A stretch of DNA of 64,000 bases from Actinacidiphila sp. DG2A-62. Lineage in GTDB: Bacteria > Actinomycetota > Actinomycetes > Streptomycetales > Streptomycetaceae. Below are positions 1-64,000 of the stretch, piece by piece. The first letter of the stretch is position 1. Each line of letters begins with the position of its first letter. Position numbers and translations under genes: made by a program. The notes below the pieces were generated by a model. The model saw nothing but the letters and a program-made list of their open reading frames with translations, was not told where the DNA came from and did not search any database. Location of the stretch: the NCBI RefSeq assembly GCF_035825295.1, contig NZ_JAYMGI010000002.1, positions 6,129,501 through 6,193,500 on the forward strand, in the 5' to 3' direction.

Positions 1-161
1 CGGTCTCCAGGCCGTTGACGAGTCCGGCAGCGTGACCGGCCCGGTCTGAGCGGTCCAGCCGGGCGGGTCCGCTCCCGCCGGACGGTTCGGAGCGTGGAGT
101 GAGAGTACGGGCCTGCCACGGGACTACCAGGTGAGGAGTGGGACTGCCTGAGGCTCCTGGC

Positions 162-1148
162 TCAGGCATGATGGGACGCGTGCCGCTCGGTCAGCGCCTC
201 CAGCAGGAGCGCTTCGTCCACGGTGTCCTGCCCGGCGAGAATGGCGCGTTTGGCTGCAGATTCGGCGGCCTTGACCAGCTCGGCATGACTCAGCCCGGAT
301 GCACTTTCTGTCACAGCGTCCCACCGTAGTGTGCCGGTCTCCATTCCGGCCAGCCGTCTGCGCATAACGTGCACCGCTTGTTCCGGCGTGGGGGGACCGT
401 AGGTGGCGATCATGTCGAAGCGGCGGAACAGCGCCCGATCCAAGAGCTGGTGATGATTGGTACCGGCCACGACCAGGCTTTCGGATGGGGCCTCGTCGAG
501 GAACAGCAGGAATGAGTTCAAAATCCGGCGGGCCTCACCGACATCGTTGCCCGCAGTTCGCTCGGCCCCCAGGGCATCAAACTCATCGAACAGATACACG
601 GCCCTCGTCTGGGCGACGGCGTCGAAGACCAGGCGCAGTTTCGTTGCCGTCTCACCCATGAACCGGCTGATCAGCCCGTCCAGGCGGATGGTGAACAACG
701 GCAGCTTCAGCTCACCGGCCAGTGCCGCGGCGGTCATGCTCTTGCCGGTGCCCGGGGGGCCCGACAGCAGGATGCGATGAACAGGGGTGAAACCGAACCG
801 CTCCAGCCGGGCACGCTGCCGCTGCTCGTGCAGCACCCGATCCAGGGATGCGCGCAGCTCGCTATCCAGCGTCATGTCATCCAGCCGCGCGTCCGGATAC
901 CCGGCTGTCAGCAGATTGGACAGCTCACCGCGCGGCTGGACCACGGGCGTCGCGCCCCGGCCAGCGCCCCCGCGGCTCTGGTTCTGACGCGCTGCCTCGA
1001 CCAGCTCACGCAGCTCCACGGCGAACTTGCCCTGCCCCTGACGGGCGGACTTCGCCGCCACTTGCAGGGCCACGTTGTAGAAGCGATCGTCGTCGGCCTC
1101 GGCGTGGGCACTCACCAGAGCCTTCAGGTGCTCGGCGTTCGCTGTCAT
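162..1148 (-). CDS. AAA-family ATPase (328 aa)
   Basis: A cytoplasmic P-loop ATPase. Walker A GPPGTGKS lies at about residues 130-137 and Walker B YLFDEFDALG at 185-194. A sensor-1 Asn follows in VVAGTNHHQLLD near 231 and an arginine-finger-like ALFRRFD near 240. The first 120 residues are a helical, charged N-domain probably used for substrate binding. The ATG at 1148 was chosen because a purine-rich GGAAGGGTG sits at normal spacing upstream; the longer frame to 1304 has no ribosome site and low-complexity sequence. Related actinobacterial ATPases of this size often precede a subtilisin-like peptidase gene; the window ends 161 bases downstream, so this cannot be tested. The neighbour upstream is the AbiTii pair, 365 bases away. 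Family assignment is firm; substrate unknown. Confidence 0.88.
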   Translation of the reverse strand: MTANAEHLKALVSAHAEADDDRFYNVALQVAAKSARQGQGKFAVELRELVEAARQNQSRGGAGRGATPVVQPRGELSNLLTAGYPDARLDDMTLDSELRASLDRVLHEQRQRARLERFGFTPVHRILLSGPPGTGKSMTAAALAGELKLPLFTIRLDGLISRFMGETATKLRLVFDAVAQTRAVYLFDEFDALGAERTAGNDVGEARRILNSFLLFLDEAPSESLVVAGTNHHQLLDRALFRRFDMIATYGPPTPEQAVHVMRRRLAGMETGTLRWDAVTESASGLSHAELVKAAESAAKRAILAGQDTVDEALLLEALTERHASHHA

Positions 1149-1513
1149 AGGCCTGTCACCCTTCCGCGGCTCGCTGTCGAAATGTCGCCCTACTGGGATT
1201 CCTACCCGGGATCCCGAGGGAACCCCGTCCGCATCGTACGGCCCGCCGCTCTGTGCCGCCGCCCGTACGCGAGCAGCCCGAGAGGTCGCGGCGCCTACGC
1301 GCACAGTGCCGGAAGGCTGCGATCTTGGTCGGATTGCAACGCTCGTGAGGGACCAGGCGGCTCATCGCGTGCGCTCTGGAACGCTGCGCCGACGGTGACG
1401 ATCCGCGTGGTTGCGGTTGCAGGCCAGCCAGCTCTGCGGGGTAAACCCCACGGTGCGCAGGAAGGCTCGCCGCCGGGTGTCCTGTGACCACAGAACGCCG
1501 GTGTCACCACTTG
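1149..1513. other. intergenic region, no gene seen
   Basis: The 365 bases between the AAA ATPase start and the AbiTii gene stop hold only short overlapping frames without ribosome sites. The promoter of the ATPase gene is expected here, but no confident -10/-35 pair was picked out. Confidence 0.5.
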
Positions 1514-2224
1514 CTAACGATCGGTAGCAGTCTGCTCGCTGCTGGCTACAGCACGCGCTACGCCGCGGCGATGGGCGACTGCTATCGGTGCGGTGACGGT
1601 GACAGAGGAATTGTCACCCGTGGTGATGTTGATGTTCTGTACGGCTTGTGCGACCTGGTCGGGTGTCGGGTCCTTCTGGCCGTGTGGCATAGCTGCCCGG
1701 AGCTCGCCGACCAGTTGGACGAGTCGGGTCCGCACCTGGTCCAGGATGCCTTCCAGGGCTGAGGGGTCCACCGTCCAGTACAGCCTGAGCACCTGCCGGT
1801 GGGAGTTCTGGCTCATGAGCACGGCGAGTTCGGCAGCCATGGGCGGGGCGATCCGCACGCTGTCGCCTGGTTGTCCGGCGATCAGCGACTCGATCTGGCC
1901 GATGCTCTTCCCGAACCGGATCCCGTCGCCCAGGCTGTCGCGGGCGAAGTCGGGGAGGTCGAAGGAGCTAACCGGTTGTTCCCGGAACTTGAATCTGGCG
2001 GTGAGACCGTCCATCACCAGAGGTGCCGGGATCCTCCGGTAGTCGGGGATCGGCACATCCGTGCCTTCGTAGCCCTGGAGCTCCCGCAGTGCCCAGGTCC
2101 TCAGCGGTTGGGAGTGGGCCTGGCCTCCCAAGGCGATGACCTGGCGCAAGATAGGGGCCAACCTGCGGTTCTCATCGAGGACATCGTCCTCCATCCGGTC
2201 GAGGCGGCCTCGGCGGAGTTTCAC
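1514..2224 (-). CDS. AbiTii-domain protein, second of a tandem pair
   Basis: 236 aa if translation starts at the GTG at 2224, whose bases overlap the TGA of the upstream gene (GTGA), indicating translational coupling. An ATG at 2194 (MEDDVLDENRR) is the alternative. The first 55 residues match the AbiTii pattern: a run of helices with LRTWALRELQGYEG, then DVPIPDYRRIPAPL. A middle region of about 100 residues and a C-terminal stretch with NINITTGDNSSVTV follow. Its partner has the same architecture (NITGGDGSTFHIV), so the two are paralogues. Unlike the partner it has no C-terminal membrane helix. AbiTii was named from abortive-infection proteins; the biochemical role is not established, so phage defence is an inference from the family name and the pairing. 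Confidence 0.8.
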   Translation of the reverse strand: MKLRRGRLDRMEDDVLDENRRLAPILRQVIALGGQAHSQPLRTWALRELQGYEGTDVPIPDYRRIPAPLVMDGLTARFKFREQPVSSFDLPDFARDSLGDGIRFGKSIGQIESLIAGQPGDSVRIAPPMAAELAVLMSQNSHRQVLRLYWTVDPSALEGILDQVRTRLVQLVGELRAAMPHGQKDPTPDQVAQAVQNINITTGDNSSVTVTAPIAVAHRRGVARAVASSEQTATDR

Positions 2225-3053
2225 TTTGCCACGACCACCGTGGCAATCACGGCAGCGACGGCCGCGACTGCTGCGACAGCGCTCCAGATGACCGAGGTGC
2301 GGTGCCACCAGGGCTGCGGAGTCGGTGGCGTGGGTTCGTTGACGTTGGCGCTGGCGGTTGCTCCGCGGTCTGCCTTCGCGGTCGGGGCGACGATGTGGAA
2401 CGTGGAGCCGTCGCCTCCGGTGATGTTGAGGGCCTGTTGTGCGGCTGACTCGATCTGGCTCGGATTGGGATTCTGCTGGCCGGCGGGCATGGACGTTCTC
2501 ACTTCTGCAACGAACTGCGTCAGGTGGGTTCTGATGTGATCGAGGACGCCGGCGATGCTGGCTACGGAGACGTCCCAGTGCAGCGACGTGATGGTGGAGG
2601 CATCGTTTCCTAGCTGGTGCTGTTCCTGGGTCATCAACAGGGCGTACTCAGCCGAGCCGGGCGGGCTGAGGCGCAGCGTCCTGTTGCCGAGGGCCACCAG
2701 CGCTTCGAGTTCCTTTACCCCCTGCCGGATCGGTGCGCTCTCTCCGATTCCGCGGTCGCGGGCGGGGCGAGGGAGCTGTCCCGAGCTGATCCGTTGGGTG
2801 TTGCCCCGCACGATCTGACCCGGCAGGTAGAGGTCGGCCACGATTTCTAGCGCGGCCGGCACCCGGCGGTAGGGGGAAGCTCATCGGCTGACGGATATCC
2901 TTCCAGTTCCTTCAACGCCCAGCCTCGCAGCTGACGATGCTGCGCGTACCCTGCCAGCATCAAGCACTGCCGGAGGGCAGTAGCCAACGGGGTGTTGTCG
3001 TCCAGGACCGCGTGTTCGAGCCGTTCCAGCCCCCGGACGTCGGGTGTCGTCAC
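2221..3053 (-). pseudogene. AbiTii-domain membrane protein, one-base frameshift
   Basis: First gene of the AbiTii pair, read in two frames. Residues from a GTG at 3053 (VTTPDVRGLERLEHAVLDDN) run through LRGWALKELEGYPSADELP. The frame then breaks in a run of five C at about 2870 and resumes one base out as YRRVPAALEIVADLYLPG. Restoring one C gives DELPPYRRVP, the expected AbiTii continuation. The C-terminus ends in about 20 hydrophobic residues (SVIWSAVAAVAAVAAVIATV) that look like a membrane anchor, preceded by a Pro/Thr-rich linker. The stop overlaps the GTG of the next gene, so the two are one operon. The break could be real decay, a sequencing error in the C run, or slippage; the high preservation after the break argues against old decay. 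Confidence 0.72.
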
Positions 3054-3072
3054 GGATCCAGTCTGCCGTGCC

Positions 3073-4010
3073 CTACTGACAGTTCGGGCGCACCGCGTCA
3101 CTGACTCTTGGCCACATACATGTCCCTGGGCGGCTGAGCACCTCTGCGCCTGCCACCCAGGTCACGTCTTCTCGGGAGCCCGTGTGCCGCAGGCGAGGGC
3201 CTGCGCCGATGGCGGAGATCAGTGCGAGGAGCGCGAAGCGCTGGGGGCAGCCGCCCAGGGGGCCTGCGAGGGCGGTTCCGGTGACGGGGGCGAGGGCGCC
3301 GGCGATGGTGACTGGAGCGGCGAGCAGGCCGGACAGGCCGCTGTAGTGGGCGGTGCCCCAGCGGTCGGTGACGGCGGTGTGCAGAGGGTGAGTTTGCCGC
3401 AGACCGTTCCGGCGAGCACGGCGAGGGCGATCAACAAGGGGATCGGGCCGGGGATGGTGGCGAGCAGAGCGGTGGTTGCTCCGCACGTGGGGATGAGGGC
3501 GGTGGTGTGCGGGACGGCGCCGGTCCGGCGGGCGAGGGCGGCGTAGAGGGTGCGGCCGAGGGTATGACCGAGGCCGCCGAGGCCGGGAGCCCGTGCGGCG
3601 TGGTGGTGCTCGCGCCGCGGAAGGTGAGGACGGGGGCGCAGCCGATGACGACGGCGTAGACGGCGAAGCCCGACAGGGTCAGTGCGGCGGCGAGCAGCAG
3701 GAACGGTCTGCTGCGGGCGACGGAGTCGCGGCCAGGTCGCGCTCCCGCCGGGACCGGGTGGCGCCGCCAGCCACCGGGCCCGCAGGCCGAGGGCGTGGGC
3801 GGGGATGGTGACGGCGGCCAGGATCGCGGCGTAGGTGCCCCGCCATCCCAGATGCCCGGCCAGCACGTCGGTCAGCGGTGCGAAGGCGGTGGCCAGGCCG
3901 CTGGCGAGGGTGAGAGGGTCAGGGCGCGGATGCGGGCGGCCCGTACCAGCGGGTGAGGGCGGCGAAGGCGGGTTGGTAGAACGCGGCGGCCATGGCCGTT
4001 CCGGGCGACG
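3073..4010 (-). pseudogene. decayed MFS transporter
   Basis: Pieces of one major-facilitator transporter can be read in at least three frames on the minus strand. The order is AMAAAFYQPAFAALTRWYG near 3990-3930, then LAGHLGWRGTYAAILAAV near 3870-3800, then LLATIPGPIPLLIALAVLAG near 3460-3400. A last piece, AVTDRWGTAHYSGLSGLL through a final hydrophobic stretch, ends at the stop at 3073. The N-terminal third of a normal MFS protein is missing. Multiple frame changes and the missing start make this a true pseudogene rather than a single sequencing error. The original substrate cannot be inferred. Confidence 0.65.
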
Positions 4011-4387
4011 CTCCACGCGTGGTGAACAGGATCGGGTTGGGCGGGGCGGCGACTGCGGCCGTCCGCGTGGTGATGTCGACGGTAGGACCGGGCAGCGCTG
4101 CTGCCGCGGGTGGATCTGAGGCTGGTTCCCGGCCGCGCGATGCTGCCGAGGTGCTGCTGAACCTGGCCGGCCGGCAACTGCCAGCCTGTCTGGGCGGAGT
4201 CGGCGAACAGGACCTGGCCCGGGCGCTGGCCGCGTTCGCCGAGGAGCCGCAACCACCGGCGCCGGGCGCGCAGATCCGGCTGAGCAAACCAGGTGGCTCT
4301 GGCAGCACGGACAGCAGCATCAACGGCTCCTACACCGACTCGCACACTGCGGACAGTCGCTGGGCGCTCCTTGGCAGGCGATCAGGG
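4011..4387 (-). other. degraded coding relic, possibly aldehyde-dehydrogenase-like
   Basis: Upstream of the broken transporter one minus-strand frame reads VDAAVRAARATW followed by LRARRRWLRLLGERGQ. This resembles the N-terminal helices of aldehyde dehydrogenases but goes no further in any frame. It may be a fragment fused to the transporter relic by deletion. No intact gene is present in these bases. Confidence 0.25.
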
Positions 4388-5311
4388 TCACTGGTGGATG
4401 AGGACTACGGTGCGGCGGACTCCGGCATCCATCAGCGCCTGGGCGCGGTGCTGCCCGTTGATGTAGTGGCCTTCACCGCCGGGCTGGATCGCGTTGGCCA
4501 GGCTGAACAGGCTTCCCAGTGCCTGGCGCTGCCAGACGGTCGCGCCCTCCGCCCGGGCGTACTGGTCCGCGTAGCCAGCCATCGCCTCGGCAGGGACATC
4601 TTCGCGGCGGGCCAGATCCAGGACGGTGAGCGCGAGGGAGGTGATGGCGTGCCAGTCCCCGCCGTGGTACCAGCAGCAGGCCGTCCTGGCCGTGGGCAGA
4701 GCTGCGTGCAGCAGGCGCCTCCACCGCGGGGGGCCACCAGGCATGCACCGGGGTTCCCGGAACGGTTCGGGACGGGGCAGTCGACTCACCGGCCAGACCT
4801 CGAAGTACGGTTCGGGCTCCGGCTCGGCCGGCCGGGGCACGTATCCGGCGCCACGACCGGGGTCGACAGGAGAGCCGACCAGTTGGTCGAGTTGGTCGTC
4901 GGTCAGGGTGTGCCACCGCGGTATGTGGAGCTGGAAGGGCCCGACGTCGGCGAAGGTGACCAATTGCCATTGCTCCTCACCGTGGGCGCGCGGCGGGTCG
5001 GCCGACAGCTGCCGTTGTACCCACAGAGGGGGTTCGGGCTCGCGGGGGCAGTGCCGCTCCCAGACTGCCTCGGCGTAGCGCTCAGCGGCGTTTGTCAGGC
5101 TTGGGCTCTCGTCAACGGTCTGGGTGGCAACAGCGACCGGACGCAGCCCGGACGCGGTGAACAGCTGCAGCCGAAACGACGCCGTCGCCTTGAGCCCGAG
5201 GTCGTGACCGGGGTCGGGGTCGGGGCGGAACATGTGGTCGTCCACCACGAGTTCACGCGGCGCGGCCAGCTGCAATGCTGCCCTCACCTCAGCGGCGATC
5301 TCCTCGTCCAT
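4388..5311 (-). CDS. uncharacterised protein (307 aa)
   Basis: Not recognised. The ATG at 5311 (MDEEIAAEVRAALQL) was chosen because sequence upstream of it has no protein character, although no strong ribosome site is visible. The protein is soluble, rich in Trp, Pro and acidic residues, with no signal peptide or membrane helix. Near the C-terminus it has GGEGHYINGQHRAQALMDAGVRR. The GQHRAQAL core recalls the substrate-contacting G-x-HR motif of ParB/DndB-like proteins, but no other part supports such an assignment. It stands alone between a transporter relic and an insertion sequence. Confidence 0.6.
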   Translation of the reverse strand: MDEEIAAEVRAALQLAAPRELVVDDHMFRPDPDPGHDLGLKATASFRLQLFTASGLRPVAVATQTVDESPSLTNAAERYAEAVWERHCPREPEPPLWVQRQLSADPPRAHGEEQWQLVTFADVGPFQLHIPRWHTLTDDQLDQLVGSPVDPGRGAGYVPRPAEPEPEPYFEVWPVSRLPRPEPFREPRCMPGGPPRWRRLLHAALPTARTACCWYHGGDWHAITSLALTVLDLARREDVPAEAMAGYADQYARAEGATVWQRQALGSLFSLANAIQPGGEGHYINGQHRAQALMDAGVRRTVVLIHQ

Positions 5312-5572
5312 GCCGTGATCATGCCGCACCGCTAGCTCGTGCGTCACCGATCCGCGCAGACCAATGGGTTGACGTGGCTGGGCCCCGCATGGCTCTTCGC
5401 GGCTCTGCGATAGGCCCACTGGCAGGTTCGATTGGGAAGGAGGCACGGCATTGTCGAGATTGCGCTGACGGCATCCAGGGAGCGGCAGAAGCTGGGCCGC
5501 ACAAGTTTCCGGCGGACTGCACCTCGCGCTCACAGAGGCGGCAGCTCGGCCGTACCGAGGCCGTGGCATTAG

Positions 5573-7047
5573 CCTCAATACCGGTAATTAGGTGCATTCT
5601 GGTCGTTGTTGGTGGTATGGCGAGAGCGGGTCAGCTGAAGTCATGTGGTGGGCGTCTGTCGGACCGGGTCGCGGTCGGGGCGCTGACGCAGGCGTTTCCT
5701 GCGGGGCTTGTGGAAGAGATGTTGGCGGGGACGGGCCGGGTGCAGCAGCGGAACCGGCTCTTGCTGGCCCGGCTGGTTGTCTACTTCGTGCTGGCGATGT
5801 GCCTGTTCTCGGAGCAGAGCTACGAGGAGGTCGCCCGGCTGCTGACCATGGGTTTGCAGGGTGAGCGGCGGTGGGGGGCATCGTGAGTGGTGCCGAGTTC
5901 GGCGGCGATCTGGAAGGCGAGGTCGAGGTTGGGGGTGGTGCCGCTGCGGGCGTTGTTCGCGCGGGTGTGCCGGCCGGTTGCGGCGCCTGGCACGCAGGGC
6001 GCGTTCTACCGCGGCTGGCGCCTGACCGCGGTCGACGGCACCACGTTCGACCTGCCCGACACGACAGGGAACGTTGAGGCGTTCGGCCGTCCGCCGCGCT
6101 CCGGGCGGGGCGAGCAGAACGTCGGCTACCCGCAGATCCGCATGGTCGACCTTGTGGAGTGCGGAACCCACGCCGTCTTCGACGCTGCGCTCGGCCCTCT
6201 GCGGACCGGAGAGCAGGCCCTGGCCCGGACCGTCCTGGGGTCGCTCGGGCCGGGGATGATGCTGCTGGCCGACCGCGGCTTCTACGGCGTGGACTTGTGG
6301 TGCAAGGCCGCGGCGACCGGGGCCGACCTGCTCTGGCGAGTCCGCAAAGATCTCGTACTACCCGTCGTTGAAGAGTTGCCGGACGGCTCCTGCCTCACGG
6401 AGATCTTCGACCGCAGCGACATCCACCACACCCGTCGCGGGGTCCCCGCACGCGCGGTGGAATACGCCATCGCCGGCCACGAGGGCGTCTACCGACTGCT
6501 CACCACGATCCTGGACCCCGGCAGGGCCCCTGCCGCAGAACTGGCCGAACTCTACGCACAGCGATGGGAATTCGAATCCACCCTCGACGAGATCAAGGCG
6601 CACCTCGGCGGTTCCCGCCTGGTGCTGCGTTCCCAGCACCCCGACTGAGCCGAGCAGGAACTCTACGGCTTCCTCCTCGTCCACCACGCCATCCGGCAGC
6701 TCATGCACCAGGCCGCGCAGCAAGCCGATCACGATCCCGACCGGATCTCCTTTGCCCGCTCGCTGCGTGTCGTGCGCCGCCAGGTCACCGACCAGGCGGC
6801 GTTTCCCCCCGGCAGACTCGCCCGCGCGGTCAAAGCCACCCACGCTGAACTCCTCGAACGCCTCCTGCCACCACGACGCCGCAGGGCCAACTCCCCGTCA
6901 TCAAACGTAAAGTCGCCAACTGGCCCCTCAAACGCGCAGCCCACCAGGCTGCAGACCGCCCACGCGCCCCGGCCATCACCATTGTCAGCGCCACCAAACC
7001 CAAACGGTTCAAACGGGTCACAGTGCCCTAAGTTACCGGTATTGAGG
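5573..7047. mobile_element. IS4-like insertion sequence (inactive)
   Basis: Terminal inverted repeats cctcaataccggtaa occur at 5573-5587 and, reversed, at 7033-7047: 15 perfect bases with further partial match inward. The element is flanked on both sides by TTAG (5569-5572 and 7048-7051), the apparent four-base target duplication. It contains one transposase reading region with two in-frame stops and a frameshift, so it cannot move on its own. Confidence 0.85.
5617..7031 (+). pseudogene. IS4-family transposase with two stop codons and a frameshift
   Basis: The N-terminal IS4 domain (LTQAFPAGLVEEMLAG, then LLLARLVVYFVLAMCLFSEQ) leads into the DDE core. YRGWRLTAVDGTTFDLPD has the first Asp, MMLLADRGFYG the second, and YAQRWEFESTLDEIKAHL the catalytic Glu. 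An in-frame TGA at 5884-5886 splits the first from the second part and another TGA at 6646-6648 follows SQHPD; the same frame continues after both (EQELYGFLLVHHAIRQL). Near 6885 the frame shifts, and the expected basic tail (VIKRKVANWPLKRAAHQ) ends at the TAA at 7031. The gene is dead unless suppressed. Confidence 0.85.
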
Positions 7048-8442
7048 TTAGGGGACGCGTCGCTTGCGGACGGGCAGGATGCTCAACGCCATGAGCGTGC
7101 CATCCGGACGCACCGAGAGGGGGCCGTTCCAGCCGGCCGACTCGGCAGCATGCCACGATGCGCGGAGCCGGAAGGCTTCTTCCCGATATTCTTCGACGCT
7201 GCCCTTCTTGATCAGCTCATACAGGCTGTCGGCCATTCCGGAGAAGGCTTCGACACGCACGGAGTCAATGCGGAAGACATGATCGGTGCCGACGAATCGC
7301 ACACCGCCGACATGGAAATCGGCGTCGTCGGTACTTGATGTGGCGGCGGCGCTGGGAGTGTCGTAGTGCTCGCGTCCCTGGCGTGCTGTGAGGTACTGAG
7401 CGGTGTTCCGGCCCCCGCCCGAGAACGCGGACAAGCCGGCCGCGCCGGTGCGGGCGACGAGCTGGCCGAACCACGCGACGTCGCCTGTGTCGATCTGGAA
7501 GCCGTCGACGTTCCGGGCCCGCCTGCCCGCACGAGCCGGTATGCGGATGGCATTGGGGTACGGGACGCCCGCTTTGTCGGGGATTTCCTCGTCGGCGTTT
7601 CCGGGGGTGTTCGGCACGCGCAGGGGGAGAACGGCTTCTCCCGGTGACTGGAGGACATTGACGACGATCCCGCCCTGGCCGAGGATTTCGGTGGACAGCA
7701 CCAGGCAGGGAACGCTGTTCCAGGGACCGATCTGCATGCCCTCGGTGAGCTCGGATCCCTTGACCAGTTGTTGGATGGTGGTGCTTCGGGTCCGGCCGGC
7801 GCGCTTGCCGGCCTTTTGGTGGTTACCCCGGCAGGCCACGAAGGTGACTTTGGACGGCTCGCCGGGCTTCCACGCCTCGATGAGGTAGTCGGGCCGGGGT
7901 CGACCCGTCTTGTTGCGTTGCGAGACGGCCAGAGGCCACCCGGCCCGCAGAACGGTGCTGGTCTCCACGACCGAGACGATGTGGTCCGGATACCGCTCCT
8001 GGACGAGGTGCTCCGCTGTCGCGAGCCCGAAGCCGACGGCCAACTCCCGTGCCTGCATGGACTTGTACCAGCGCTCCGGAGTACGGCCCTTGTCGGTAAG
8101 GTCCATCGCGCCAGCCCGGTTGCCATCCAGCGCCTCGCAGAACTTCAGGCTCAGCCAGTGCTCGGCGAGCCCACGGGCCATGCCCTGGCCGGCCAAGGCG
8201 TATCCGCGGGACAGTGCGTGCAGAACTTGCCATGGCGTCAGCTCGATTCCAGACTCCGCACGGGTGTCGATCGGGACGAGCATCGGCTTCCTGCGCAGAG
8301 GTTCTTGGCCCTTCTCCCGGCGCTTCTTGTCGCGTGCCGCCCCGGCGGACTCGACGCGCCCGGCGAGTTCGGCGGTGGAGTGGATATGCAAGGTCGTCGA
8401 GCGGCGCAGCGCGTTCATGGTCTGTCGTGCTGTCCTCGCCAT
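7048..8442 (-). CDS. uncharacterised protein, possible nuclease-like fold (464 aa)
   Basis: Not recognised. The start is the ATG at 8442 (MARTARQTMNALRR) preceded by GTGGGGGAAAC, a good ribosome site. The protein is soluble, with a basic N-terminus. In the middle it reads RPRPDYLIEAW, then about eight residues, then KVTFVACRGNHQK. This spacing is reminiscent of a PD-(D/E)XK nuclease core (PD...hxExK) but with Ala-Cys-Arg in place of Glu-x-Lys, so if the fold is right it may be inactive. The TAA stop lies exactly in the TTAG duplicated by the neighbouring IS; removing the IS leaves the same stop, so the protein is not truncated. It sits near a tRNA-derived attachment-like site in an accessory region. 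Confidence 0.65.
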   Translation of the reverse strand: MARTARQTMNALRRSTTLHIHSTAELAGRVESAGAARDKKRREKGQEPLRRKPMLVPIDTRAESGIELTPWQVLHALSRGYALAGQGMARGLAEHWLSLKFCEALDGNRAGAMDLTDKGRTPERWYKSMQARELAVGFGLATAEHLVQERYPDHIVSVVETSTVLRAGWPLAVSQRNKTGRPRPDYLIEAWKPGEPSKVTFVACRGNHQKAGKRAGRTRSTTIQQLVKGSELTEGMQIGPWNSVPCLVLSTEILGQGGIVVNVLQSPGEAVLPLRVPNTPGNADEEIPDKAGVPYPNAIRIPARAGRRARNVDGFQIDTGDVAWFGQLVARTGAAGLSAFSGGGRNTAQYLTARQGREHYDTPSAAATSSTDDADFHVGGVRFVGTDHVFRIDSVRVEAFSGMADSLYELIKKGSVEEYREEAFRLRASWHAAESAGWNGPLSVRPDGTLMALSILPVRKRRVP

Positions 8443-9061
8443 GTTTCCCCCACGGTGATCGTGTGACCTGGCTGCCGCGGAACGTAGCCGGAGGCGTCGG
8501 GGCGCACACAAGTGCGCACACGGCGCACGGAACCGGTAGCACGAGACGGGGAGGGCAGCGGCGCTGAAGGCACCCGATGGGCACTGGCTCACTCGTAGTC
8601 GAAGTCGAAGGCCACGGGTCATCGAACACGAAGAGCGACGGAAGCCGTCCCCGTCAGGCGATGTGGCATCCCGGCTCACGTCTTCTCGCCGACGCTGCGA
8701 GCCCTTCGCGCCGGTCTCGGAAGTCCCCCCGCAGGGGCGTGTGCGACGCAGCGGATGCCTGTCGAAACTCTACAAAGTCAACTCGCCTATGGACGCTGTC
8801 GGTAAGGAGCAACGACCCTCGGGACCTCTTGCGTTTGTGGCATCCGTCGCAGGTCGTGGGGCTGCTTGTGCGGAACGCGGCCGGCGGGTGAGTCGGAACC
8901 GCAGGGTGCCCTCGGCGAAGGGGGAGGCGGTCGTCGCTCGATGACTGGCCGCTTGACCTGCGGCGCTGGCCGTACGGAGTGCGCTCAGTGCTGGTTTGTA
9001 GGGTTTTCCCGCCGAAAGAGCAACGGTCAGAAGACCGTGTGTGTTTTGGCAGGTACAAGAA
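8443..9061. other. intergenic region, no gene seen
   Basis: About 620 bases between the unknown gene and the tRNA fragment. Short frames exist on both strands but none has a ribosome site, protein-like composition or recognisable motif. Confidence 0.45.
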
Positions 9062-9095
9062 AGGCTCTGACCGGCATTTCTGCTGGTCAGAGCCT
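9062..9095 (-). terminator. hairpin downstream of the tRNA fragment
   Basis: Perfect 11-base stem (aggctctgacc paired with ggtcagagcct) with a 12-base loop, followed on the minus strand by TTCTT. Placed 11 bases beyond the tRNA 3' end, it looks like the native terminator of the tRNA gene whose 3' part is at 9107-9148. Confidence 0.75.
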
Positions 9096-9106
9096 CAATC
9101 CGGAAG

Positions 9107-9148
9107 TGCCCCCGGCAGGATTCGAACCTGCGCACACGGCTCCGGAGG
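9107..9148 (-). tRNA. 3' fragment of tRNA-Arg(CCG); probable attachment site
   Basis: Read on the minus strand, the bases form a tRNA anticodon loop CTCCGGA (anticodon CCG), the 3' anticodon stem GCCGT and a T-arm GCAGG-TTCGAAT-CCTGC. The 3' acceptor strand CGGGGGC with discriminator A completes it. The 5' half (acceptor, D-arm and 5' anticodon stem) is absent: past the anticodon loop the sequence is unrelated. A 3' tRNA half beginning at the anticodon is the classic footprint of a site-specific integrase that recombines in a tRNA gene. Because the native-looking terminator lies on the low-coordinate side, the integrated element would extend to higher coordinates. No intact copy of this tRNA and no integrase gene is visible in the window. 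Confidence 0.78.
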
Positions 9149-9735
9149 ACTGTTCGAATTGAAAAGTTTCCGCAGGTCAGCGCTTTACCTGACAGGGCAT
9201 CGGCTCCGCCGTCCCGCGCATGTCCCGCACGGAAGATTCGTCCATGGATGTCCAGATTTCAGCCCTGCCTTCTCGGCTTTGCATCCCGCGAGGTCCACGA
9301 GGTGTTCGAGCGGACGCGACGAAGCACTGCAGCGGCACTGGTGCGGCACCGCTGCGCCAGCCGGTGTGCCGGCGGCGTGGCGAGGCCCCTACTGCGCTGG
9401 CGGCGCTGGTTAGGGACGTTCGGCGGCGTGCTGGCCGTGGACGGTCCGAGACCCATGCCTGCACTCAGACAGTGGTGGGTATCAACGGCGAACTACCTCC
9501 AGATGCTGGGCTGGGCGACGCCCGGCGACGGTTGCAACAGGCGAGTCGGCTGACAGTCCGACCGCTCGCCTGCAAGAGGGCGTGCGCCTTACATCCGGGC
9601 AGGCTCGCGCGCCTGCGGCGCGGGTCCGCCCGGATCGGTGTCGTGGGCGCCGGTGTCGGTTGTGGTTCGTATGCTGCGACCATGCCAGACGCCTGAGATC
9701 ACAAGGACCTTCTTGACCTGCACGGCAAGGCGGCC
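9149..9735. other. intergenic region, no gene supported
   Basis: A 158-codon frame spans 9220-9696 but has no ribosome site and the Arg/Ala/Cys-rich composition typical of a shadow frame in GC-rich DNA. No RNA or repeat structure was recognised. Confidence 0.4.
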
Positions 9736-10029
9736 GTGCTGGAAGCGCAACGCGCTGCGGATGCTGCGTGGGCGGCTGTGGAGGACTACCGCAAGCGGGT
9801 GGACGCGGAGCGGAGGGCCGGTGCGGAGCCGCCGCAGCGCGGGGAGCGCCAGGTGCTGCGTCCCTGGACCGATGAGGAGGACAAGGCGTTCGGCGAACTG
9901 CACGCTGCCGCGGCCGCTGCGGGTGTCGAGCGGGTACGGGTTCTGGAAGAGGCCGGCCTCGCCTCGCCCTACGAAGTAGAGGTCGAGGTGCGCAAGCACT
10001 CCCGGAAGGCCCGCGCAGCCGACGGGTGA
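9736..10029 (+). CDS. small coiled-coil protein (97 aa)
   Basis: A short acidic/basic helical protein (VLEAQRAADAAWAAVEDYRK, later RPWTDEEDKAFGELHAAAA), predicted mostly coiled coil. Similar small proteins are known in Streptomyces accessory DNA but no function is assigned. The same frame extends upstream as HKDLLDLHGKAA to a TGA at 9694, four codons after an ATG at 9682. An original ATG start may therefore have been lost to a nonsense change, leaving the GTG at 9736. Modest support. Confidence 0.5.
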   Translation: MLEAQRAADAAWAAVEDYRKRVDAERRAGAEPPQRGERQVLRPWTDEEDKAFGELHAAAAAAGVERVRVLEEAGLASPYEVEVEVRKHSRKARAADG

Positions 10030-10340
10030 GACCGAATCGCCGCGCTGGCTGGCACGCTGACGCTTGAAGTGACTTAGCCGGGACGGGGGCGTCAGGCGGT
10101 GAGGTCCTTGCAAACGCAGCGACAGGTAGCCAGTGGCGATAGTTGCGGAAGCGAGAAACGGCTGGATTCCGGCTTGGTCTCAGTTTGTTTCTGATCATCC
10201 GATCATCCTCTCGTTGAGCTAAGGTGTGGATTTTGCGCGTAAGGGATGCTTGCTCGGCCGGTCTGCCAGGATGTTCTTCGGCGTGAGAGGTATAGGTATG
10301 GCCTGGTAGTCGGCGCTGATCTTTCTCCGAGGGGGCAAGT
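10030..10340. other. intergenic region upstream of the helicase block
   Basis: About 310 bases with somewhat lower G+C than surroundings and no convincing frame. A promoter for the downstream block is expected here but was not identified with confidence. Confidence 0.4.
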
Positions 10341-10931
10341 GTGGGTAAGAAAGTTCCTCCCGAGGTGCGTGAGAGGGCCAGGGAGCGGTCGTGTCCGGAC
10401 TGCCATGTCTTGCCGGGGGAGAAGTGTGCACCGGATAGGGGTGGGCGCTCTCAGTTGCACAGCGGGCGGATCTGGTCGGCAAGGAGGAGTATGGCGCCGA
10501 TGCCGGCGCGCCAGATTCTTCCCCTCGACGGGGAGCGCCACTATATGCCGCTGGTGCCCGACGACTCAGAGTCGCTTATCTTGTCGATCCACCAAAATGT
10601 TGTGCACGCGTTGGTGCTTGATCATGACGAGTTCGGCCTGCTCGTGGAGATCGCCATGCGGCAGGAGTCGCGGCTGCGAGGACACCCTCTGCCTCTGGCC
10701 AACCCCATTGTCGGCTTCTTCCTTGCTTCGCTGCGAAGCCTCACGCTGCAGGAGACTTGGGAGACTGCTGACCGACTGGTCGCTCGCGGTTTTGCCGTCA
10801 TGCCCGAGGAGCACGGATACGCGGTGGACGAGACTGCGATCAGGATCGTCGAGAGGTCGGCGCTGTCTGCTTCCTTTCTGATGAGTTGGAATGCGGCCAA
10901 GGTGGGATGGGACCGTGCGACGACCTCCTGA
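10341..10931 (+). CDS. small zinc-finger-like protein (196 aa)
   Basis: Starts at a GTG at 10341 with GAGGGGGC upstream. The N-terminus has CPDCHVLPGEKC (Cys-x2-Cys...Cys) flanked by basic residues and followed by HSGR. This is a CxxC...C(H)-type zinc knuckle seen in small actinobacterial and phage nucleic-acid-binding proteins. The remaining 140 residues are helical with no known motif. It precedes the SNF2/SWIM/nuclease genes on the same strand, and its stop overlaps the probable start of the next gene, so co-transcription is likely. The zinc-site reading is seen directly; DNA or RNA binding is inferred. Confidence 0.62.
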   Translation: MGKKVPPEVRERARERSCPDCHVLPGEKCAPDRGGRSQLHSGRIWSARRSMAPMPARQILPLDGERHYMPLVPDDSESLILSIHQNVVHALVLDHDEFGLLVEIAMRQESRLRGHPLPLANPIVGFFLASLRSLTLQETWETADRLVARGFAVMPEEHGYAVDETAIRIVERSALSASFLMSWNAAKVGWDRATTS

Positions 10932-11364
10932 AGACGGCGCGTTCGATGATGAACCCGGGCACAGAAGCCGCCTTGTGAGCAGAGGGCCGGGGGCGTTGGG
11001 GCGGGGAACGGGCCTTTCTCTCGATGGGCATAAAGAGGTGGGCAGAGTCCTGTCGGATATGCACGAGAGGCTTGTGGGAGTGGTTGTCGACCTGGGGGCT
11101 GCTTATCCTGTGCGTTCGCCGGGCGGTCGTGCCGTCAGGCGCATGGAGAATATCCTGTGCCTGCTGGCCTGTGTGCGATCGGAACTGGAAGAAACGATGT
11201 TCCGTGAGCACCGGGGGCGGGGGGATGGGTCCGTTTATTTTCCCAGGGCGTCTGCTGGTCCTGGTGGCCCGGTGGGGAATGCTCGGCCGGGCGGGACGGC
11301 GGTGCCGCACGGTGCGCGGTCGCAGGAGCGTGTGGGTGTCGTGGCGCTGCCTGAGTCCTTCTAG
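10915..11364 (+). CDS. uncharacterised small protein (149 aa)
   Basis: Not recognised. A GTG at 10915 overlaps the 3' end of the preceding gene by 17 bases; a GTG at 10975 is an alternative. The central part (GHKEVGRVLSDMHERLVGVV through RAVRRMENILCLLACVRSEL) is a well-formed helical stretch with balanced composition, which argues for a real protein. The ends are Gly/Pro/Arg-rich and disordered. It ends 48 bases before the SNF2 gene and is probably part of the same transcript. Confidence 0.5.
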   Translation: MRRPPEDGAFDDEPGHRSRLVSRGPGALGRGTGLSLDGHKEVGRVLSDMHERLVGVVVDLGAAYPVRSPGGRAVRRMENILCLLACVRSELEETMFREHRGRGDGSVYFPRASAGPGGPVGNARPGGTAVPHGARSQERVGVVALPESF

Positions 11365-11412
11365 GGCGGAGTTGGTTCGTGATCGTCGGATTTTTTGTGT
11401 GAGGAATGTGCA

Positions 11413-14400
11413 GTGGCGGGCCGTGCGGTGATGGCCGGGGTCGGTATCGGCGAGGGCCTCGCAGCGGGGTCGGAGCGTTTCGCGCGGGCCGACCCGGAGG
11501 TCTTTTATCGGGTGCTGAAGGGGAATGCTCGCCGGGAATTGCCTGCGCCCGGGCTGGAGGAGGAGATTCTCCGGCGCTGCGCGGGCGGGGAACTGGGTGT
11601 GCGCGAACTGGAGGTGCTGCTGCTGCGGACGGCCGGATCCGGGTGGCGGCGTGTGCGGGAAGCGGCCATGGACGCGGTGGCCTCGTATCCGGCCTGGGCG
11701 GTGAGCGTGCTTGCCGCTCACGCCCAGACCGGTGGCTGCTCGGTGCCGGAGTATCGCGACGAGAGCGAGGGCCGGCCGCCGGACCAGAGTTTCCGCGCCG
11801 TCGCGGTGATCAGTGCGCCGGCGGAGCTGGTCGGGCACGGTGGCCCCAGCCGTGTCCTGAAGCAGGCCCGGCAGGCAGCCGCTGTGCAGGTGCTCGCTCA
11901 GTTGGCGGGAGTGCTTGCGCCGCGTGTCGCCTTTCCCGAGTCCAGCCCGCAGCCGGTGCGTCTGCGGGTCGGCGGCCACCCGGTGGCCGCGCTCAACGAG
12001 TTCGCGCAGAGCAGCGGCATCAGCATGCCGGTCTACGGCGGGCTGACGCGTACCGGGCCGGCGCACCGGCCGCGGTTCACGATCGAGGTTTCCTGCCGGT
12101 TCCCGCCGGACGGTCCGATGGTCCACGCCTCGGGCAGCGGGCGCTCGAAGGGGGACGCGCGCACGGCAGCGGCGGCGTCCCTGGTGGCCCAGTTGCAGCA
12201 GTTGATGCTGCCGGGCCAGGCCCGTGGCGAGAACGTGGTCCCCCAGGTGCCTGCTGCGGTCGAGAGGGCGGGCACGGGTGCGCTCCCGCGGCCCGCGTCG
12301 TCGCAACCGCAGACGCGGCGCTCCTCCGCCGAGCAGACGTCGGAGGCTTCACACCCGGCGTCCTGGGAGTCGGTTCTGGCCGACCCGCGTGCTCGGCTGG
12401 AGTTCCGGCCCGGCAGGGCGCCGGGCGACGGAACGTTCCGGGTCTTGGGCGCGGGCGTGGCGCGCAGCGCGCCGTTTGGGGAGCTTCTGCCCCTGCTGCT
12501 GGCGTGCTCCCGGGATGCGCCGGCCGGAGGGGAGGTGCAGGCGGGCGGCTGTCGTCCGCCGTGGGGTGGAGTACGTGCGGGACGGGCGCGTGTATGCCGG
12601 TGTCAGCGACAGCGGATTCGCCGCATGGCGTGTGGGCCGCCCGGACCGGGTTCTGCAGGCTCAGGCCGAGGCTCTGGCCGGTGCGGAAGCCGGGCCGGCG
12701 CAGGCCGCCACGGTCTGGCTGGTGTGGCACGAGATCGCCGACCTCCTGGTCCGCGGGCCAGGGGCCCGGCTGACCGTGGGGGAGGGCCCGTTCACCGGGC
12801 GGCCGGTCCTGCTCGATGCACGGCAGGCGGCGGCTGCGGACGCCGCGTCATCCGCCAAGGTGATCGTGCCGTCGATGATCTTGCGTATCTCAGCCCCGGC
12901 CGGGCCGTCCCGCGGTGTCCCGGCCAAACTGATCGGCTGGCTCATGACGACCGGACCCGACGGCGTGGCCGCTTCCCCAGTGGTCTGGTCGGCGCTGGGG
13001 GAGGCCGAACGCGAGGGGTGCCGCCGCCGGCTTCGCCGCGCTGCAGTGACCTGCCCGCAGCTCGAACCGCTGGCCCGGCAACCCGACCCCGCCACGGCGT
13101 TGCTGGAGCCCAGGACCGTGCTGGCCGTGCACGAGTGCGCCGCGGCTCTGACGGCGGCAGGGCTCCCGGTGAGGTTCGACGCGCAGGTGGGCAACGCGAT
13201 CGCCGTGCACGCGAGCGTCGGCTCGCCGACCTCAGCAGGACCCGGGGCGCTGTCCTTGGACCGCCTGGTGGATTTCCGGTGGCGCTTCACCATGGCCGGG
13301 CAGCCGTTGACCCCGGCCGAACTTGACGCTCTGGCCCATGCCGTCGAGCCGCTGATCCGATTGCGCGACCAGTGGGTGCTCGTCGACCCGGAGACGCAGG
13401 CCCGTGCCCGCCGCCCGCGCTTGGACCCGCTCCCGGCCGGCCAAGCGCTCCTTGCCGCGCTGACCGGAACGGTCAGCATCGACGGCGCGGCCGTCGACTG
13501 CGTCGCCGAAGGAGAGCTGCAAGCCGTCGTCGGCCGGCTCCACCAACCGGAGACGGCGCCCGCGCGTGTTCCCGCAGCGGTTGCCACCACGCTCCGGGAC
13601 TACCAGCACCGCGGCTTCCAGTGGCTGGCGGCGCGAACGGACCTCGGGCTGGGCTGCATCCTCGGCGACGACATGGGGCTGGGCAAGACGCTGTCCGCGC
13701 TGGTGCTCCACGCCCACCGCCAAGCCCGCGCCGAGCGTCCCAGCCTGGTGGTGTGCCCGACCACGCTGTTGGCCGGCTGGGTCCGCGAAGCCGCCCAGCA
13801 CACCCCGGCCACCCACGTCGTCCGCTACCACGGCCCGCAACGCACGCTCGCCGACGTACGGCCCGGCACCCTCGTCGTCACCTCCTACGGAACCCTGCGT
13901 GCAGACCTGGAGAAGCTGGCGGCACTGCGCTGGGACATGCTCACTGCCGACGAGGCCCAGTTCGCCAAAAATCCCGCCAGCGCCACCGCCCGCGCCCTGC
14001 GGCGACTCGATGCCCGCGTCACTCTCGCACTGACCGGGACACCGCTGGAGAACAACACCACGGACCTGTGGGCGCTGCTCGACCTGACCAACCGCGGTCT
14101 GTTCGACACCATCCGCGGCTTCCGCGCCGCCTACGGCAAACCCGCCGAGGACGATCCGCGCGGCCCCGCCGCCCAGCGGCTGCGCAACCTCGTCCAGCCT
14201 TTCATGCTGCGCCGCACGAAGGACGATCCGGCGATCCTGCCCGAACTGCCGTCCGCGGTCATCAAGACCCAGCCGGTGCCGCTGAGCCCGCAGCAGACCG
14301 GGCTGTACGACACCGTCGTGCGCCGGCACCTCGACCAGATCGAAACCGCCGACGGCATCCAGCGCCGCGGCAAGGTCCTGGCCCTGATCTCCGCGCTGCG

Positions 14401-15007
14401 GCACATCTGCAACCACCCCGACCAGTACCTGCACCGCGAGCCCGCCGCCATCGCCACCGAACCCGACTGCGCCGCCCGCTCCGGCAAACTCCAGGCCTTG
14501 GACGAACTGGTCGCCGCCATCGCCGAACGCGACGAGCACGCACTGGTGTTCACCGTCTCCGCCCGCACCGCCCGCCTGCTGCACCACCACTTCGAGCGCC
14601 GCGGCCACGCCTGCGCACTGATCACCGGCGACGTTCCTGCCGCCGCCCGCGAGCAGACCGTCGACACCTTCCAGACCGGCCGACACCGCCTGCTGATCGC
14701 AACGACCCAGTCCGCCGGCTACGGTCTGACCCTCACCCGGGCCCAGCACGTCGTGATGTACGACCTGCCCTGGAACCCGGCGAAAGAAAAACAGGCCATC
14801 GACCGCGCCCACCGCATCGGCCAGAACCGCACCCTGCACGTCCACCGGCTGCTCGCCGAAGGCACCGTCGAAGACCACATCGACACCCTGCTCGCCGGCA
14901 GACGAGAACTCGCGGGCGCTCTGGTCACCCAAGGCGAAGCAGCCCTGAGCGAACTGAGCACGCACGACCTGACCGCTCTCGTCACCCTGAAAGCCCCCAC
15001 CCCGTGA
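11413..15007 (+). pseudogene. SNF2-family ATPase with N-terminal dsRNA-binding-like domain; one frameshift
   Basis: One long gene read in two frames, about 1,197 residues after correcting one base. The GTG at 11413 follows GAGGAA. Around nucleotides 11975-12210 lies a double-stranded-RNA-binding-type domain: HPVAALNEFAQSSG, then RFTIEVSC, then the SKGDARTAAAASLVAQLQQL helix. Near 12548 the frame shifts by one base (removing one G from cgggc restores it). The second frame carries the bacterial SNF2-associated region (LVDFRWRFTMAGQPLTPAE) and a complete Swi2/Snf2 motor. Its motifs are LGDDMGLGKT (I), VVTSYGT, TADEAQFAKN (II, DEAQ), LTGTPLENN (III), FTVSARTARLL, ATTQSAGYGLTLTRA (V) and QAIDRAHRIGQ (VI). 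Such motors translocate on double-stranded nucleic acid. The stop overlaps the start of the SWIM gene. The shift may be a sequencing error, as both halves are fully preserved. Confidence 0.85.
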
Positions 15008-16149
15008 AACCACCCACCCCCACCCTCACCGACCCCTGGGCCCGCGCGTGGGCAGCCGAGACCACCCGCCTCATGCCCGCTCCGCTCACCGCCCGCGCCG
15101 CCCAACTCCGCCACGACGGCGCCATCAGCCAGGTCACCACCACCTACGGAACCATCCGCGCCGAAGTCAGCAGCGGCAGAAACAACCCCGCCCACACCGC
15201 CGAACTCCACCTGCCCGCCTACAGCGCCGTGCAGTGGGAGAAGATCACCACCGCCCTCGCCGGCAGACCCGGCCTGCTGACCGCACTGCGCGCCGGAACC
15301 CTGCCTGCCGGACTCGTCGATCCCGCCCACACCGCAGGGCTGCCGCTCGCCCCCGCCCCCGGGGAGATCACCACAGGCTGCACCTGCCGAACACCAGGAA
15401 CAGCCTGCCTCCACGCGGCGGCCCTCGCCCACGAAGTCACCGGCCAGCTCCAGCAGCGAAGCGGACTGCTCCTGCTCACCCTCCGCGGCCTGACCCCGGC
15501 CAGCCTCATCGACCGCCTCACCCCGCCGGCATCACCCACCCCCCACAATCCCAGCGGAGCGACTCGCGCGAAAACCTCCACCCCAGGTCCCAGGAATTCC
15601 CCCGACGCCTTCGCCCAGCGGCCCGACCCCTTTCTACCGAGCAAGCCCGACCAGGAATTCCTCCTCATCGACGCGGCCTTGCGCGCACGACAACTTCTGG
15701 ACGGCCAACCCCTGATCACCGACCCCTTTATCGACGCCGTCCGCGCCCTCGCCGCCCCGCACGGACAAGCCCGGCTCACCGCCGTCGCCTCCCGCGCCGA
15801 CCGCACCCCGGCGGAAACCAAGCACATCCTTCTCGCCTACCGACACAACGGACCCGGCGGCGCCCACACCGCCGCGCACCCCGACAACAGCGACATCGAC
15901 GCCGGCCTCGCACGCGAGTGCCTGCACACCGTCGCGACCCGTCGCACAACCGGCGGAGAACTACGCCTGGACAACGGCCACATCACCGACCTCGGCGCCG
16001 GCATCCAACTCCGCTTCGGACCTGACAACCGCTGGCACCCCTACACCACCAGCCCGACCGGGCACTTCATCCCGGCACCGGGCGCCGACACCAGCGCCAC
16101 CACCGCATACGAGGCAGCCCGCAGGGCGCGCCGCCAACGCGGCAGATAA
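15004..16149 (+). CDS. SWIM zinc-finger protein (381 aa)
   Basis: The GTG at 15004 overlaps the TGA of the SNF2 gene (GTGA), so translation is coupled and the two products are probably made in fixed ratio. The SWIM motif C-x-C-x6-C-x-H is seen as CTCRTPGTACLH at nucleotides 15379-15414. The first 120 residues form the usual SWIM-protein N-domain; the C-terminal half after a Pro/Ser-rich linker (about residues 185-210) is unassigned. SWIM/SNF2 pairs are known in actinobacteria, where the zinc finger is thought to give nucleic-acid or partner binding to the motor. Function inferred only from that partnership. The start of the linker may mark two separable domains. Confidence 0.85.
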   Translation: MKPPTPTLTDPWARAWAAETTRLMPAPLTARAAQLRHDGAISQVTTTYGTIRAEVSSGRNNPAHTAELHLPAYSAVQWEKITTALAGRPGLLTALRAGTLPAGLVDPAHTAGLPLAPAPGEITTGCTCRTPGTACLHAAALAHEVTGQLQQRSGLLLLTLRGLTPASLIDRLTPPASPTPHNPSGATRAKTSTPGPRNSPDAFAQRPDPFLPSKPDQEFLLIDAALRARQLLDGQPLITDPFIDAVRALAAPHGQARLTAVASRADRTPAETKHILLAYRHNGPGGAHTAAHPDNSDIDAGLARECLHTVATRRTTGGELRLDNGHITDLGAGIQLRFGPDNRWHPYTTSPTGHFIPAPGADTSATTAYEAARRARRQRGR

Positions 16150-16320
16150 CCAGCTTCCGTCGAGACAGCACGCCAGTGCCAGTCCCGGCGGGAGAGCAGA
16201 AGGTCCGTCGGGCGATCATCCATGCCTGTGCGCTCCAGGTGCACGTCCGAACGTGCGAATCCTGGAAATAAAACGCGCGGTCGCGGCGCTGGTGATGATT
16301 CCGGATTGGTCAGTTGGGGG

Positions 16321-17208
16321 GTGGGGTCGCTGAGGTTGTTTCGCACCGTAGGCGGGGTGCACGAGGTGATGTTGCGGTCCGCCGGAGCTGAGGTCGAGGT
16401 GCAGCGTCTGGTCGAGGCGCACATGGACACGATGCTCGGCGTGCGGTTCCTGGCGAGCGAGTACGGCACCGGTCCTGTGCACGGGGGCCGGATCGACTCG
16501 CTGGGGATCGACGAGAACGGCTCGCCGGTCGTGGTCGAGTACAAGCGCGGGCGCGACGCCGGCGTGATCATGCAGGGCTTGTTCTACCTGGCCTGGCTGA
16601 CCGACCACCGCTCGGAATTCCAAGCCCTCGTCCGCGACCGGTTCGGACCGGCGGCTGCGTCCGGGGTGCGGTGGCACGCGCCCCGGCTGATCTGCGTCGC
16701 GGAAGACTTCACCCGCTATGACCGGCACGCGGTCCGTGAGGTCCGGCGCAGCATCGACCTGGTGCGCTACCGGCTCTTCGGCAGCGAACTGATCGGCCTG
16801 GAGACGGTCGTGGCCGCCGGAGCGGCGAGCCACAGGCGGCAGACAAGCGCCCGCTCCCTCCGGCCTGCGAGGCAGGGACCGGCCGGGGCGAGCGCGGCCG
16901 GGGAACTGCGGGCGGCGCTGGACGAGACGCTGGTGGCGCTCGGAGGGGACGTGCGGCGGATCGAGCGCAAGCAGTACCGGGCCTACCGGCGGCTTCGCAA
17001 CTTCGCCTGCGTCGGCCGCAGCCAGCGCCGCGAAGTCCTGGTCTACCTGCGAGCCGACCCCGAACACGTCGACCTCATCCCGGGCTTCACTCGCGACGTG
17101 ACCGGCGTGGGCCACCACGGGACCGGCGACCTGGAATTGCGGCTGCGCTCGGAGAAGGATCTGGAACGCGCCTGCGGGCTGCTTCGGCTCAGCTACGCCG
17201 CCGCATAA
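16321..17208 (+). CDS. PD-(D/E)XK nuclease with C-terminal DUF5655-like domain (295 aa)
   Basis: The N-terminal half contains GGRIDSLGIDENGSPVVVEYKRG, i.e. the Asp...Glu-x-Lys core of restriction-like/NucS-type nucleases (metal-dependent DNA cleavage). The C-terminal 110 residues (from about ELRAALDETLVALGGDVRRI to LRSEKDLERACGLLRLSY) match the DUF5655 pattern often fused to such nucleases. The GTG at 16321 was preferred because LRLFRTVGG is where family members begin and a G-rich site precedes it. The gene lies 171 bases after the SWIM gene on the same strand and may belong to the same functional unit. The TAA stop is the target site duplicated by the next IS, so the product is complete. Confidence 0.8.
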   Translation: MGSLRLFRTVGGVHEVMLRSAGAEVEVQRLVEAHMDTMLGVRFLASEYGTGPVHGGRIDSLGIDENGSPVVVEYKRGRDAGVIMQGLFYLAWLTDHRSEFQALVRDRFGPAAASGVRWHAPRLICVAEDFTRYDRHAVREVRRSIDLVRYRLFGSELIGLETVVAAGAASHRRQTSARSLRPARQGPAGASAAGELRAALDETLVALGGDVRRIERKQYRAYRRLRNFACVGRSQRREVLVYLRADPEHVDLIPGFTRDVTGVGHHGTGDLELRLRSEKDLERACGLLRLSYAAA

Positions 17209-17248
17209 GACTTCGTTTCTTATGGCGCGATCGTTCGTTGTTCCGTGC

Positions 17249-18081
17249 ATGACGGATCTGGTTGAGCGGTTGGTGCCGGACGAGTTGTGGGTGTTGTTCC
17301 GGCGGGTGGTGCCACCGACTGAGGTGATACGTCCGCAGGGCGGCGGCCGACGCCGGGCTGGTGACCGCGAGGCTCTGGCTGCGATCATCTTCGTGGCGAC
17401 GTCGGGCTGCACGTGGCGGCAGTTGCCGCCGGTGTTCGGGCCGGCCTGGCAGACGGTCTACCGGCGGTTCGCCCAGTGGAGCCGGGAGCGGGTCTGGGCG
17501 CGGTTGTATCGCGTGATCCTCGACGAGCTCGGGGCGCGGGGCGAGTTGGACTGGTCGCGGTGCGCTATCGACTCGGTCAGTCTGCGGGCGACAAAAGGGG
17601 GCCTTTGACGGGACCGAATCCGACCGACCGCGGCAAACTCGGATCGAAGATCCACCTGATCACCGACCGGAACGGGCTGCCCCTGTCCCTGGGGATTTCC
17701 GGCGCGAACATGCACGACAGCCAGGGCCTGGAGCCGCTCGTGCGAGGCATCACGCCCATCCGCTCCCGCTGCGGGCCCCGGCGACGGAAGCCGGCGAAAC
17801 TGCACGCCGGCAAGGGCTACGACTACGACCACCTGCGCCGATGGCTCCGCGAGCGCGGCATCCGCCCCCGCATCGCCCGCAAAGGCATCGAGTCCTCACA
17901 ACGGCTGGGCCGACACCGCTGGGTCGTGGAGAGAACCGTCTCCTGGCTGGCCGGCTGCCGACGGCTCCACCGCCGCTACGAACGCAAGGCCGAGCACTTC
18001 CTCGCCTTCGTCGGCATAGCCGCAATCCTCATCGGCCACCGCCGACTCGCCCGCCTAGATGCGCAAGGGCATTCAGTGTGA
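17249..18081 (+). CDS. IS5-family transposase in two overlapping frames
   Basis: Frame one encodes the N-terminal domain (MTDLVERLVPDELWVLFRRV, TSGCTWRQLPPVFG) and the first catalytic Asp in RCAIDSVSLRATKGG, then stops at 17608. The second frame, one base back, continues LTGPNPTDRGKLGSKIHLIT with the second Asp region, then GRHRWVVERTVSWL with the catalytic Glu and an RRLHRRYERK tail. The switch falls at ACAAAAGGGGGCC (about 17592-17604), a slippery A/G run that would permit -1 programmed frameshifting, as known for several IS5 members. Alternatively it is simply a mutation. Start taken at the ATG at 17249; the ATG at 17222 lies inside the terminal repeat. Confidence 0.8.
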
Positions 18082-18552
18082 GGTTCCAACGCTGCTGGTG
18101 CAGACACGCAAGGGCGCGATCTCAGGCTCCGTCATGACCTGCTCCAAGTGGCCGTCCGCCTCGTCCAGCTCCGGCCAGGCGACGACCCCTGGCATGTTGT
18201 CGGCCAGGAAACCCTCCACGATCGGACCAAGTTGGTCGGCAACCCTGTAGGTGCCGTCGAACGGCAACTCCTCCGGAGGAACGGAGCCGGTCGAGCACCG
18301 GAGCTGCCCGGCCTGCCCGTCGTGCCACACATAGAACGTCGCCACTCCGGAGAAGCCCAGCTCGCGGATGCGTTCCCGGATGCCGGCAGCAGTCTGTTCG
18401 AAGGCAGCGACCACCTCGGCAGCGGACAACGGCCGCCCGTCCTCGTCACCTGCACCCAGCGACCAGGTGTTCGTCTCCCACTCCACCCGCCGGTTACCCG
18501 GCTCCAATGCAAGCGGCTCTTCGGCCACCTCAGCGATCCATGTCAACAGCAC
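18073..18552 (-). CDS. uncharacterised passenger protein (159 aa)
   Basis: Not recognised. It lies inside the IS inverted repeats, opposite to the transposase and overlapping its last 9 bases. The GTG at 18552 (VLLTWIAEVAEEPLALEPGN) is the likelier start; the ATG at 18594 lies in the terminal repeat itself and would take its ribosome site from flanking DNA. The protein is acidic, soluble, rich in Trp and Glu, with AAGIRERIRELGFSGVATFY VWHD in the middle (two segments). Similar small acidic proteins occur as solitary genes in Streptomyces and recall immunity-type proteins, but no motif proves this. Presence inside an IS suggests mobilisation of a host gene. Confidence 0.6.
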   Translation of the reverse strand: MLLTWIAEVAEEPLALEPGNRRVEWETNTWSLGAGDEDGRPLSAAEVVAAFEQTAAGIRERIRELGFSGVATFYVWHDGQAGQLRCSTGSVPPEELPFDGTYRVADQLGPIVEGFLADNMPGVVAWPELDEADGHLEQVMTEPEIAPLRVCTSSVGTSH

Positions 18553-18805
18553 TGAAAGCAGTATCCCCGCCTGGAAGGGGGTGGGGCCGACCATAAGAAA
18601 CGATGTCTAAGTCTCCGCCGCACGGCCAATGATCGATTTTCATCCTGAATTCGCAGGTCGGGCCGCTGGTGTGGGTGGCGATTGACGCGCTCGCGCTGCT
18701 CTCGGCCGTGATCGTTAGCAGGTGATCATCTGCCACGGGCCGGTTCGCGGATTCTGGGGTGGCGCATCCGGGCGTCTCGTAGGTTCCGCAGCGGGAGGGA
18801 GGCGC

Positions 18806-19309
<504 letters not shown>

Positions 19310-19381
19310 CCACGCTGACGCCGGGCGGATCGGCCGGTTTCGGCCGTAACGTGAGGACCCCCGGCAGGAGTTGGCGCCTGT

Positions 19382-20215
19382 GTGAAGAAGCAGCCGCCCG
19401 CCGGGGGCTCTCCCGGTGTTGTCTACCAGGTCCGGCTTCCCGTGTCGAAGCGGACCGTCGATCTCGTCGCCGGACTGATACGCCGGCGCCGCAAGCAGCT
19501 GGGCACGCGCTGGCGCAAGGCCGCCCCCGGCACCCAGGCGATCGTCGTGCTCGCTGTCCTGCGTCACGACCAGCGCCTGGCCGACATGGCCGGCGGCAAC
19601 GCGGTCTCGGCCGCCACCGTCCGACGCTGGGTCCTCGAAGTACTCGACCTGCTGGCCGCGAAGGCCCCACGTCTGGACCGCGCCCTGAAGAAGATCGCCC
19701 GTTCCGGCGGTGCGGTGGTCCTGCTGGACGGCACCCTGGTCCGCACCCGCCGCCGCACCGGGGCGGCCAACCGCAAGAACTACAGCGGGAAACACAAGGC
19801 CCACGGCCTGCTCTTCCTTGCTCTCACCGATGAGAAGGGCAACCTGATCTGGATCTCCTCGGCCCGTCCCGGCCGGGCCAGCGAGATCACCGCCGCCCGC
19901 CACGACCACATCACCGCGCATCTGCGCGAGGCCGGCCTCGGCGCCCTTGCCGACCTCGGCTTCGTCGGACTGGACGACGACCCTGACGACAATCCCGTGA
20001 TCATCACCGGCCGCAAGGCGACGCGCTCCCGCCGCCTCACCGACGCCGAGAGGGAGGCGAACCGGCTGGTCAGCCGCGAACGCGCCGCCGTTGAGCACGG
20101 CTTCGCGAACCTGAAGACCTGGCGCGTCCTGACCAAGGTCCGCATGAACGCCCGTCACGCCACCACCCTGCTGCGGGCCCTGCTCGTCCTAGCGAACTCC
20201 GAGGTCCGACGGTGA
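19382..20215 (+). CDS. DDE transposase (IS5/DDE_Tnp_4-like), copy 1 (277 aa)
   Basis: An intact transposase identical in translation to the copy at 61604-62437. It has an N-terminal helix-turn-helix region (LADMAGGNAVSAATVRRWVL) and a DDE-type core with GGAVVLLDGTLVRT (first Asp). ALADLGFVGLDDDPDDNPVI provides the second Asp, and NRLVSRERAAVEHGFANLKT has the Glu in the ERAAVEHGF pattern typical of the family. GTG start at 19382; AGGAG lies further upstream than usual. With both ends present and an unbroken gene, copy 1 may still be mobile. Confidence 0.85.
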   Translation: MKKQPPAGGSPGVVYQVRLPVSKRTVDLVAGLIRRRRKQLGTRWRKAAPGTQAIVVLAVLRHDQRLADMAGGNAVSAATVRRWVLEVLDLLAAKAPRLDRALKKIARSGGAVVLLDGTLVRTRRRTGAANRKNYSGKHKAHGLLFLALTDEKGNLIWISSARPGRASEITAARHDHITAHLREAGLGALADLGFVGLDDDPDDNPVIITGRKATRSRRLTDAEREANRLVSRERAAVEHGFANLKTWRVLTKVRMNARHATTLLRALLVLANSEVRR

Positions 20216-20415
20216 CGAACGATCACCCCAAGACGATCAGGCCCTCGGCCTGCACGAGCACCCCGTCACGGACTCACACCAGTACCGCGACCTGCGAATT
20301 CAGGGTGAAACGATCTCAGTGGGACGACGGCTGCACGCCGATTGCGTCTAGGTAACTTATAGAGTCAGATATGTGCACTTGATGTTAAATCGGGTGGATC
20401 CTTATCGTTTCCCAC

Positions 20416-21023
20416 ATGAACCTCACCGTCCTCGCGGCCTCGGGCCGCACCGGAATTGCCCTCACCCGGCAGGCACTGGAGCGTGGCCACTGTGTGACCG
20501 CCATCGCGCGTCACCCGGAGCGGATCGCTCTGCCCGATTCTGCCAACCTGCGGAAGGTGGCGGGAGACGTGAACGACGCGGTCGGCATCGCCGCCGTTGT
20601 GAACTCGGATTCCGTCGTCCTGTCCGCACTCGGCACCGATCAGGCGGGGACGCTGCTGACCGGAGCGCGGGCTGTGCTCGCAGCCAGCCGCAGCGGGTGA
20701 TCTGGCTCGGCGCCTACGGCACCGGCGCGTCGGCTGACGCAGCGGGCGAGGGTGCACGTGTGCTCGCCACCGTGCTCGGCGACCGGCTGGCGGACAAGAT
20801 CGAAGCGGACAACCTTGTGCTCGCGGCCGGAGGCACCGTATTCCATGCCGGGGTGCTCGACGACGGGGCGGAAAGCCCCCGACGGCGCACCGCCGGCCTG
20901 GACGGCGGGCCTCTGTTCGACCTCGGCGCGAAGGTCAGCCGGGAAACCGTCGCCGCGGCGATGCTCGACGAGGCCGAGAAGCCTCGTTTCCCCGGCGCCG
21001 TGGCACTGCCGTTGGCGCAGTAG
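20416..21023 (+). pseudogene. NAD(P)-binding (NmrA/SDR-like) protein, frameshifted
   Basis: The N-terminal Rossmann motif is clear: MNLTVLAASGRTGIALTRQA, followed by HCVTAIARHPERI and SVVLSALGTD. The frame ends at a stop at 20700, while the next frame continues QRVIWLGAYGTGAS to AVALPLAQ and a stop at 21023. One base is missing around 20685. The total is about 200 residues, normal for small NAD(P)H-dependent reductases of this group. Its 3' end almost touches the convergent LysR gene. Substrate unknown. Confidence 0.7.
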
Positions 21024-21027
21024 CTCA

Positions 21028-21924
21028 CTAGGCGGCGATCTCCACGAGTGAGGCCCTGACCTGCTCACGGAGCCAGACGTGCGCAGGGTCGGAATCGAAG
21101 CGCTGGTGCCAGTTGCAGTTGATGGCCGCCGCCTCGGACTCCACCGGCAGCGGCCGTTCCACCAGGCCGAACGCCTTGATGAGCGGGCGCCCCAGCATCT
21201 CCGTGCAGGTAACCAGCGCGTCACTGCGGGCGGCGATCTGCAGGGCGGTGGACACGGTGGCCACCGCTGCTACCACTTGTCGCCGCAGACCTTCGCCAGC
21301 CAGCACCTCATCGATCGATGCGGTGAGGCGGCCGCGCCGGGAGATCACCACATGCGGCTGCGCCGCGTAGGAGCCCAGGTCCAATGCGGCGGCGCACGGA
21401 TGGTCCGCGCGCATCGCCACGACGAGCCGGTCGGCACCGAGCAGCTCGGAGCGGAACTCGGGCAGACCCGGCCGGCTTCCACCGAGTTCCAGCTCGACCC
21501 GGCCGTGCCGCAGGTCGTCCGTGTCCACGCGGTTTTCTGCCAGCACCCTCAACTGCACCCCGGGAGCCCGCTGCTGGATCCGCTCCACCAGCACCGGCAC
21601 CAAGGCCGCGGCCACCGCGTCATGACACTGGACCGTGAAGATGCGCTGCAGTTCAGCCAGGTTCAGCTCGCGGGCCGGTGACAGCACTTCGTGCGCCTGC
21701 CTGACCAGCCGGTGCACCTCCTCCCGTACCGAGACCGCGTACGGCGTGGGGGTCATGGAGTGGCCGGTACGCACCAGGATGTCGTCCCCCGTGACGGCGC
21801 GAATGCGGCCCAGCGTGCGGCTGACCGCAGGTGACGACAGGTGCAGTCGCTCGGCCGCGCCCCTGACGCTGCCCTCTTCGAGCAGTGCATCCAGCACGGT
21901 CAGCAGATTCAAGTCCAAGTGCAT
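21028..21924 (-). CDS. LysR-family transcriptional regulator (298 aa)
   Basis: N-terminal winged helix (LDLNLLTVLDALLEEGSVRG, then LHLSSPAVSRTLGRIR) followed by a periplasmic-binding-fold effector domain of normal length. Start ATG at 21924. It is divergent from the phosphatase gene at 21972 with only 47 bases between the starts, the usual LysR arrangement; it therefore probably regulates that gene and itself. Intact, unlike its neighbours. Confidence 0.9.
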   Translation of the reverse strand: MHLDLNLLTVLDALLEEGSVRGAAERLHLSSPAVSRTLGRIRAVTGDDILVRTGHSMTPTPYAVSVREEVHRLVRQAHEVLSPARELNLAELQRIFTVQCHDAVAAALVPVLVERIQQRAPGVQLRVLAENRVDTDDLRHGRVELELGGSRPGLPEFRSELLGADRLVVAMRADHPCAAALDLGSYAAQPHVVISRRGRLTASIDEVLAGEGLRRQVVAAVATVSTALQIAARSDALVTCTEMLGRPLIKAFGLVERPLPVESEAAAINCNWHQRFDSDPAHVWLREQVRASLVEIAA

Positions 21925-21971
21925 GAAAGTAAATCTTAGCCAGCATTAGGTCCATTTCGATTAACTCTGAA

Positions 21972-22768
21972 GTGCCCGTGAACCAGCATCTGCTTGCCGC
22001 GACCGTCGACGCTGTCCGTCAGGCCGGCGCCCAGATGATGACCCGCTATTCGTCTACCGGGCTCCGTCCATCCGGCCTGCCGGAGCTGCTCACACAACTC
22101 CGGGCCAACGACGCGGCCGTCGTCGAGTCGTTGCGGCCTGCCCTGGCCGAGGCGCTGCCGAATGCGGGTTGGATGAATGATGAACACGGATCAGGTCCGA
22201 TTGCTGCGGGCCAGTGGTGGCTCATCGACCTGGTCGGCGGCAACGTCAACGCCGTGCACGGACGGCCCGACTGGAACATCGGCGTGTGCCTGGTCCGTGA
22301 CGGCCGCCCGGTCCTTGCCGTGGTCTATGTGCCTGCGCTGGACGAGATGTTCACCGCGACCGAGGGCGGCGGGGCGTTTCTGAACGGAGTCCGGCTGCAG
22401 GTTTCGTCCAAGACGTCGCTGGACGGCACACTGGCCGGGACCGGCCAGGCCAAGCCGGGGCACGACCCGCAGCTCGCGGTGCGGACGGGCTCCGCCGTGA
22501 CGGCGATGCTGCAGTTGTCCGCTTTGTGCGTGCAGGTCTCCATTCCGGTCAGCGGCCAGCTCACCCAGGTCGCCGCCGGCCGGGTGGACGTGCACTTCAC
22601 TGGCAGTTCGACAATGTCCGCTCCCACGCAGCAGGCGTCCTCCTGGTCCAGGAGGCCGGAGGCGTGGTGACCGGCATGGACGGCACACCCTGGGAGCTGG
22701 CCACCAAGAGCTACCTCGCTGCCGCACCCGGCGTGCACGGCGCCGCGCTGGAGGTCCTCCCCATCTGA
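21972..22768 (+). pseudogene. inositol-monophosphatase-family enzyme, frameshifted
   Basis: Reads as a member of the IMPase/FBPase superfamily. AGQWWLIDLVGGNVNAVHGR corresponds to the metal-binding WxxDxxDG region, though with Val-Gly-Gly where Asp-Gly is usual. CLVRDGRPVLAVVYVPALDE and GGGAFLNGVRL follow. The frame breaks near 22605 and resumes as HWQFDNVRSHAAGVLLVQEA to the stop at 22768; one missing base (ttccac to ttcac) explains it. The altered metal-site residues may mean reduced activity even if intact. Divergent from the LysR gene. Confidence 0.7.
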
Positions 22769-22799
22769 CGGGGAACCTGCCGCTTCGCACGCTTGTCGA

Positions 22800-24092
22800 C
22801 TACTTCATGCGCGCGTGGAGTGCGTGGCCGCCGCGTTGTGCCACGTGGCCCAGCAGGGCCCACACGGCTGCGGCGGCCAGCAGCCACACCACGGCGACGG
22901 AGGGCAGTTCGTCCCCGACGAATCCGACCGCCAGCGTCACGGTCAGCGGCGGAAGCAGGCGGCCGAGCAGTCCCGTCCAGCTCGCACGGGTGTCCTCGGC
23001 GGGTCGCGCCACCAGCGCGGCGAGTGCGGCGATCACCACGTAGCCGGCGAAGCTCGCACAGAGCACCCAGCGCACACTGGCCGGCAGGTGGTCGTGCCGG
23101 TGCTCTATCAACGCGCCCAAGCCTGCGGCCAGGGCCGTGAGGGAGCCGGTGGTGATGCAGTGCAAAAACAGCACCAGGCGCGGCGGGAGGGCGAATTCGC
23201 GCAGGTTGGGCACTCCGCCGTATCCGTGCACCAAGGAGAGCTGCCAGATGCACACCAGCAGCAGGAAGCCGGCGGAGCCCGAGTGCCTGCAGGGTGCGGT
23301 CCCACGTGGTGTCGGAGCTGGCGATCACGAGCTGGGCGATGCCCTCGCCGAGGACGATGATGGTGAACAGACCCAGCCGCTCGCCCAGGTGCGTCGGTGC
23401 GATGTGGGTGAAGGTGAAATCGAGCTCTTGCTTGTCGCGATCACTGAGGCCGCCGTGGTGCTCGGCGCGCTGCTTCAGCGCGGTTCGGCGGGCCTGGATG
23501 TTCTCTTGGAGGTTGCGGGCGGACAGGGTGAGTGTGGCCCACAGGTCGACGGCAAGGCCTGCGGCCCAGAGCCAGTAGCGGGCGGGCCCGTCTACCCAGA
23601 TGGAGACGATCCAGGGCATCACGCCCGCGCCGAACTGCGCGAGGGGCCAGTCGACCAGCAGTTCTCGGCGCCGGCGCCAGACTCCGCTTGCCACGAGGCG
23701 GAGCAGGACATAGGTGATGGCGAATGCCTGCAGATGCTCGCCTTCGTGCACACCTGCAACGGACGCGGCCAGGATCGCCATGCCGAGCATGGCGCTCAGC
23801 ATGGTCCAGCTGCGCGCCCGGTCGCCGGCGGCGTTGCCGTAGACCGTAAGCACATCCAGATCGTCCAAAACGCGAGGAAGAGAAGGATGTACTGTCCGAC
23901 GTCCCGCAGAGACGGCTCTCCGTGCAGCACGTGCGCCAGTTGTGCCGTACCGACGACGACGATCAGGTCGAAGAAGAGTTCCAGCCAGGTAGCATGCCGC
24001 TCCTCATCCGTGGGTCGCGGTGCGTTCTCTTCACTGGGTGCATCGGACACAAAATCCCCTAAGACATGCTGGCTTGGACGCTCTCCCTCCAC
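22800..24092 (-). pseudogene. LtrA-family (low temperature requirement A) membrane protein, two frameshifts
   Basis: Three consecutive frame segments make one LtrA protein. The N-terminus has ATWLELFFDLIVVVGTAQLA. The middle (from about 23865) has TVYGNAAGDRARSWTMLSAM and FTFTHIAPTHLGERLGLFTI IVLGEGIAQLV (two segments). The C-terminal part (from about 23290) has LVLFLHCITTGSLTALAAGL and ends at 22800. Many hydrophobic helices indicate an integral membrane protein. Breaks lie near 23855 (one base missing) and 23285 (one extra). Physiological role of the family is poorly known. Confidence 0.8.
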
Positions 24093-24267
24093 GTCACCGA
24101 TCCTGCGGAGTCCCCCAGGAGGCAGATGACGCGGGACCGCTGGTTTCGGCTTCGCGCCGGGCTGCGACCCTGCGAGTGCTTCGCTTCAGGTCAGCAGTGT
24201 GGTCAGCAGTCTTGCTTGCCCGACGCTGTCCGCTCAGCAGGGACACGTGGTGGGGGCGGGATCTCGC

Positions 24268-24594
24268 TCACCACAAGTCCTGCGCGCGCTGGACGGTCCA
24301 TGCGGGGGCCTGCGAGTGATCGGTGGCGGTGATCACGACATCGTCGCCGGTGTCGGCTGCCCGTCTGCGTGCGGGGCCGAGCAGGGCGATCAGGCCGAGC
24401 TGATAATCGTCGGGCAGTCCGCCTCCGCCTCGCCTGTCGGCGAGAACGATAATGCTGCCATCGTCCAGCGTGGCCGTGATCTGCTGCGGCGAACTCGTGA
24501 GCGCGGAGACAGTGTCGGATCGGGCTAGGACAGCAACGAGCCCCAGGGCGCTATCAGTGCGCTGGCGGCGTCCGTAAATCCATACGTGGGCCAT
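24268..24594 (-). CDS. hypothetical small protein (108 aa)
   Basis: Not recognised. A frame with balanced composition (VSALTSSPQQITATLDDGSI, DDYQLGLIALLGPARRRAAD) starting at an ATG at 24594. It lies just downstream of the marR gene on the same strand, in the place where the paralogous locus has its MFS gene. Support is only compositional. Confidence 0.4.
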   Translation of the reverse strand: MAHVWIYGRRQRTDSALGLVAVLARSDTVSALTSSPQQITATLDDGSIIVLADRRGGGGLPDDYQLGLIALLGPARRRAADTGDDVVITATDHSQAPAWTVQRAQDLW

Positions 24595-24657
24595 GACGGG
24601 CGAGTTCCTCGATCGTCGCGGTCTTGCGGGGTGTCGGAACTCATTTCGGCTCTCTTC

Positions 24658-25137
24658 TTACTCATGGGCTCGCGGAGCCTTGACTGGCGTGACGGGGGCG
24701 AAGTAGTTACCGGCAAGGATCAGCCGGAGAACATCGTTGAAAGCACGGACCTGCTCCTCGGGCACCCGGCCGACGAACTCCTGGAATGTCTGGCGACGGT
24801 GAGCGAGATCCTCACCGAGGATTTCCTGCGCGCGCGATGTCAGAGACACGAGCTTGACCCTTCGATCAACGGGGCTCTCTCGTCGCTCGACCAGCCCGAG
24901 CTTCACCAGACGATCCACGTTCCGCCCGGCCGCGTGCACGGACAGCCCCAGTCGTTCAGCCAGAGACTTGATCGGCATCGGTTCCGAGTTGGCCATCGAT
25001 GTCAACACGCGGACCTGGGTGAACGACAGCTCGTAGTCGGCCATGAAGCTCAACCCTTGGGCGACGATCAGGTTTTGGAGTCGCTCGCCGAAATCCTCAA
25101 GGTTCTCAAACAGCGCTGCACGATCATCCATAGCCAC
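24658..25137 (-). CDS. MarR-family regulator (159 aa)
   Basis: Classic MarR fold: helical dimer arms and a winged helix (IKSLAERLGLSVHAAGRNVD, then VERRESPVDRRVKLVSLTSR). Intact. Upstream lies an inverted TAGCG/CGCTA repeat, probably its own operator. Thirteen bases after its stop an ATG begins MSSDTPQD, the same N-terminus as the MFS exporter at 40549. The gene therefore once preceded a drug-exporter gene that is now lost. A degraded paralogue is at 40560-40857. MarR proteins usually respond to phenolic compounds, which fits the nearby aromatic cluster. Confidence 0.88.
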   Translation of the reverse strand: MAMDDRAALFENLEDFGERLQNLIVAQGLSFMADYELSFTQVRVLTSMANSEPMPIKSLAERLGLSVHAAGRNVDRLVKLGLVERRESPVDRRVKLVSLTSRAQEILGEDLAHRRQTFQEFVGRVPEEQVRAFNDVLRLILAGNYFAPVTPVKAPRAHE

Positions 25138-25165
25138 GATGATAGCGGTGGCGCGATAAAAATCC

Positions 25166-25182
25166 TAGCGCAACTATCGCTA
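25166..25182. promoter_or_regulatory. candidate MarR operator
   Basis: The 17 bases tagcgcaactatcgcta have inverted arms TAGCG and CGCTA and lie 29 bases upstream of the marR start. Comparable tagcg and atcgcta elements occur upstream of the marR relic (around 40867-40925), supporting a conserved autoregulatory site. Confidence 0.5.
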
Positions 25183-25245
25183 TCGCTGGGACATAAGGCC
25201 TCCAGACCGCGCCCCCCTCCAGGCAAGATCAGCTTGAAGACGGGC

Positions 25246-25933
25246 CTAGTCTGCCACCGTGGCGGATTGGGGTGCTGCAGAGGGGGTCGTCGGCTTGGGT
25301 TGGGCACGCGGCAACAGGAACGACAACGGGGTGCCGAGTGCCGCGAAACCGGTCGCGCACCAGAAGGCCGTCTGAAAGCCGCCGACGGTGCCGCTGCTCG
25401 TCGAGGCATGGAGGATGACGGCCAGAACTGCGACCCCGAAGGCGCCACCGATCTGGGTGGCAACGCGGCTGATGATGCTGGCGTGCGGGACATCAGAGCG
25501 TTCGATTCCGACGTAGGCCACGGACATGAGCGGGATCGTGACCGCACCCAATCCGAAACCGCGCACCAGCAGGGCAGCCATGAGAAGCCACTCGTTCGTG
25601 GCGGTACTGGCGAACGCGAACGGAAGCGTGCCAGCGGCAACGATCGCGAATCCCACGACACACACCCACCGAGCGCCGATGCGGTCGGACAACTTCCCGG
25701 CCGTCGAGCGGCTGAAGAACGTGCCGATCCCCTGCGGAATGAGGAACAGTCCCGCCCCGAGCGCGTCCGCACCGCGGAGCTGCTGCCAGTACAGGGGAAG
25801 CACGAGCATCGCGCCGTAGAGAGCGACGCCGGACAGGAAAAGCAGCGCGGAGGAGGTGGCCAACGGACGGTGGGCCAGCAAGCGCACGTCTACCAGCGCC
25901 AGCTTGCGGCGCTTGCGAGCCCAGGCGACGAAG
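25246..25933 (-). pseudogene. C-terminal fragment of an MFS (DHA2-type) drug exporter
   Basis: About 230 residues covering the last six or so helices: LLAHRPLATSSALLFLSGVA, GTFFSRSTAGKLSDRIGARW and SIISRVATQIGGAFGVAVLA. The reading frame is open to 25935, where host sequence (FVAWARKRRKLALV) meets the end of an IS3 fragment, so the N-terminal half has been removed. It is not the partner of the adjacent marR gene, whose MFS partner began at 24644. Non-functional unless an unusual internal start is used. Confidence 0.82.
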
Positions 25934-26044
25934 TGAGGTTCCCCCGCTGCGCGGGAGTGGCTGACTAGCTGGTCAGGGCGGGTTGACGGGGTTTCAGGTT
26001 CACTGGTTCGGTCGCTGCCTGGTTGGCGTAGTGCTTCTCCTCGA
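25934..26044 (-). mobile_element. 111-base IS3 end fragment (scar)
   Basis: Identical by eye to the transposase-3' end of the IS3 element at 58688-60013, beginning with the terminal tgaggttccccc and continuing through the last 25 codons of orfB (EEKHYANQAATEPVNL...). The rest of the element is missing. It joins a transporter fragment to a histidine-kinase fragment, so a deletion running from inside an IS3 copy into neighbouring DNA formed this junction. Confidence 0.88.
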
Positions 26045-26228
26045 CCGGTTCTACCGCGCCGACACTGCCCGAGGCCGTACCCACAGCGGCGGCGCCGGCC
26101 TCGGCCTGTCCATCGTCCACTCCCTGATCACCATCCACGGCGGCCGAGTGGAAATCGACACCTCCCCCGGGCAGGGCGCCACCTTCCGCATCGTGCTCCC
26201 ACTGCACACCGACACCGCCGTCTCCTGA
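26042..26228 (+). pseudogene. C-terminal fragment of a sensor histidine kinase
   Basis: Only the last 60 residues of the catalytic ATP-binding domain remain: RFYRADTARGRTHSGGAGLG (F and G2 boxes), then LSIVHSLITIHGGRVEIDTS PGQGATFRIVLP (two segments), stop at 26228. The upstream part, including the phospho-acceptor His and sensor, is lost at the IS3 junction. Confidence 0.85.
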
Positions 26229-26344
26229 ACACGCCGCGGTATGCCCGCGTGCACCAACGACTGATGGCTACACAGGCTCCGCGTCGCGTCTTGGCGTCGG
26301 CCTACATCGTTCCACCGATGCACGCATTCACCTCCGTCGAGTGA

Positions 26345-27562
26345 TCATCTCTTCCTCAGACTGTGGAGTATTTCTTCGGTGTGTTCTCCCAGGTCCGGGC
26401 CTGGGTGGTCGATCGGCAGGGACACCGGTCCGAGCAGCGGCACGATGCCTGGAAACGTGACGGTGCGTTCGCGTCCATTGATTTCGGTTTGAAAGTCCTG
26501 CAGCATTCCGCGCGCGATGAATTGCGGGTCGACGAGAATGTCCGCGGCGGTGTTAATTGGCCCTGCGGGGACATCAGCCTGGTCCAGGGCCTTCAGCACC
26601 TCTGTGCGGACGAGAGTCGAGGTCCACGTTTCAAGGGCGTCGTCGAGTATGTCTCGTGCCGCCCATCGCTGGGCGTTGGTGGCCAGGTTCGGGTCGCGCG
26701 CGAGGTCGGGGCGGCCGATGGCTTCCATGAGCCGAACGAAGATCGAGTCGCCATTGCCCGAGATCACGACGCTGTTGCCGTCCTTGCAGCGGTAGGCGTT
26801 AGACGGCGCTATGCCTTCGAGTCGGCCGCCGGTGCGTTCACGTTCGATCCCGTACGCAGTGAAGTCCGCGACAAGGGACTCCATGACCGAGAAGACGGCT
26901 TCGTGCAGGGCGACGTCGACGGTCCGCTCCGCGGGTGCCCGCCCCCGTTCTCCCGCCTGCCTGCGCCGTTCGCGCTCAAACAGGGACATCACCGCGCCGA
27001 AGGCCCCATACAAGCCGCCCAGCGAGTCGCCCAGCGACACACCGGTGCGCGAAGGCGGTCGATCGGGTTCGCCCACCAGCGCTCTCAACCCGCCCCATGC
27101 CTCCGCGACAGCCGCGAACCCCGGACGTGAAGCCAGGGGGCCTGTCTGCCCGAATCCAGAGATGCGCACCAAGATGAGTTCCGGGTTGATCTCTGTCAGG
27201 TAATCCGGGCCCATGCCCCAGCGTTCGAGTGTGCCAGGACGGAAGTTCTCGATGAGTACGTCGGACTGCCCGATGAGTTCGAGGACCGCACGCCGACCCT
27301 CGGGCGTGCGCAGGTCGAGCACCACGGACTTCTTATTGCGATTGATCGTGCGGTAGAGCATCGAGGTGGATCCGGCATACAGGCGCCAGTTGCGCAGCTC
27401 GTCGCCGGTCCCAGGCCTCTCGATCTTGATGACCTCCGCGCCGAAGTCCGCGAGCAATCTACCCGCGGTGGGCGCCGCTATATAGTTCCCCAGCTCGATG
27501 ACGCGGACGCCGGACAGGGGGCGCTCCGCGCGAACTGGACCGCGCATCTCGTTTCGCGTCAT
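26345..27562 (-). CDS. CaiB/BaiF-family CoA-transferase (405 aa)
   Basis: Class III CoA-transferase that moves CoA between carboxylic acids. It has the family N-terminus LSGVRVIELGNYIAAPTAGR LLADFGAEVIKIE (two segments), the nucleotide-side NRNKKSVVLDLRTPEGR, and the catalytic Asp in GVSLGDSLGGLYGAFGAVMS. Start ATG at 27562 overlaps the stop of the upstream lyase gene (ATGA), giving translational coupling. With the HMG-CoA-lyase-like partner it most plausibly activates a branched hydroxy-dicarboxylate as CoA ester for cleavage; the actual acid is not known. Confidence 0.88.
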   Translation of the reverse strand: MTRNEMRGPVRAERPLSGVRVIELGNYIAAPTAGRLLADFGAEVIKIERPGTGDELRNWRLYAGSTSMLYRTINRNKKSVVLDLRTPEGRRAVLELIGQSDVLIENFRPGTLERWGMGPDYLTEINPELILVRISGFGQTGPLASRPGFAAVAEAWGGLRALVGEPDRPPSRTGVSLGDSLGGLYGAFGAVMSLFERERRRQAGERGRAPAERTVDVALHEAVFSVMESLVADFTAYGIERERTGGRLEGIAPSNAYRCKDGNSVVISGNGDSIFVRLMEAIGRPDLARDPNLATNAQRWAARDILDDALETWTSTLVRTEVLKALDQADVPAGPINTAADILVDPQFIARGMLQDFQTEINGRERTVTFPGIVPLLGPVSLPIDHPGPDLGEHTEEILHSLRKR

Positions 27563-28500
27563 GGGCTGGTCCTCGGTGCTTGCGGGAAATCGCCCGCGCG
27601 TGGAAGAAGGCTGCGAAGAGGGCTGCCGAGTTGTTGGGCGAGCCACTCAGCGGTTGTGGTCAGGGACGCGAGGTCCACAGAGGTGTGCGGGATGTCCTCT
27701 TGTCGCAGCAGGTAGCCGAGATCCTCGGTCGCAATGTTGCCTGTTGCCTTGGGGGCGAACGGACATCCGCCGAAACCTCCGACTGACGCGTCCAGCGCCA
27801 CAGAGGGCAGGCCCACAAGGCGCGCGGCTCGATGCGCGTTGGCGTAGCCGGTGTTGCGGGTGTTGTGGAAGTGGAATCGGAGCCGTGCTTTCGTTCCGTG
27901 CCGTGTCGTCATCTCGGCCATGTCAAGGACTTGACGCGGTGATCCGACACCGATGGTGTCGGCGAAGGCGATCTCGTCCACGCCCAGGGCAGCGATCCTG
28001 GTGTAGACGCTCTCCAAAGCCGCGAGAGGGACGGGGCCGCTGAAGGGGCACCCGAACGCCACGGCGAGCGTCACCGTGACCTGGATTCCTGCCTCTTTGG
28101 CGATCCGGACGCAGTCCGCGGCTGCGGTGATCATTCCGCTCACGGTGGTGTTCTGGTTGCGCACGCTGAACGCGTCAGTGACGGGGACGACGATGTTCAT
28201 CTCAGCGCAGCCGGCCAAGGCTGCCCGCTCGGCTCCCCGTCGGTTCAGCGCCAGGCCGATGTAGCTGAGATCGGGACGCCTCGGCAGCTGCGCGAGCACC
28301 TCCTCGGCACCGGCCATCTGCGGTACGCGGTCCGCCCGCACAAAGCTGACTGCCTCGATGCGTCGGGCGCCGCATTCCACAAGGTGACGGATGAGCTGCA
28401 CACGCGCGTCGATGGACAGTGCGCGGCGTTCGTTTTGCAGGCCGTCGCGTGGTCCTACTTCGACGATGTCCACGAACGGCGCAGATTGGTTCGCTGGCAT
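27559..28500 (-). CDS. HMG-CoA-lyase-family protein (313 aa)
   Basis: DRE-TIM metallolyase. The N-terminal VEVGPRDGLQNE carries the catalytic Arg-Asp, RLRFHFHNTRNTGYAN the metal His-x-His, and VGGFGGCPFAPKATGN the active-site Cys loop. Length is normal. Known members cleave 3-hydroxy-3-methylglutaryl-CoA to acetyl-CoA and acetoacetate or related 3-hydroxyacyl-CoA thioesters. Coupled to the downstream CoA-transferase by a 4-base overlap, so the two enzymes act in sequence. Role in the aromatic cluster is inferred. Confidence 0.88.
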   Translation of the reverse strand: MPANQSAPFVDIVEVGPRDGLQNERRALSIDARVQLIRHLVECGARRIEAVSFVRADRVPQMAGAEEVLAQLPRRPDLSYIGLALNRRGAERAALAGCAEMNIVVPVTDAFSVRNQNTTVSGMITAAADCVRIAKEAGIQVTVTLAVAFGCPFSGPVPLAALESVYTRIAALGVDEIAFADTIGVGSPRQVLDMAEMTTRHGTKARLRFHFHNTRNTGYANAHRAARLVGLPSVALDASVGGFGGCPFAPKATGNIATEDLGYLLRQEDIPHTSVDLASLTTTAEWLAQQLGSPLRSLLPRAGDFPQAPRTSP

Positions 28501-28564
28501 TTGAAGCAGTCACATCCCCGTTGTGGTCGCCGGTGGGCCGATCGCCGAAGGAAGACGGGTGGGC

Positions 28565-29308
28565 TCAGCACGAGAGCGACCAGCCTTGGTCGAGGACCTT
28601 CAGTGCGGTTCCCTCTGGCGCGAACGAGGAGACGACAGCCCGGTGTAGCGCTCGGTGTGCGGGGGCGAGGCCTGCGTCGTGGATGGGGATGACGGTCCTG
28701 GGCGCGACGGCGCGGACGAAGTCCACGCCGTCGGCGAGTTTCATCCAGGGGCCGGCCAGTGGGGCGAGCAGGACGTCGACCTCGCGGGTGGGCAAGGCAA
28801 GGGCATCACCGGGAACGAACACGCGACCGGCGATCATGTATGACAGGTTCTCTGGCAGGGGTACCCCCGGGTAGAGCGTCTCGTGGGCGGTGCGGGTGGC
28901 GGTGACAGGCACACCGGAGATCTGGAACGCCCCGCTCTCCACCACCGTCACGTGCGTGTCCGTGCCCCGCAGTTCCCCCTCGACGTCCGCGGGCCCGAAG
29001 ACGGGAACGGTGCCGGATGCGGTCAGGCGATGGATCTGCGCGGGATCGAGGTGGTCGGGGTGGCTGTGCGTGATGAGCACGGCGTCAACGGGTGCGAGCT
29101 TCTCCAGCGGCGGGGTGAGGTTTCCGGGGTCGAGGAGAATCCGAGTCCCGTGGCCGCTTGGTGTCCTCACCTCGATGAGGAGGCTGGAGTGCCCCAGGTA
29201 GGTGATCTCGATGGATTCCGTGGGGGTGTTCAGTTCCGGCATGGCGGTTGTCTTCCGAGACGGGGGCGGGTTCGGTTGCGGTGGCTGTGCATTCATGAGC
29301 GGCTTCAC
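28565..29308 (-). CDS. metallo-beta-lactamase-fold hydrolase (UPF0173-like)
   Basis: Zn-hydrolase fold: ITYLGHSSLLIEV, the metal motif THSHPDHLDPAQIH (His-x-His-x-Asp-His), ATRTAHE, VFVPGDALALP and VIPIHDAGLAP. Two starts are possible: a GTG at 29308 overlapping the stop of the FAH gene (GTGA), or the ATG at 29242 (MPELNTPTESIEITYLG) with GGAAG upstream. The latter gives 225 residues and is where the conserved fold begins. Cytoplasmic. It could hydrolyse a lactone or thioester intermediate; no specific substrate is evident. Confidence 0.85.
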   Translation of the reverse strand: MKPLMNAQPPQPNPPPSRKTTAMPELNTPTESIEITYLGHSSLLIEVRTPSGHGTRILLDPGNLTPPLEKLAPVDAVLITHSHPDHLDPAQIHRLTASGTVPVFGPADVEGELRGTDTHVTVVESGAFQISGVPVTATRTAHETLYPGVPLPENLSYMIAGRVFVPGDALALPTREVDVLLAPLAGPWMKLADGVDFVRAVAPRTVIPIHDAGLAPAHRALHRAVVSSFAPEGTALKVLDQGWSLSC

Positions 29309-30204
29309 GTCCGCATTCCGGTGCGGGATCCGGCCGGCGGCTGCGGACCGCGCCCGCTGCCCGTGGTGTGAGACCGCACTGCTCCGTCCGAGACCACGGT
29401 CACGCGCAGCGGCGCACCGAGGCCCGACAGCTCGAGCGTGATGTCGTCGCCGTCAAGTATTTCGTCGACGCCGGCCGGGGTGCCCGTGGTGATGATGTCG
29501 CCGGGCTGCAAGGGACTGATCCACGACGCGTACTGGACGAGTCGGGCAACGTTCCAGATCAGGTCGCGGGTGTTGGCCTGCTGGCGGATACGACCGTTCA
29601 CCGCGCACACCAGGTCGACGGAGTCGGGATCACCGAATTCGTCTGGTGTCACGATCCAGGGACCGAGGGGGGTGAAGGTCGCAAAGGACTTACGTGTCGA
29701 GCGGTCCTCGCCGCCGCGCATCGTGATGTCGAGCAGGCCCGTATAGCCGAACACCGCGGCAAGGGGGTCCTCCTGCAGCTGGAAGGCGGGCTGGCCGACG
29801 ACGACCGCGAGTTCGCCTTCCTGGTCGAAGCGACGATCAAAGTAGGGCAGTCGAACGGTGCCCGCGGGGCCGATGACCGAGGAGGGGGCCTTGAGAAACA
29901 GGCCCAGAGAACTCACCTGGGCATTCACCTTCATCTCGGCCTGGTGGTCCGCGTAGTTCACCGGTGCTGCGAGGATCTTCGACGGATCCGGGATGGGTGC
30001 TTGTGGAGTCACTTCGTTCAAGGCGTACCGGGGGCCGTCAAAAGCCCCCGCGCGGTGACCTAGCTGCGACCACTGCGAGATCAGACGACGCATAGAGCTG
30101 ACAGAGCTGTAGCCGTCCGAGCAGTCCAGCAAAGGAGTCAGGTCCACCACGTGGTCGCCGTCGACCCTGCCCACCCGGCCTGCATTGAAGCTAACCAGTC
30201 GCAT
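29305..30204 (-). CDS. fumarylacetoacetate-hydrolase-family protein (299 aa)
   Basis: FAH fold with metal ligands in FDQEGELAVVVG (Glu-x-Glu) and GYTGLLDITMRG (Asp), plus ILAAPVNYADHQAEM and the conserved TTGTPAGVDEI. The ATG at 30204 has a strong GGAGG. It overlaps the end of the hydroxylase gene by 14 bases. In the gentisate route this family supplies fumarylpyruvate/maleylpyruvate hydrolase, cleaving the ring-opened product to pyruvate and a C4 dicarboxylate. That activity fits here because gentisate dioxygenase is two genes away; no glutathione-dependent isomerase is seen, so direct maleylpyruvate hydrolysis is possible. Confidence 0.88.
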   Translation of the reverse strand: MRLVSFNAGRVGRVDGDHVVDLTPLLDCSDGYSSVSSMRRLISQWSQLGHRAGAFDGPRYALNEVTPQAPIPDPSKILAAPVNYADHQAEMKVNAQVSSLGLFLKAPSSVIGPAGTVRLPYFDRRFDQEGELAVVVGQPAFQLQEDPLAAVFGYTGLLDITMRGGEDRSTRKSFATFTPLGPWIVTPDEFGDPDSVDLVCAVNGRIRQQANTRDLIWNVARLVQYASWISPLQPGDIITTGTPAGVDEILDGDDITLELSGLGAPLRVTVVSDGAVRSHTTGSGRGPQPPAGSRTGMRT

Positions 30205-31405
30205 GACTCGGCCTCCGATGGTTGCTGACCGGGCGGTGCCCGTAGAGCCAATGCACCTGCCTGAAATCGCTACTGCGTCGCGCGCGCAGCAGCTCGTTTC
30301 GAAGGTCGGCGGTAGTTCCGCTGGCGTGCACGATGCGTCCCATCGCCCGCGCCCAGCGCTGGACGGTGCCCGCAACATGTGCCCGCTCGGCCTCGTATCT
30401 TTTGAAGGCAGTCTCGATGTCGGTCTCTGACGTGACGCACTCGGCAAGGCAGGCGACGTCTTCCAGTGCTTGGCAGCCGCCCTGCGCGAGGTACTGCACC
30501 ATGGGGTGCGCTGCGTCACCGAGCAAGGTGACGCGGCCGTCGGACCAGCGTGGGATGGGTGCACGGTCGACGATCGACCAGACACGCTTTCGGTCGAGCT
30601 GGGCTGCACCTTCCATGACGAGGGGGTGCTTGCCCTCGAACCGTTGCGCGAACTCGCTGGCGTGATCCCAGCCGGATGTGTCAGGGCCACGGTGGCTGCC
30701 GGAGAAGACGGCTACCTGGTTGTAGAGCGACTTTCCTCGCACCGGGTATTGGATCAGGTGCATGGACGCGCCGACCCACCAGGTCATGTCATCTTTTCCC
30801 TCCCGGTCGGCTGCGTCGGCGTAGGGCACGGTGCCGCGGTAGGCGAAGTCCCCGGAGTGCACCAGTTCGTCGGGGCCTACGACGTGGCGGCGTACCACGG
30901 AGTGAAGACCGTCGGCTCCGATCAGTGCGCGCGCGTGGAGCTGTTCGCCGTTTGCGAGTGACAGCCCGATGTCGCCTTTGGCGTCCTTGCTGATGCGGGA
31001 GAGTCGGCAGCCGGTCCGGATCCGCACGAGCCCGGTGGCCTCCGCCGCCGTGAGCAGCCCCGCGTGAAGGTCACTGCGGTGGGTGACCATGTACGGGTAG
31101 CCGAAGGCAGCCAGGAACTGGCCCCCGAACTCGAGCTGGGTCAGGACCTCGCCCGTGGTGGCGTCGCGCATGGTGGCGGCGGGCGGGAACACGGCGTTCT
31201 CACCGACGACCTCCAGGACGCCGAGGTGGTCGAGCACCCGCAAGGCATTGGGGCCGAGCTGGATTCCTGCGCCGATCTCGCCGGTCTGAAGCGCTTGTTC
31301 CAGGACGAGCACGGGGTGGCCGTGCCGGGCGAGGGCAAGGGCGACACCGACGCCTCCGATGCCAGCGCCCACGACGACAAACGGCAACGCCGAGTGAGTG
31401 TTCAT
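30191..31405 (-). CDS. 3-hydroxybenzoate 6-hydroxylase-like FAD monooxygenase (404 aa)
   Basis: Group A flavoprotein hydroxylase with the FAD GxGxxG motif in VVVGAGIGGVGVALALARHG, the DG motif in ALIGADGLHSVVRRH and the GD motif in RVTLLGDAAHPMVQYLAQGG. Length and the PMVQYLAQGGCQALEDV region match 3-hydroxybenzoate 6-monooxygenases, which use NADH and O2 to make gentisate. The immediate neighbour (gentisate 1,2-dioxygenase upstream on the transcript, FAH-family hydrolase downstream) makes this the best reading; salicylate hydroxylase is the main alternative. Confidence 0.87.
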   Translation of the reverse strand: MNTHSALPFVVVGAGIGGVGVALALARHGHPVLVLEQALQTGEIGAGIQLGPNALRVLDHLGVLEVVGENAVFPPAATMRDATTGEVLTQLEFGGQFLAAFGYPYMVTHRSDLHAGLLTAAEATGLVRIRTGCRLSRISKDAKGDIGLSLANGEQLHARALIGADGLHSVVRRHVVGPDELVHSGDFAYRGTVPYADAADREGKDDMTWWVGASMHLIQYPVRGKSLYNQVAVFSGSHRGPDTSGWDHASEFAQRFEGKHPLVMEGAAQLDRKRVWSIVDRAPIPRWSDGRVTLLGDAAHPMVQYLAQGGCQALEDVACLAECVTSETDIETAFKRYEAERAHVAGTVQRWARAMGRIVHASGTTADLRNELLRARRSSDFRQVHWLYGHRPVSNHRRPSHATG

Positions 31406-31471
31406 GTGCGGTTACCTTCCGGGGTTTCGCAGCCTCTGCAGCGTCGGCAATGCCGGCCGGCCAAGGTGGGG

Positions 31472-32512
31472 TTAGAGCAGTTCCCGTCGGCCGAGCCCGA
31501 TCCGTTCCAGGACAGGGCTGTCCGAGAGCACGAACAGGTCGCTGCGGGTGTGGGCACGGTGCACGACTGCCTGCCATGAAGGGATGACGAACACATCACC
31601 GCGCTTCCATGACAGGTCTCGGTCGCCGACCGTGGACATGCCTTCGCCGTGATGCACGAGAACGACCGAACTGCCCACTTGCCGTTGCTTGCCCGTGGAC
31701 CCTGAACGGCGGATGCGCAGCATTTCTGCGCGCAGGGTCGGCATCACGTCATCGCCGGTCGTGGGGTCGGTGAAGCGGAGCAGCGCGCTGTCTTCTCCGG
31801 ATTCGGCGAGGTGCGCTTCGAGCGCTTGGTCGGTGGCTTTCCAGCGGTAGGCGAGAAGAGGCGAATGCCTGCCCAAAGACGCATCCGGCATCACCTGTCG
31901 GGCTGGCGTCAGGCCGACACCCCCGTACAGCTTCTCGGAGCGGCTCTTGACCGACGCTTCGTAGAGTTCGCCGTGGCCCGCCCCGTCCTCGAAGAAGACG
32001 GCGTCCAGGCTCTGGACCATGGGCAGGTCGAGGCCGTCGAACCAGATCATCGGGGAGTCGCTCGGATTGTCGTGGGCGTGCCAGTTGAAACTGGGCGTCA
32101 GTACAAGATCTCCCGGCTCCATGAGAACCGGGTCGCCGTTGACCATGGTCCAGACGCCGCTGCCCTCCATCACGAACCGGAGCGCTCCGGGACTGTGGCG
32201 GTGCGGTGGAGCCGCCTCACGGCCGTTCAAGAACTGGATGCCGGCCCAGAGCGTGGGCGTGGCGAAGGGCTTTCCGTTCAGGTCCGGGTGCGCAAGGGCC
32301 AGGACGCGGCGATCGCCTCCGCCCTCGACCGGGACGAGTGCACCTGCCTCCCTGGCCAGGTTGCGGATCGTCTCCCCGGCCCAGAGGTGCGGCGTGATGG
32401 TCCGCGGTGTCTGGGGCAGGAGCCCGGATTCGCGCCACAGGGGCCTGACGCTTGCCCTCGTGAAGTCTTCGTACATGCGCTGCAAGCGATCCGTGCTCGT
32501 CTCACTCGCCAT
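31472..32512 (-). CDS. gentisate 1,2-dioxygenase (346 aa)
   Basis: Bicupin Fe(II) ring-cleavage dioxygenase. The first cupin has PHRHSPGALRFVMEGSGVWT (iron His residues) and LVLTPSFNWHAHDNPSDS with the third His; the second cupin has SSVVLVHHGEGMSTV and VIPSWQAVVHRA. ATG at 32512 follows GGGAG. It opens gentisate between C1 and C2 to maleylpyruvate. A motif ttcgtgtacgga lies 28-39 bases upstream of the start, possibly an operator. First gene of the core degradation set with the hydroxylase and FAH genes downstream. Confidence 0.92.
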   Translation of the reverse strand: MASETSTDRLQRMYEDFTRASVRPLWRESGLLPQTPRTITPHLWAGETIRNLAREAGALVPVEGGGDRRVLALAHPDLNGKPFATPTLWAGIQFLNGREAAPPHRHSPGALRFVMEGSGVWTMVNGDPVLMEPGDLVLTPSFNWHAHDNPSDSPMIWFDGLDLPMVQSLDAVFFEDGAGHGELYEASVKSRSEKLYGGVGLTPARQVMPDASLGRHSPLLAYRWKATDQALEAHLAESGEDSALLRFTDPTTGDDVMPTLRAEMLRIRRSGSTGKQRQVGSSVVLVHHGEGMSTVGDRDLSWKRGDVFVIPSWQAVVHRAHTRSDLFVLSDSPVLERIGLGRRELL

Positions 32513-32606
32513 GATCGACTCCCATCGGGACATTACTGTTCGTGTACGGAGCTTATGCTGGCGGAGACCTTGGGTCAACAACGGGATCCCGTGGACGCTC
32601 TCCTGG

Positions 32607-33301
32607 TCAGCCGACCGCGTCGGCGCGGCGCACCAGGTAGTCGTATCCGGCCCGGTATTGCTCCTCCGACCACACGGTCTCCCGCTTGCTGGCGATCTCG
32701 GCTTCGTTGGACCAGCGGGCGGGGCCGCCGGCGGAGAGGGCTTGGAGCTGGTTTCGGCACGCGCGTTCCAGCAGCACCGCGCGCATGACAGCGACGGCGA
32801 GGCTCGAGCCGACCGTCACCAGGCCATGCCCCGGGATCAGCGCACCGGCCGAGTCGCCCACGGTGTCCGCGAGCGCCGACCCCGTCCGGTCGTCGCGGAT
32901 GAGGTCGCCCGACTCGTAAAACCGCGGGATGTCAGGGGCGAGGAAGGGCACCGCGTCATGGGACAGCGCACGAAGCGGAACGTCCAGGGAAGCGAAGACA
33001 CACGCGGACGGGGCATGGCTGTGCACCACCGACGCGACGTCCAAACGTGCCTCCATGAGCCGGGTGTGGATGGGGTATTCGATATGCCGCCCGCCTTCCC
33101 CGAGGAGGACCTCGCCCCCGGGGAGACGAGGACCACCTGCCGTGCGGTGATCTCCTCGAAGCCCCAGGAAGCGGCCTTCATCCACACCCCGCGCCCGTCG
33201 GGGTCGCGCGCGCTCACGTGCCCCCACACCATGTCGGTCTGCCCGGCGAAGGCGAGAGCGCGGTGGGCCCGAGCAACCGCTTCAGTTGGGTCAGTACTCA
33301 T
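32607..33301 (-). pseudogene. class II aldolase/adducin-family protein, one-base frameshift
   Basis: Zn-dependent aldolase/decarboxylase fold. The N-terminus (VARAHRALAFAGQTDMVWGH VSARDPDG, two segments) ends in ITARQVVLVSPG, where a run of five G at about 33117 breaks the frame. The continuation is EVLLGEGGRHIEYPIHTRLM with metal His in ASVVHSHAPSACVFASLD and ALIPGHGLVTVG. Adding one G gives VSPGGEVLLGEGG, as expected, so the gene is otherwise perfect. ATG at 33301. Upstream lies tccgttcgtatgcgga, a possible operator. Likely acts on a ring-cleavage product. Confidence 0.82.
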
Positions 33302-33387
33302 GGCATCCATCTCATCCGTTCGTATGCGGACTATCTGCGTCGATGGGGTCTGCGTATGCTCAGCCTGCAGGCCCAGGCTGATGGTCT

Positions 33388-34332
33388 CTATCGGTAGGCG
33401 ACTCGCCGCAGCTGGTTCAACAGGCTCTTCAGCTCTGCGGGCGAGAAAGGCTCAGCCAGGATCTCGTTGACTTTTCGGACGGCCGGCTCCAGTTCAGTGA
33501 GCAAGGCCATCGTGCCGGCGGCCGGGCGTAGCAGCTTGCGCCGCCGGTCTGCGGGATCGAACTCGCTGTCCAGCAGGCCGCGTCGCATGAGGCGGCCGAC
33601 GATGTCCGACGTGCTTGACTTGTCCAGCGAGGCCCGTTGACCGGCTTCGCGCTGGTCGAGCCGGGCGTCCGTCGCAACGGCGGTGAGCAGACCGTACTGT
33701 GCAGGTGTGAGCACCGATCCCACGTGTGACTGCCAGTGGGTCGCGTGGACCTGTTCGGCGCGGCGGATGAGGTGGCCGGGCGTGGTCTCCAGCCTCATGT
33801 GCGCGATGCGCGCGTCCGTGGCCCCGTCGGTTCGCTCGGGGGCCGTGGGTGGGTTGCCGGCGTAGGCCAGCGCGGCGAGCAAGTCCACGAAGCCGGGCCG
33901 CTCTTCGAGGGAGAGCGGTTCCAACAGCGCGCGCTGCACGGCCTCCACTCCCACCCACAGGTAGCGCAAGGAGGTCTGGGTGGCGGGGGTGGGCGTGATG
34001 GCGTTGCGGCGTGCGTCGAGAGGATCGCGGACGCGGCGAATCCACCCATCGCGTTCCAGCCGGGCGCAGACTCCGGCGGTGGTGGCCTTGTCGAGCGACA
34101 CAATCTGCCCGAGAGTGTTTTGGTCCAGTGCTCCGGCTTGGACCAGAGCGGTCAGCGCTGCGATCTGCGGGCCGGTCACATCCCCGCTGAACTCAAGCGT
34201 CCACAGCGCGGTATGGGCTTGCTGCGCCCGACGCAGCAAGTGCCCCAGCGTGCTCTCCAGCGGCATGGTGGGCGGGCGTTTTGCGCCCTGCTTCCTGGAG
34301 TCGCGTGCAGACGAAGGGGCAGACACGGGCAC
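33388..34332 (-). CDS. double MarR-domain regulator (314 aa)
   Basis: Two complete MarR winged-helix domains in one chain. The first is about residues 25-150 (LGQIVSLDKATTAGVCARLE RDGWIRRVRDPLDARRN, two segments). The second is about residues 180-310 (AGQRASLDKSSTSDIVGRLM RRGLLDSEFDPADRRRK, two segments). Ordinary MarR proteins are 140-160 residues and act as homodimers, so this is a fused dimer. The GTG at 34332 was chosen because GAGAGGAG lies at ideal spacing; the frame is open to 34413. Sited between the degradative genes and the AhpD-like gene on the same strand, it is the probable regulator of the cluster. Confidence 0.85.
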   Translation of the reverse strand: MPVSAPSSARDSRKQGAKRPPTMPLESTLGHLLRRAQQAHTALWTLEFSGDVTGPQIAALTALVQAGALDQNTLGQIVSLDKATTAGVCARLERDGWIRRVRDPLDARRNAITPTPATQTSLRYLWVGVEAVQRALLEPLSLEERPGFVDLLAALAYAGNPPTAPERTDGATDARIAHMRLETTPGHLIRRAEQVHATHWQSHVGSVLTPAQYGLLTAVATDARLDQREAGQRASLDKSSTSDIVGRLMRRGLLDSEFDPADRRRKLLRPAAGTMALLTELEPAVRKVNEILAEPFSPAELKSLLNQLRRVAYR

Positions 34333-34558
34333 TGGCTCCTCTCGGAAACGGTCCTTCGATTGTCCCTGCATCTGACTTAACGCTCCCAGGAGGCGAGCGC
34401 ACCGGTAGAACATAGTGGATCCGTGATCCAGGAATCATCGATGTGCGATCGGGCCTCTGTGGGCGCCGAGGTGTCGGTCCTTCGATGGGCCACCGGCGCG
34501 TGGCTGACATTGGAAGTCGCCTCGCCGCTCCCCCGCCACAGCGCTGTGCACGGACTCG

Positions 34559-35185
34559 TCAGCCGAACGGCTTGTCAGGGTCGGGGGCCGGCACTTCGAC
34601 GATCGGATCATCCACGTTGTCGTACTCGAGCCGGAGTGCTCGGATCATCGTTCCGTGCGCCATGTAGAGACTGACGATGTAGGAGAACTCTAGGATGGCC
34701 TCGTCGGGGAGGCCATCCTGCAATACCTCGACTACCTTCGGCTCCACCCGCCCATGCTCCGAGGTGATCGCATCTGTCAGTGTGAGCAGTGCCCGTTCGA
34801 CGGGTGTGAACAGAGGGCTCACCTGCCAGTTGGGGATCGCTGCGATTTCCTCGTCGGATATTCCGGCGAACATCCGTGCGGACTTGCAGTGTTGCGAGAA
34901 AATGAACTTGCAGCCGTTCACCCACGCCTGCCGCAGGACGCCCAGCTCCCGATGCCGGGGCGACAGACTCAGCTTGGATTCGGGATCGGCGGCCATCAGA
35001 AGGAAGTCGGCGCTGTTGCGAAGGACGCTGGGCGAGAGGGCGAAAGTGGTCCACCAGTCGCCAGGAGTGCCGCTGGCGGTACCGGGTTCGGCGACCGGAT
35101 CGCGGTCACCGAACGTTCGCCGGTAGTGCTCTCGGATGTCCGCATCCTTGACCTCGTGGAGTGATACCTGTCGAAGCAACGGCAT
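34559..35185 (-). CDS. AhpD-like / carboxymuconolactone-decarboxylase-family protein (208 aa)
   Basis: Helical CMD fold: SPRHRELGVLRQAWVNGCKF, then FSQHCKSARMFAGISDEEIA. The C...HC spacing replaces the C-x2-C peroxidatic pair of true AhpD, so it may be a decarboxylase or lyase-like member rather than a peroxidase. ATG at 35185. Second gene after the HGD-like cupin on the minus strand and 110 bases apart; likely same transcript. Role in ring-cleavage product handling is inferred. Confidence 0.78.
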   Translation of the reverse strand: MPLLRQVSLHEVKDADIREHYRRTFGDRDPVAEPGTASGTPGDWWTTFALSPSVLRNSADFLLMAADPESKLSLSPRHRELGVLRQAWVNGCKFIFSQHCKSARMFAGISDEEIAAIPNWQVSPLFTPVERALLTLTDAITSEHGRVEPKVVEVLQDGLPDEAILEFSYIVSLYMAHGTMIRALRLEYDNVDDPIVEVPAPDPDKPFG

Positions 35186-35295
35186 GGGTCGCTTCCCCTC
35201 TTCTCTGTTTCATCCAGCTTCATGAGCACGTCGGTCGGCGCCGCAGAGCCTGGACCTCAGGCCCCTGCGGCTCCGGGCTTGGTGCGGATCGTCGG

Positions 35296-36432
35296 TCAGT
35301 GGGCGCCGGGAGGGCCGGCGTTGAACTTCTCCGCGGCGCTGTAGTCCGGGATTTCGTACTGCTTGAACGCGTCGGTGAAGTGCACGGCCCGAAGGGTGTC
35401 GATGTTCAGCATGTACATGGGCATCCGGGTGAACAGGCCCTTGCCGGACATCTCCAGCATCATGGCGTTCGGCCCGTGGCTCATGCCCCCGGGAACCACC
35501 GCCGTGAACCCGTCCTTCGGTCCACCCGGAATGGGGTCGCCACCGCCGAGCATGAGCATGATCTCGTCGTAGTCGACGTTGCGGTGGTACGGCTGGATGG
35601 GAGCGGCATCACCCGTCTGCAGCGGGCGCGGGCACATCGTGACGATCCAGACGCCCTCGGCCTCGAACGTTGCATGGGTGACGGGCGGTACGTCGAGGCG
35701 TTCCGATGTCAGGGGCCTGATGTCGGACAGGCGAAGCCGGAACGGGGTGACTGATCCCTGCCAGCCTTCCACATCCAGGGGGTCGAACGGGTAGAAGATG
35801 GAGGACAGTTGTTCCTCGCGCTTGACGACGATCTCCCATTCTCCCTGCTCCTGGGAGGGCGGTTCATTCCGCTCGAGTTGTGGTGTGTCCAGGACGCCGA
35901 TGTCGAACGGCAGGAACTGGCCGAGGAGTCCACGGTCCGGGATCCGGATGGCCGACCTGGTTTCGATGATGTAGGCCAGGGTTTCGCCGCCCTCGGGTAT
36001 CAACTTGTAGTTGGTGCCTTTCGGGATGACGAGGTACTCCAGGGGGCCGTACTCCAGGACTCCGTAGTCACATACCAGGCGGCCTGTTCCTCGTTGAGTG
36101 AGGATGGTGACGTCCCCGTCGGTGTTACGGATGTAGTAAGGGGTCGGTGTGGACCGCCTGCTCACCGAGACCTTCATATCGGCGTTGTACATGAGCAGTG
36201 TCGGCGTGGCACGGAGGTCCTCGGCGTCTTCGGCCGGGATCTCGTCCAGTTGAATACCCCGGGGGCTGATGGGCCCTTCGACCCTGGTCCAGGCGGTTGT
36301 GGGGTGTCGTCGGTACAGCTGGGAGCAGTCTCCCGCGAACCCGTCTCGGCCGTGATGCTCCTCGAAGGTGCCCTCTGGCCAGCGCAGGTGCGCCTGTCGG
36401 TTGACCGTCCCTTGCGAATGCTTGGCATACAT
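35296..36432 (-). CDS. homogentisate 1,2-dioxygenase-like cupin (378 aa)
   Basis: Matches the homogentisate dioxygenase family: ECEEHxG-like N-terminus, LEYLVIPKGTNYKLIPEGGE, the Fe-site PYHRNVDYDEIMLMLGGG (His...Glu) and VPGGMSHGPNAMMLEMSG (His). Slightly shorter than typical HGD (about 430), and no maleylacetoacetate isomerase or 4-hydroxyphenylpyruvate dioxygenase is near. The substrate may therefore be a different hydroquinone- or gentisate-type compound. ATG at 36432. Together with gentisate dioxygenase it gives the cluster two distinct ring-cleavage enzymes. Confidence 0.8.
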   Translation of the reverse strand: MYAKHSQGTVNRQAHLRWPEGTFEEHHGRDGFAGDCSQLYRRHPTTAWTRVEGPISPRGIQLDEIPAEDAEDLRATPTLLMYNADMKVSVSRRSTPTPYYIRNTDGDVTILTQRGTGRLVCDYGVLEYGPLEYLVIPKGTNYKLIPEGGETLAYIIETRSAIRIPDRGLLGQFLPFDIGVLDTPQLERNEPPSQEQGEWEIVVKREEQLSSIFYPFDPLDVEGWQGSVTPFRLRLSDIRPLTSERLDVPPVTHATFEAEGVWIVTMCPRPLQTGDAAPIQPYHRNVDYDEIMLMLGGGDPIPGGPKDGFTAVVPGGMSHGPNAMMLEMSGKGLFTRMPMYMLNIDTLRAVHFTDAFKQYEIPDYSAAEKFNAGPPGAH

Positions 36433-36585
36433 AGCGCGGTGGAGCTCCTTTGCTGAGAGTTGTGCCCCCGTGCCAGCGGAACCGGCTGCGGGCGCAGCCG
36501 CCGCGGGTGGCCGGCAGACGGCCGTGCTGCGGGAGGTGACGTCGCCTCAACCGGATGAACGCGTGGTGTTGCGTCGGGGCGGCGG

Positions 36586-37329
36586 TTACTGAAGGGATTC
36601 CCGTGCCCAGTGGCCGGCACTGGCGGCCAGGTCGTCGGGAGCCGGTTCAGGTTCGGCCGGTTCTGTGACCTCGCCCGCCTGCTTCTCGAGGGCCGCGATG
36701 CCGGAGAAGAGGCGGAACGAGCCTGGCGGCAGCTCTCCGACCTGGCGCGCCGAGGAGAGGGCGTCAGACCACCAGGCGAGGTCGTCGAGTGTTACGGACA
36801 GGGCGACGTCGGTGACGGGGTCGACCGGCTCGTCCCGGTCGTTGAACGCCTGTTGCACGTCACCGATCAATACGGAGTTGCGCAGCGGCGCCATCTCGCT
36901 CTCGATCGCGACGTGAGAGAGGTGCTCCACGGCGCGCACACCTCCGTAGGGGCCGCTGCTGTATCCCACGAACGCGGCCGGCTTGTTCCTCAGGGCGTAG
37001 CTGATCCAGATGCTGTCGAGCGCGTTTTTGAGTTCGCCCGGGACGCTGTGGTTGTACTCCGTGGTGACGAACAGATAGGCGTCGCCCTCTGCGATCTTGT
37101 GGTTCCACTTCCGAACGATGGGCGTGGAGTAGGTGGGGTTGGAGAAGTCCCCGACCGTCGCGAAGGTCTCTTGGAACATGGGCAGCGGCCAGTCGCGCAG
37201 GTCGATCAGCTCGACGTCGAAGCGCTCGTGCTCGCCGGCGCGGCGGAGCACCCAGGGAACAACGCGGTCTGCGGCCCGGCCGGGCCGGGTACTCCCGACG
37301 ATCACCTGCAAGCGGTGCGATTCAGTCAT
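36586..37329 (-). CDS. NADPH-dependent FMN reductase-family protein (247 aa)
   Basis: Flavodoxin-like fold: VIVGSTRPGRAADRVVPWVL (phosphate loop) and LFVTTEYNHSVPGELKNALD with the flavin-binding YN. The extra C-terminal 60 residues (acidic, Pro-rich) exceed the usual 190-residue length. It could supply reduced FMN to an oxygenase or reduce quinones made in the cluster. ATG at 37329; GAGGCGC upstream. A palindromic ctcc(N14)ggag at 37397-37418 lies in its promoter region. Confidence 0.83.
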   Translation of the reverse strand: MTESHRLQVIVGSTRPGRAADRVVPWVLRRAGEHERFDVELIDLRDWPLPMFQETFATVGDFSNPTYSTPIVRKWNHKIAEGDAYLFVTTEYNHSVPGELKNALDSIWISYALRNKPAAFVGYSSGPYGGVRAVEHLSHVAIESEMAPLRNSVLIGDVQQAFNDRDEPVDPVTDVALSVTLDDLAWWSDALSSARQVGELPPGSFRLFSGIAALEKQAGEVTEPAEPEPAPDDLAASAGHWARESLQ

Positions 37330-37976
37330 GAGGCGCTCCTCGCGTCCGTGCGTGCGGCGGTCCGGATAGCCGCCCTAAGGAAGCGACGGCAATGTACTCC
37401 GTGTACTAACGTATGGAGCCTCGCGGGGGCTGTCAATACGAAGGACTTCGCCTATGTGGCTAAAATTTGTCCGTATTTGACCTCAACAAGCGAGGCCTCG
37501 TAGCGCTGAGGAATTGAATACGTGTACAAACTAAGGGTGCTGTGGGTTGCGGCGTGCCGTGCTGCACTCAGCAGCTCGGTGCCTTGCATGGAGACCGGGC
37601 GCCTCGTGGGCGCAGCCCGGCCGGATGAGGTGTCCGGGGCCTGCTGCCGCTGTCGTCGTGCACGCAATGCACACGCCGCCGACGAGCCATGCCTGGTGTG
37701 CGGCTGGGCTGGCCGTTCTGCCTGCGCAGCAGATCCCGAGACTCACGCACTGGTGGGGTCGTGCAGGGTGTCGTTGGGCTGCTGCTCGACCGCTCGGCTT
37801 GAGCAACTGGCGCCGGCCGTCAGGCAGTTGGATCGCGCAGGTGGCCTGCGTCTGCTGCTGCTGTGCCCGCCGAGGCGGGCGCAGCAGCAGTGAACTCCAC
37901 TGGCCCCGCCTCGGCGTCGGCCCAACTGCCCCGCCTGCAGCCGGAGAAGCATCCCCTGCCCACGAGGCACTACTGG
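37330..37976. other. intergenic region with palindromic site, no gene seen
   Basis: About 650 bases. At 37397-37418 arms ctcc and ggag bracket gtgtactaacgtat, the promoter-side motif discussed under findings. At 37435-37481 tcaatacg and ccgtatttga form a loose inverted pair around an AT-richer stretch. The remainder holds only cysteine-rich shadow frames on both strands. Confidence 0.45.
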
Positions 37977-38888
37977 CTAGTTGACCAGCAGGACCAGGCG
38001 GCCTCGTACGCGTCCGCTCTCGCTGACGCGGTGGGCTTCGGCGATGTCAGCGAGGGGGAAGGTGCGGTCGACGGGAAGCCAGAATCGTCCGCTCTCGATG
38101 AGTTCGCCGATGGTGGCAAGAGAGTCGAAGCCGTGGCCGTCGACGAAGCCGTTGCTGAAGTGCACTCCGTGCTCTTTGGCCCCGTGGAAGTCGGCGAGGG
38201 TGATGACGTTCTGTGCACCGCCCGCCATGTCGATGAGCTGGGGCAGAACACCGCTTCCTGCGATGTCGAGAGCGACATCGACGCCGTTCGGGGCGAGAGC
38301 GTAAACGCGCTCGGTCATGCCGTCGCCGTAGGTGACGGGCTCTGCGCCGAGCAGGCGGAGGTAGTTCTGATTGGCGGCGCTGGCCGCGCCGATGACGCGT
38401 GCACCTCGGGCGACGGCGAGTTGGATGGCAGTGCTGCCGATGCCGCCGGAGGCGCCGTTGATGAACAGAGTCGTTCCGTTGGTGACGCCGAGTTGGTTGA
38501 GCGATCGGGTGGCTGTCTCCAGGGCGATGGGGAGTCCGGCGGCGCCGACGAATCCGAGGGAGGGCGGGATGATGGCACGGAAGGTCAGCAGTGCCAGCTC
38601 GGCGGCCCCGGCGCCGTCGTCGGAAATGCCGAACACGCGGTCGCCGACGGCCACGTCGGTGACGCCTTCGCCGACCTCGTCGACCACGCCCGCGACATCG
38701 CGGCCCGTGGTCTGCGGAAGCTCCGCACCGAAGCTGAGCTGGCCCTGGCGCAGCTTCCAGTCGGTGCCGCTGATACCGGCGGCACGGACGGCGATGCGGA
38801 CCTGGCCGGGGCCGGGGTGCGGATCCGGCAGGTCCACGATCTTCAGGACCTCCGGGCCCCCGTACTCGCTGAACTGTGCTGCTTTCAT
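37977..38888 (-). CDS. zinc-independent quinone oxidoreductase-like MDR protein (303 aa)
   Basis: Medium-chain dehydrogenase/reductase: MKAAQFSEYGGPEVLKIVDL, GQVRIAVRAAGISGTDWKLR, TGRDVAGVVDEVGEGV and the NADPH Rossmann loop INGASGGIGSTAIQLAVARG. The catalytic zinc ligands of alcohol dehydrogenases are lacking, so NADPH:quinone reductase or enoyl reductase is likely. Start taken at the ATG at 38888; a weaker upstream ATG at 38909 adds seven residues. Followed on the chromosome by the divergent-order MFS gene on the same strand. Confidence 0.88.
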   Translation of the reverse strand: MKAAQFSEYGGPEVLKIVDLPDPHPGPGQVRIAVRAAGISGTDWKLRQGQLSFGAELPQTTGRDVAGVVDEVGEGVTDVAVGDRVFGISDDGAGAAELALLTFRAIIPPSLGFVGAAGLPIALETATRSLNQLGVTNGTTLFINGASGGIGSTAIQLAVARGARVIGAASAANQNYLRLLGAEPVTYGDGMTERVYALAPNGVDVALDIAGSGVLPQLIDMAGGAQNVITLADFHGAKEHGVHFSNGFVDGHGFDSLATIGELIESGRFWLPVDRTFPLADIAEAHRVSESGRVRGRLVLLVN

Positions 38889-39014
38889 GATTTTTCCCTT
38901 CAGATGCATGGGGTTGACGCAAAGGGTGCTATCTGCACCCTGCGGGAGGATCGGTGCGGGGGCACCGGCAAGACGGGGCGGGTACGCCGCCCGGGGTAGT
39001 GCGGGGCTGGGACG

Positions 39015-40549
39015 TCAGTGGGCGGCGACCGGCGCGGCGTTGGGATCGACCTTCAGTGGGCCGCTGCGGAACAGAGCGGCGGTCAGGATGGCGCACACCA
39101 GGAACACGGCCGCCGCGATCCAGAACACCAGGTGATAGCCCGCGATGGTGGCGTTGGCCACGGTTGCCGCCTGGGTGGCCGACTCTGCGTGGTCCTTCAG
39201 GTAGGCGGTCATCGCGGTGACGGCAAGCGAGCTGAACACGGCTGTGCCGATGGATCCGCCGATCTGCTGCGTGGTGTTGACCATGGCGGACGCCACTCCG
39301 GCCTCTTGGGACTGGACCCCGCTGGTGGCGGCGTTCGTCGCCGACCCGAAGATCATCCCGGATCCGAGGCCGAGGACGAGCAGGCCAGGAAGCACGCTTC
39401 CGGCGTAGGCGGTGCTGGTCCCGATGCCCGTGAACAGCGCCATGCCGATGACTGCGAGCAGGCACCCGGCCGGCACCAGCGGGCGCGGCCCGACACGTGG
39501 CAGCAGAGCTCCCGAGATGATCGCACCCACGATGAGCAGGCCGACCATCGGCAAGAACGCGATGCCGGTCTGGACGGGGCTGAACCCTAGGGCGTCCTCG
39601 AGGTAGTAGGTGAGGAACAGGAAGACCGCGAACGATCCCACCCCGGCCAGTCCGATCGACAAAAACGCCGCTCCCCTGTCGCGGTCCAAGATGACACCCA
39701 GGGGCAGCAGTGGGTGGCGGGTGCGACGCTCGATCAGTACGAAGACGGCCATGAGCAGCAGACCGGCGACCACCGGCCCGAGCGTTGATGCATCGGTCCA
39801 GCCCTTCGAAGCGGCGTTACCAAGGCCGAACACGACTCCGAACAGGCCCAGCACGCTGACGCTGGCGCCCCATATGTCCAGGCCAATCCGCTCCGGCCGG
39901 TCGCCTTCGCGGAGCCAGAGCAGGGCACCGATGAGGGCGACCGCCGCGATCGGCAGATTCACATACAGGCACCACCGCCACGACATGCTCTGCGTCAGAA
40001 CGCCGCCCAGCAGCAGTCCCACGGCGCCGCCGGCCCCGAGACTGCGCCAAAGATTCCGAAGGCACGTCCCCGTTCGGTGGCGTCGTGGGCGAAGGTGACC
40101 GAGACCAGGGACAGCGCTGCCGGAGCGAGCATCGCACCGAACGCGCCCTGGGCGATGCGAGCGGCCAGCAGCATCGGGAAGCTTTCGGCCGCGCCGCCGA
40201 GTGCGGATGCCAGGGCGAAGCCACCGACGCCAATCAGGAACAGCAGCTTGCGGCCGAAGAGATCCGACAGACGGCCCCCCAGCAGCAGGAGACTGCCGAA
40301 AGCCAGGGCGTATCCGGTCACCACCCACTGCCTGGCATCGGTGGAGAACCCTAGATCTTGCTGGGCGGTCGGCAGCGCGATGTTCACGATGGTCGAATCC
40401 AGGACGACCATCAGCTGCGCCAGACTCAACACGCCCAACGCCGTCCAGCGCCGGGCCGCTCCCGATGCGCTGCTTGCACTACCGTGGTCGCCGACCTCGA
40501 GGAGAGCCGTCTGTCGGCTGCTTCCTGTCGGCGGGGTGTCGGAACTCAT
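39015..40549 (-). pseudogene. DHA2-family MFS exporter, one-base frameshift
   Basis: Fourteen-helix drug/proton antiporter of about 510 residues. The N-terminal part has LMVVLDSTIVNIALPTAQQD (motif C-like of DHA2), ARQWVVTGYALAFGSLLLLG GRLSDLFGRK (two segments) and GIFGAVSG. The frame then breaks in a run of four G at about 40036; restoring a fifth G gives GAVSGAGGAVGLLLGG. The rest runs to the stop at 39015 (SMSWRWCLYVNLPIAAVALI, FLTYYLEDALGFSPVQTGIA). ATG at 40549 (MSSDTPPTG). The degraded marR at 40560-40857 precedes it on the same strand. Probably exports toxic aromatic compounds. Confidence 0.85.
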
Positions 40550-40559
40550 GTGGTGTCTC

Positions 40560-40857
40560 TCTTCTTACTCATCAGCTCGGTGCTTCTTGGCCGGTGTGAC
40601 GGGGGGCGAAGTAGCTGTCGGCAGGGGGCAGTCGACGGAGAGCCGTTGAACGCACGGATGCGCCCCTCGGGCGCTCGGGAAAGCCGCACGCCTTGCGAAC
40701 CGGCGGTCCAGCGCGCATATCGGGCCTGGCGCGCAGGAGGACTTCGGCGAGGGCTCGCCGTGCGTTCCTCCTGCACCGGCCCGGCCCTGCCGTTCAGGTT
40801 CGGCAGTGGCCTGCTGAAGCCCTCAACGGTCGCGGTCAGTGCTGCACGATCACGCAC
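40560..40857 (-). pseudogene. degraded marR gene
   Basis: Only the ends of a MarR gene survive. MRDRAALTATVEGFSRPLPN resembles the start of the MarR protein at 25137 (MDDRAALFENLEDFGERLQN). The end, RIRAFNGSPSTAPCRQLLRP then MSKK, resembles its C-terminus at both protein and DNA level. The central DNA-binding domain is missing. Upstream DNA keeps tagcg/cgcta elements like those of the intact copy. The downstream MFS gene is therefore no longer controlled by its original local repressor. Confidence 0.72.
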
Positions 40858-41140
40858 GCCGAAATACTAGCGATGGCGCAACTAAAACACAACTGCGAAT
40901 ATCGCTACCCCCTACCTATCGCTAGGTGGCCATGATGCGCGCCGAGTACGCATCCATGGGAGCGTGCCACTCCGTGGCACGCATCGAGACCCGGCGCAGA
41001 GCGGGCCGCGTTCCGGCACCGAGCTCGGGCTTCCCGAAGAGGGAGCGGCCGGAGCCGACAAGCGATGGTCGCCGGCCCCGACATTGACGCTTCCCGGCCT
41101 GCCGCCCCGAGGCGGGCCGGCGCCACGACAAATGCTGGAT

Positions 41141-41193
41141 TATCAGCAGTGGAATAAGTCTGTATCAACGTTTCACTGGTGTATATCGGCCCG
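41141..41193 (+). promoter_or_regulatory. LysR-type promoter region, duplicate of the one at 49.8 kb
   Basis: Bases 41162-41193 (starting gtatcaacgtttcactggtg) are identical to the reverse complement of 49792-49823, and similarity continues leftward (ggattatca...tggaat). The site contains a T-N11-A pattern (tatacaccagtga on the other strand) as expected for a LysR operator. Here it drives rightward transcription toward an FAD-monooxygenase relic. Confidence 0.7.
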
Positions 41194-41340
41194 CCTTCCC
41201 TACCGTCGGAAGCACTCAATGCCCAGGAGGGCGCCGTGGACATCAGCGTCTGCCCATCGCGAGCACCATGACCCCCGTCCCCCGGTATGCCAGCACAGGT
41301 AGGTGGACGGTGAGGGCACCGTCGTGATCATCCGCCGGGG

Positions 41341-41630
41341 ATGGAAATGGAGATTCCACAGCTGCGCGCCAATGCCGCCGGAGCCTGCCCCTGGATTCCG
41401 GCCCACTGCGCCGACGGTCTTCGACCATCTCGGCGTCGGCGTCCCGGTGCCCGAATCGACGCGCCCACCGGGACGTACATCCACGATCCGGCCGGACGGC
41501 TGCTCAAGACCCCGACGTTCGATCCTGAAGACCGTCAATACCTGCTGGCCCACCGGAACAAGCTGATCGAGCTCGTCTCCCCGACGCGGTACGACGGCAC
41601 AAATCCGGCTGTCCACTGGGCTGCGGCGCA
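41341..41630 (+). pseudogene. N-terminal relic of an FAD-dependent monooxygenase
   Basis: Two frames contain matching pieces: VFDHLGVGVPVPESTRPPG in one, and GTYIHDPAGRLLKTPTFDPE then RQYLLAHRNKLIELVSPTRY in the other. They line up with the region AVFDELGLGEQV...HRYLLVHRAKLNDLLAEA of the monooxygenase at 44754. No C-terminal domain follows, so the gene was lost after duplication. It lies downstream of a copy of the LysR-type promoter. Confidence 0.6.
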
Positions 41631-41850
41631 CGGAGCAACGTGGCCCGTGGCACAGGACCCGTGAACCTCAGAGGATCGCTCACCGGTGCGTGCCGTGTGA
41701 CGGCTCGGCCTCCGAAGGCCAGGCGAACACCGGCTCATCCACCACTGGAGGGTGGCGCACACACTCCACAGGGCTCTTGCGTCGCCCACGAGTTGGCCGT
41801 CGACGGGCCGGCTTGGCGGAGGCCGCGAGGAACGCACAGAAGAGGAAAGC

Positions 41851-42164
41851 ATGTTCTACGAGATACGCACCGAGCACGCCCGTCCCGGCAGTGGCCCCGA
41901 ACTGACCCGCTATATGGACGTGACCGTCATCCCACTGCACCAGGAAAGGGGGATGCAGGTGCTGGAGCATTCACGGTGAGCGATGACGAGAACAGCTTCG
42001 TCTGGATCCGCCGCTTCGAGGACGTCGCGGATCGGCAACGGGTCTTGGACGCCGTCCACCAAGACCCCCGATGCGCGTCCATCGTGGCGACCGTGTCCGC
42101 GCTGACGGACGGCATGGCGTCCACCATCCGCCTGAATCCCACCCCCTGGTCGGGCCTCAGGTGA
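41851..42164 (+). pseudogene. NIPSNAP-family protein, one-base frameshift
   Basis: A small alpha/beta-barrel protein of about 104 residues: MFYEIRTEHARPGSGPELTR, ERGMQVL, then after one missing G near 41965 GAFTVSDDENSFVWIRRFED and a conserved tail to TPWSGLR at 42164. RBS agaggaaagc precedes the ATG at 41851. NIPSNAP-like proteins often accompany oxygenases or isomerases in degradative clusters; enzymatic role unknown. Confidence 0.78.
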
Positions 42165-42358
42165 TCGCGTTCACATTCCCGCCCATCTAGCCATCGACGG
42201 CGGCCGTTACCTGCGTCTTCGAACGCGGGCCCTGGTGCCCACGATCGTCCGCCTCCGTCTCGCCTCACCTAGCACAGCCGAACGACATGATCGCCGATCA
42301 TCCCTGAGGGATGCCCTATGACCGTCCATGCGCGCCTGATAACGAAGGTCGGCGGCCT

Positions 42359-42982
42359 ATGATCGACTGGCTGGAACTGGCCGAATCAGTCATTTCCTCA
42401 CCGTGGTTGTACGCGGTGCTGGCTGCGGTGTCCTTCCTCGACTCATTTCTTCCGCTGATACCGAGCGAGCCAGTCGTGATCGTCGCAGGTGTCTATGCCG
42501 CTTCCGGGGATACCTCGATCGTGCTCGTCATCGCAGCCACCACGTTGGGCGCATTTCTCGGTGATTGCGTACCCTACGGGGCCGGACGGCTGTTGAGTGA
42601 ACGAATTCTCAAACGTCTACCGCCCGGTTCCAAACGCCGGACAGCGCATGACTGGTTCGCCCGCGAACTCGATTCCCGTGGTGGCTTCATCCTGGTGACG
42701 ACCCGGTTCATCCCAGTGGGGCGTTACCTGGCCACCCTATCCACGGGTCTCGTGGGGTTTCCCATGGCCAAGTACGCACTCTTCGTCGGATTCGCGACGG
42801 CGGCATGGAGCACCTACACCGCCCTCACCGGCTACCTGGGGGGCGTCGTATTCCAGGAGAACACGCTGCTGGCTATCGCCGTCGGCGTCGGGCTGGCTTT
42901 CGTGGTGACTGGTGTTATCGAAGCCATTCGCTATTTCCGCCGCCGCAGGGGCGCGGTCGCGGCGGACCCGGCCCTCAACTGA
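42359..42982 (+). CDS. DedA/VTT-family membrane protein (207 aa)
   Basis: Integral membrane protein with LPLIPSEPVVIVAGVYAASG, LGDCVPYGAGRLLSERILKR, and RFIPVGRYLATLSTGLVGFP, which corresponds to the conserved R-x3-G-R motif of DedA proteins, plus terminal helices and a basic tail (YFRRRRG). DedA members act in lipid translocation and membrane stress. ATG at 42359 selected over 42311 because the domain begins there. Contextual link with the oxidative genes unclear. Confidence 0.87.
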   Translation: MIDWLELAESVISSPWLYAVLAAVSFLDSFLPLIPSEPVVIVAGVYAASGDTSIVLVIAATTLGAFLGDCVPYGAGRLLSERILKRLPPGSKRRTAHDWFARELDSRGGFILVTTRFIPVGRYLATLSTGLVGFPMAKYALFVGFATAAWSTYTALTGYLGGVVFQENTLLAIAVGVGLAFVVTGVIEAIRYFRRRRGAVAADPALN

Positions 42983-43146
42983 AGTGCATCTGCTCAACCT
43001 TCCGTTCCGGTGCCGGAGGCTGGCAGCCGGGCAGATAAGAGGAGGAGATCTCACGAATTGCAGTGGACTGCGCGCACCCATGACAAATCGTCGCAGTATG
43101 CCCACCGGTCGGCCATCAGGCATCCCTTCCGCGGAATTTGGTACCC

Positions 43147-43910
43147 ATGGACGTTGGACACATACTGCTGCTGGTCTTCGCGGGTGTGGTGGCCGGCGGA
43201 ATCAACTCACTCGCCGGCGGGGGCTCGCTGATCACGTTCCCCAGCCTGATGGTGACCGGTCTTCCCACGGTCGAGGCAAACGTCACGAACTCGGTCTCGG
43301 TCTTTCCCGGCTACGTCTCCAGCGTGCTGGGCAGCCGGGCCGACCTCACCGGGCAGTGGCCCCGTATCCGGGCCGTGCTGCCCGCCTGCGCCGCCGGTGC
43401 GGCCACCGGCTGCGCGGTGCTGCTTGTCACGCCTGCCCGGGCCTTCGAGCTCATCGCGCCTTTTCTCGTGCTCGGCGCGGCTGCGACGCTGTTCTTCCAG
43501 GAACGTCTGCGCGGTCTGGTGGGTCATCCGCGGGCGCTCAGCCACCGCCGCCGAACGGTCACTCTGCAGGTGGTCGTCTTTGTCGGCGCTGTCTACGGCG
43601 GCTATTTCGGCGCCGCCCTGGGCGTCATGTACGTTGCCGCACTGGCTCTGGTTCTCGACGAGCCTCTCCATCAGATCAACGCCGTCAAGAACGTCCTCAC
43701 CGTCACCGTGGGCGGCGTCACTCTTGTGACGTTTTCACTCTTCGGTCCGGTCAACTGGTTCGCCGTCCTGGTTCTGGGCCCGCGACGGTCGCGGGCGGTT
43801 ACACGGGGGCGATTTTGGCTCGGCGTCTGCCGGGCCGCCTCCTGAAGGCGCTCATCGTCACGTTCGGCACGACGATCGGCGCCGTCTTGCTCATTCGTGC
43901 GCTTACCTGA
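43147..43910 (+). pseudogene. TSUP (TauE/SafE-type) exporter, one-base frameshift
   Basis: Typical TSUP repeat: LLVFAGVVAGGINSLAGGGS LITFPSLMVTGLP (two segments), NVTNSVSVFPGYVSSVLGSR, and VVVFVGAVYGGYFGAALGVM in the second half. The frame breaks in a G run at about 43773; restoring one G gives LVLGPATVAGGYTGAILARR through a stop at 43910. About 254 residues, eight helices. The family exports sulfite/sulfonates or small carboxylates. ATG at 43147. Confidence 0.82.
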
Positions 43911-44086
43911 CACTCGCCGTGAACAACGCCGAGGCTTAGCTGGGGGTTCCCCGGCACTACGGAAATGACCGGTGCATGCCTCGTAGCGACCGGAAACTCG
44001 ACCCAAGGCAGCCGGCGTTGCAGCCGATGGAACTGAATTGCATGCCAGTAAACCGAGGATTTACCACATGGCACTGGATGGCATAA

Positions 44087-44593
44087 ATGTCACGATCTAA
44101 CGCGGTCGACATGGACACGACACTGCTCGGCCGTATGCGGATTGCCGACCTGGTCGCCAATCTGGCGCATGCTCAGGACTCTAAGGATTGGGGACTCTTT
44201 CGGAGCCTTTTTGCCGATCGGATGACGCTGGATCTGACCGAACGGTCCGGCGAGCCCGTCGAGGAGCTGACGGCAGACGAGATAACTGCGAAGACACGTA
44301 CCATCATTGATGGTTTTACCTGCACGCACCACGCCAGTTCCAATCTGCTCGTCGATATACACGGTGAGACCGCACGGTGCCGTGCACATATGGTCGCCTA
44401 TCACCACGTCCCGACCCCGGGTGTCGACCACCTCACCATGCGGGGCTATTGGCACCTAGACCTCGCCAGCGCGAACGGGAAATGGGTGATACGGCGATGG
44501 GCGATCGTGCGGGCCGCACCGTGGGAAGGAAATCAGGACCTGTACCGCATCGCTCGCGAAGGAGCTCAAACCGCTTTGCCGGATTCTCACTGA
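44087..44593 (+). CDS. SnoaL/NTF2-like protein (168 aa)
   Basis: Cone-shaped alpha+beta fold typical of SnoaL-like proteins: IADLVANLAHAQDSKDWGLF RSLFADRMTLDL (two segments), HHASSNLLVDIHGETARCRA HMVAYHH, YWHLDLASANGKWVIRRWAI. Members act as cyclases, dehydratases or ring-hydroxylating accessory subunits. ATG at 44087. A strong hairpin terminator directly follows the stop. Confidence 0.83.
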   Translation: MSRSNAVDMDTTLLGRMRIADLVANLAHAQDSKDWGLFRSLFADRMTLDLTERSGEPVEELTADEITAKTRTIIDGFTCTHHASSNLLVDIHGETARCRAHMVAYHHVPTPGVDHLTMRGYWHLDLASANGKWVIRRWAIVRAAPWEGNQDLYRIAREGAQTALPDSH

Positions 44594-44621
44594 AAGGGCC
44601 ACGGCTGGCGTGTGCCCTTTT
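44593..44621 (+). terminator. intrinsic terminator after the SnoaL-like gene
   Basis: Stem aaagggc-cacg paired with cgtg-t-gcccttt around loop gctgg, followed by further T, starting at the stop codon. Confidence 0.75.
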
Positions 44622-44753
44622 CCGTGGGCTCACAAATTTCGGCAGCGTGGTTTTCTGATGCCGACCGCATCCCCCTTCCGGCCTGACTGACATCGACGCC
44701 GCGCCCGGCGCGGAAAAGCAGAGAATTCTCAGCTCGTTCAGGAGGTACGACAC

Positions 44754-45843
44754 GTGCGTGCAGTTATTGTCGGCGGCGGGATCATTGGACTCACCACTGC
44801 GATCGCGTTGCGCAGGCAGGGCATCGAGGCGATGATCCACGAGCAGGCACCCGCGATCCGGGCGGCCGGTGCGGGGCTCGGGTTGTGGGCGAACGCGGTG
44901 GCAGTCTTCGACGAACTAGGACTGGGCGAGCAGGTGCGCGCCATCGGCCGGCCCGCGGAGATGTTCTTCCGGAACCACGCGGGCGAAGTGATCCATCCGT
45001 CCGGGTACTCCGACGACAACCACCGGTATCTGCTGGTGCACCGGGCCAAGTTGAACGACTTGCTCGCCGAGGCGGTGGGCCCCGACCACATCCGCCTTGA
45101 CTCGCGCCTAGTCGGCTACGACGAGACAGACACCGGCGTGACGGCTCATTTCGGTGATGGCACCAGGGCCGGAGCGGACCTGCTCGTCGGCGCCGACGGC
45201 GTGTACTCGATCGTTCGTTCCCTGCTGCTTCCGGGCAGTGAAGCCGTGGAGCACAAGGGTCACCACGCGTGGCGCGCGGTCGTCCCGCCGCCGGCGGGCA
45301 CCACCATCGACCGCAGCGTCATCGTGCTCGGCGAAGAGCGCACCCGTGGCGGATACGTGCCCACCGCCGACGGCACCGTGTACTGGTTGGTCAACCAGTT
45401 CGGCGTCGATCCGCTGCACGGCACGCCCAAAGAGCAAGCCGCAGAACGTGCAGCGTTCCTCGACACGACGGGCTGGAACCCGGCATTGCCCGCCCTGATC
45501 GCATCGACGCCGGACGAGCAGGTGCTGCACAACCAGGTCATGCTGGTGCCGCCGTTGGCGCGGTGGGTGTCGCAGCGGGTGGTTCTTGCCAGGCGATTCC
45601 GCTCACGCACTTTCCCCGCACATCACCGCGGGTGCGTCGCTGGGTGTGGAGGACGCGCTGTTGCTGGCCCGGCTGCTCACCTCCTGCGATGGCGTGGCGG
45701 CCGCGCTGGCCGCCTACGAAGCCGACCGGATCCCGCACTACCAGAGGGTCAGCGAGTTGGCCAAGACGGTGGAGGACTCTGCGACGCCGGAGGAATTCGC
45801 CGCCCACTATGCGGCCTTCAGACACTGGATGCTCAACCGGTAG
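44754..45843 (+). pseudogene. FAD-dependent monooxygenase, one-base frameshift
   Basis: Group A hydroxylase: GGGIIGLTTAIALRRQGIEA (FAD), AGAGLGLWANAVAVFDELGL, LLVGADGVYSIVRSLLLPGS (DG). The frame breaks at about 45583, just before the GD motif, by one extra A; the next frame reads LPGDSAHALSPHITAGASLG VEDALLLARLL (two segments) to the stop at 45843. About 362 residues. GTG at 44754 preceded by a perfect AGGAGG. Substrate not recognisable; it resembles the relic at 41.4 kb. Confidence 0.85.
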
Positions 45844-45868
45844 CGGCACTGACGACTTGGAGAACCGG

Positions 45869-46018
45869 ATGAGCCTGTACATCGAAACCAACGTCGCCGT
45901 GCCGATGCGCGACGGTGTCACGCTGGCAACCGATCTGTGGCGACCGGCCGGAATCGGCCCGTGGCCGGTCCTGCTCGCCCGCACTCCGTACGGCCGGACT
46001 GGGCTTGATCCGCTTTGA
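45869..46018 (+). pseudogene. N-terminus of a CocE/NonD-type hydrolase, cut by an IS
   Basis: MSLYIETNVAVPMRDGVTLA TDLWRP (two segments) then WPVLLARTPYGRTG is the conserved start of X-Pro-dipeptidyl-peptidase/CocE esterases. After 46002 the sequence is the end of an IS3 element. The remainder of the hydrolase is not found beyond the IS, so a deletion accompanied insertion. Starts 26 bases after the monooxygenase stop. Confidence 0.8.
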
Positions 46019-46062
46019 CGGACATTCGAGATCAGGGGCTCTGCCCCGGGAGGATGTCCATC

Positions 46063-46371
46063 ATGGAGAGCATGGGGAAGAAGAAGCCGCGCCCTCGCCG
46101 CTCGTTCACGCCGCAGTTCAAGGCCGAGATCGTCGAGCTGTGCCAGCGTGGCGACCGCACGGTCGGCCAGATCGCGAAGGACTTCGACCTGACCGAGACG
46201 GCGGTACGCGACTGGGTCAAGCAAGCCGAGGTCGACGCCGGCGAGCGCGACGGCCTGACCAGCAGCGAACGCGAGGAACTGGCTGCGCTTCGGCGGGAGA
46301 ACCGCCGGCTGCGTGAAGACGTCGACATCCTCAAGCGGGCCACGGCTTTCTTCGCGAAGGAGACCCGGTGA
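46063..46371 (+). CDS. IS3-family transposase subunit OrfA (102 aa)
   Basis: Helix-turn-helix DNA-binding subunit (KAEIVELCQRGDRTVGQIAK DFDLTETAVRDWVKQ, two segments) followed by a leucine-zipper-like coiled coil (LAALRRENRRLREDVDILKR). ATG at 46063 follows GGGAGG at 9 bases. Its TGA overlaps the GTG of orfB (GTGA). Confidence 0.87.
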   Translation: MESMGKKKPRPRRSFTPQFKAEIVELCQRGDRTVGQIAKDFDLTETAVRDWVKQAEVDAGERDGLTSSEREELAALRRENRRLREDVDILKRATAFFAKETR

Positions 46372-47246
46372 CGGTTCACCCGTTCATCGAGGCGGAGAAA
46401 AGCGCAGGTCACAGCGTCAAACGCGCCTGTGAGCTACTTCAGGTCTCCCGAGCCGCCTACTACGCCCGCCGCACCGGCACCCCCGGCCCCCGCGCGGTCC
46501 GCGACGCCGAACTGACCGAGCAGATCACCGCTGTCCACGCCAGGTCGCGGGGAACCTACGGTGCCCCACGCGTCCACGCCGCCCTGGTGCGCGACGGCGC
46601 TGCGTGTGGGCGTCGCCGTGTCGCCCGGCTGATGCGGGCGGCCGGCCTGGCAGGCCGACACCGCAGACGACGGCAGCCGACCACCGTCCCCGACCCCCGG
46701 GCGGTCACCCGTCCCGACCTCATCAGCCGGGACTTCCAGCCCGACCCCACCGGGCTTGACGCCCGCTGGTGCGGCGACATCACCTACATCCCGACCGAGG
46801 AAGGCTGGCTCTACCTGGCCACCGTCATCGACATCGCCTCACGCCGCGTCGTCGGCTGGGAAACCGCCGACCACATGCGCACTGATCTGGTCGCAGACGC
46901 CCTGACCACCGCCTGCCGGCAGCGTCGCCCGATGCGACCGGTGATCTTCCACTCGGATCGCGGAAGCCAGTACACCAGCCAGCAATTCGCCGCCCTGGCA
47001 GACCAGTTCGGGGTCCGTCTGTCAGTCGGCCGCACCGGGCAATGCTGGGACAAGGACAACGCACTGGCCGAATCGTTCTTCGCCACCATCAAACGCGAAC
47101 TGCTCGACACGACCACCTGGCCCACCCGGGCCGCCGCCCGAACCGCGATCTTCGACTTCATCGAGGGCTGGTACAACTTGCACCGACTGCACAGCAGCCT
47201 CGACTACCGCAGCCCCGCCGAGTACGAGACCGCACTCGCAGCCTGA
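46368..47246 (+). CDS. IS3-family transposase subunit OrfB (292 aa)
   Basis: DDE recombinase: WCGDITYIPTEEGWLYLATV (first Asp), VIFHSDRGSQYTSQQFAALA (second Asp), DNALAESFFATIKRELL (Glu), and a C-terminal HRLHSSLDYRSPAEYE signature. Start GTG overlaps the orfA stop, giving coupling; whether a fused OrfAB is also made by frameshifting cannot be seen. Confidence 0.9.
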   Translation: MTVHPFIEAEKSAGHSVKRACELLQVSRAAYYARRTGTPGPRAVRDAELTEQITAVHARSRGTYGAPRVHAALVRDGAACGRRRVARLMRAAGLAGRHRRRRQPTTVPDPRAVTRPDLISRDFQPDPTGLDARWCGDITYIPTEEGWLYLATVIDIASRRVVGWETADHMRTDLVADALTTACRQRRPMRPVIFHSDRGSQYTSQQFAALADQFGVRLSVGRTGQCWDKDNALAESFFATIKRELLDTTTWPTRAAARTAIFDFIEGWYNLHRLHSSLDYRSPAEYETALAA

Positions 47247-47458
47247 CCACCACACCAACGGTGTCCGCCAAAGCGGAACAAGCTCAGGCTTGCGGTCACT
47301 CACGCAGTCACCTCAGCACGGCGCCAGCCCCGCGACCTGCCGGAGGCGGCAAGGCCACACGTTCAGGCGACGACAGAGCGGATTTAATCTCTCATTCCGC
47401 CCTCTCAGATCCTCAGGATCCAGTGTCTCGTGTGTCCAAGATCAGGGGTCAAGGCCCC

Positions 47459-47671
47459 TACACGCCTTTACCCGGGGTCTGGACCGCGACCTCGACGCCG
47501 TGATCGCCGGGCTCACGCTTCCCTACAGCAACGGCCCCACCGAGGGCGTCAACACCAAGACCAAACGGATCGCGCGCCAGATGCACGGACGAGCAGGCTT
47601 CACCCTGCTCCGGCACCGCATCCTCCTCGGATAACAGCACGCTCCGTCACCACCGAAAGTGAGACAGGGCC
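47459..47671 (+). mobile_element. 3' end fragment of an ISL3-family element
   Basis: Matches the end of the ISL3 element at 50960-52586: the last 58 codons of its transposase (TRGLDRDLDAVIAGLTLPYS ... LLRHRILLG) and the terminal repeat gtgagacagggcc. Two or three base differences distinguish it, so it is an older or different copy. Confidence 0.88.
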
Positions 47672-47688
47672 GAACGTTTTACAGTCCC
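47670..47688 (-). mobile_element. end of an IS256-family element (scar)
   Basis: ccgaacgttttacagtccc is the reverse complement of the outer end of the IS256 element at 57283-57301. It directly abuts the ISL3 fragment, so two IS ends were joined here by deletion or recombination. Confidence 0.6.
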
Positions 47689-48005
47689 GGAGAGGGCCGA
47701 CCGCCGAGTTTGGCGATCTGCCGCCGAGTCGCGTCGACGGGGCGGGGCGGCGCTACAGCCACGCGGAGCCAGCCGCGTCGCCTCCTGCCCCGATCAGCGA
47801 CTTCGACAGCGAGCTCAAGGCACTGGCGCAAGGGGGACCGCACCGGCCGCTTGACCGACCTCCCCGCGGTGTCCTGCGCATCGCGTCGCCATGGGCGGGA
47901 GCAGCAATCTGTGTGGTGCCAGGTGCTGGCCGGGGGCCAGAGTAGGCGCTCGCAGCTGTACCGGCCGTTGGCGCCCTGCCCGCAGAACCACCGGGCTCCT
48001 CCTGG
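47689..48005. other. intergenic region, no gene seen
   Basis: About 315 bases between IS scars and the reductase gene's 3' end. Only shadow frames; no conserved motif. Confidence 0.4.
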
Positions 48006-48914
48006 TCAAAGGTCGATGGTGAGGGTGGGTGACAGCGACCGTGAGACGCAGCAGTACATGCGGCCTAGCGAGGCGCCGATGTCGTCGCGGTGTTCCGGCT
48101 CTCCGTCGGTGACGATGATTTCGCAGCTGCCGCAGACACCCTCACGGCACCCGGACGGGATGCGGAACCCTGCATGGTTCAACGCGTCCAGCATCGAGTC
48201 CTCCTCTCCGACGTGGACGGTCCGTGCCGATCGGGCGCAGTTCACCTCGAAGGCCGCGTTGGGCGCGAACTCCCGGACGGTCGACCGGAAACGCTCAACG
48301 TGCAACCGCTCCGCGGGGAACACCGCTTCGGCCGCGTCGAGCATCGCGGTGGGACCGCAGCAGTACACGAGCGCCTCAGCACTCAGCGCTGCAGCCTCTG
48401 CGGTGAGGTCGGGCGTGCCGTATGTGTCTCTGGAGTGGATGCGCACCCGCCTCCCGTAGCCGGATTGCAGCTCGTTGACGAACGGCATGGTGGCCAGGGA
48501 CCTGCCCGCGTACAGCAGGCTTGCCGTGGCGCCGGACTCTACCGCCGCGTTCAGCATCGGCATGAGGGGGGTGATTCCGATCCCGCCGGCGAGGAACAGG
48601 TACTCCGGGGCTGGCAACAGGGGGAAGTTGTTGCGGGGCAGCGAGACGTCGAGGGTGCGGCCCTTCCTGAGGAACAGGTGGATGTATTCCGAGCCGCCCC
48701 GGCTGAGCGGGTCGTGGCGGACGGCGATTTGGTAGGTGTCATGGTCGTCCTGGTCACCGCACAACGAGTACGTTCGGGTCAACCAGTTGGGCAGGACCAG
48801 ATCGATGTGGGCGCCCGGCTCCCACGGGGCCAGCGGACCATCAACTCCGCGTAGGAGGAGCGAGACGACGCCCTCGGCGACCGGCTCCACCGTCTCGACA
48901 ATGGTTCGTTGCAT
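48006..48914 (-). CDS. PDR/VanB-type flavin and 2Fe-2S oxidoreductase (302 aa)
   Basis: Ferredoxin-reductase/plant-ferredoxin fusion: flavin-binding LTRTYSLCGD, NAD-binding FLAGGIGITPLMPMLNAA, and C-terminal 2Fe-2S ligands in SGCREGVCGSCEI...YCCVSRS. It passes electrons from NAD(P)H to an aromatic oxygenase (usually a Rieske enzyme); no such terminal oxygenase remains nearby, and the FAD monooxygenase at 44.8 kb does not need one. ATG at 48914. Separated by 13 bases from the upstream PPOX gene (one operon). Confidence 0.9.
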   Translation of the reverse strand: MQRTIVETVEPVAEGVVSLLLRGVDGPLAPWEPGAHIDLVLPNWLTRTYSLCGDQDDHDTYQIAVRHDPLSRGGSEYIHLFLRKGRTLDVSLPRNNFPLLPAPEYLFLAGGIGITPLMPMLNAAVESGATASLLYAGRSLATMPFVNELQSGYGRRVRIHSRDTYGTPDLTAEAAALSAEALVYCCGPTAMLDAAEAVFPAERLHVERFRSTVREFAPNAAFEVNCARSARTVHVGEEDSMLDALNHAGFRIPSGCREGVCGSCEIIVTDGEPEHRDDIGASLGRMYCCVSRSLSPTLTIDL

Positions 48915-48927
48915 GCTGGTGCCGTCC

Positions 48928-49590
48928 TCAGTACAGGTGCCGATAGTCGTCTTCGAGCATGGAGTCCAGCGCGGACGGATCGGCGTCAACGCTCATTTGG
49001 TCGCGGGCGATCTCGCCCATCGACGGCAACTCGTCCGCCAGCGCCTGGGCGGCCGGGTCCCACAGCCGGGAGCGGATCAGTGCGCGGCCGCAGTGGAAGA
49101 AGACTTCCTCCACGTCCACGATGATCGCCAGCAGCGCGCTCTTCCCCTCGGTCTGCATCCGGGCGAGAACGTCCGCTTCGTCGGTGGGATAAGCGCGACC
49201 GTTGATGCGCAGCACTTCCCGCATTCCGGGGACGATGAACATCAGCCCGATCCCGTCGTTCTCGGCGAGATTGCGGAACGAGTCGGCGAGGTTGTTGCCC
49301 GGCCGGTCGGGGATGGCGAGCGTACGCTCGTCGAGCACCTTCACAAACCCGGGGTAATCACCGCGGGGTGAGCTGTCGGGCAGCCCTGCCGCGTTCGCCG
49401 TCGCCATCGTCAGGAAAGGCGAGTGGGCGATGAAGCGGCGGCAATGGTGGTCCAGCCTGTCATGAACCTTACGCTTGATCATGTCATCCGGCTCGCCGAT
49501 CCGGGCACGCACCTCCGCGTAGGAGATCCGGCTCGGACGAGCCCTGGGGGCCGCGCGGCCGCTGGTCTCATGATCCTCATGAGTGATCAT
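48928..49590 (-). CDS. PPOX-type FMN flavoprotein (220 aa)
   Basis: Split-barrel pyridoxamine-oxidase-like flavoprotein of the MSMEG_1061-like group: FIAHSPFLTMATANAAGLPD SSPRGDYPGFVKVLDERTL (two segments), GIGLMFIVPGMREVLRING and DVEEVFFHCGRALIRSRLW. Probably F420- or FMN-dependent redox/repair enzyme. ATG at 49590, 262 bases from the divergent LysR gene; the promoter includes the duplicated LysR-type site. Likely target of that regulator. Confidence 0.87.
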   Translation of the reverse strand: MITHEDHETSGRAAPRARPSRISYAEVRARIGEPDDMIKRKVHDRLDHHCRRFIAHSPFLTMATANAAGLPDSSPRGDYPGFVKVLDERTLAIPDRPGNNLADSFRNLAENDGIGLMFIVPGMREVLRINGRAYPTDEADVLARMQTEGKSALLAIIVDVEEVFFHCGRALIRSRLWDPAAQALADELPSMGEIARDQMSVDADPSALDSMLEDDYRHLY

Positions 49591-49791
49591 TCGGGTTGCT
49601 TCCTACTCGGCTTGGTCCAGTCCCGGGTCGCGAATCCCGTGACTCTCATCTGACGACGTCGTGCGGCCGCACTTGCGTGGTCCGCCGACCGACCACCGCT
49701 GTGGCCAGCGAGGTCAAGTGGGAACAGGCAGATGCGGACGCCCGTGGGAGTCTTCCCTGGGTTGATCGCGTGCCTCCGACGTTAAGGAACG

Positions 49792-49848
49792 CGGGCCGAT
49801 ATACACCAGTGAAACGTTGATACGGACTCATTCCATTAGTGATAATCC
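49792..49848. promoter_or_regulatory. LysR-type operator/promoter between PPOX and lysR genes
   Basis: Includes atacaccagtgaaacgttga and, towards lysR, tggaat/attagtgataatcc. The block is the reverse complement of 41141-41193 with 32 bases identical. Position just upstream of the lysR start at 49853 and divergent to the PPOX/reductase operon is typical for LysR autoregulation plus target activation. Confidence 0.68.
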
Positions 49849-49852
49849 GGGG

Positions 49853-50773
49853 ATGGACCATGCCGATTTGAATTTGATCAAGGCGTTGGATGCGCTGCTC
49901 GCCGAGAACAGCGTGACGAGGGCCGCGGCCCGCCTGCACACCTCGCCACCGGCGATGAGCCGCTCCCTGGCACGCCTGCGCCGGATCTTCGACGATCCGC
50001 TGCTCGTCCGAGCCGGACGTGACCTCGTGCCCACTCCCCGGGCTCTGGAGCTGCGCGGGGAGGCGCACGCGATTTCCGTCCGGGCGCAAGCACTGTTCGG
50101 GCCGTCCGTCACCACTGATCCCCGCACCGCGGTGCGCACGTTCAACCTGCGGGTCAACGACATGCTGTCCACGGCTTTCATTCCGCCCCTCCTCGAGGAT
50201 CTGCGAGTTCAGGCGCCCGGTATCTCTCTGCGTCTGCGACCGGAGAACATCGAGGACACCCCATCGCTGCGCGATGGGCTGGTCGACCTGGAGATTGGGA
50301 TCGTGCACCCCAGCGACCCCGAGACCCGCTCGGAAACACTTTTCACGGAGACACTGATCGGGGTCGCACGGTCGACTCATCGCCTGGCGAGGGCGAAGAC
50401 CGTCACACCACAGCGGTTCGCCGCCGCCGACCACATCGTTGTGTCGCGACGGGGTCAGGCTCAGGGACCGATCGACGAGCGACTCGCCGACTTGGGCCTA
50501 AGCCGGCGCGTGGTCGCCGTGGTCCCCAGCGTCGCGACCGCGCTGTTCTTGGCCCGCGACACCGATGTCGTCAGCATTGCCCCAGCCGGGCTGAGTCGGC
50601 CGATGGTGGACACGCTCGGTCTGCACGCGTTCCGGATCCCCCTGGAACTGCCCCACCTGGCCATCGGCATGGCGTGGCACCCTCGCAACCACCATGACGG
50701 CACGCACCAGTTCCTGCGCGAGCGCATCCGTCACATCATGACTACCACTGCAGCGGGCGATGGACAGCAGTGA
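49853..50773 (+). CDS. LysR-family transcriptional regulator (306 aa)
   Basis: Winged helix LNLIKALDALLAENSVTRAA ARLHTSPPAMSRSLARLR (two segments) and an effector-binding domain of full length. ATG at 49853 (MDHADLNLI). Divergent from the PPOX/reductase operon and related in architecture to the LysR at 21924. Intact and likely active. Confidence 0.9.
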   Translation: MDHADLNLIKALDALLAENSVTRAAARLHTSPPAMSRSLARLRRIFDDPLLVRAGRDLVPTPRALELRGEAHAISVRAQALFGPSVTTDPRTAVRTFNLRVNDMLSTAFIPPLLEDLRVQAPGISLRLRPENIEDTPSLRDGLVDLEIGIVHPSDPETRSETLFTETLIGVARSTHRLARAKTVTPQRFAAADHIVVSRRGQAQGPIDERLADLGLSRRVVAVVPSVATALFLARDTDVVSIAPAGLSRPMVDTLGLHAFRIPLELPHLAIGMAWHPRNHHDGTHQFLRERIRHIMTTTAAGDGQQ

Positions 50774-50959
50774 CCTCACCGCGCCAGCCAAGCGCTCAGC
50801 GCGCCGGTGGTGGCCGGGCTCCACAGCGGGTCGTGGAAAAGGCAGTGGTGATTGTCGAGAAGATGGCGGCGGCGTCCGCGGGGGTCGCGACCCGGGCGGG
50901 GGCCGGGCGGCACATGCTGGTCATCGCGTAATCGCGCGGGGCGGGTGTGTCCAGTTAAC

Positions 50960-52586
50960 GGCCCTGTCTCACTTTCGGTGGTGACGGAGCGTTGTGAGGG
51001 TCGTTGACCTTCATGTGATGGATGTCAACGAGCTTGTGCAGGCGGTCTTCTCGGGCCTGTCGCCGCTGGTCATCGAGGATGTGGCCGACGAAGGTGAGTG
51101 GATCTTGGTGCGGGCACGGACTCCGCTGGCCACCGCGGTTTGCCCGGTGTGCGGGGCCTCGTCGGAACGCGTGCATGGCTACCACTGGCGGACGGTGGCC
51201 GACATTCCGATCGACGGGCGGCGGGTGGTGGTCCGTGTGCGGCGCGGCGTCTGGTGTGCCCCACGCGAGGCTGTCGCCACACCTTCCGCGAACAGGTCCC
51301 CGGGGTGCTGGAGCGATACCAGCGACGCACCGCTCGGCTGACCATGCAGGTCAAGGCCGTGGTCAAAGAGTTAGCGGGCCGGGCGGGATCACGTTTGCTG
51401 GCAATACTCACGGTGAGCCTGTCGCGTCACACGGCCCTACGCGCCCTGCTGAGGATGCCGTTACCCACCGGGCGGGTGCCCCGTGTGATCGGCGTCGACG
51501 ACTTCGCCCTGCGCCGGCGCCACCGCTACGCCACCGTGATCATCGATGCCGAGACCCATGAACGGATCGACGTGCTGCCCGACCGCACGGCCGACACCCT
51601 GGAAGCATGGCTGCACGAACATCCGGGCATCGAGGTCGTGTGCCGCGACGGCTCGGCGACCTATGCCGAGGCTATCCGCCGTGCCCTGCCCGACGCGGTA
51701 CAAGTCGGTGATCGCTGGCATTTATGGAAGAATCTGTGCGAAGCCGCCCTGAGCGAGGTGAAAGCACACAGCGCCTGCTGGGCCACCGTACTGGACGCGC
51801 CGATCTACGACGGGCCCCGCGCCCAGACCACCCTCGAACGCTGGCACCAGGTCCATGGCCTGCTCGACCAGGGCGTGGGCCTGCTCGAATGCGCCCGCCG
51901 CCTGCAACTGGCCCTGAACACCGTCAAGCGCTACGCCCGAGCCGACCGGCCCGAGCGCATGCTCCGCGTCCCCAAGTACCGTGCCAGCCTGGTCGATCCC
52001 TACCGCGAGCACCTGCGCAAACGCCGGACTGAAGACCCCGGCGTCCCCGTCCTGCACCTCTTCGAAGAGATCAAGACCCTCGGCTTCACGGGCTGCCTGA
52101 ACCTTCTGCACAAGTACATCAACCAAGGCCGCGCGGACGCCGACCGCAGCCATATCTCACCCCGTCGCCTCGCCCGGATGCTGCTGACCAGGCCCGACAA
52201 CCTCAAGGCCGAGCAGCACGAGCTCCTGACCAAGCTCACCGCTGCCTGCCCCGAGATGACCCAACTGGCTGTAGCTATCAGGGACTTCGCCCCGCTCCTC
52301 ACGCCACACACCGACAACGCCGATGCGCTCACGCACTGGATCACCCAAGTCCGAACAGCGGACCTGCCCCACCTACACGCCTTCACCCGGGGTCTGGACC
52401 GCGACCTCGACGCCGTGATCGCCGGGCTCACGCTTTCCTACAGCAACGGCCCCACCGAGGGCGTCAACACCAAGACCAAACGGATCGCGCGCCAGATGCA
52501 CGGGCGAGCAGGATTCACCCTGCTCCGCCACCGCATCCTCCTCGGATAACAGCACGCTCCGTCACCACCGAAAGTGAGACAGGGCC
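50960..52586. mobile_element. ISL3-family element A
   Basis: 33-base perfect inverted repeats at 50960-50992 and 52554-52586 (outer ggccctgtctcactttcggt). The expected 8-base direct repeat is not found (cagttaac left, gtttatta right), so a flank has been exchanged. A fragment of a related copy lies at 47459-47671. Confidence 0.88.
51018..52549 (+). pseudogene. ISL3-family transposase, one frameshift
   Basis: Zinc-finger N-domain (CPVCGASSERVHGYHWRTVA) then frame change near 51255 into VCPTRGCRHTFREQVPGVLE. The DDE catalytic domain has VIGVDDFALRRRHRYATVII, VVCRDGSATYAEAIRRALPD, VGDRWHLWKNLCEAALSEVK, and the C-terminal SNGPTEGVNTKTKRIARQMH Glu motif. Normal length 510 residues if corrected. 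Confidence 0.85.
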
Positions 52587-52662
52587 GTTTATTAGACACT
52601 CCCTTGTGATCTCGTGGGGCCTCGGTCCGGGAGGGTCGGGGCCCTTGGGGTAAAACGGTGGG

Positions 52663-53626
52663 GTGTCTCGACCTCAACTTTCGGATGCTGAGTGGGAGTT
52701 CATTTCCCCGTTCCTGCCGGTCGGTGAGTACGGGCCGTACCCGGAGAACCTGCGGGCGCACTTCGAGGGTGTCGTGTGGCGGTTCAGGAACGGGGCGGAA
52801 TGGCGGGAGTTGCCCGAACGGTTCGGGCACTGGTCCACCGTTTACGGCAGTGGCGGGATGCCGGGGTGTTCACTGCGGTGTTCCAGGGGGCGATCGCCGA
52901 GGCGGCCAAGCGGGGCCTGGTGGAATTGTCGCTGGTCAGCGTGGACTCGACCACGGTCCGGGCCCACCATGATGCCGCCGGGATGATCATGGAGCCCGGG
53001 ACTCTGGACGCGATGGAGGAGGCCGCCGCGGAAAAAGGGGCACCGACCAGGAACAAGACGGGCAGATGGACCCGGAGCGGGAAGAACGACGGCGCGTGAG
53101 GCGTCGCCGCAGGGCCCGGCTCGCCGCCGCCGAATTGGGGCGTTCCCGCGGAGGACTGACCACCAAGACGCACCTGTCCTGCGTGCCGCAATGCCTGCCC
53201 CTCTCGCTCAAGATCACCGCGGGGCAAGCCGGGGACAGCCCGCAGTTCATCCCCGTCCTGAACAAGATCCGCGTCCCCGGCCCGGCCAGCCGGCCCCGCA
53301 CCCGGCCCGGCGCAGTCGCCGGCGACAAGGCGTACTCGTTCCGCAAGAACCGTTCCCACCTGCGCAGACGTGGGATCAAAGCGGTCATCCCCGAGAAGAA
53401 GGATCAGGCCGCCCACCGCAAAAACCGCGGCTCACGCGGAGGACGGCCCGTCACCTGGGACAAACAGCTGTACAAGCTCCGCAACAGCGTCGAACGCATC
53501 ATCAACAAGATCAAGGACTGGCGCGGCCTCGCCGTCCGCTACGACAAAAAACCTGAAAGCTACCAGGCGGGACTCGAATTATGCGCCGGTCTCCTCTGGA
53601 TCCGACACCTCGGATCACAGCCATGA
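52663..53626 (+). pseudogene. IS5-family transposase, two frameshifts
   Basis: Segments in three frames: LSDAEWEFISPFLPVGEYGP, then (after about 52850) GAIAEAAKRGLVELSLVSVD STTVRAHHDAAG with the first Asp (two segments). After about 53080 come GGLTTKTHLSCVPQCLPLSL, AVAGDKAYSFRKNRSHLRRR and NSVERIINKIKDWRGLAVRY with the Glu. Terminal repeats are not clear; ttgtgatc near 52605 and in reverse near 53622 may be their remains. Confidence 0.8.
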
Positions 53627-53645
53627 TCACAACTCCACACAGACC

Positions 53646-54371
53646 CTAGATCCCGGCGAGGATGGCGCCTCCGTCAACGGTGAGCACGGTTCCGGTGACG
53701 AAGCGGTTCTCCATCAGATACAGGTGCGCCGCGGCGATCTGGTCCGCTTCGCCGATCGAATTGGTGAGTGTCCGATCAGCGAGGGTCGCGAACAGCGCGG
53801 CACGCTGCGGCTCCGGAACCGGGTCCCACAGCGGGGTGCGGATTGCTCCCGGCCGGACCGCGTTGACGCGGATCGGGGCAAGCTCGGCAGCCAGCCCTCG
53901 CGTCAGGCCCTCTGTGGCGGCGGCGGCGCCGGCCGCGAGCGCTGTACCGGGTGCGGGGCGAACAGCGACCGTTCCGGACGTCAGCACGATCGAGCCTCCC
54001 GGCCGGATGCGCCGTGCCGCGTGCTTGACCGCGGCGACTGCTCCCCAGAAGCGGACCTCGAACAGCTCCCGGGCGGCGTCGAGCGGCAGGTCTGCCAGCG
54101 GCTGCGGACGCACCGTATCACCCGCTGTGTAAACCACGTGATCGAGCTCGCCGACGCGGGCGAACAGGGCAGCGACGCCAGCCTCCTCGCGGGTGTTGAC
54201 GACGGCCCCGTCGCACGTGTCCGGCAACTGCGCGAGCGCGGCCTCCAGACGCCCCTGGTCGCTCGACGCGATCGTGACTGCCGCCCCGGCCGCCGCTGCG
54301 GCGCGGGCCGCGGCCAGTCCCATCCCTGAACTGCCACCGATGATGACGATGCGCTGGCCTGAAAGAGTCAT
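53646..54371 (-). CDS. short-chain dehydrogenase/reductase-like protein without canonical YxxxK (241 aa)
   Basis: Rossmann motif IVIIGGSSGMGLAAARAAAA, then VVYTAGD, GSIVLTSGTVAVRPAPGTAL AAGAAAATEGLTRGLAAE (two segments) and the tail VNAVRPGAIRTPLWD. Where SDRs carry Tyr-x3-Lys this protein has Leu-x3-Ala-type residues (ALAAGAAAA), so normal proton relay is missing; similar atypical SDRs exist in actinobacteria. ATG at 54371. It is divergent from the TetR gene, and their shared promoter holds two palindromes, so TetR probably represses it. Confidence 0.85.
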   Translation of the reverse strand: MTLSGQRIVIIGGSSGMGLAAARAAAAAGAAVTIASSDQGRLEAALAQLPDTCDGAVVNTREEAGVAALFARVGELDHVVYTAGDTVRPQPLADLPLDAARELFEVRFWGAVAAVKHAARRIRPGGSIVLTSGTVAVRPAPGTALAAGAAAATEGLTRGLAAELAPIRVNAVRPGAIRTPLWDPVPEPQRAALFATLADRTLTNSIGEADQIAAAHLYLMENRFVTGTVLTVDGGAILAGI

Positions 54372-54392
54372 GATGCCTACTCCTATGCCTCA

Positions 54393-54421
54393 ACAGTGAT
54401 GACTCGGCGGGTCATCACTGT
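54393..54421. promoter_or_regulatory. TetR operator 1
   Basis: Perfect 11-base arms acagtgatgac and gtcatcactgt separated by seven bases (tcggcgg), between the divergent SDR and tetR starts. Confidence 0.8.
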
Positions 54422-54425
54422 AGCA

Positions 54426-54454
54426 GCGATGACGACCCATTGAGTCATCACTGT
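54426..54454. promoter_or_regulatory. TetR operator 2
   Basis: Right arm gtcatcactgt identical to operator 1; left arm gcgatgacgac matches 7 of 11; same seven-base spacer. It ends 13 bases before the tetR start, so binding should block tetR. Confidence 0.7.
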
Positions 54455-54467
54455 TAGGATGGCGAGC

Positions 54468-55115
54468 ATGCCGCGATGGAACCCACACGCCGAAGACCGG
54501 CTCCGCGAGGCAGCGCTGGAGCTGTTCCTCGAGCACGGGTACGAGAACGTCACCGTCGCGGAGATCACCGAGCGGGCCGGGCTGACCCGACGCTCGTTCT
54601 CCCGTTACTTCACGGACAAGCGGGACGTGCTGTTTGCTGAATCCGAACAACTTCCGGCCGCCCTCGCCCGCTCCGTCCGGCACGCTGGCGACAGCCTCTC
54701 GTCCTTCGAGGCCCTCCTGGCCGCTCTCGTGGACGTCGCCGACATGCTGGCCGACCAGGCCCCGGCCCCCCTCGCCGCACAACGGCGCGCGGTTGTCCGG
54801 GCCAGCCCGGAGCTGCAGGAACGGGGGCGGACCAAGTTCGCCGCCGTGACGGACGCAGTGGCGGACGCGTTGCGGGACCGAAGCGCCGCTGAATCGGAGG
54901 CGACGCTGCTCGCGCAAGTCGGCGTCGCCATCTTCCGCACCGCGTTCGAGCGCTGGACCGACCGGCCGGACGACGTCGGCCTACCGGCCCGCATCTGGGA
55001 GGCAGCCGCCGAACTCGCCACAAGCCTGGGCGCGGTGGACTTCACCACGCCGCCCCCGCCCGTGACGCGATCACCTCGCATGGATGAGCGCTACTTGCGG
55101 ACTCCCAGGCACTAA
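54468..55115 (+). CDS. TetR-family repressor (215 aa)
   Basis: N-terminal helix-turn-helix EAALELFLEHGYENVTVAEI TERAGLTRRSFSRYFTDKRD (two segments), typical of TetR; the ligand domain is variable. The ATG at 54468 is favoured over 54459. Two operators precede it and the SDR gene is divergent: a ligand-responsive switch for that enzyme. Confidence 0.9.
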   Translation: MPRWNPHAEDRLREAALELFLEHGYENVTVAEITERAGLTRRSFSRYFTDKRDVLFAESEQLPAALARSVRHAGDSLSSFEALLAALVDVADMLADQAPAPLAAQRRAVVRASPELQERGRTKFAAVTDAVADALRDRSAAESEATLLAQVGVAIFRTAFERWTDRPDDVGLPARIWEAAAELATSLGAVDFTTPPPPVTRSPRMDERYLRTPRH

Positions 55116-55157
55116 GAGGTCGCGCGAATAGGCGCCGTTTGGGTCCCTAGCAACGGA

Positions 55158-55235
55158 ACGGGCACAAGCCCTTGTGATCAGGAGTTATGACACTCTGTGA
55201 TCACTGGAGGCCTGTGCCTGCGCTTCCACGATGTT
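55158..55235 (+). mobile_element. relic of an IS112-like left end
   Basis: gcacaagcccttgtgatc, then gtgatcactggaggcctgtg, parallels 56355-56425 just upstream of the IS5/IS112-like transposase (gcacaggcctcggtgatc, then aggcttgtgcctgca). No transposase follows, so only the end remains. Confidence 0.45.
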
Positions 55236-55297
55236 CGACGCCCTGTGCCCGGCGGGGCCGTTGCACCTGGCCAGCCCCCGCACCAGATCTGCGCTCG

Positions 55298-56115
55298 CTA
55301 CCTCTTGTTCAGGTCGAGCAGCGCTGAAGTGGCCTCCCACAGTTGCGGTCCGATGGGCGGCGCCTTGATCGTGCGGGGTTTGCCGTTCTCGTAGTACGCA
55401 CCGGACACGACGCTGTCCTCGGGTGCGGGGGTGACGAACCGCAGCAGCTTCCGTGCCGCCTTCTGCGGGGACTGGAAGAACAGGCGAGGCACAGGTGTCC
55501 GGAACAGTGCGCCCACAGGGCTTCGGCTGGTCCTGGCGAAGTTCGACGAGACACCCCGGGATGGAAGGCAACTGCGGACAGGCCCTGCTCGTGGTACCGG
55601 TCGTGCAGTTCCCGGGTGAAGAGGACAAGTTCCAACTTGGCGTTGCCGTAGGCGCGTACGGGTGAGTAGTTCCGCGCATTGTCGAGATCGTCCAAGTCGA
55701 CGCGTGCTGACAGTCGTGCGGCGTTACTTGATGTCTGCACGACGAGGGCCTGGGAAGCCAGCAGGGTGTCTAGCAGCAGGTTGGTCAGCAGGAACGGTGC
55801 GAGGTAGTTGACCTGGAACGTCTCCTCAAAGCCGTCTGCTGTGACATGGCGGTCCCCGAGGATCACCCCAGCGTTGTTGACCAGTACGTCGATGCGCGGG
55901 CAGTGATCGGCGAGCTGTGCCGCAAGGGTACGCACCTGGTGCAAGTGGGCGAAGTCGGCGACGAAATAGTGCACGCCGAGCTCATCCGCGACCGCCTTGG
56001 TCTTGGCCGCGGACCTGCCCGCGACGACCACATGGTGTCCATCACGCACCAGTTGGCGCGCCGCGGCGGCGCCGGTTCCATCGCTCGCACCAGTGATGAC
56101 AACGGTCTTCGGCAA
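55298..56115 (-). pseudogene. SDR/retinol-dehydrogenase-like protein, one frameshift
   Basis: KTVVITGASDGTGAAAARQL (TGxxxGxG), DVLVNNAGVILGD, and catalytic AYGNAKLELVLFTRELHDRY (Tyr-x3-Lys). The frame breaks at about 55550 after AVAFHPGV and continues SSNFARTSRSPVGALFRTPV to GPQLWEATSALLDLNKR at 55298. One base is missing near a CCCGGGG run. Otherwise intact; about 272 residues. Confidence 0.83.
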
Positions 56116-56414
56116 GACAGGTTCCCTTCGACCGGATGCGGTATGGGCGCCACGGAGCAGCGTGTGTCACGTGATCCGTTCGGTTAGGCCCGAACGCGCG
56201 TGTCCTTCATGCTTGTTGTTGGCAGGCGCGGGCGAACTCCGGACAGAAGCACGTCCTCGCACAGCATAGTTGGCGGTTTCACCGATGCGACGTGGGAGGC
56301 TCGTCTGGCCGCTTGAAGCCGGCACAGATCGGCGGCGTGGGAAACCCTCAGTAGGGCCGGGCACAGGCCTCGGTGATCATGGAATTGAGACGCTTCACGA
56401 TCGTCGGGAGGCTT

Positions 56415-57255
56415 GTGCCTGCACTGCCATCATGGCTGACCGAACCCCTCTGGAACCAATTCGCGGCGCTGCTGCCCCACAGGCCGGTCTACGATCCGGC
56501 CCACCCACTGGGCTGCCACCGCCCGCGGATCAGCGACCGGATCATCTTCGACAAGCTGCTCCAGCTCCTCCGCTTCGGCTGCTCCTACCAAGCCATAGCG
56601 GACACCACCTGCTCGGCCACCACGATCCGCAACCGCCGTGACGAGTGGATCCGACTGGGCGTCTTCGCCCAGCTTCGGCACGTCGCCTTGGAGGCGTACG
56701 ACCGAATCGTCGGCCTCGTCCTGGACCAGATCGCCATCGACGGGTCGATCACCAAAGCACCCGGAGGCGGAGAAGCCGCCGGACGCTCACCGGTCGACCG
56801 CGGCAAACAGGGCCTCAAGCGCTCAGGTATGACGGACCGTTATGGAATTCCGCTGGGCCGGGTTCTGGCCGGAGCCAACTGCCATGACGCGCCGCTGCTT
56901 GCCCCGACCCTGGACCTGTTGGACGACCTCGGCCCACTGCCTGAAGACATCACCGTGCACCTCGACGCCGGCTACGACTCGGGCAAGACCCGCTCCACCC
57001 TCGACGCACGCGGGCTGCGAGGCCAGATCGCACACAAGGGCGAGAAGGCCCCTATCCAGGCCACCCAGCGCTGGCATGTAGAGCGCCCACGCCTGGCAGA
57101 ACGCGTTCTACCGGCTCGCACGCTGCTACGAACGCCGCACCAGCGTCATCAACGCCTTCTTCGACCTCGCGGACACCGTCATCACCGTGCGTAGCACCAT
57201 CCGCCGCGCCTGGACCACTCACCGCTGGAACGACCGCCCCACCCGACGACCATGA
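56415..57255 (+). pseudogene. IS5-family (IS112-like) transposase, one frameshift
   Basis: VPALPSWLTEPLWNQFAALL P, RFGCSYQAIADTTCSATTIR, first Asp in LDQIAIDGSITKAPGGGEAA GRSP (two segments), and second Asp in DITVHLDAGYDSGKTRSTLD. After a break near 57085 it continues HAWQNAFYRLARCYERRTSV INAFFDLADTVITVR (two segments) to the TGA at 57255. GTG at 56415. Terminal repeats not resolved; left end likely near 56355. Confidence 0.8.
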
Positions 57256-57282
57256 CCCCACGCCTATCTGCGCGAGCTAAGC

Positions 57283-57920
57283 GGGACTGTAAAACGTTCG
57301 GTGTAACTCCTGATCAAGGAAGATGCATCGATGACCAGTGAGAACGTGACCGAGGCCGAGTCCGTTGAGGCGTCTGAGCCGCAGTCGGCGAAGACGGTAG
57401 ACGACCAGCTCGTTGACGAGCTGGTGGGCCGCGCCCAGGCCGAGGGCCTGCAGCTGACGGGCGAGGGAGGGCTGCTCCAGCAGCTGACGAAGCGGCTGCT
57501 GGAGTCCGCCCTCGAGGGTGAGATCACCGACCACCTGGGCTACGACAAGCACGATCCGGCCGGGAAGAACGGCGGCAACAGCCGCAACGGGACCCGGGCC
57601 AAGACCGTGCTCACGGATGTCGGGCCGGTGGAGATATCGGTGCCCCGTGACCGTGAAGGCTCGTTCGAGCCGAAGATCGTCAAGAAGCGGCAGAAGCGTT
57701 TGTCCGGCGTGGACGAGATGGTCATCTCCCTGTCCGCGAAGGGCCTGACGACCGGTGAGGTCCAGGCCCACCTGGCCGAGGTCTATGGCGCCGAAGTCTC
57801 CCGCCAGACGATCTCCACCATCACCGACAAGGTCATGGACGGCATGGCCGAATGGCAGAACCGGCCCCTCGACGCCGTCTACCCGGTCATCTTCATCGAC
57901 GCGATCCACGTGAAGATCCG
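57283..57920 (+). mobile_element. left part of an IS256-family element (a)
   Basis: Outer end ggactgtaaaacgttcggtg at 57284; the element is cut at 57920 by an ISL3 insertion. Its transposase N-terminal half is intact. The same outer end occurs as a scar at 47670-47688. Confidence 0.75.
57331..57920 (+). pseudogene. IS256-family (Mutator) transposase, N-terminal half
   Basis: Starts ATG at 57331. LQQLTKRLLESALEGEITDH LGYDKHDPAGKNGGNSRNGT (two segments), VPRDREGSFEPKIVKKRQKR and ISLSAKGLTTGEVQAHLAEV are typical Mutator-type sequence. VIFIDAIHVKIR (first Asp) meets the ISL3 terminus, after which ten codons into the ISL3 end a stop occurs. The catalytic C-terminal half is absent. Confidence 0.87.
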
Positions 57921-58718
57921 GGTTCTGTCGACGATCTTGTGATGCGGACGGCGATGCGCCGGGCCGTCGTGGTTCGCGATCATGAACCGCGTGTTCTCGT
58001 GATCTCTTGCAGCAGCTGTTCCCGCACCTGTCCGCGCTCACCGTTGACCAGGTCGAACGAGGTTCGTCCGCCGTGGTGTTGAGGGCCCGGGTGGCTGGGG
58101 AGGGCGGCCGGTGCCGGTGCGGGCGGTGGTCTGGGCGGGTCCACGGCCGTTACGTCCGCAGCCTTCGAGATGCCGCGGTGGGCGGCGCCGGCGTGATCAT
58201 AGAGCTGCAGGTCCGCCGGTTCCGATGCCAGAACCCGGCCTGTCCGGCGGTCACGTTCGCCGAGCAGGTTCATGGCCTGACCAGGCCGCACAGCCGCTTC
58301 ACCCCGTTGCTGCTCGGGTTGCTGGCGCGGATCGGGCTCGCCCTCGCCGGCCGTGCGGGAGCCCGGCTGACCGCAGCCTTGGGCATGGCGACCGGCAGGG
58401 ACACCCTGCTGAGGCTGCTCAAGGCCCTGCCAGAGCCGGAGACCGGGGCCGTGGAGGTGCTCGGCGTCGACGACTTCGCGTTCCGCAAGGGCCGCCACTA
58501 CGGCACCGTGCTGATCGACATGGCGACCCACCGCCCGCTGCACCTCTTCGACGGCCGAGAAGGCGAGGACCTGGCCGCCTGGCTGCGGCAGCACCCCGAA
58601 GTAAGGGTGATCTGCCGGGACCGCTCCAGCGGCTACGGTGAGGGATCCCGCCAGGGTGCCCCGCAGGCCGTGCAGGTCGCCGACCGCTGAGGTTCCCCCG
58701 CTGCGCGGGAGTGGCTGA

Positions 58719-59639
58719 CTAGCTGGTCAGGGCGGGTTGACGGGGTTTCAGGTTCACTGGTTCGGTCGCTGCCTGGTTGGCGTAGTGCTTCTCCTCGAAC
58801 TCGATGGGGCTGAGGTAGCCGAGGCGTTTTTGGATGCGGCGGGGGTTGTAGAAGCCGTCGATGTACTCGAAGAGCGCGAGGTTGGCCTCGGCTCTGGTGT
58901 CAAAGGTCCGGCCGCGGACGCACTCGGTCTTGATCAGCATCCACAGGTTCTCCGCCAGGGCATTGTCGTAGGAGTCGCCGACCGAGCCCATAGACGCCCC
59001 GATACCCGCTCTGACCAGGCGTGTTGTGAGCTTGATAGACGTGTACTGCGTGCCGTGGTCGGCGTGGTGGACGAGTTCGCCGGGGACGACCTCCCGGCTG
59101 GCCAGCGCGTACTCCAGCGAGGTGAGGACCAGGTCGGCGTCCGCGCGGGCGGAGGTCTCCCAGGCCACGACTCTGCGGGAGAAGACATCTCGGATCGCGG
59201 AGAGCCACAGTGGTCCCTGAAGGGTGGAGATCATGGTCAGGTCGGTGACCCACAGCCGGTTCGGCCCGCTCGCGGTGAAGTCGCGTTGCACGAGGTCGGG
59301 GGCGAGTGCGGCGTCGGGGTCGCGGTGGGTGAACCCTTTGCCCCGGCGGGGGCTGATCCCGGCGAGGCCGGCCTGGCGCATGAGCCGCTCGACCCGTTTG
59401 CGGCCGACGTGGACGCCCTCGCGTTTCAGGACGGCGTGGACCCTGGGCGATCCGTAGATCCCGCCGGAGTCCTGGTGGATCTGCCGGATCCTCCCGGTCA
59501 GCTCGGTGTCCTGGCGGCGTCTCTCGCACGGCTCGGTCCCGGCCTGGCGCCAGCGGTAGTAGGTGGAGGAGGGGATGTGCAGTTCCCGGAGTACGGGCTC
59601 GACCCCCAGGTGCGGGTGCTCGGTAAGGAGCGCGGTCAC
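58719..59639 (-). CDS. IS3-family transposase subunit OrfB (306 aa)
   Basis: DDE recombinase: LWVTDLTMISTLQGPLWLSA (first Asp), LVHHADHGTQYTSIKLTTRL (second Asp), DNALAENLWMLIKTECVRG (Glu), and C-terminal PRRIQKRLGYLSPIEFEEK. GTG start at 59639 overlaps the orfA stop (GTGA). Confidence 0.9.
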   Translation of the reverse strand: MTALLTEHPHLGVEPVLRELHIPSSTYYRWRQAGTEPCERRRQDTELTGRIRQIHQDSGGIYGSPRVHAVLKREGVHVGRKRVERLMRQAGLAGISPRRGKGFTHRDPDAALAPDLVQRDFTASGPNRLWVTDLTMISTLQGPLWLSAIRDVFSRRVVAWETSARADADLVLTSLEYALASREVVPGELVHHADHGTQYTSIKLTTRLVRAGIGASMGSVGDSYDNALAENLWMLIKTECVRGRTFDTRAEANLALFEYIDGFYNPRRIQKRLGYLSPIEFEEKHYANQAATEPVNLKPRQPALTS

Positions 59640-59944
59640 CTGGGCCGGGTCGGGTCGAGCTGTGCGGCGAAAAAAGCCGAGGCCGTCCGCAGGACCTCAT
59701 TCGCCCGGCGCAGTTCCTTCACCTCGCGCCGCAGCTGGGCGAGCTCTTCCTTCTCCTCGGTGGTGAGCAGGTCACCGCGCTCGCCGGCATCAGCCTCGGC
59801 CTGCCGGATCCAGTTGCGCAGGGCCTCATGGTGCACGCCGAGGTCCTCGGCCATACGGCGGATCACGGGCTTCGGATCGGCAGTCCGGTACATCCGCACC
59901 GCACGCTCACGCAACTCCAGCGGGTACTTCCTCGGCGCAGGCAT
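59636..59944 (-). CDS. IS3-family transposase subunit OrfA (102 aa)
   Basis: Helix-turn-helix (RERAVRMYRTADPKPVIRRM AEDLGVHHEALRNWIRQAE, two segments) and coiled coil (EKEELAQLRREVKELRRANE). ATG at 59944 (MPAPRKYPLEL); TGA overlaps orfB start by four bases. Confidence 0.88.
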   Translation of the reverse strand: MPAPRKYPLELRERAVRMYRTADPKPVIRRMAEDLGVHHEALRNWIRQAEADAGERGDLLTTEEKEELAQLRREVKELRRANEVLRTASAFFAAQLDPTRPR

Positions 59945-60939
59945 CGTCTGGACTCCTCTCATGAGACCCATCTGACCTGCTGTCACCATTCCCCGCATCT
60001 CGGGGGAACCTCAGCTTCCACCTGTGGCAGAACCTGTGCCAGTCGGTCGAGAAGGCGGTCAGCACGCTCCGACCGCACCTGGCCGGGCCGGCCCCGCAAG
60101 CGGAAGGCGACGGACTCGAAGCCGAGCCGGACATCATGAAGCCCAACCCCGAACTCAAGATCGTGGTCAGGTTCAAGGAACAGCACGCGGCAGCCCACGA
60201 GTTGCGGGCCCAGGGACTGTCCAAGGCGGCGATCGGCCGCAAGCTGGGCCCGCACCAGGCGACGGTCCGCAAGCTGATCAACGCCGCCACCGCGCAGGAA
60301 CTGACGGCGAAGACCCTGCACCGCACTCACCTGGTCGACCCCTGCACCGGCTACCTCCACCGGCGTTGGAACGAGGGCATCCGCAACGCAGCCCAGCTCT
60401 TCCGGGAGATCCGCCAACTCGGCCACTCCGGCGGCGAACTGGCCGTCCAGCGTCACCTGCGGCGCTACCGCACGCACCGCGGCCACATGCCGGCACCAGG
60501 CCCCAAGCCCCCGTCGGTCCGTGAAGTCACCGCCTGGATCACCACCCACCCCGACCACCTCGACGGCACAGACGCGGACAAGCTGGCCACCCTGCAGTCC
60601 CGCAACCAGGATCTCGACAGGCTCACCCGGCACGTCAGGGCCTTCGCGGTAATGCTGACCCACCGCGAGGACCACCGCCTCGACGAATAGATCCACACCG
60701 CCGAGACCGACAGCCTCACCTCGGTCGCGTCATTCGCCCGCAACCCCCGCCGCGATATCGACGCCGTCCGCAACGGGCTCACCCAGCCCTACAGCTCCGG
60801 CGCGGTCAAAGGGAACATCAACCGCCTCAAGATGCTCAAACAGCAGATGTTCGGACGGGCCAGCCTCGACCTCCTGCGCAAGCGCGTCCTCCTCGCCCGA
60901 TGAACACACCGCCCGCATCACAAGATCGTCGACAGAACC

Positions 60940-61531
60940 CGGACCTTCACGTTGATGGCATCGACGAACAGAACGGGACAGACACGGTCGAGCGGCCGGT
61001 TCTGCCATTCGGCCATACCCTCCATCACCTGGTCGGTGATCGTGGAGATCGTCGTCTTCGACACGCTGGCGCCGTAGACCTCGGCCAGGTGCGCGGAGAT
61101 CTCCCGTGGGTGAGGCCCTTCGCGGACAGTGACAGCACCATCTCGTCAACACCGGTCAGCCGCCGCTGCCGCTTCTTGACCAACTGCGGCTGGAAGCTGC
61201 CGGCCCGGTCCCGGGGCACCTCGATCTCGACCGGGCCGACGTCGGTCACCACCGTCTTGGAACGGGTGCCATTGCGGTAGTTCCCACTCCCGTCCCCGGT
61301 CGCATCGTGTTTGTCGTAGCCGAGATGGTCGGTGATCTCGCCATCCAACGCGGACTCCAGCACCCGCTTCGTCAGCTGCTGGAGCAGCCCGCCCTCACCG
61401 GTCAGCTGCAGCCCGCCGGCCTTCGCCCGGTCGACCAGCTGACCGATCAACTGGTCGTCCAACAGGTCCGCCGGCAGCTCGACCGGTCGACTCACCTCAG
61501 ACGCCTCGACAGAGACGATCACGTCACTCAT
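60940..61531 (-). pseudogene. IS256-family transposase, N-terminal half, with a frameshift
   Basis: ATG at 61531. LLQQLTKRVLESALDGEITD HLGYDKHDATGDGSGNYRNG (two segments), RDRAGSFQPQLVKKRQRRLT. Near 61100 the frame shifts; the next frame continues through the DNA coding for TISTITDQVMEGMAEWQNRP and VLFVDAINVKVR to the junction. Clearly distinct in sequence from element a (for example SVEASEVSRPVELP at the N-terminus). Confidence 0.82.
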
Positions 61532-61577
61532 CAGGTATTCCCTTGATCAGGTTTACACCGCTGACGGTACAGGCCCG
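60940..61577 (-). mobile_element. left part of a second IS256-family element (b)
   Basis: Outer end near 61571-61577 (ggcctgtaccg on the minus strand, similar to element a). Cut at 60940 by the ISL3 terminus at the same codon as element a. It lies inside the right end of the copy-2 IS at 61578. Confidence 0.72.
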
Positions 61578-61603
61578 CCTGATCGTCTTGGGGTGATCGT
61601 TCG

Positions 61604-62437
61604 TCACCGTCGGACCTCGGAGTTCGCTAGGACGAGCAGGGCCCGCAGCAGGGTGGTGGCGTGACGGGCGTTCATGCGGACCTTGGTCAGGACGCGCCAG
61701 GTCTTCAGGTTCGCGAAGCCGTGCTCAACGGCGGCGCGTTCGCGGCTGACCAGCCGGTTCGCCTCCCTCTCGGCGTCGGTGAGGCGGCGGGAGCGCGTCG
61801 CCTTGCGGCCGGTGATGATCACGGGATTGTCGTCAGGGTCGTCGTCCAGTCCGACGAAGCCGAGGTCGGCAAGGGCGCCGAGGCCGGCCTCGCGCAGATG
61901 CGCGGTGATGTGGTCGTGGCGGGCGGCGGTGATCTCGCTGGCCCGGCCGGGACGGGCCGAGGAGATCCAGATCAGGTTGCCCTTCTCATCGGTGAGAGCA
62001 AGGAAGAGCAGGCCGTGGGCCTTGTGTTTCCCGCTGTAGTTCTTGCGGTTGGCCGCCCCGGTGCGGCGGCGGGTGCGGACCAGGGTGCCGTCCAGCAGGA
62101 CCACCGCACCGCCGGAACGGGCGATCTTCTTCAGGGCGCGGTCCAGACGTGGGGCCTTCGCGGCCAGCAGGTCGAGTACTTCGAGGACCCAGCGTCGGAC
62201 GGTGGCGGCCGAGACCGCGTTGCCGCCGGCCATGTCGGCCAGGCGCTGGTCGTGACGCAGGACAGCGAGCACGACGATCGCCTGGGTGCCGGGGGCGGCC
62301 TTGCGCCAGCGCGTGCCCAGCTGCTTGCGGCGCCGGCGTATCAGTCCGGCGACGAGATCGACGGTCCGCTTCGACACGGGAAGCCGGACCTGGTAGACAA
62401 CACCGGGAGAGCCCCCGGCGGGCGGCTGCTTCTTCAC
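61604..62437 (-). CDS. DDE transposase, copy 2 (277 aa)
   Basis: Translation identical to 19382-20215, including GGAVVLLDGTLVRT, ALADLGFVGLDDDPDDNPVI and ERAAVEHGFANLKT. Open and potentially functional in trans, although its own element has lost one end. Confidence 0.85.
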   Translation of the reverse strand: MKKQPPAGGSPGVVYQVRLPVSKRTVDLVAGLIRRRRKQLGTRWRKAAPGTQAIVVLAVLRHDQRLADMAGGNAVSAATVRRWVLEVLDLLAAKAPRLDRALKKIARSGGAVVLLDGTLVRTRRRTGAANRKNYSGKHKAHGLLFLALTDEKGNLIWISSARPGRASEITAARHDHITAHLREAGLGALADLGFVGLDDDPDDNPVIITGRKATRSRRLTDAEREANRLVSRERAAVEHGFANLKTWRVLTKVRMNARHATTLLRALLVLANSEVRR

Positions 62438-62509
62438 ACAGGCGCCAACTCCTGCCGGGGGTCCTCACGTTACGGCCGAAACCGGCCGATCCGCCCGGCG
62501 TCAGCGTGG

Positions 62510-62995
<486 letters not shown>

Positions 62996-63261
62996 GCGCC
63001 TCCCTCCCGCTGCGGAACCTACGAGACGCCCGGATGCGCCACCCCAGAATCCGCGAACCGGCCCGTGGCAGATGATCACCTGCTAACGATCACGGCCGAG
63101 AGCAGCGCGAGCGCGTCAATCGCCACCCACACCAGCGGCCCGACCTGCGAATTCAGGATGAAAATCGATCAATGCTACGGTGCGACGTCGTACCGCGCTG
63201 GGGCCGGAGACGGAACTACGACCGGTTTCGAGCTACGGGTGCGCGTCCTACTCTGTAGTCC

Positions 63262-63786
63262 ATGGCTTGGACGACGCTGGCCAGCGCCATCGTGGGTGCC
63301 GTGATCGCGACGGGGTGCTCTGCGTTACTCGACCGAAGTCGCTGGCGGCGTGAGCAGGATGATCGCCTCATCAGTGCACGGCGTGCGCTGTACGGCGAGT
63401 ACCTGGCTTGTCTGTCCCGGGCCCGCAACGACTTCCGAAGCCTCGTCCGTAACGAGAGCGCGAATCCGGCGGAGCGCGAGCGCTCCGCCCGAGAGAGCTT
63501 CGCCCCGTGCTTCGGCATGCGCTACCAGATGTCCATCACAGCCGCATCGAAGGTATTCGATGCCTCCGAGCGCGCGTTTCGCCGACTGCGTGATGTCCGG
63601 GACCTTGCCGCGGCCGGCATTCTCGCGGGAGACGAGGCGTACTCGGACGGCCGCGCTGAGTATGAGGTTGCTCTGTTCCGACTTCGTGAGGCGATGCGCC
63701 TTGATCTGGGAGCTGACCGGGAGCCTGCGATAACCCAGCTGAGGCGCTCGCGGGCAACCCGAGCACGAGGACCGCACGACGCGTAA
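63262..63786 (+). CDS. membrane-anchored coiled-coil protein (174 aa)
   Basis: Not recognised. The N-terminus (TTLASAIVGAVIATGCSALL) is a single membrane helix or lipoprotein-like segment, followed by a positively charged cytoplasmic start RSRWRREQDDRLISARRALY and long helices (SKVFDASERAFRRLRDVRDL). Similar one-helix small proteins are common in Streptomyces. ATG at 63262, 98 bases after the IS copy 2. Confidence 0.7.
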   Translation: MAWTTLASAIVGAVIATGCSALLDRSRWRREQDDRLISARRALYGEYLACLSRARNDFRSLVRNESANPAERERSARESFAPCFGMRYQMSITAASKVFDASERAFRRLRDVRDLAAAGILAGDEAYSDGRAEYEVALFRLREAMRLDLGADREPAITQLRRSRATRARGPHDA

Positions 63787-64000
63787 CAGGCAGCGGAGGT
63801 CACCGCCGGAGAAGGGGCCCGGCGGTACGGGCAGCCGCCGGACCCGGCCGACTCGTCGCGGCTGGGATCGACCGGGTGCCCTGGCTGGCGGCTTCGTCGA
63901 CTCCAAGAGGTCCCCGCTGCGGAGGCGTCTCCGGACGTTCGGGGATGTGGTGGTGTTGGGGGTGGGGTGGGCGGCCGACGCGGTGGGTGAGGTGGTCGGC

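Follow-up and report, generated by a model that had tools for sequence, protein, structure and literature searches.

SNF2 motors are double-stranded DNA translocases, and the known bacterial carriers of double-stranded-RNA-binding domains (dsRBDs) are chiefly RNases, RNase III being an example. SNF2 motor domains are present in DrmD of DISARM, ZorD of Zorya and DpdE of Dpd, and a common actinobacterial protein, the SCO1167/SCO6262 family helicase (NF058637), combines an SNF2 core with a DUF3670 region. Association of such ATPases with SWIM proteins has also been described, the SsoRad54-type SWIM-associated SWI2/SNF2 ATPases being named in PMC5512222, where dsRBDs, dsRNA and RNB are unmentioned. 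No description of a dsRBD joined to an SNF2 motor was found in the literature searched.

The locus described here, in a stretch of 64,000 nucleotides (the window), has this architecture. Its true unit, as read from the sequence, is two genes: an SNF2 ATPase with an N-terminal dsRBD array, and a SWIM zinc-finger partner to which it is translationally coupled. The features of the block are listed in Table 1.

Table 1. Features of the block and its right-hand flank, in window coordinates.
Feature	Coordinates	Strand	Basis
Phage_zn_bind_8 zinc-knuckle protein	10341..10931	+	Pfam, 2e-6
SNF2 gene, N-terminal part: helical domain and divergent first dsRBD, then canonical dsRBD (about 11980-12215)	11428..12543	+	Frame 1; Pfam dsrm
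Frame break between dsRBD part and core (mutation or sequencing error)	about 12450..12560	+	Frame comparison, codon-position GC
SNF2 core: DUF3670, SNF2-rel_dom, Helicase_C	12545..15007	+	Frame 2; Pfam and motifs
SWIM-type zinc-finger partner, start codon GTG, GTGA overlap with SNF2 stop; SWIM motif, CxCx(7)CxH type, at 15379-15414	15004..16149	+	Sequence; conserved downstream of dsRBD-SNF2
NucS-like PD-(D/E)XK + DUF5655 nuclease; separate PDC-S18 candidate, outside conserved unit	16222..17208	+	Pfam, PADLOC
Insertion sequence right of block: DUF4096 transposase	from 17222		Pfam

The coupling of the SNF2 and SWIM genes through a GTGA overlap, proposed in an earlier note on this DNA, is borne out at the SWIM start codon, and a four-base overlap is found in all eight annotated plasmid loci. 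A SWIM gene directly follows the dsRBD-SNF2 gene in 14 of 16 related loci, or in 15 if one disrupted copy is counted. The Pfam SWIM profile alone is weak on this protein (E 0.33, 11 bits, below the cut-off of 19.6); in relatives the Cys and His residues of the motif are kept; of the eight rows of alignment A5, one has a substitution at a single ligand. The earlier note had extended the unit to a third gene, the nuclease that lies next on the same strand. Conserved order holds for the SNF2-SWIM adjacency and fails for the nuclease, which is neither after nor near the dsRBD-SNF2 gene at any of the 16 related loci. The two-gene unit itself includes no nuclease.

The dsRNA-binding domain that had been read into the N-terminal part of the SNF2 gene is confirmed by the dsrm profile (PF00035), which matches in two stretches (6.9e-14, 52.6 bits against a cut-off of 23). 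The array profile (A1) spans residues 12–258 of this part of the protein, and profile matches of the array include TRBP, Loquacious and RNase III. Translation of the gene may start at either GTG 11428 or TTG 11395. In an AlphaFold model, residues 184–259 adopt an α-β-β-β-α fold (pLDDT about 51–76 in ten-residue blocks) that superimposes on the dsRBD-dsRNA complex 1di2 with a TMt of 0.80 and an rmsd of 2.5; the model of the array draws on two sequences and its quality is modest (mean pLDDT 60), so that trust in it is restricted to the canonical dsRBD. This domain has all three RNA-contact regions, namely LNE in helix 1, the GPAH loop and SK..AR in helix 2. The GPxH loop is missing from most plasmid SNF2 copies, and RNA binding there may thus be weaker. 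Collections of phages and viral contigs held no relatives of the array; we count this result as neutral and have dropped a phage origin for the array.

The SNF2 and helicase domains of the core were likewise recovered by profile search (SNF2-rel_dom 1.6e-56, Helicase_C 1.3e-22), together with DUF3670 (6e-20), and motor motifs I, II, III, V and VI are all intact. The gene is nevertheless written in two frames, the dsRBDs in one and the core in the next, and codon-position GC switches frame across the same interval. A programmed frameshift is ruled out, since every relative has a single unbroken frame; intact plasmid copies include WP_331724657 of S. longwoodensis and WP_009998414 on S. clavuligerus pSCL3. 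The window copy, frame-broken as it is, may be inactive. We give an even chance to its being a decaying remnant in an island of damaged mobile elements, a reading compatible with any function of the family. The frame break, absent from all relatives, speaks for decay, as does an IS4 transposase to the left of the block that is split by in-frame stops, whereas the intact motor motifs and downstream frames speak against it. The completeness of the assembly (95.6%) is also lower than that of most relatives' assemblies, so that a sequencing error is a possible cause of the break.

Searches of 150–200 genomes each place the pair among its relatives. The dsRBD-SNF2 gene is rare and patchy (9 of 150 Streptomycetaceae genomes); the SNF2 core family occurs in 121 of 150, mostly without a dsRBD and often with SWIM. 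That SNF2/SWIM pairs occur in actinobacteria, as already noted, holds well beyond this locus: many dsRBD-free relatives also adjoin a SWIM gene, and these pairs are common and probably have housekeeping roles. In a tree from which the N-terminus was excluded, dsRBD-bearing and dsRBD-free cores part on one branch (SH-aLRT 96). On this phylogeny, among the SNF2/SWIM pairs widespread in actinobacteria, those with a dsRBD make up a separate lineage. It is often carried on large linear Streptomyces plasmids and is also found in defence-gene islands.

The neighbourhood of the pair suggests a role in defence. The window copy lies in a defence context, which includes the PDC-S18 nuclease as well as IetAS and AbiTii, inside the window and next to it. 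Elsewhere IetAS is near the Prauserella copy, Lamassu LmuABC adjoins the S. longwoodensis pair and PD-T7-3 adjoins the pSCL3 pair. Enrichment in defence islands did not reach significance (about 9/106 against 2/72, Fisher p about 0.1, with neighbours that were not chosen at random).

We propose, with a probability of about 0.4, that the pair works as a DNA motor which senses A-form duplexes and clears foreign or conflicting DNA of polymerase or R-loops. The domains, the pairing, the separate lineage and the parallel with RNB enzymes described below are features of the sequences themselves; the ligand, substrate and outcome we infer. The dsRBDs would dock on A-form duplexes, whether dsRNA produced by convergent transcription, nascent RNA that has folded, or R-loops where DNA is intensively transcribed. 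The SNF2 core, as a Rad54-type dsDNA translocase, would then pump along the attached DNA and displace RNA polymerase or R-loops, with the SWIM protein as a putative DNA- or protein-binding adaptor, and the foreign or conflicting DNA would be silenced or cleared.

The same parts could also serve the plasmid or host without any defence role, as a RapA/CSB-like factor that RNA duplexes guide to places on its own replicon where polymerase has stalled or R-loops have formed. This alternative, which we hold to be possible but somewhat doubtful, is consistent with the breadth of the core family, most members of which lack a dsRBD and often accompany SWIM, with the presence of the dsRBD version on large linear plasmids, which must manage transcription-replication conflict, and with the occurrence of the same array in RNB exoribonucleases. 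The rare and patchy distribution of the pair and its repeated placement beside defence systems argue against it.

These exoribonucleases, encoded on Streptomyces plasmids, share the helical-plus-dsRBD array of the window protein, C-terminal to RNB and 31–34% identical to the window array, and keep the full RNA-contact signature. The effector of these enzymes, of which WP_328973362 is one, is an RNA exonuclease without a SWIM partner, whereas that of the window protein is an SNF2 motor. Both types, dsRBD-SNF2 and RNB fusion, are present on one 273-kb contig, about 33 kb apart. NBC_00239 had hinted at a conserved MoxR/VWA/RNB operon, but the other loci tested did not share it. A more speculative and rather improbable extension is that on linear Streptomyces plasmids the portable array serves as an address tag for dsRNA: one version would bring an RNB exoribonuclease to the dsRNA, and a second would bring an SNF2 motor with SWIM to the DNA that makes it, so that jointly they would survey foreign or conflicting transcription through duplex RNA. 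The presence of a dsRBD-SNF2 lineage and a dsRBD-exoribonuclease on like plasmids suggests that some bacteria may sense A-form duplexes as a signal of danger or conflict, which, if true, would be a functional parallel to dsRNA sensing in eukaryotes.

The parallel also bears on whether the dsRBDs bind RNA at all. They could instead be protein-protein or structural modules of a pair that acts on DNA only, as would suit the dsDNA substrate of SNF2 motors, the divergence of the first dsRBD and its fusion to a helical domain, and the absence of the GPxH loop in many plasmid copies. We consider this unlikely; the full RNA-contact signature is kept in the window copy and in the RNB fusions, and independent fusion of the array to an RNA exonuclease fits an RNA ligand.

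The nuclease has the expected DUF5655 domain (1.8e-7), an ID...EYK motif and a match to the NucS-like N-terminus (0.005). It corresponds to the PADLOC single-gene candidate PDC-S18 (1e-125, profile positions 18–322 of 365) and is independent of the SNF2/SWIM unit. It is present in 52 of 150 Streptomycetaceae genomes, far more than hold the pair, and in genomes with both, its copies are on other contigs; SNF2 or SWIM relatives were found near it in none of 12 nuclease neighbourhoods examined. A three-gene system, in which a motor sensing dsRNA or hybrids recruits this nuclease, is thus largely refuted and is very improbable on gene neighbourhoods, for although the genes are adjacent on one strand in the window and the nuclease, apparently intact, is a defence candidate in its own right, it is missing from all the related loci, is widespread without linkage to the pair, and is separated here from the SWIM gene by 72 bases, with no overlap.

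The surroundings of the block agree in part with the earlier description. A zinc-knuckle protein does precede it, with no relative near other dsRBD-SNF2 loci, and so is not conserved with the unit, and an insertion sequence flanks it on the right. The small protein reported ahead of the block, at 10891–11364, is probably not a gene, because it has no Pfam family match, its codon-position GC looks non-coding and no relative was seen near other loci. A tRNA-derived att-like site was also claimed; a scan of the window by ARAGORN yielded no tRNA, and Rfam gave no tRNA in 6600–18800 in a permissive search and nothing in the window at the gathering cut-off, leaving no tRNA or att trace.

Among known systems, the motor of the locus is related to those of DrmD, ZorD and DpdE in the motor domain only; DrmA, DrmB, DrmC, ZorA and ZorB have no counterpart among the six block genes, nor have the other parts of Dpd among the block genes. 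With the SsoRad54-type ATPases the window protein shares the association with SWIM, and the nearest solved structure to its core is the Sulfolobus SNF2/Rad54 helicase 1z63 (3.6e-81). The core fragment also matches NF058637 over profile positions 85–932, scoring 747.5 bits, under the equivalog cut-off of 1200. The SNF2 core and the DUF3670 region are common to both; the dsRBD array is an addition of the window protein, and the cores that bear it form a lineage of their own.

The N-terminal part of the SNF2 gene in the window encodes a real double-stranded-RNA-binding domain (dsRBD), as the earlier note had proposed. The region gives a Pfam dsrm match (6.9e-14), and its profile, compared with solved structures, has TRBP, Loquacious, MLE, Staufen and RNase III among its matches. 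In an AlphaFold model built on two sequences, residues 184–259 adopt an alpha-beta-beta-beta-alpha fold, which Foldseek matches to the dsRBD-dsRNA complex 1di2 (TMt 0.80). Three RNA-contact regions are kept in the canonical dsRBD of the window (LNE, GPAH and SK..AR); most plasmid relatives have lost the GPxH loop and retain the basic residues of helix 2.

The block lies on the plus strand of contig C2 in an 8.6 Mb, two-contig genome, and its SNF2 gene is spread over two frames, 1 and then 2, with codon-position GC also placing the switch at ~12450–12560. Every relative examined has a single uninterrupted frame; we therefore reject recoding and attribute the break to mutation or sequencing error. 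Since completeness of this genome (95.6%) is below that of most relatives, an assembly error is possible.

The dsRBD-SNF2 protein represents a conserved architecture, shared by relatives that join the SNF2 core to a canonical dsRBD and to one or two helical-plus-dsRBD units. Among 150 Streptomycetaceae genomes sampled, 9 have such relatives, and the SNF2 fusions were confirmed; others are present in Prauserella salsuginis and on Streptomyces linear plasmids, including pSCL3 (S. clavuligerus) and pSVL1 (S. vietnamensis). Across the class, only one other genome of 198 gave any match, which was limited to a canonical dsRBD carried by an unrelated protein. The SNF2 core itself is found in 121 of the 150 genomes, mostly in open frames of ~950–1060 aa, and the dsRBD profile matched none of 20 such proteins examined. 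In a tree of the core, with the N-terminus excluded, dsRBD-bearing and dsRBD-free proteins are split by one branch (SH-aLRT 96); exact placement is weak for the window and for Prauserella, whose rows are long, and the relative at locus L056 was left out. Outside the Streptomycetaceae, genome G217 encodes a small putative zinc-motif/HTH protein with a C-terminal canonical dsRBD, adjoining an ORF that resembles a DnaB-type helicase (domains read by eye).

Of the three-gene system suggested earlier, the SNF2-SWIM adjacency stands and the nuclease falls away. When all block proteins were run by tblastn against 16 related dsRBD-SNF2 loci, a SWIM protein was found directly downstream in 14; the Prauserella copy is disrupted, and L056 has no recognisable SWIM gene. 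The two genes overlap by 4 bases in all eight annotated plasmid loci. Because many dsRBD-free SNF2 genes (13/20) also have a SWIM partner, the pairing is probably ancestral. On plasmid pSITFR-21a, a CoiA-family competence-like gene lies just upstream of the dsRBD-SNF2 gene. The nuclease, zinc-knuckle gene and small ORF were each found at none of the 16 loci. The nuclease is present in 52/150 genomes, on different contigs wherever dsRBD-SNF2 co-occurs (the window's own genome aside), and 12 nuclease neighbourhoods examined contain no SNF2 or SWIM relative; on these grounds we reject it as a partner. It matches the PADLOC candidate PDC-S18 (1e-125) and is best regarded as a defence candidate in its own right, the SNF2 gene's partner being SWIM.

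RNB exoribonucleases encoded on Streptomyces plasmids and contigs, and by genomes G113 and G116, end in the same helical-plus-dsRBD array, an unusual RNase architecture; one G116 contig (C4, 273 kb) carries an RNB fusion and an SNF2 fusion ~33 kb apart. Because the array is shared with exoribonucleases, this parallel supports RNA as its ligand.

An IetAS defence pair is located at the left edge of the window; its IetS subtilase and a gene reading like a site-specific integrase both lie just past that edge. Left of the block are tandem AbiTii genes, one copy broken. An IS4-type transposase is split by in-frame stops, so the region contains decaying mobile elements; the proposed tRNA-derived att-like flank left no tRNA or att trace in the window or the 20 kb to its left. 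In Prauserella, IetAS adjoins the dsRBD-SNF2 gene (IetA 57% identical to that of the window). Complete Lamassu genes immediately follow the pair on an S. longwoodensis plasmid, a PD-T7-3-like gene lies near it on pSCL3, and LmuB and SoFic lie near the dsRBD-SNF2 loci of genomes G091 and G071, respectively. Compared with the genes around dsRBD-free SNF2 copies, defence genes are in non-significant excess (~9/106 versus 2/72, p about 0.1, from unmatched neighbour sets). The pair may act in defence, in plasmid competition or in replicon housekeeping; a conflict or defence role (probability about 0.4) is only slightly more likely than housekeeping.

Positions of features in the window and in extracted loci (L)
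Feature	Position	Strand	Match value or content
IetA-like AAA ATPase	window 162-1304	-	9.2e-69
IetS-like subtilase	L019 17022-19670, just outside window edge	-	2e-30
AbiTii, complete	window 1514-2308	-	1.6e-34
AbiTii, second, truncated	window 2221-2862	-	3.1e-12
IS4-type transposase	window 5275-6648	+	
SNF2 gene, N-terminal part	window, GTG 11428 (or TTG 11395) to ~12543	+	frame 1; helical region, divergent dsRBD, canonical dsRBD
SNF2 gene, core part	window ~12545-15007	+	frame 2; DUF3670, SNF2-rel_dom, Helicase_C
RNB exoribonuclease + C-terminal array	L016 6969-8795		
RNB exoribonuclease + C-terminal array	L017 6312-8753		
RNB exoribonuclease + C-terminal array	L049 9777-11840	-	
RNB exoribonuclease + C-terminal array	L050 6537-9362		
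Lamassu, S. longwoodensis plasmid	L024 12078-16920	-	LmuA-LmuB-LmuC
CoiA-family gene, pSITFR-21a	L029 5107-6306	+	
Putative zinc-motif/HTH-dsRBD protein, G217	L093 250-1848	+	

SNF2 cores are dsDNA translocases, and dsRBDs recognise the A-form duplex. In the simplest reading, the protein would be a DNA motor directed to DNA that bears RNA duplexes or gives rise to them, where it may displace polymerase or R-loops. The nearest solved structure to the SNF2 core is 1z63, and SWIM proteins have been linked to SsoRad54-type ATPases (PMC5512222); the SWIM protein could act as an adaptor of the motor. No description of bacterial dsRBD-SNF2 or dsRBD-RNB fusions was found in the literature searched, which takes in few subscription journals. 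The dsRBD-SNF2/SWIM pair is assigned as a variant to the known SNF2/SWIM kind, of which the dsRBD-bearing form is apparently new in that literature.
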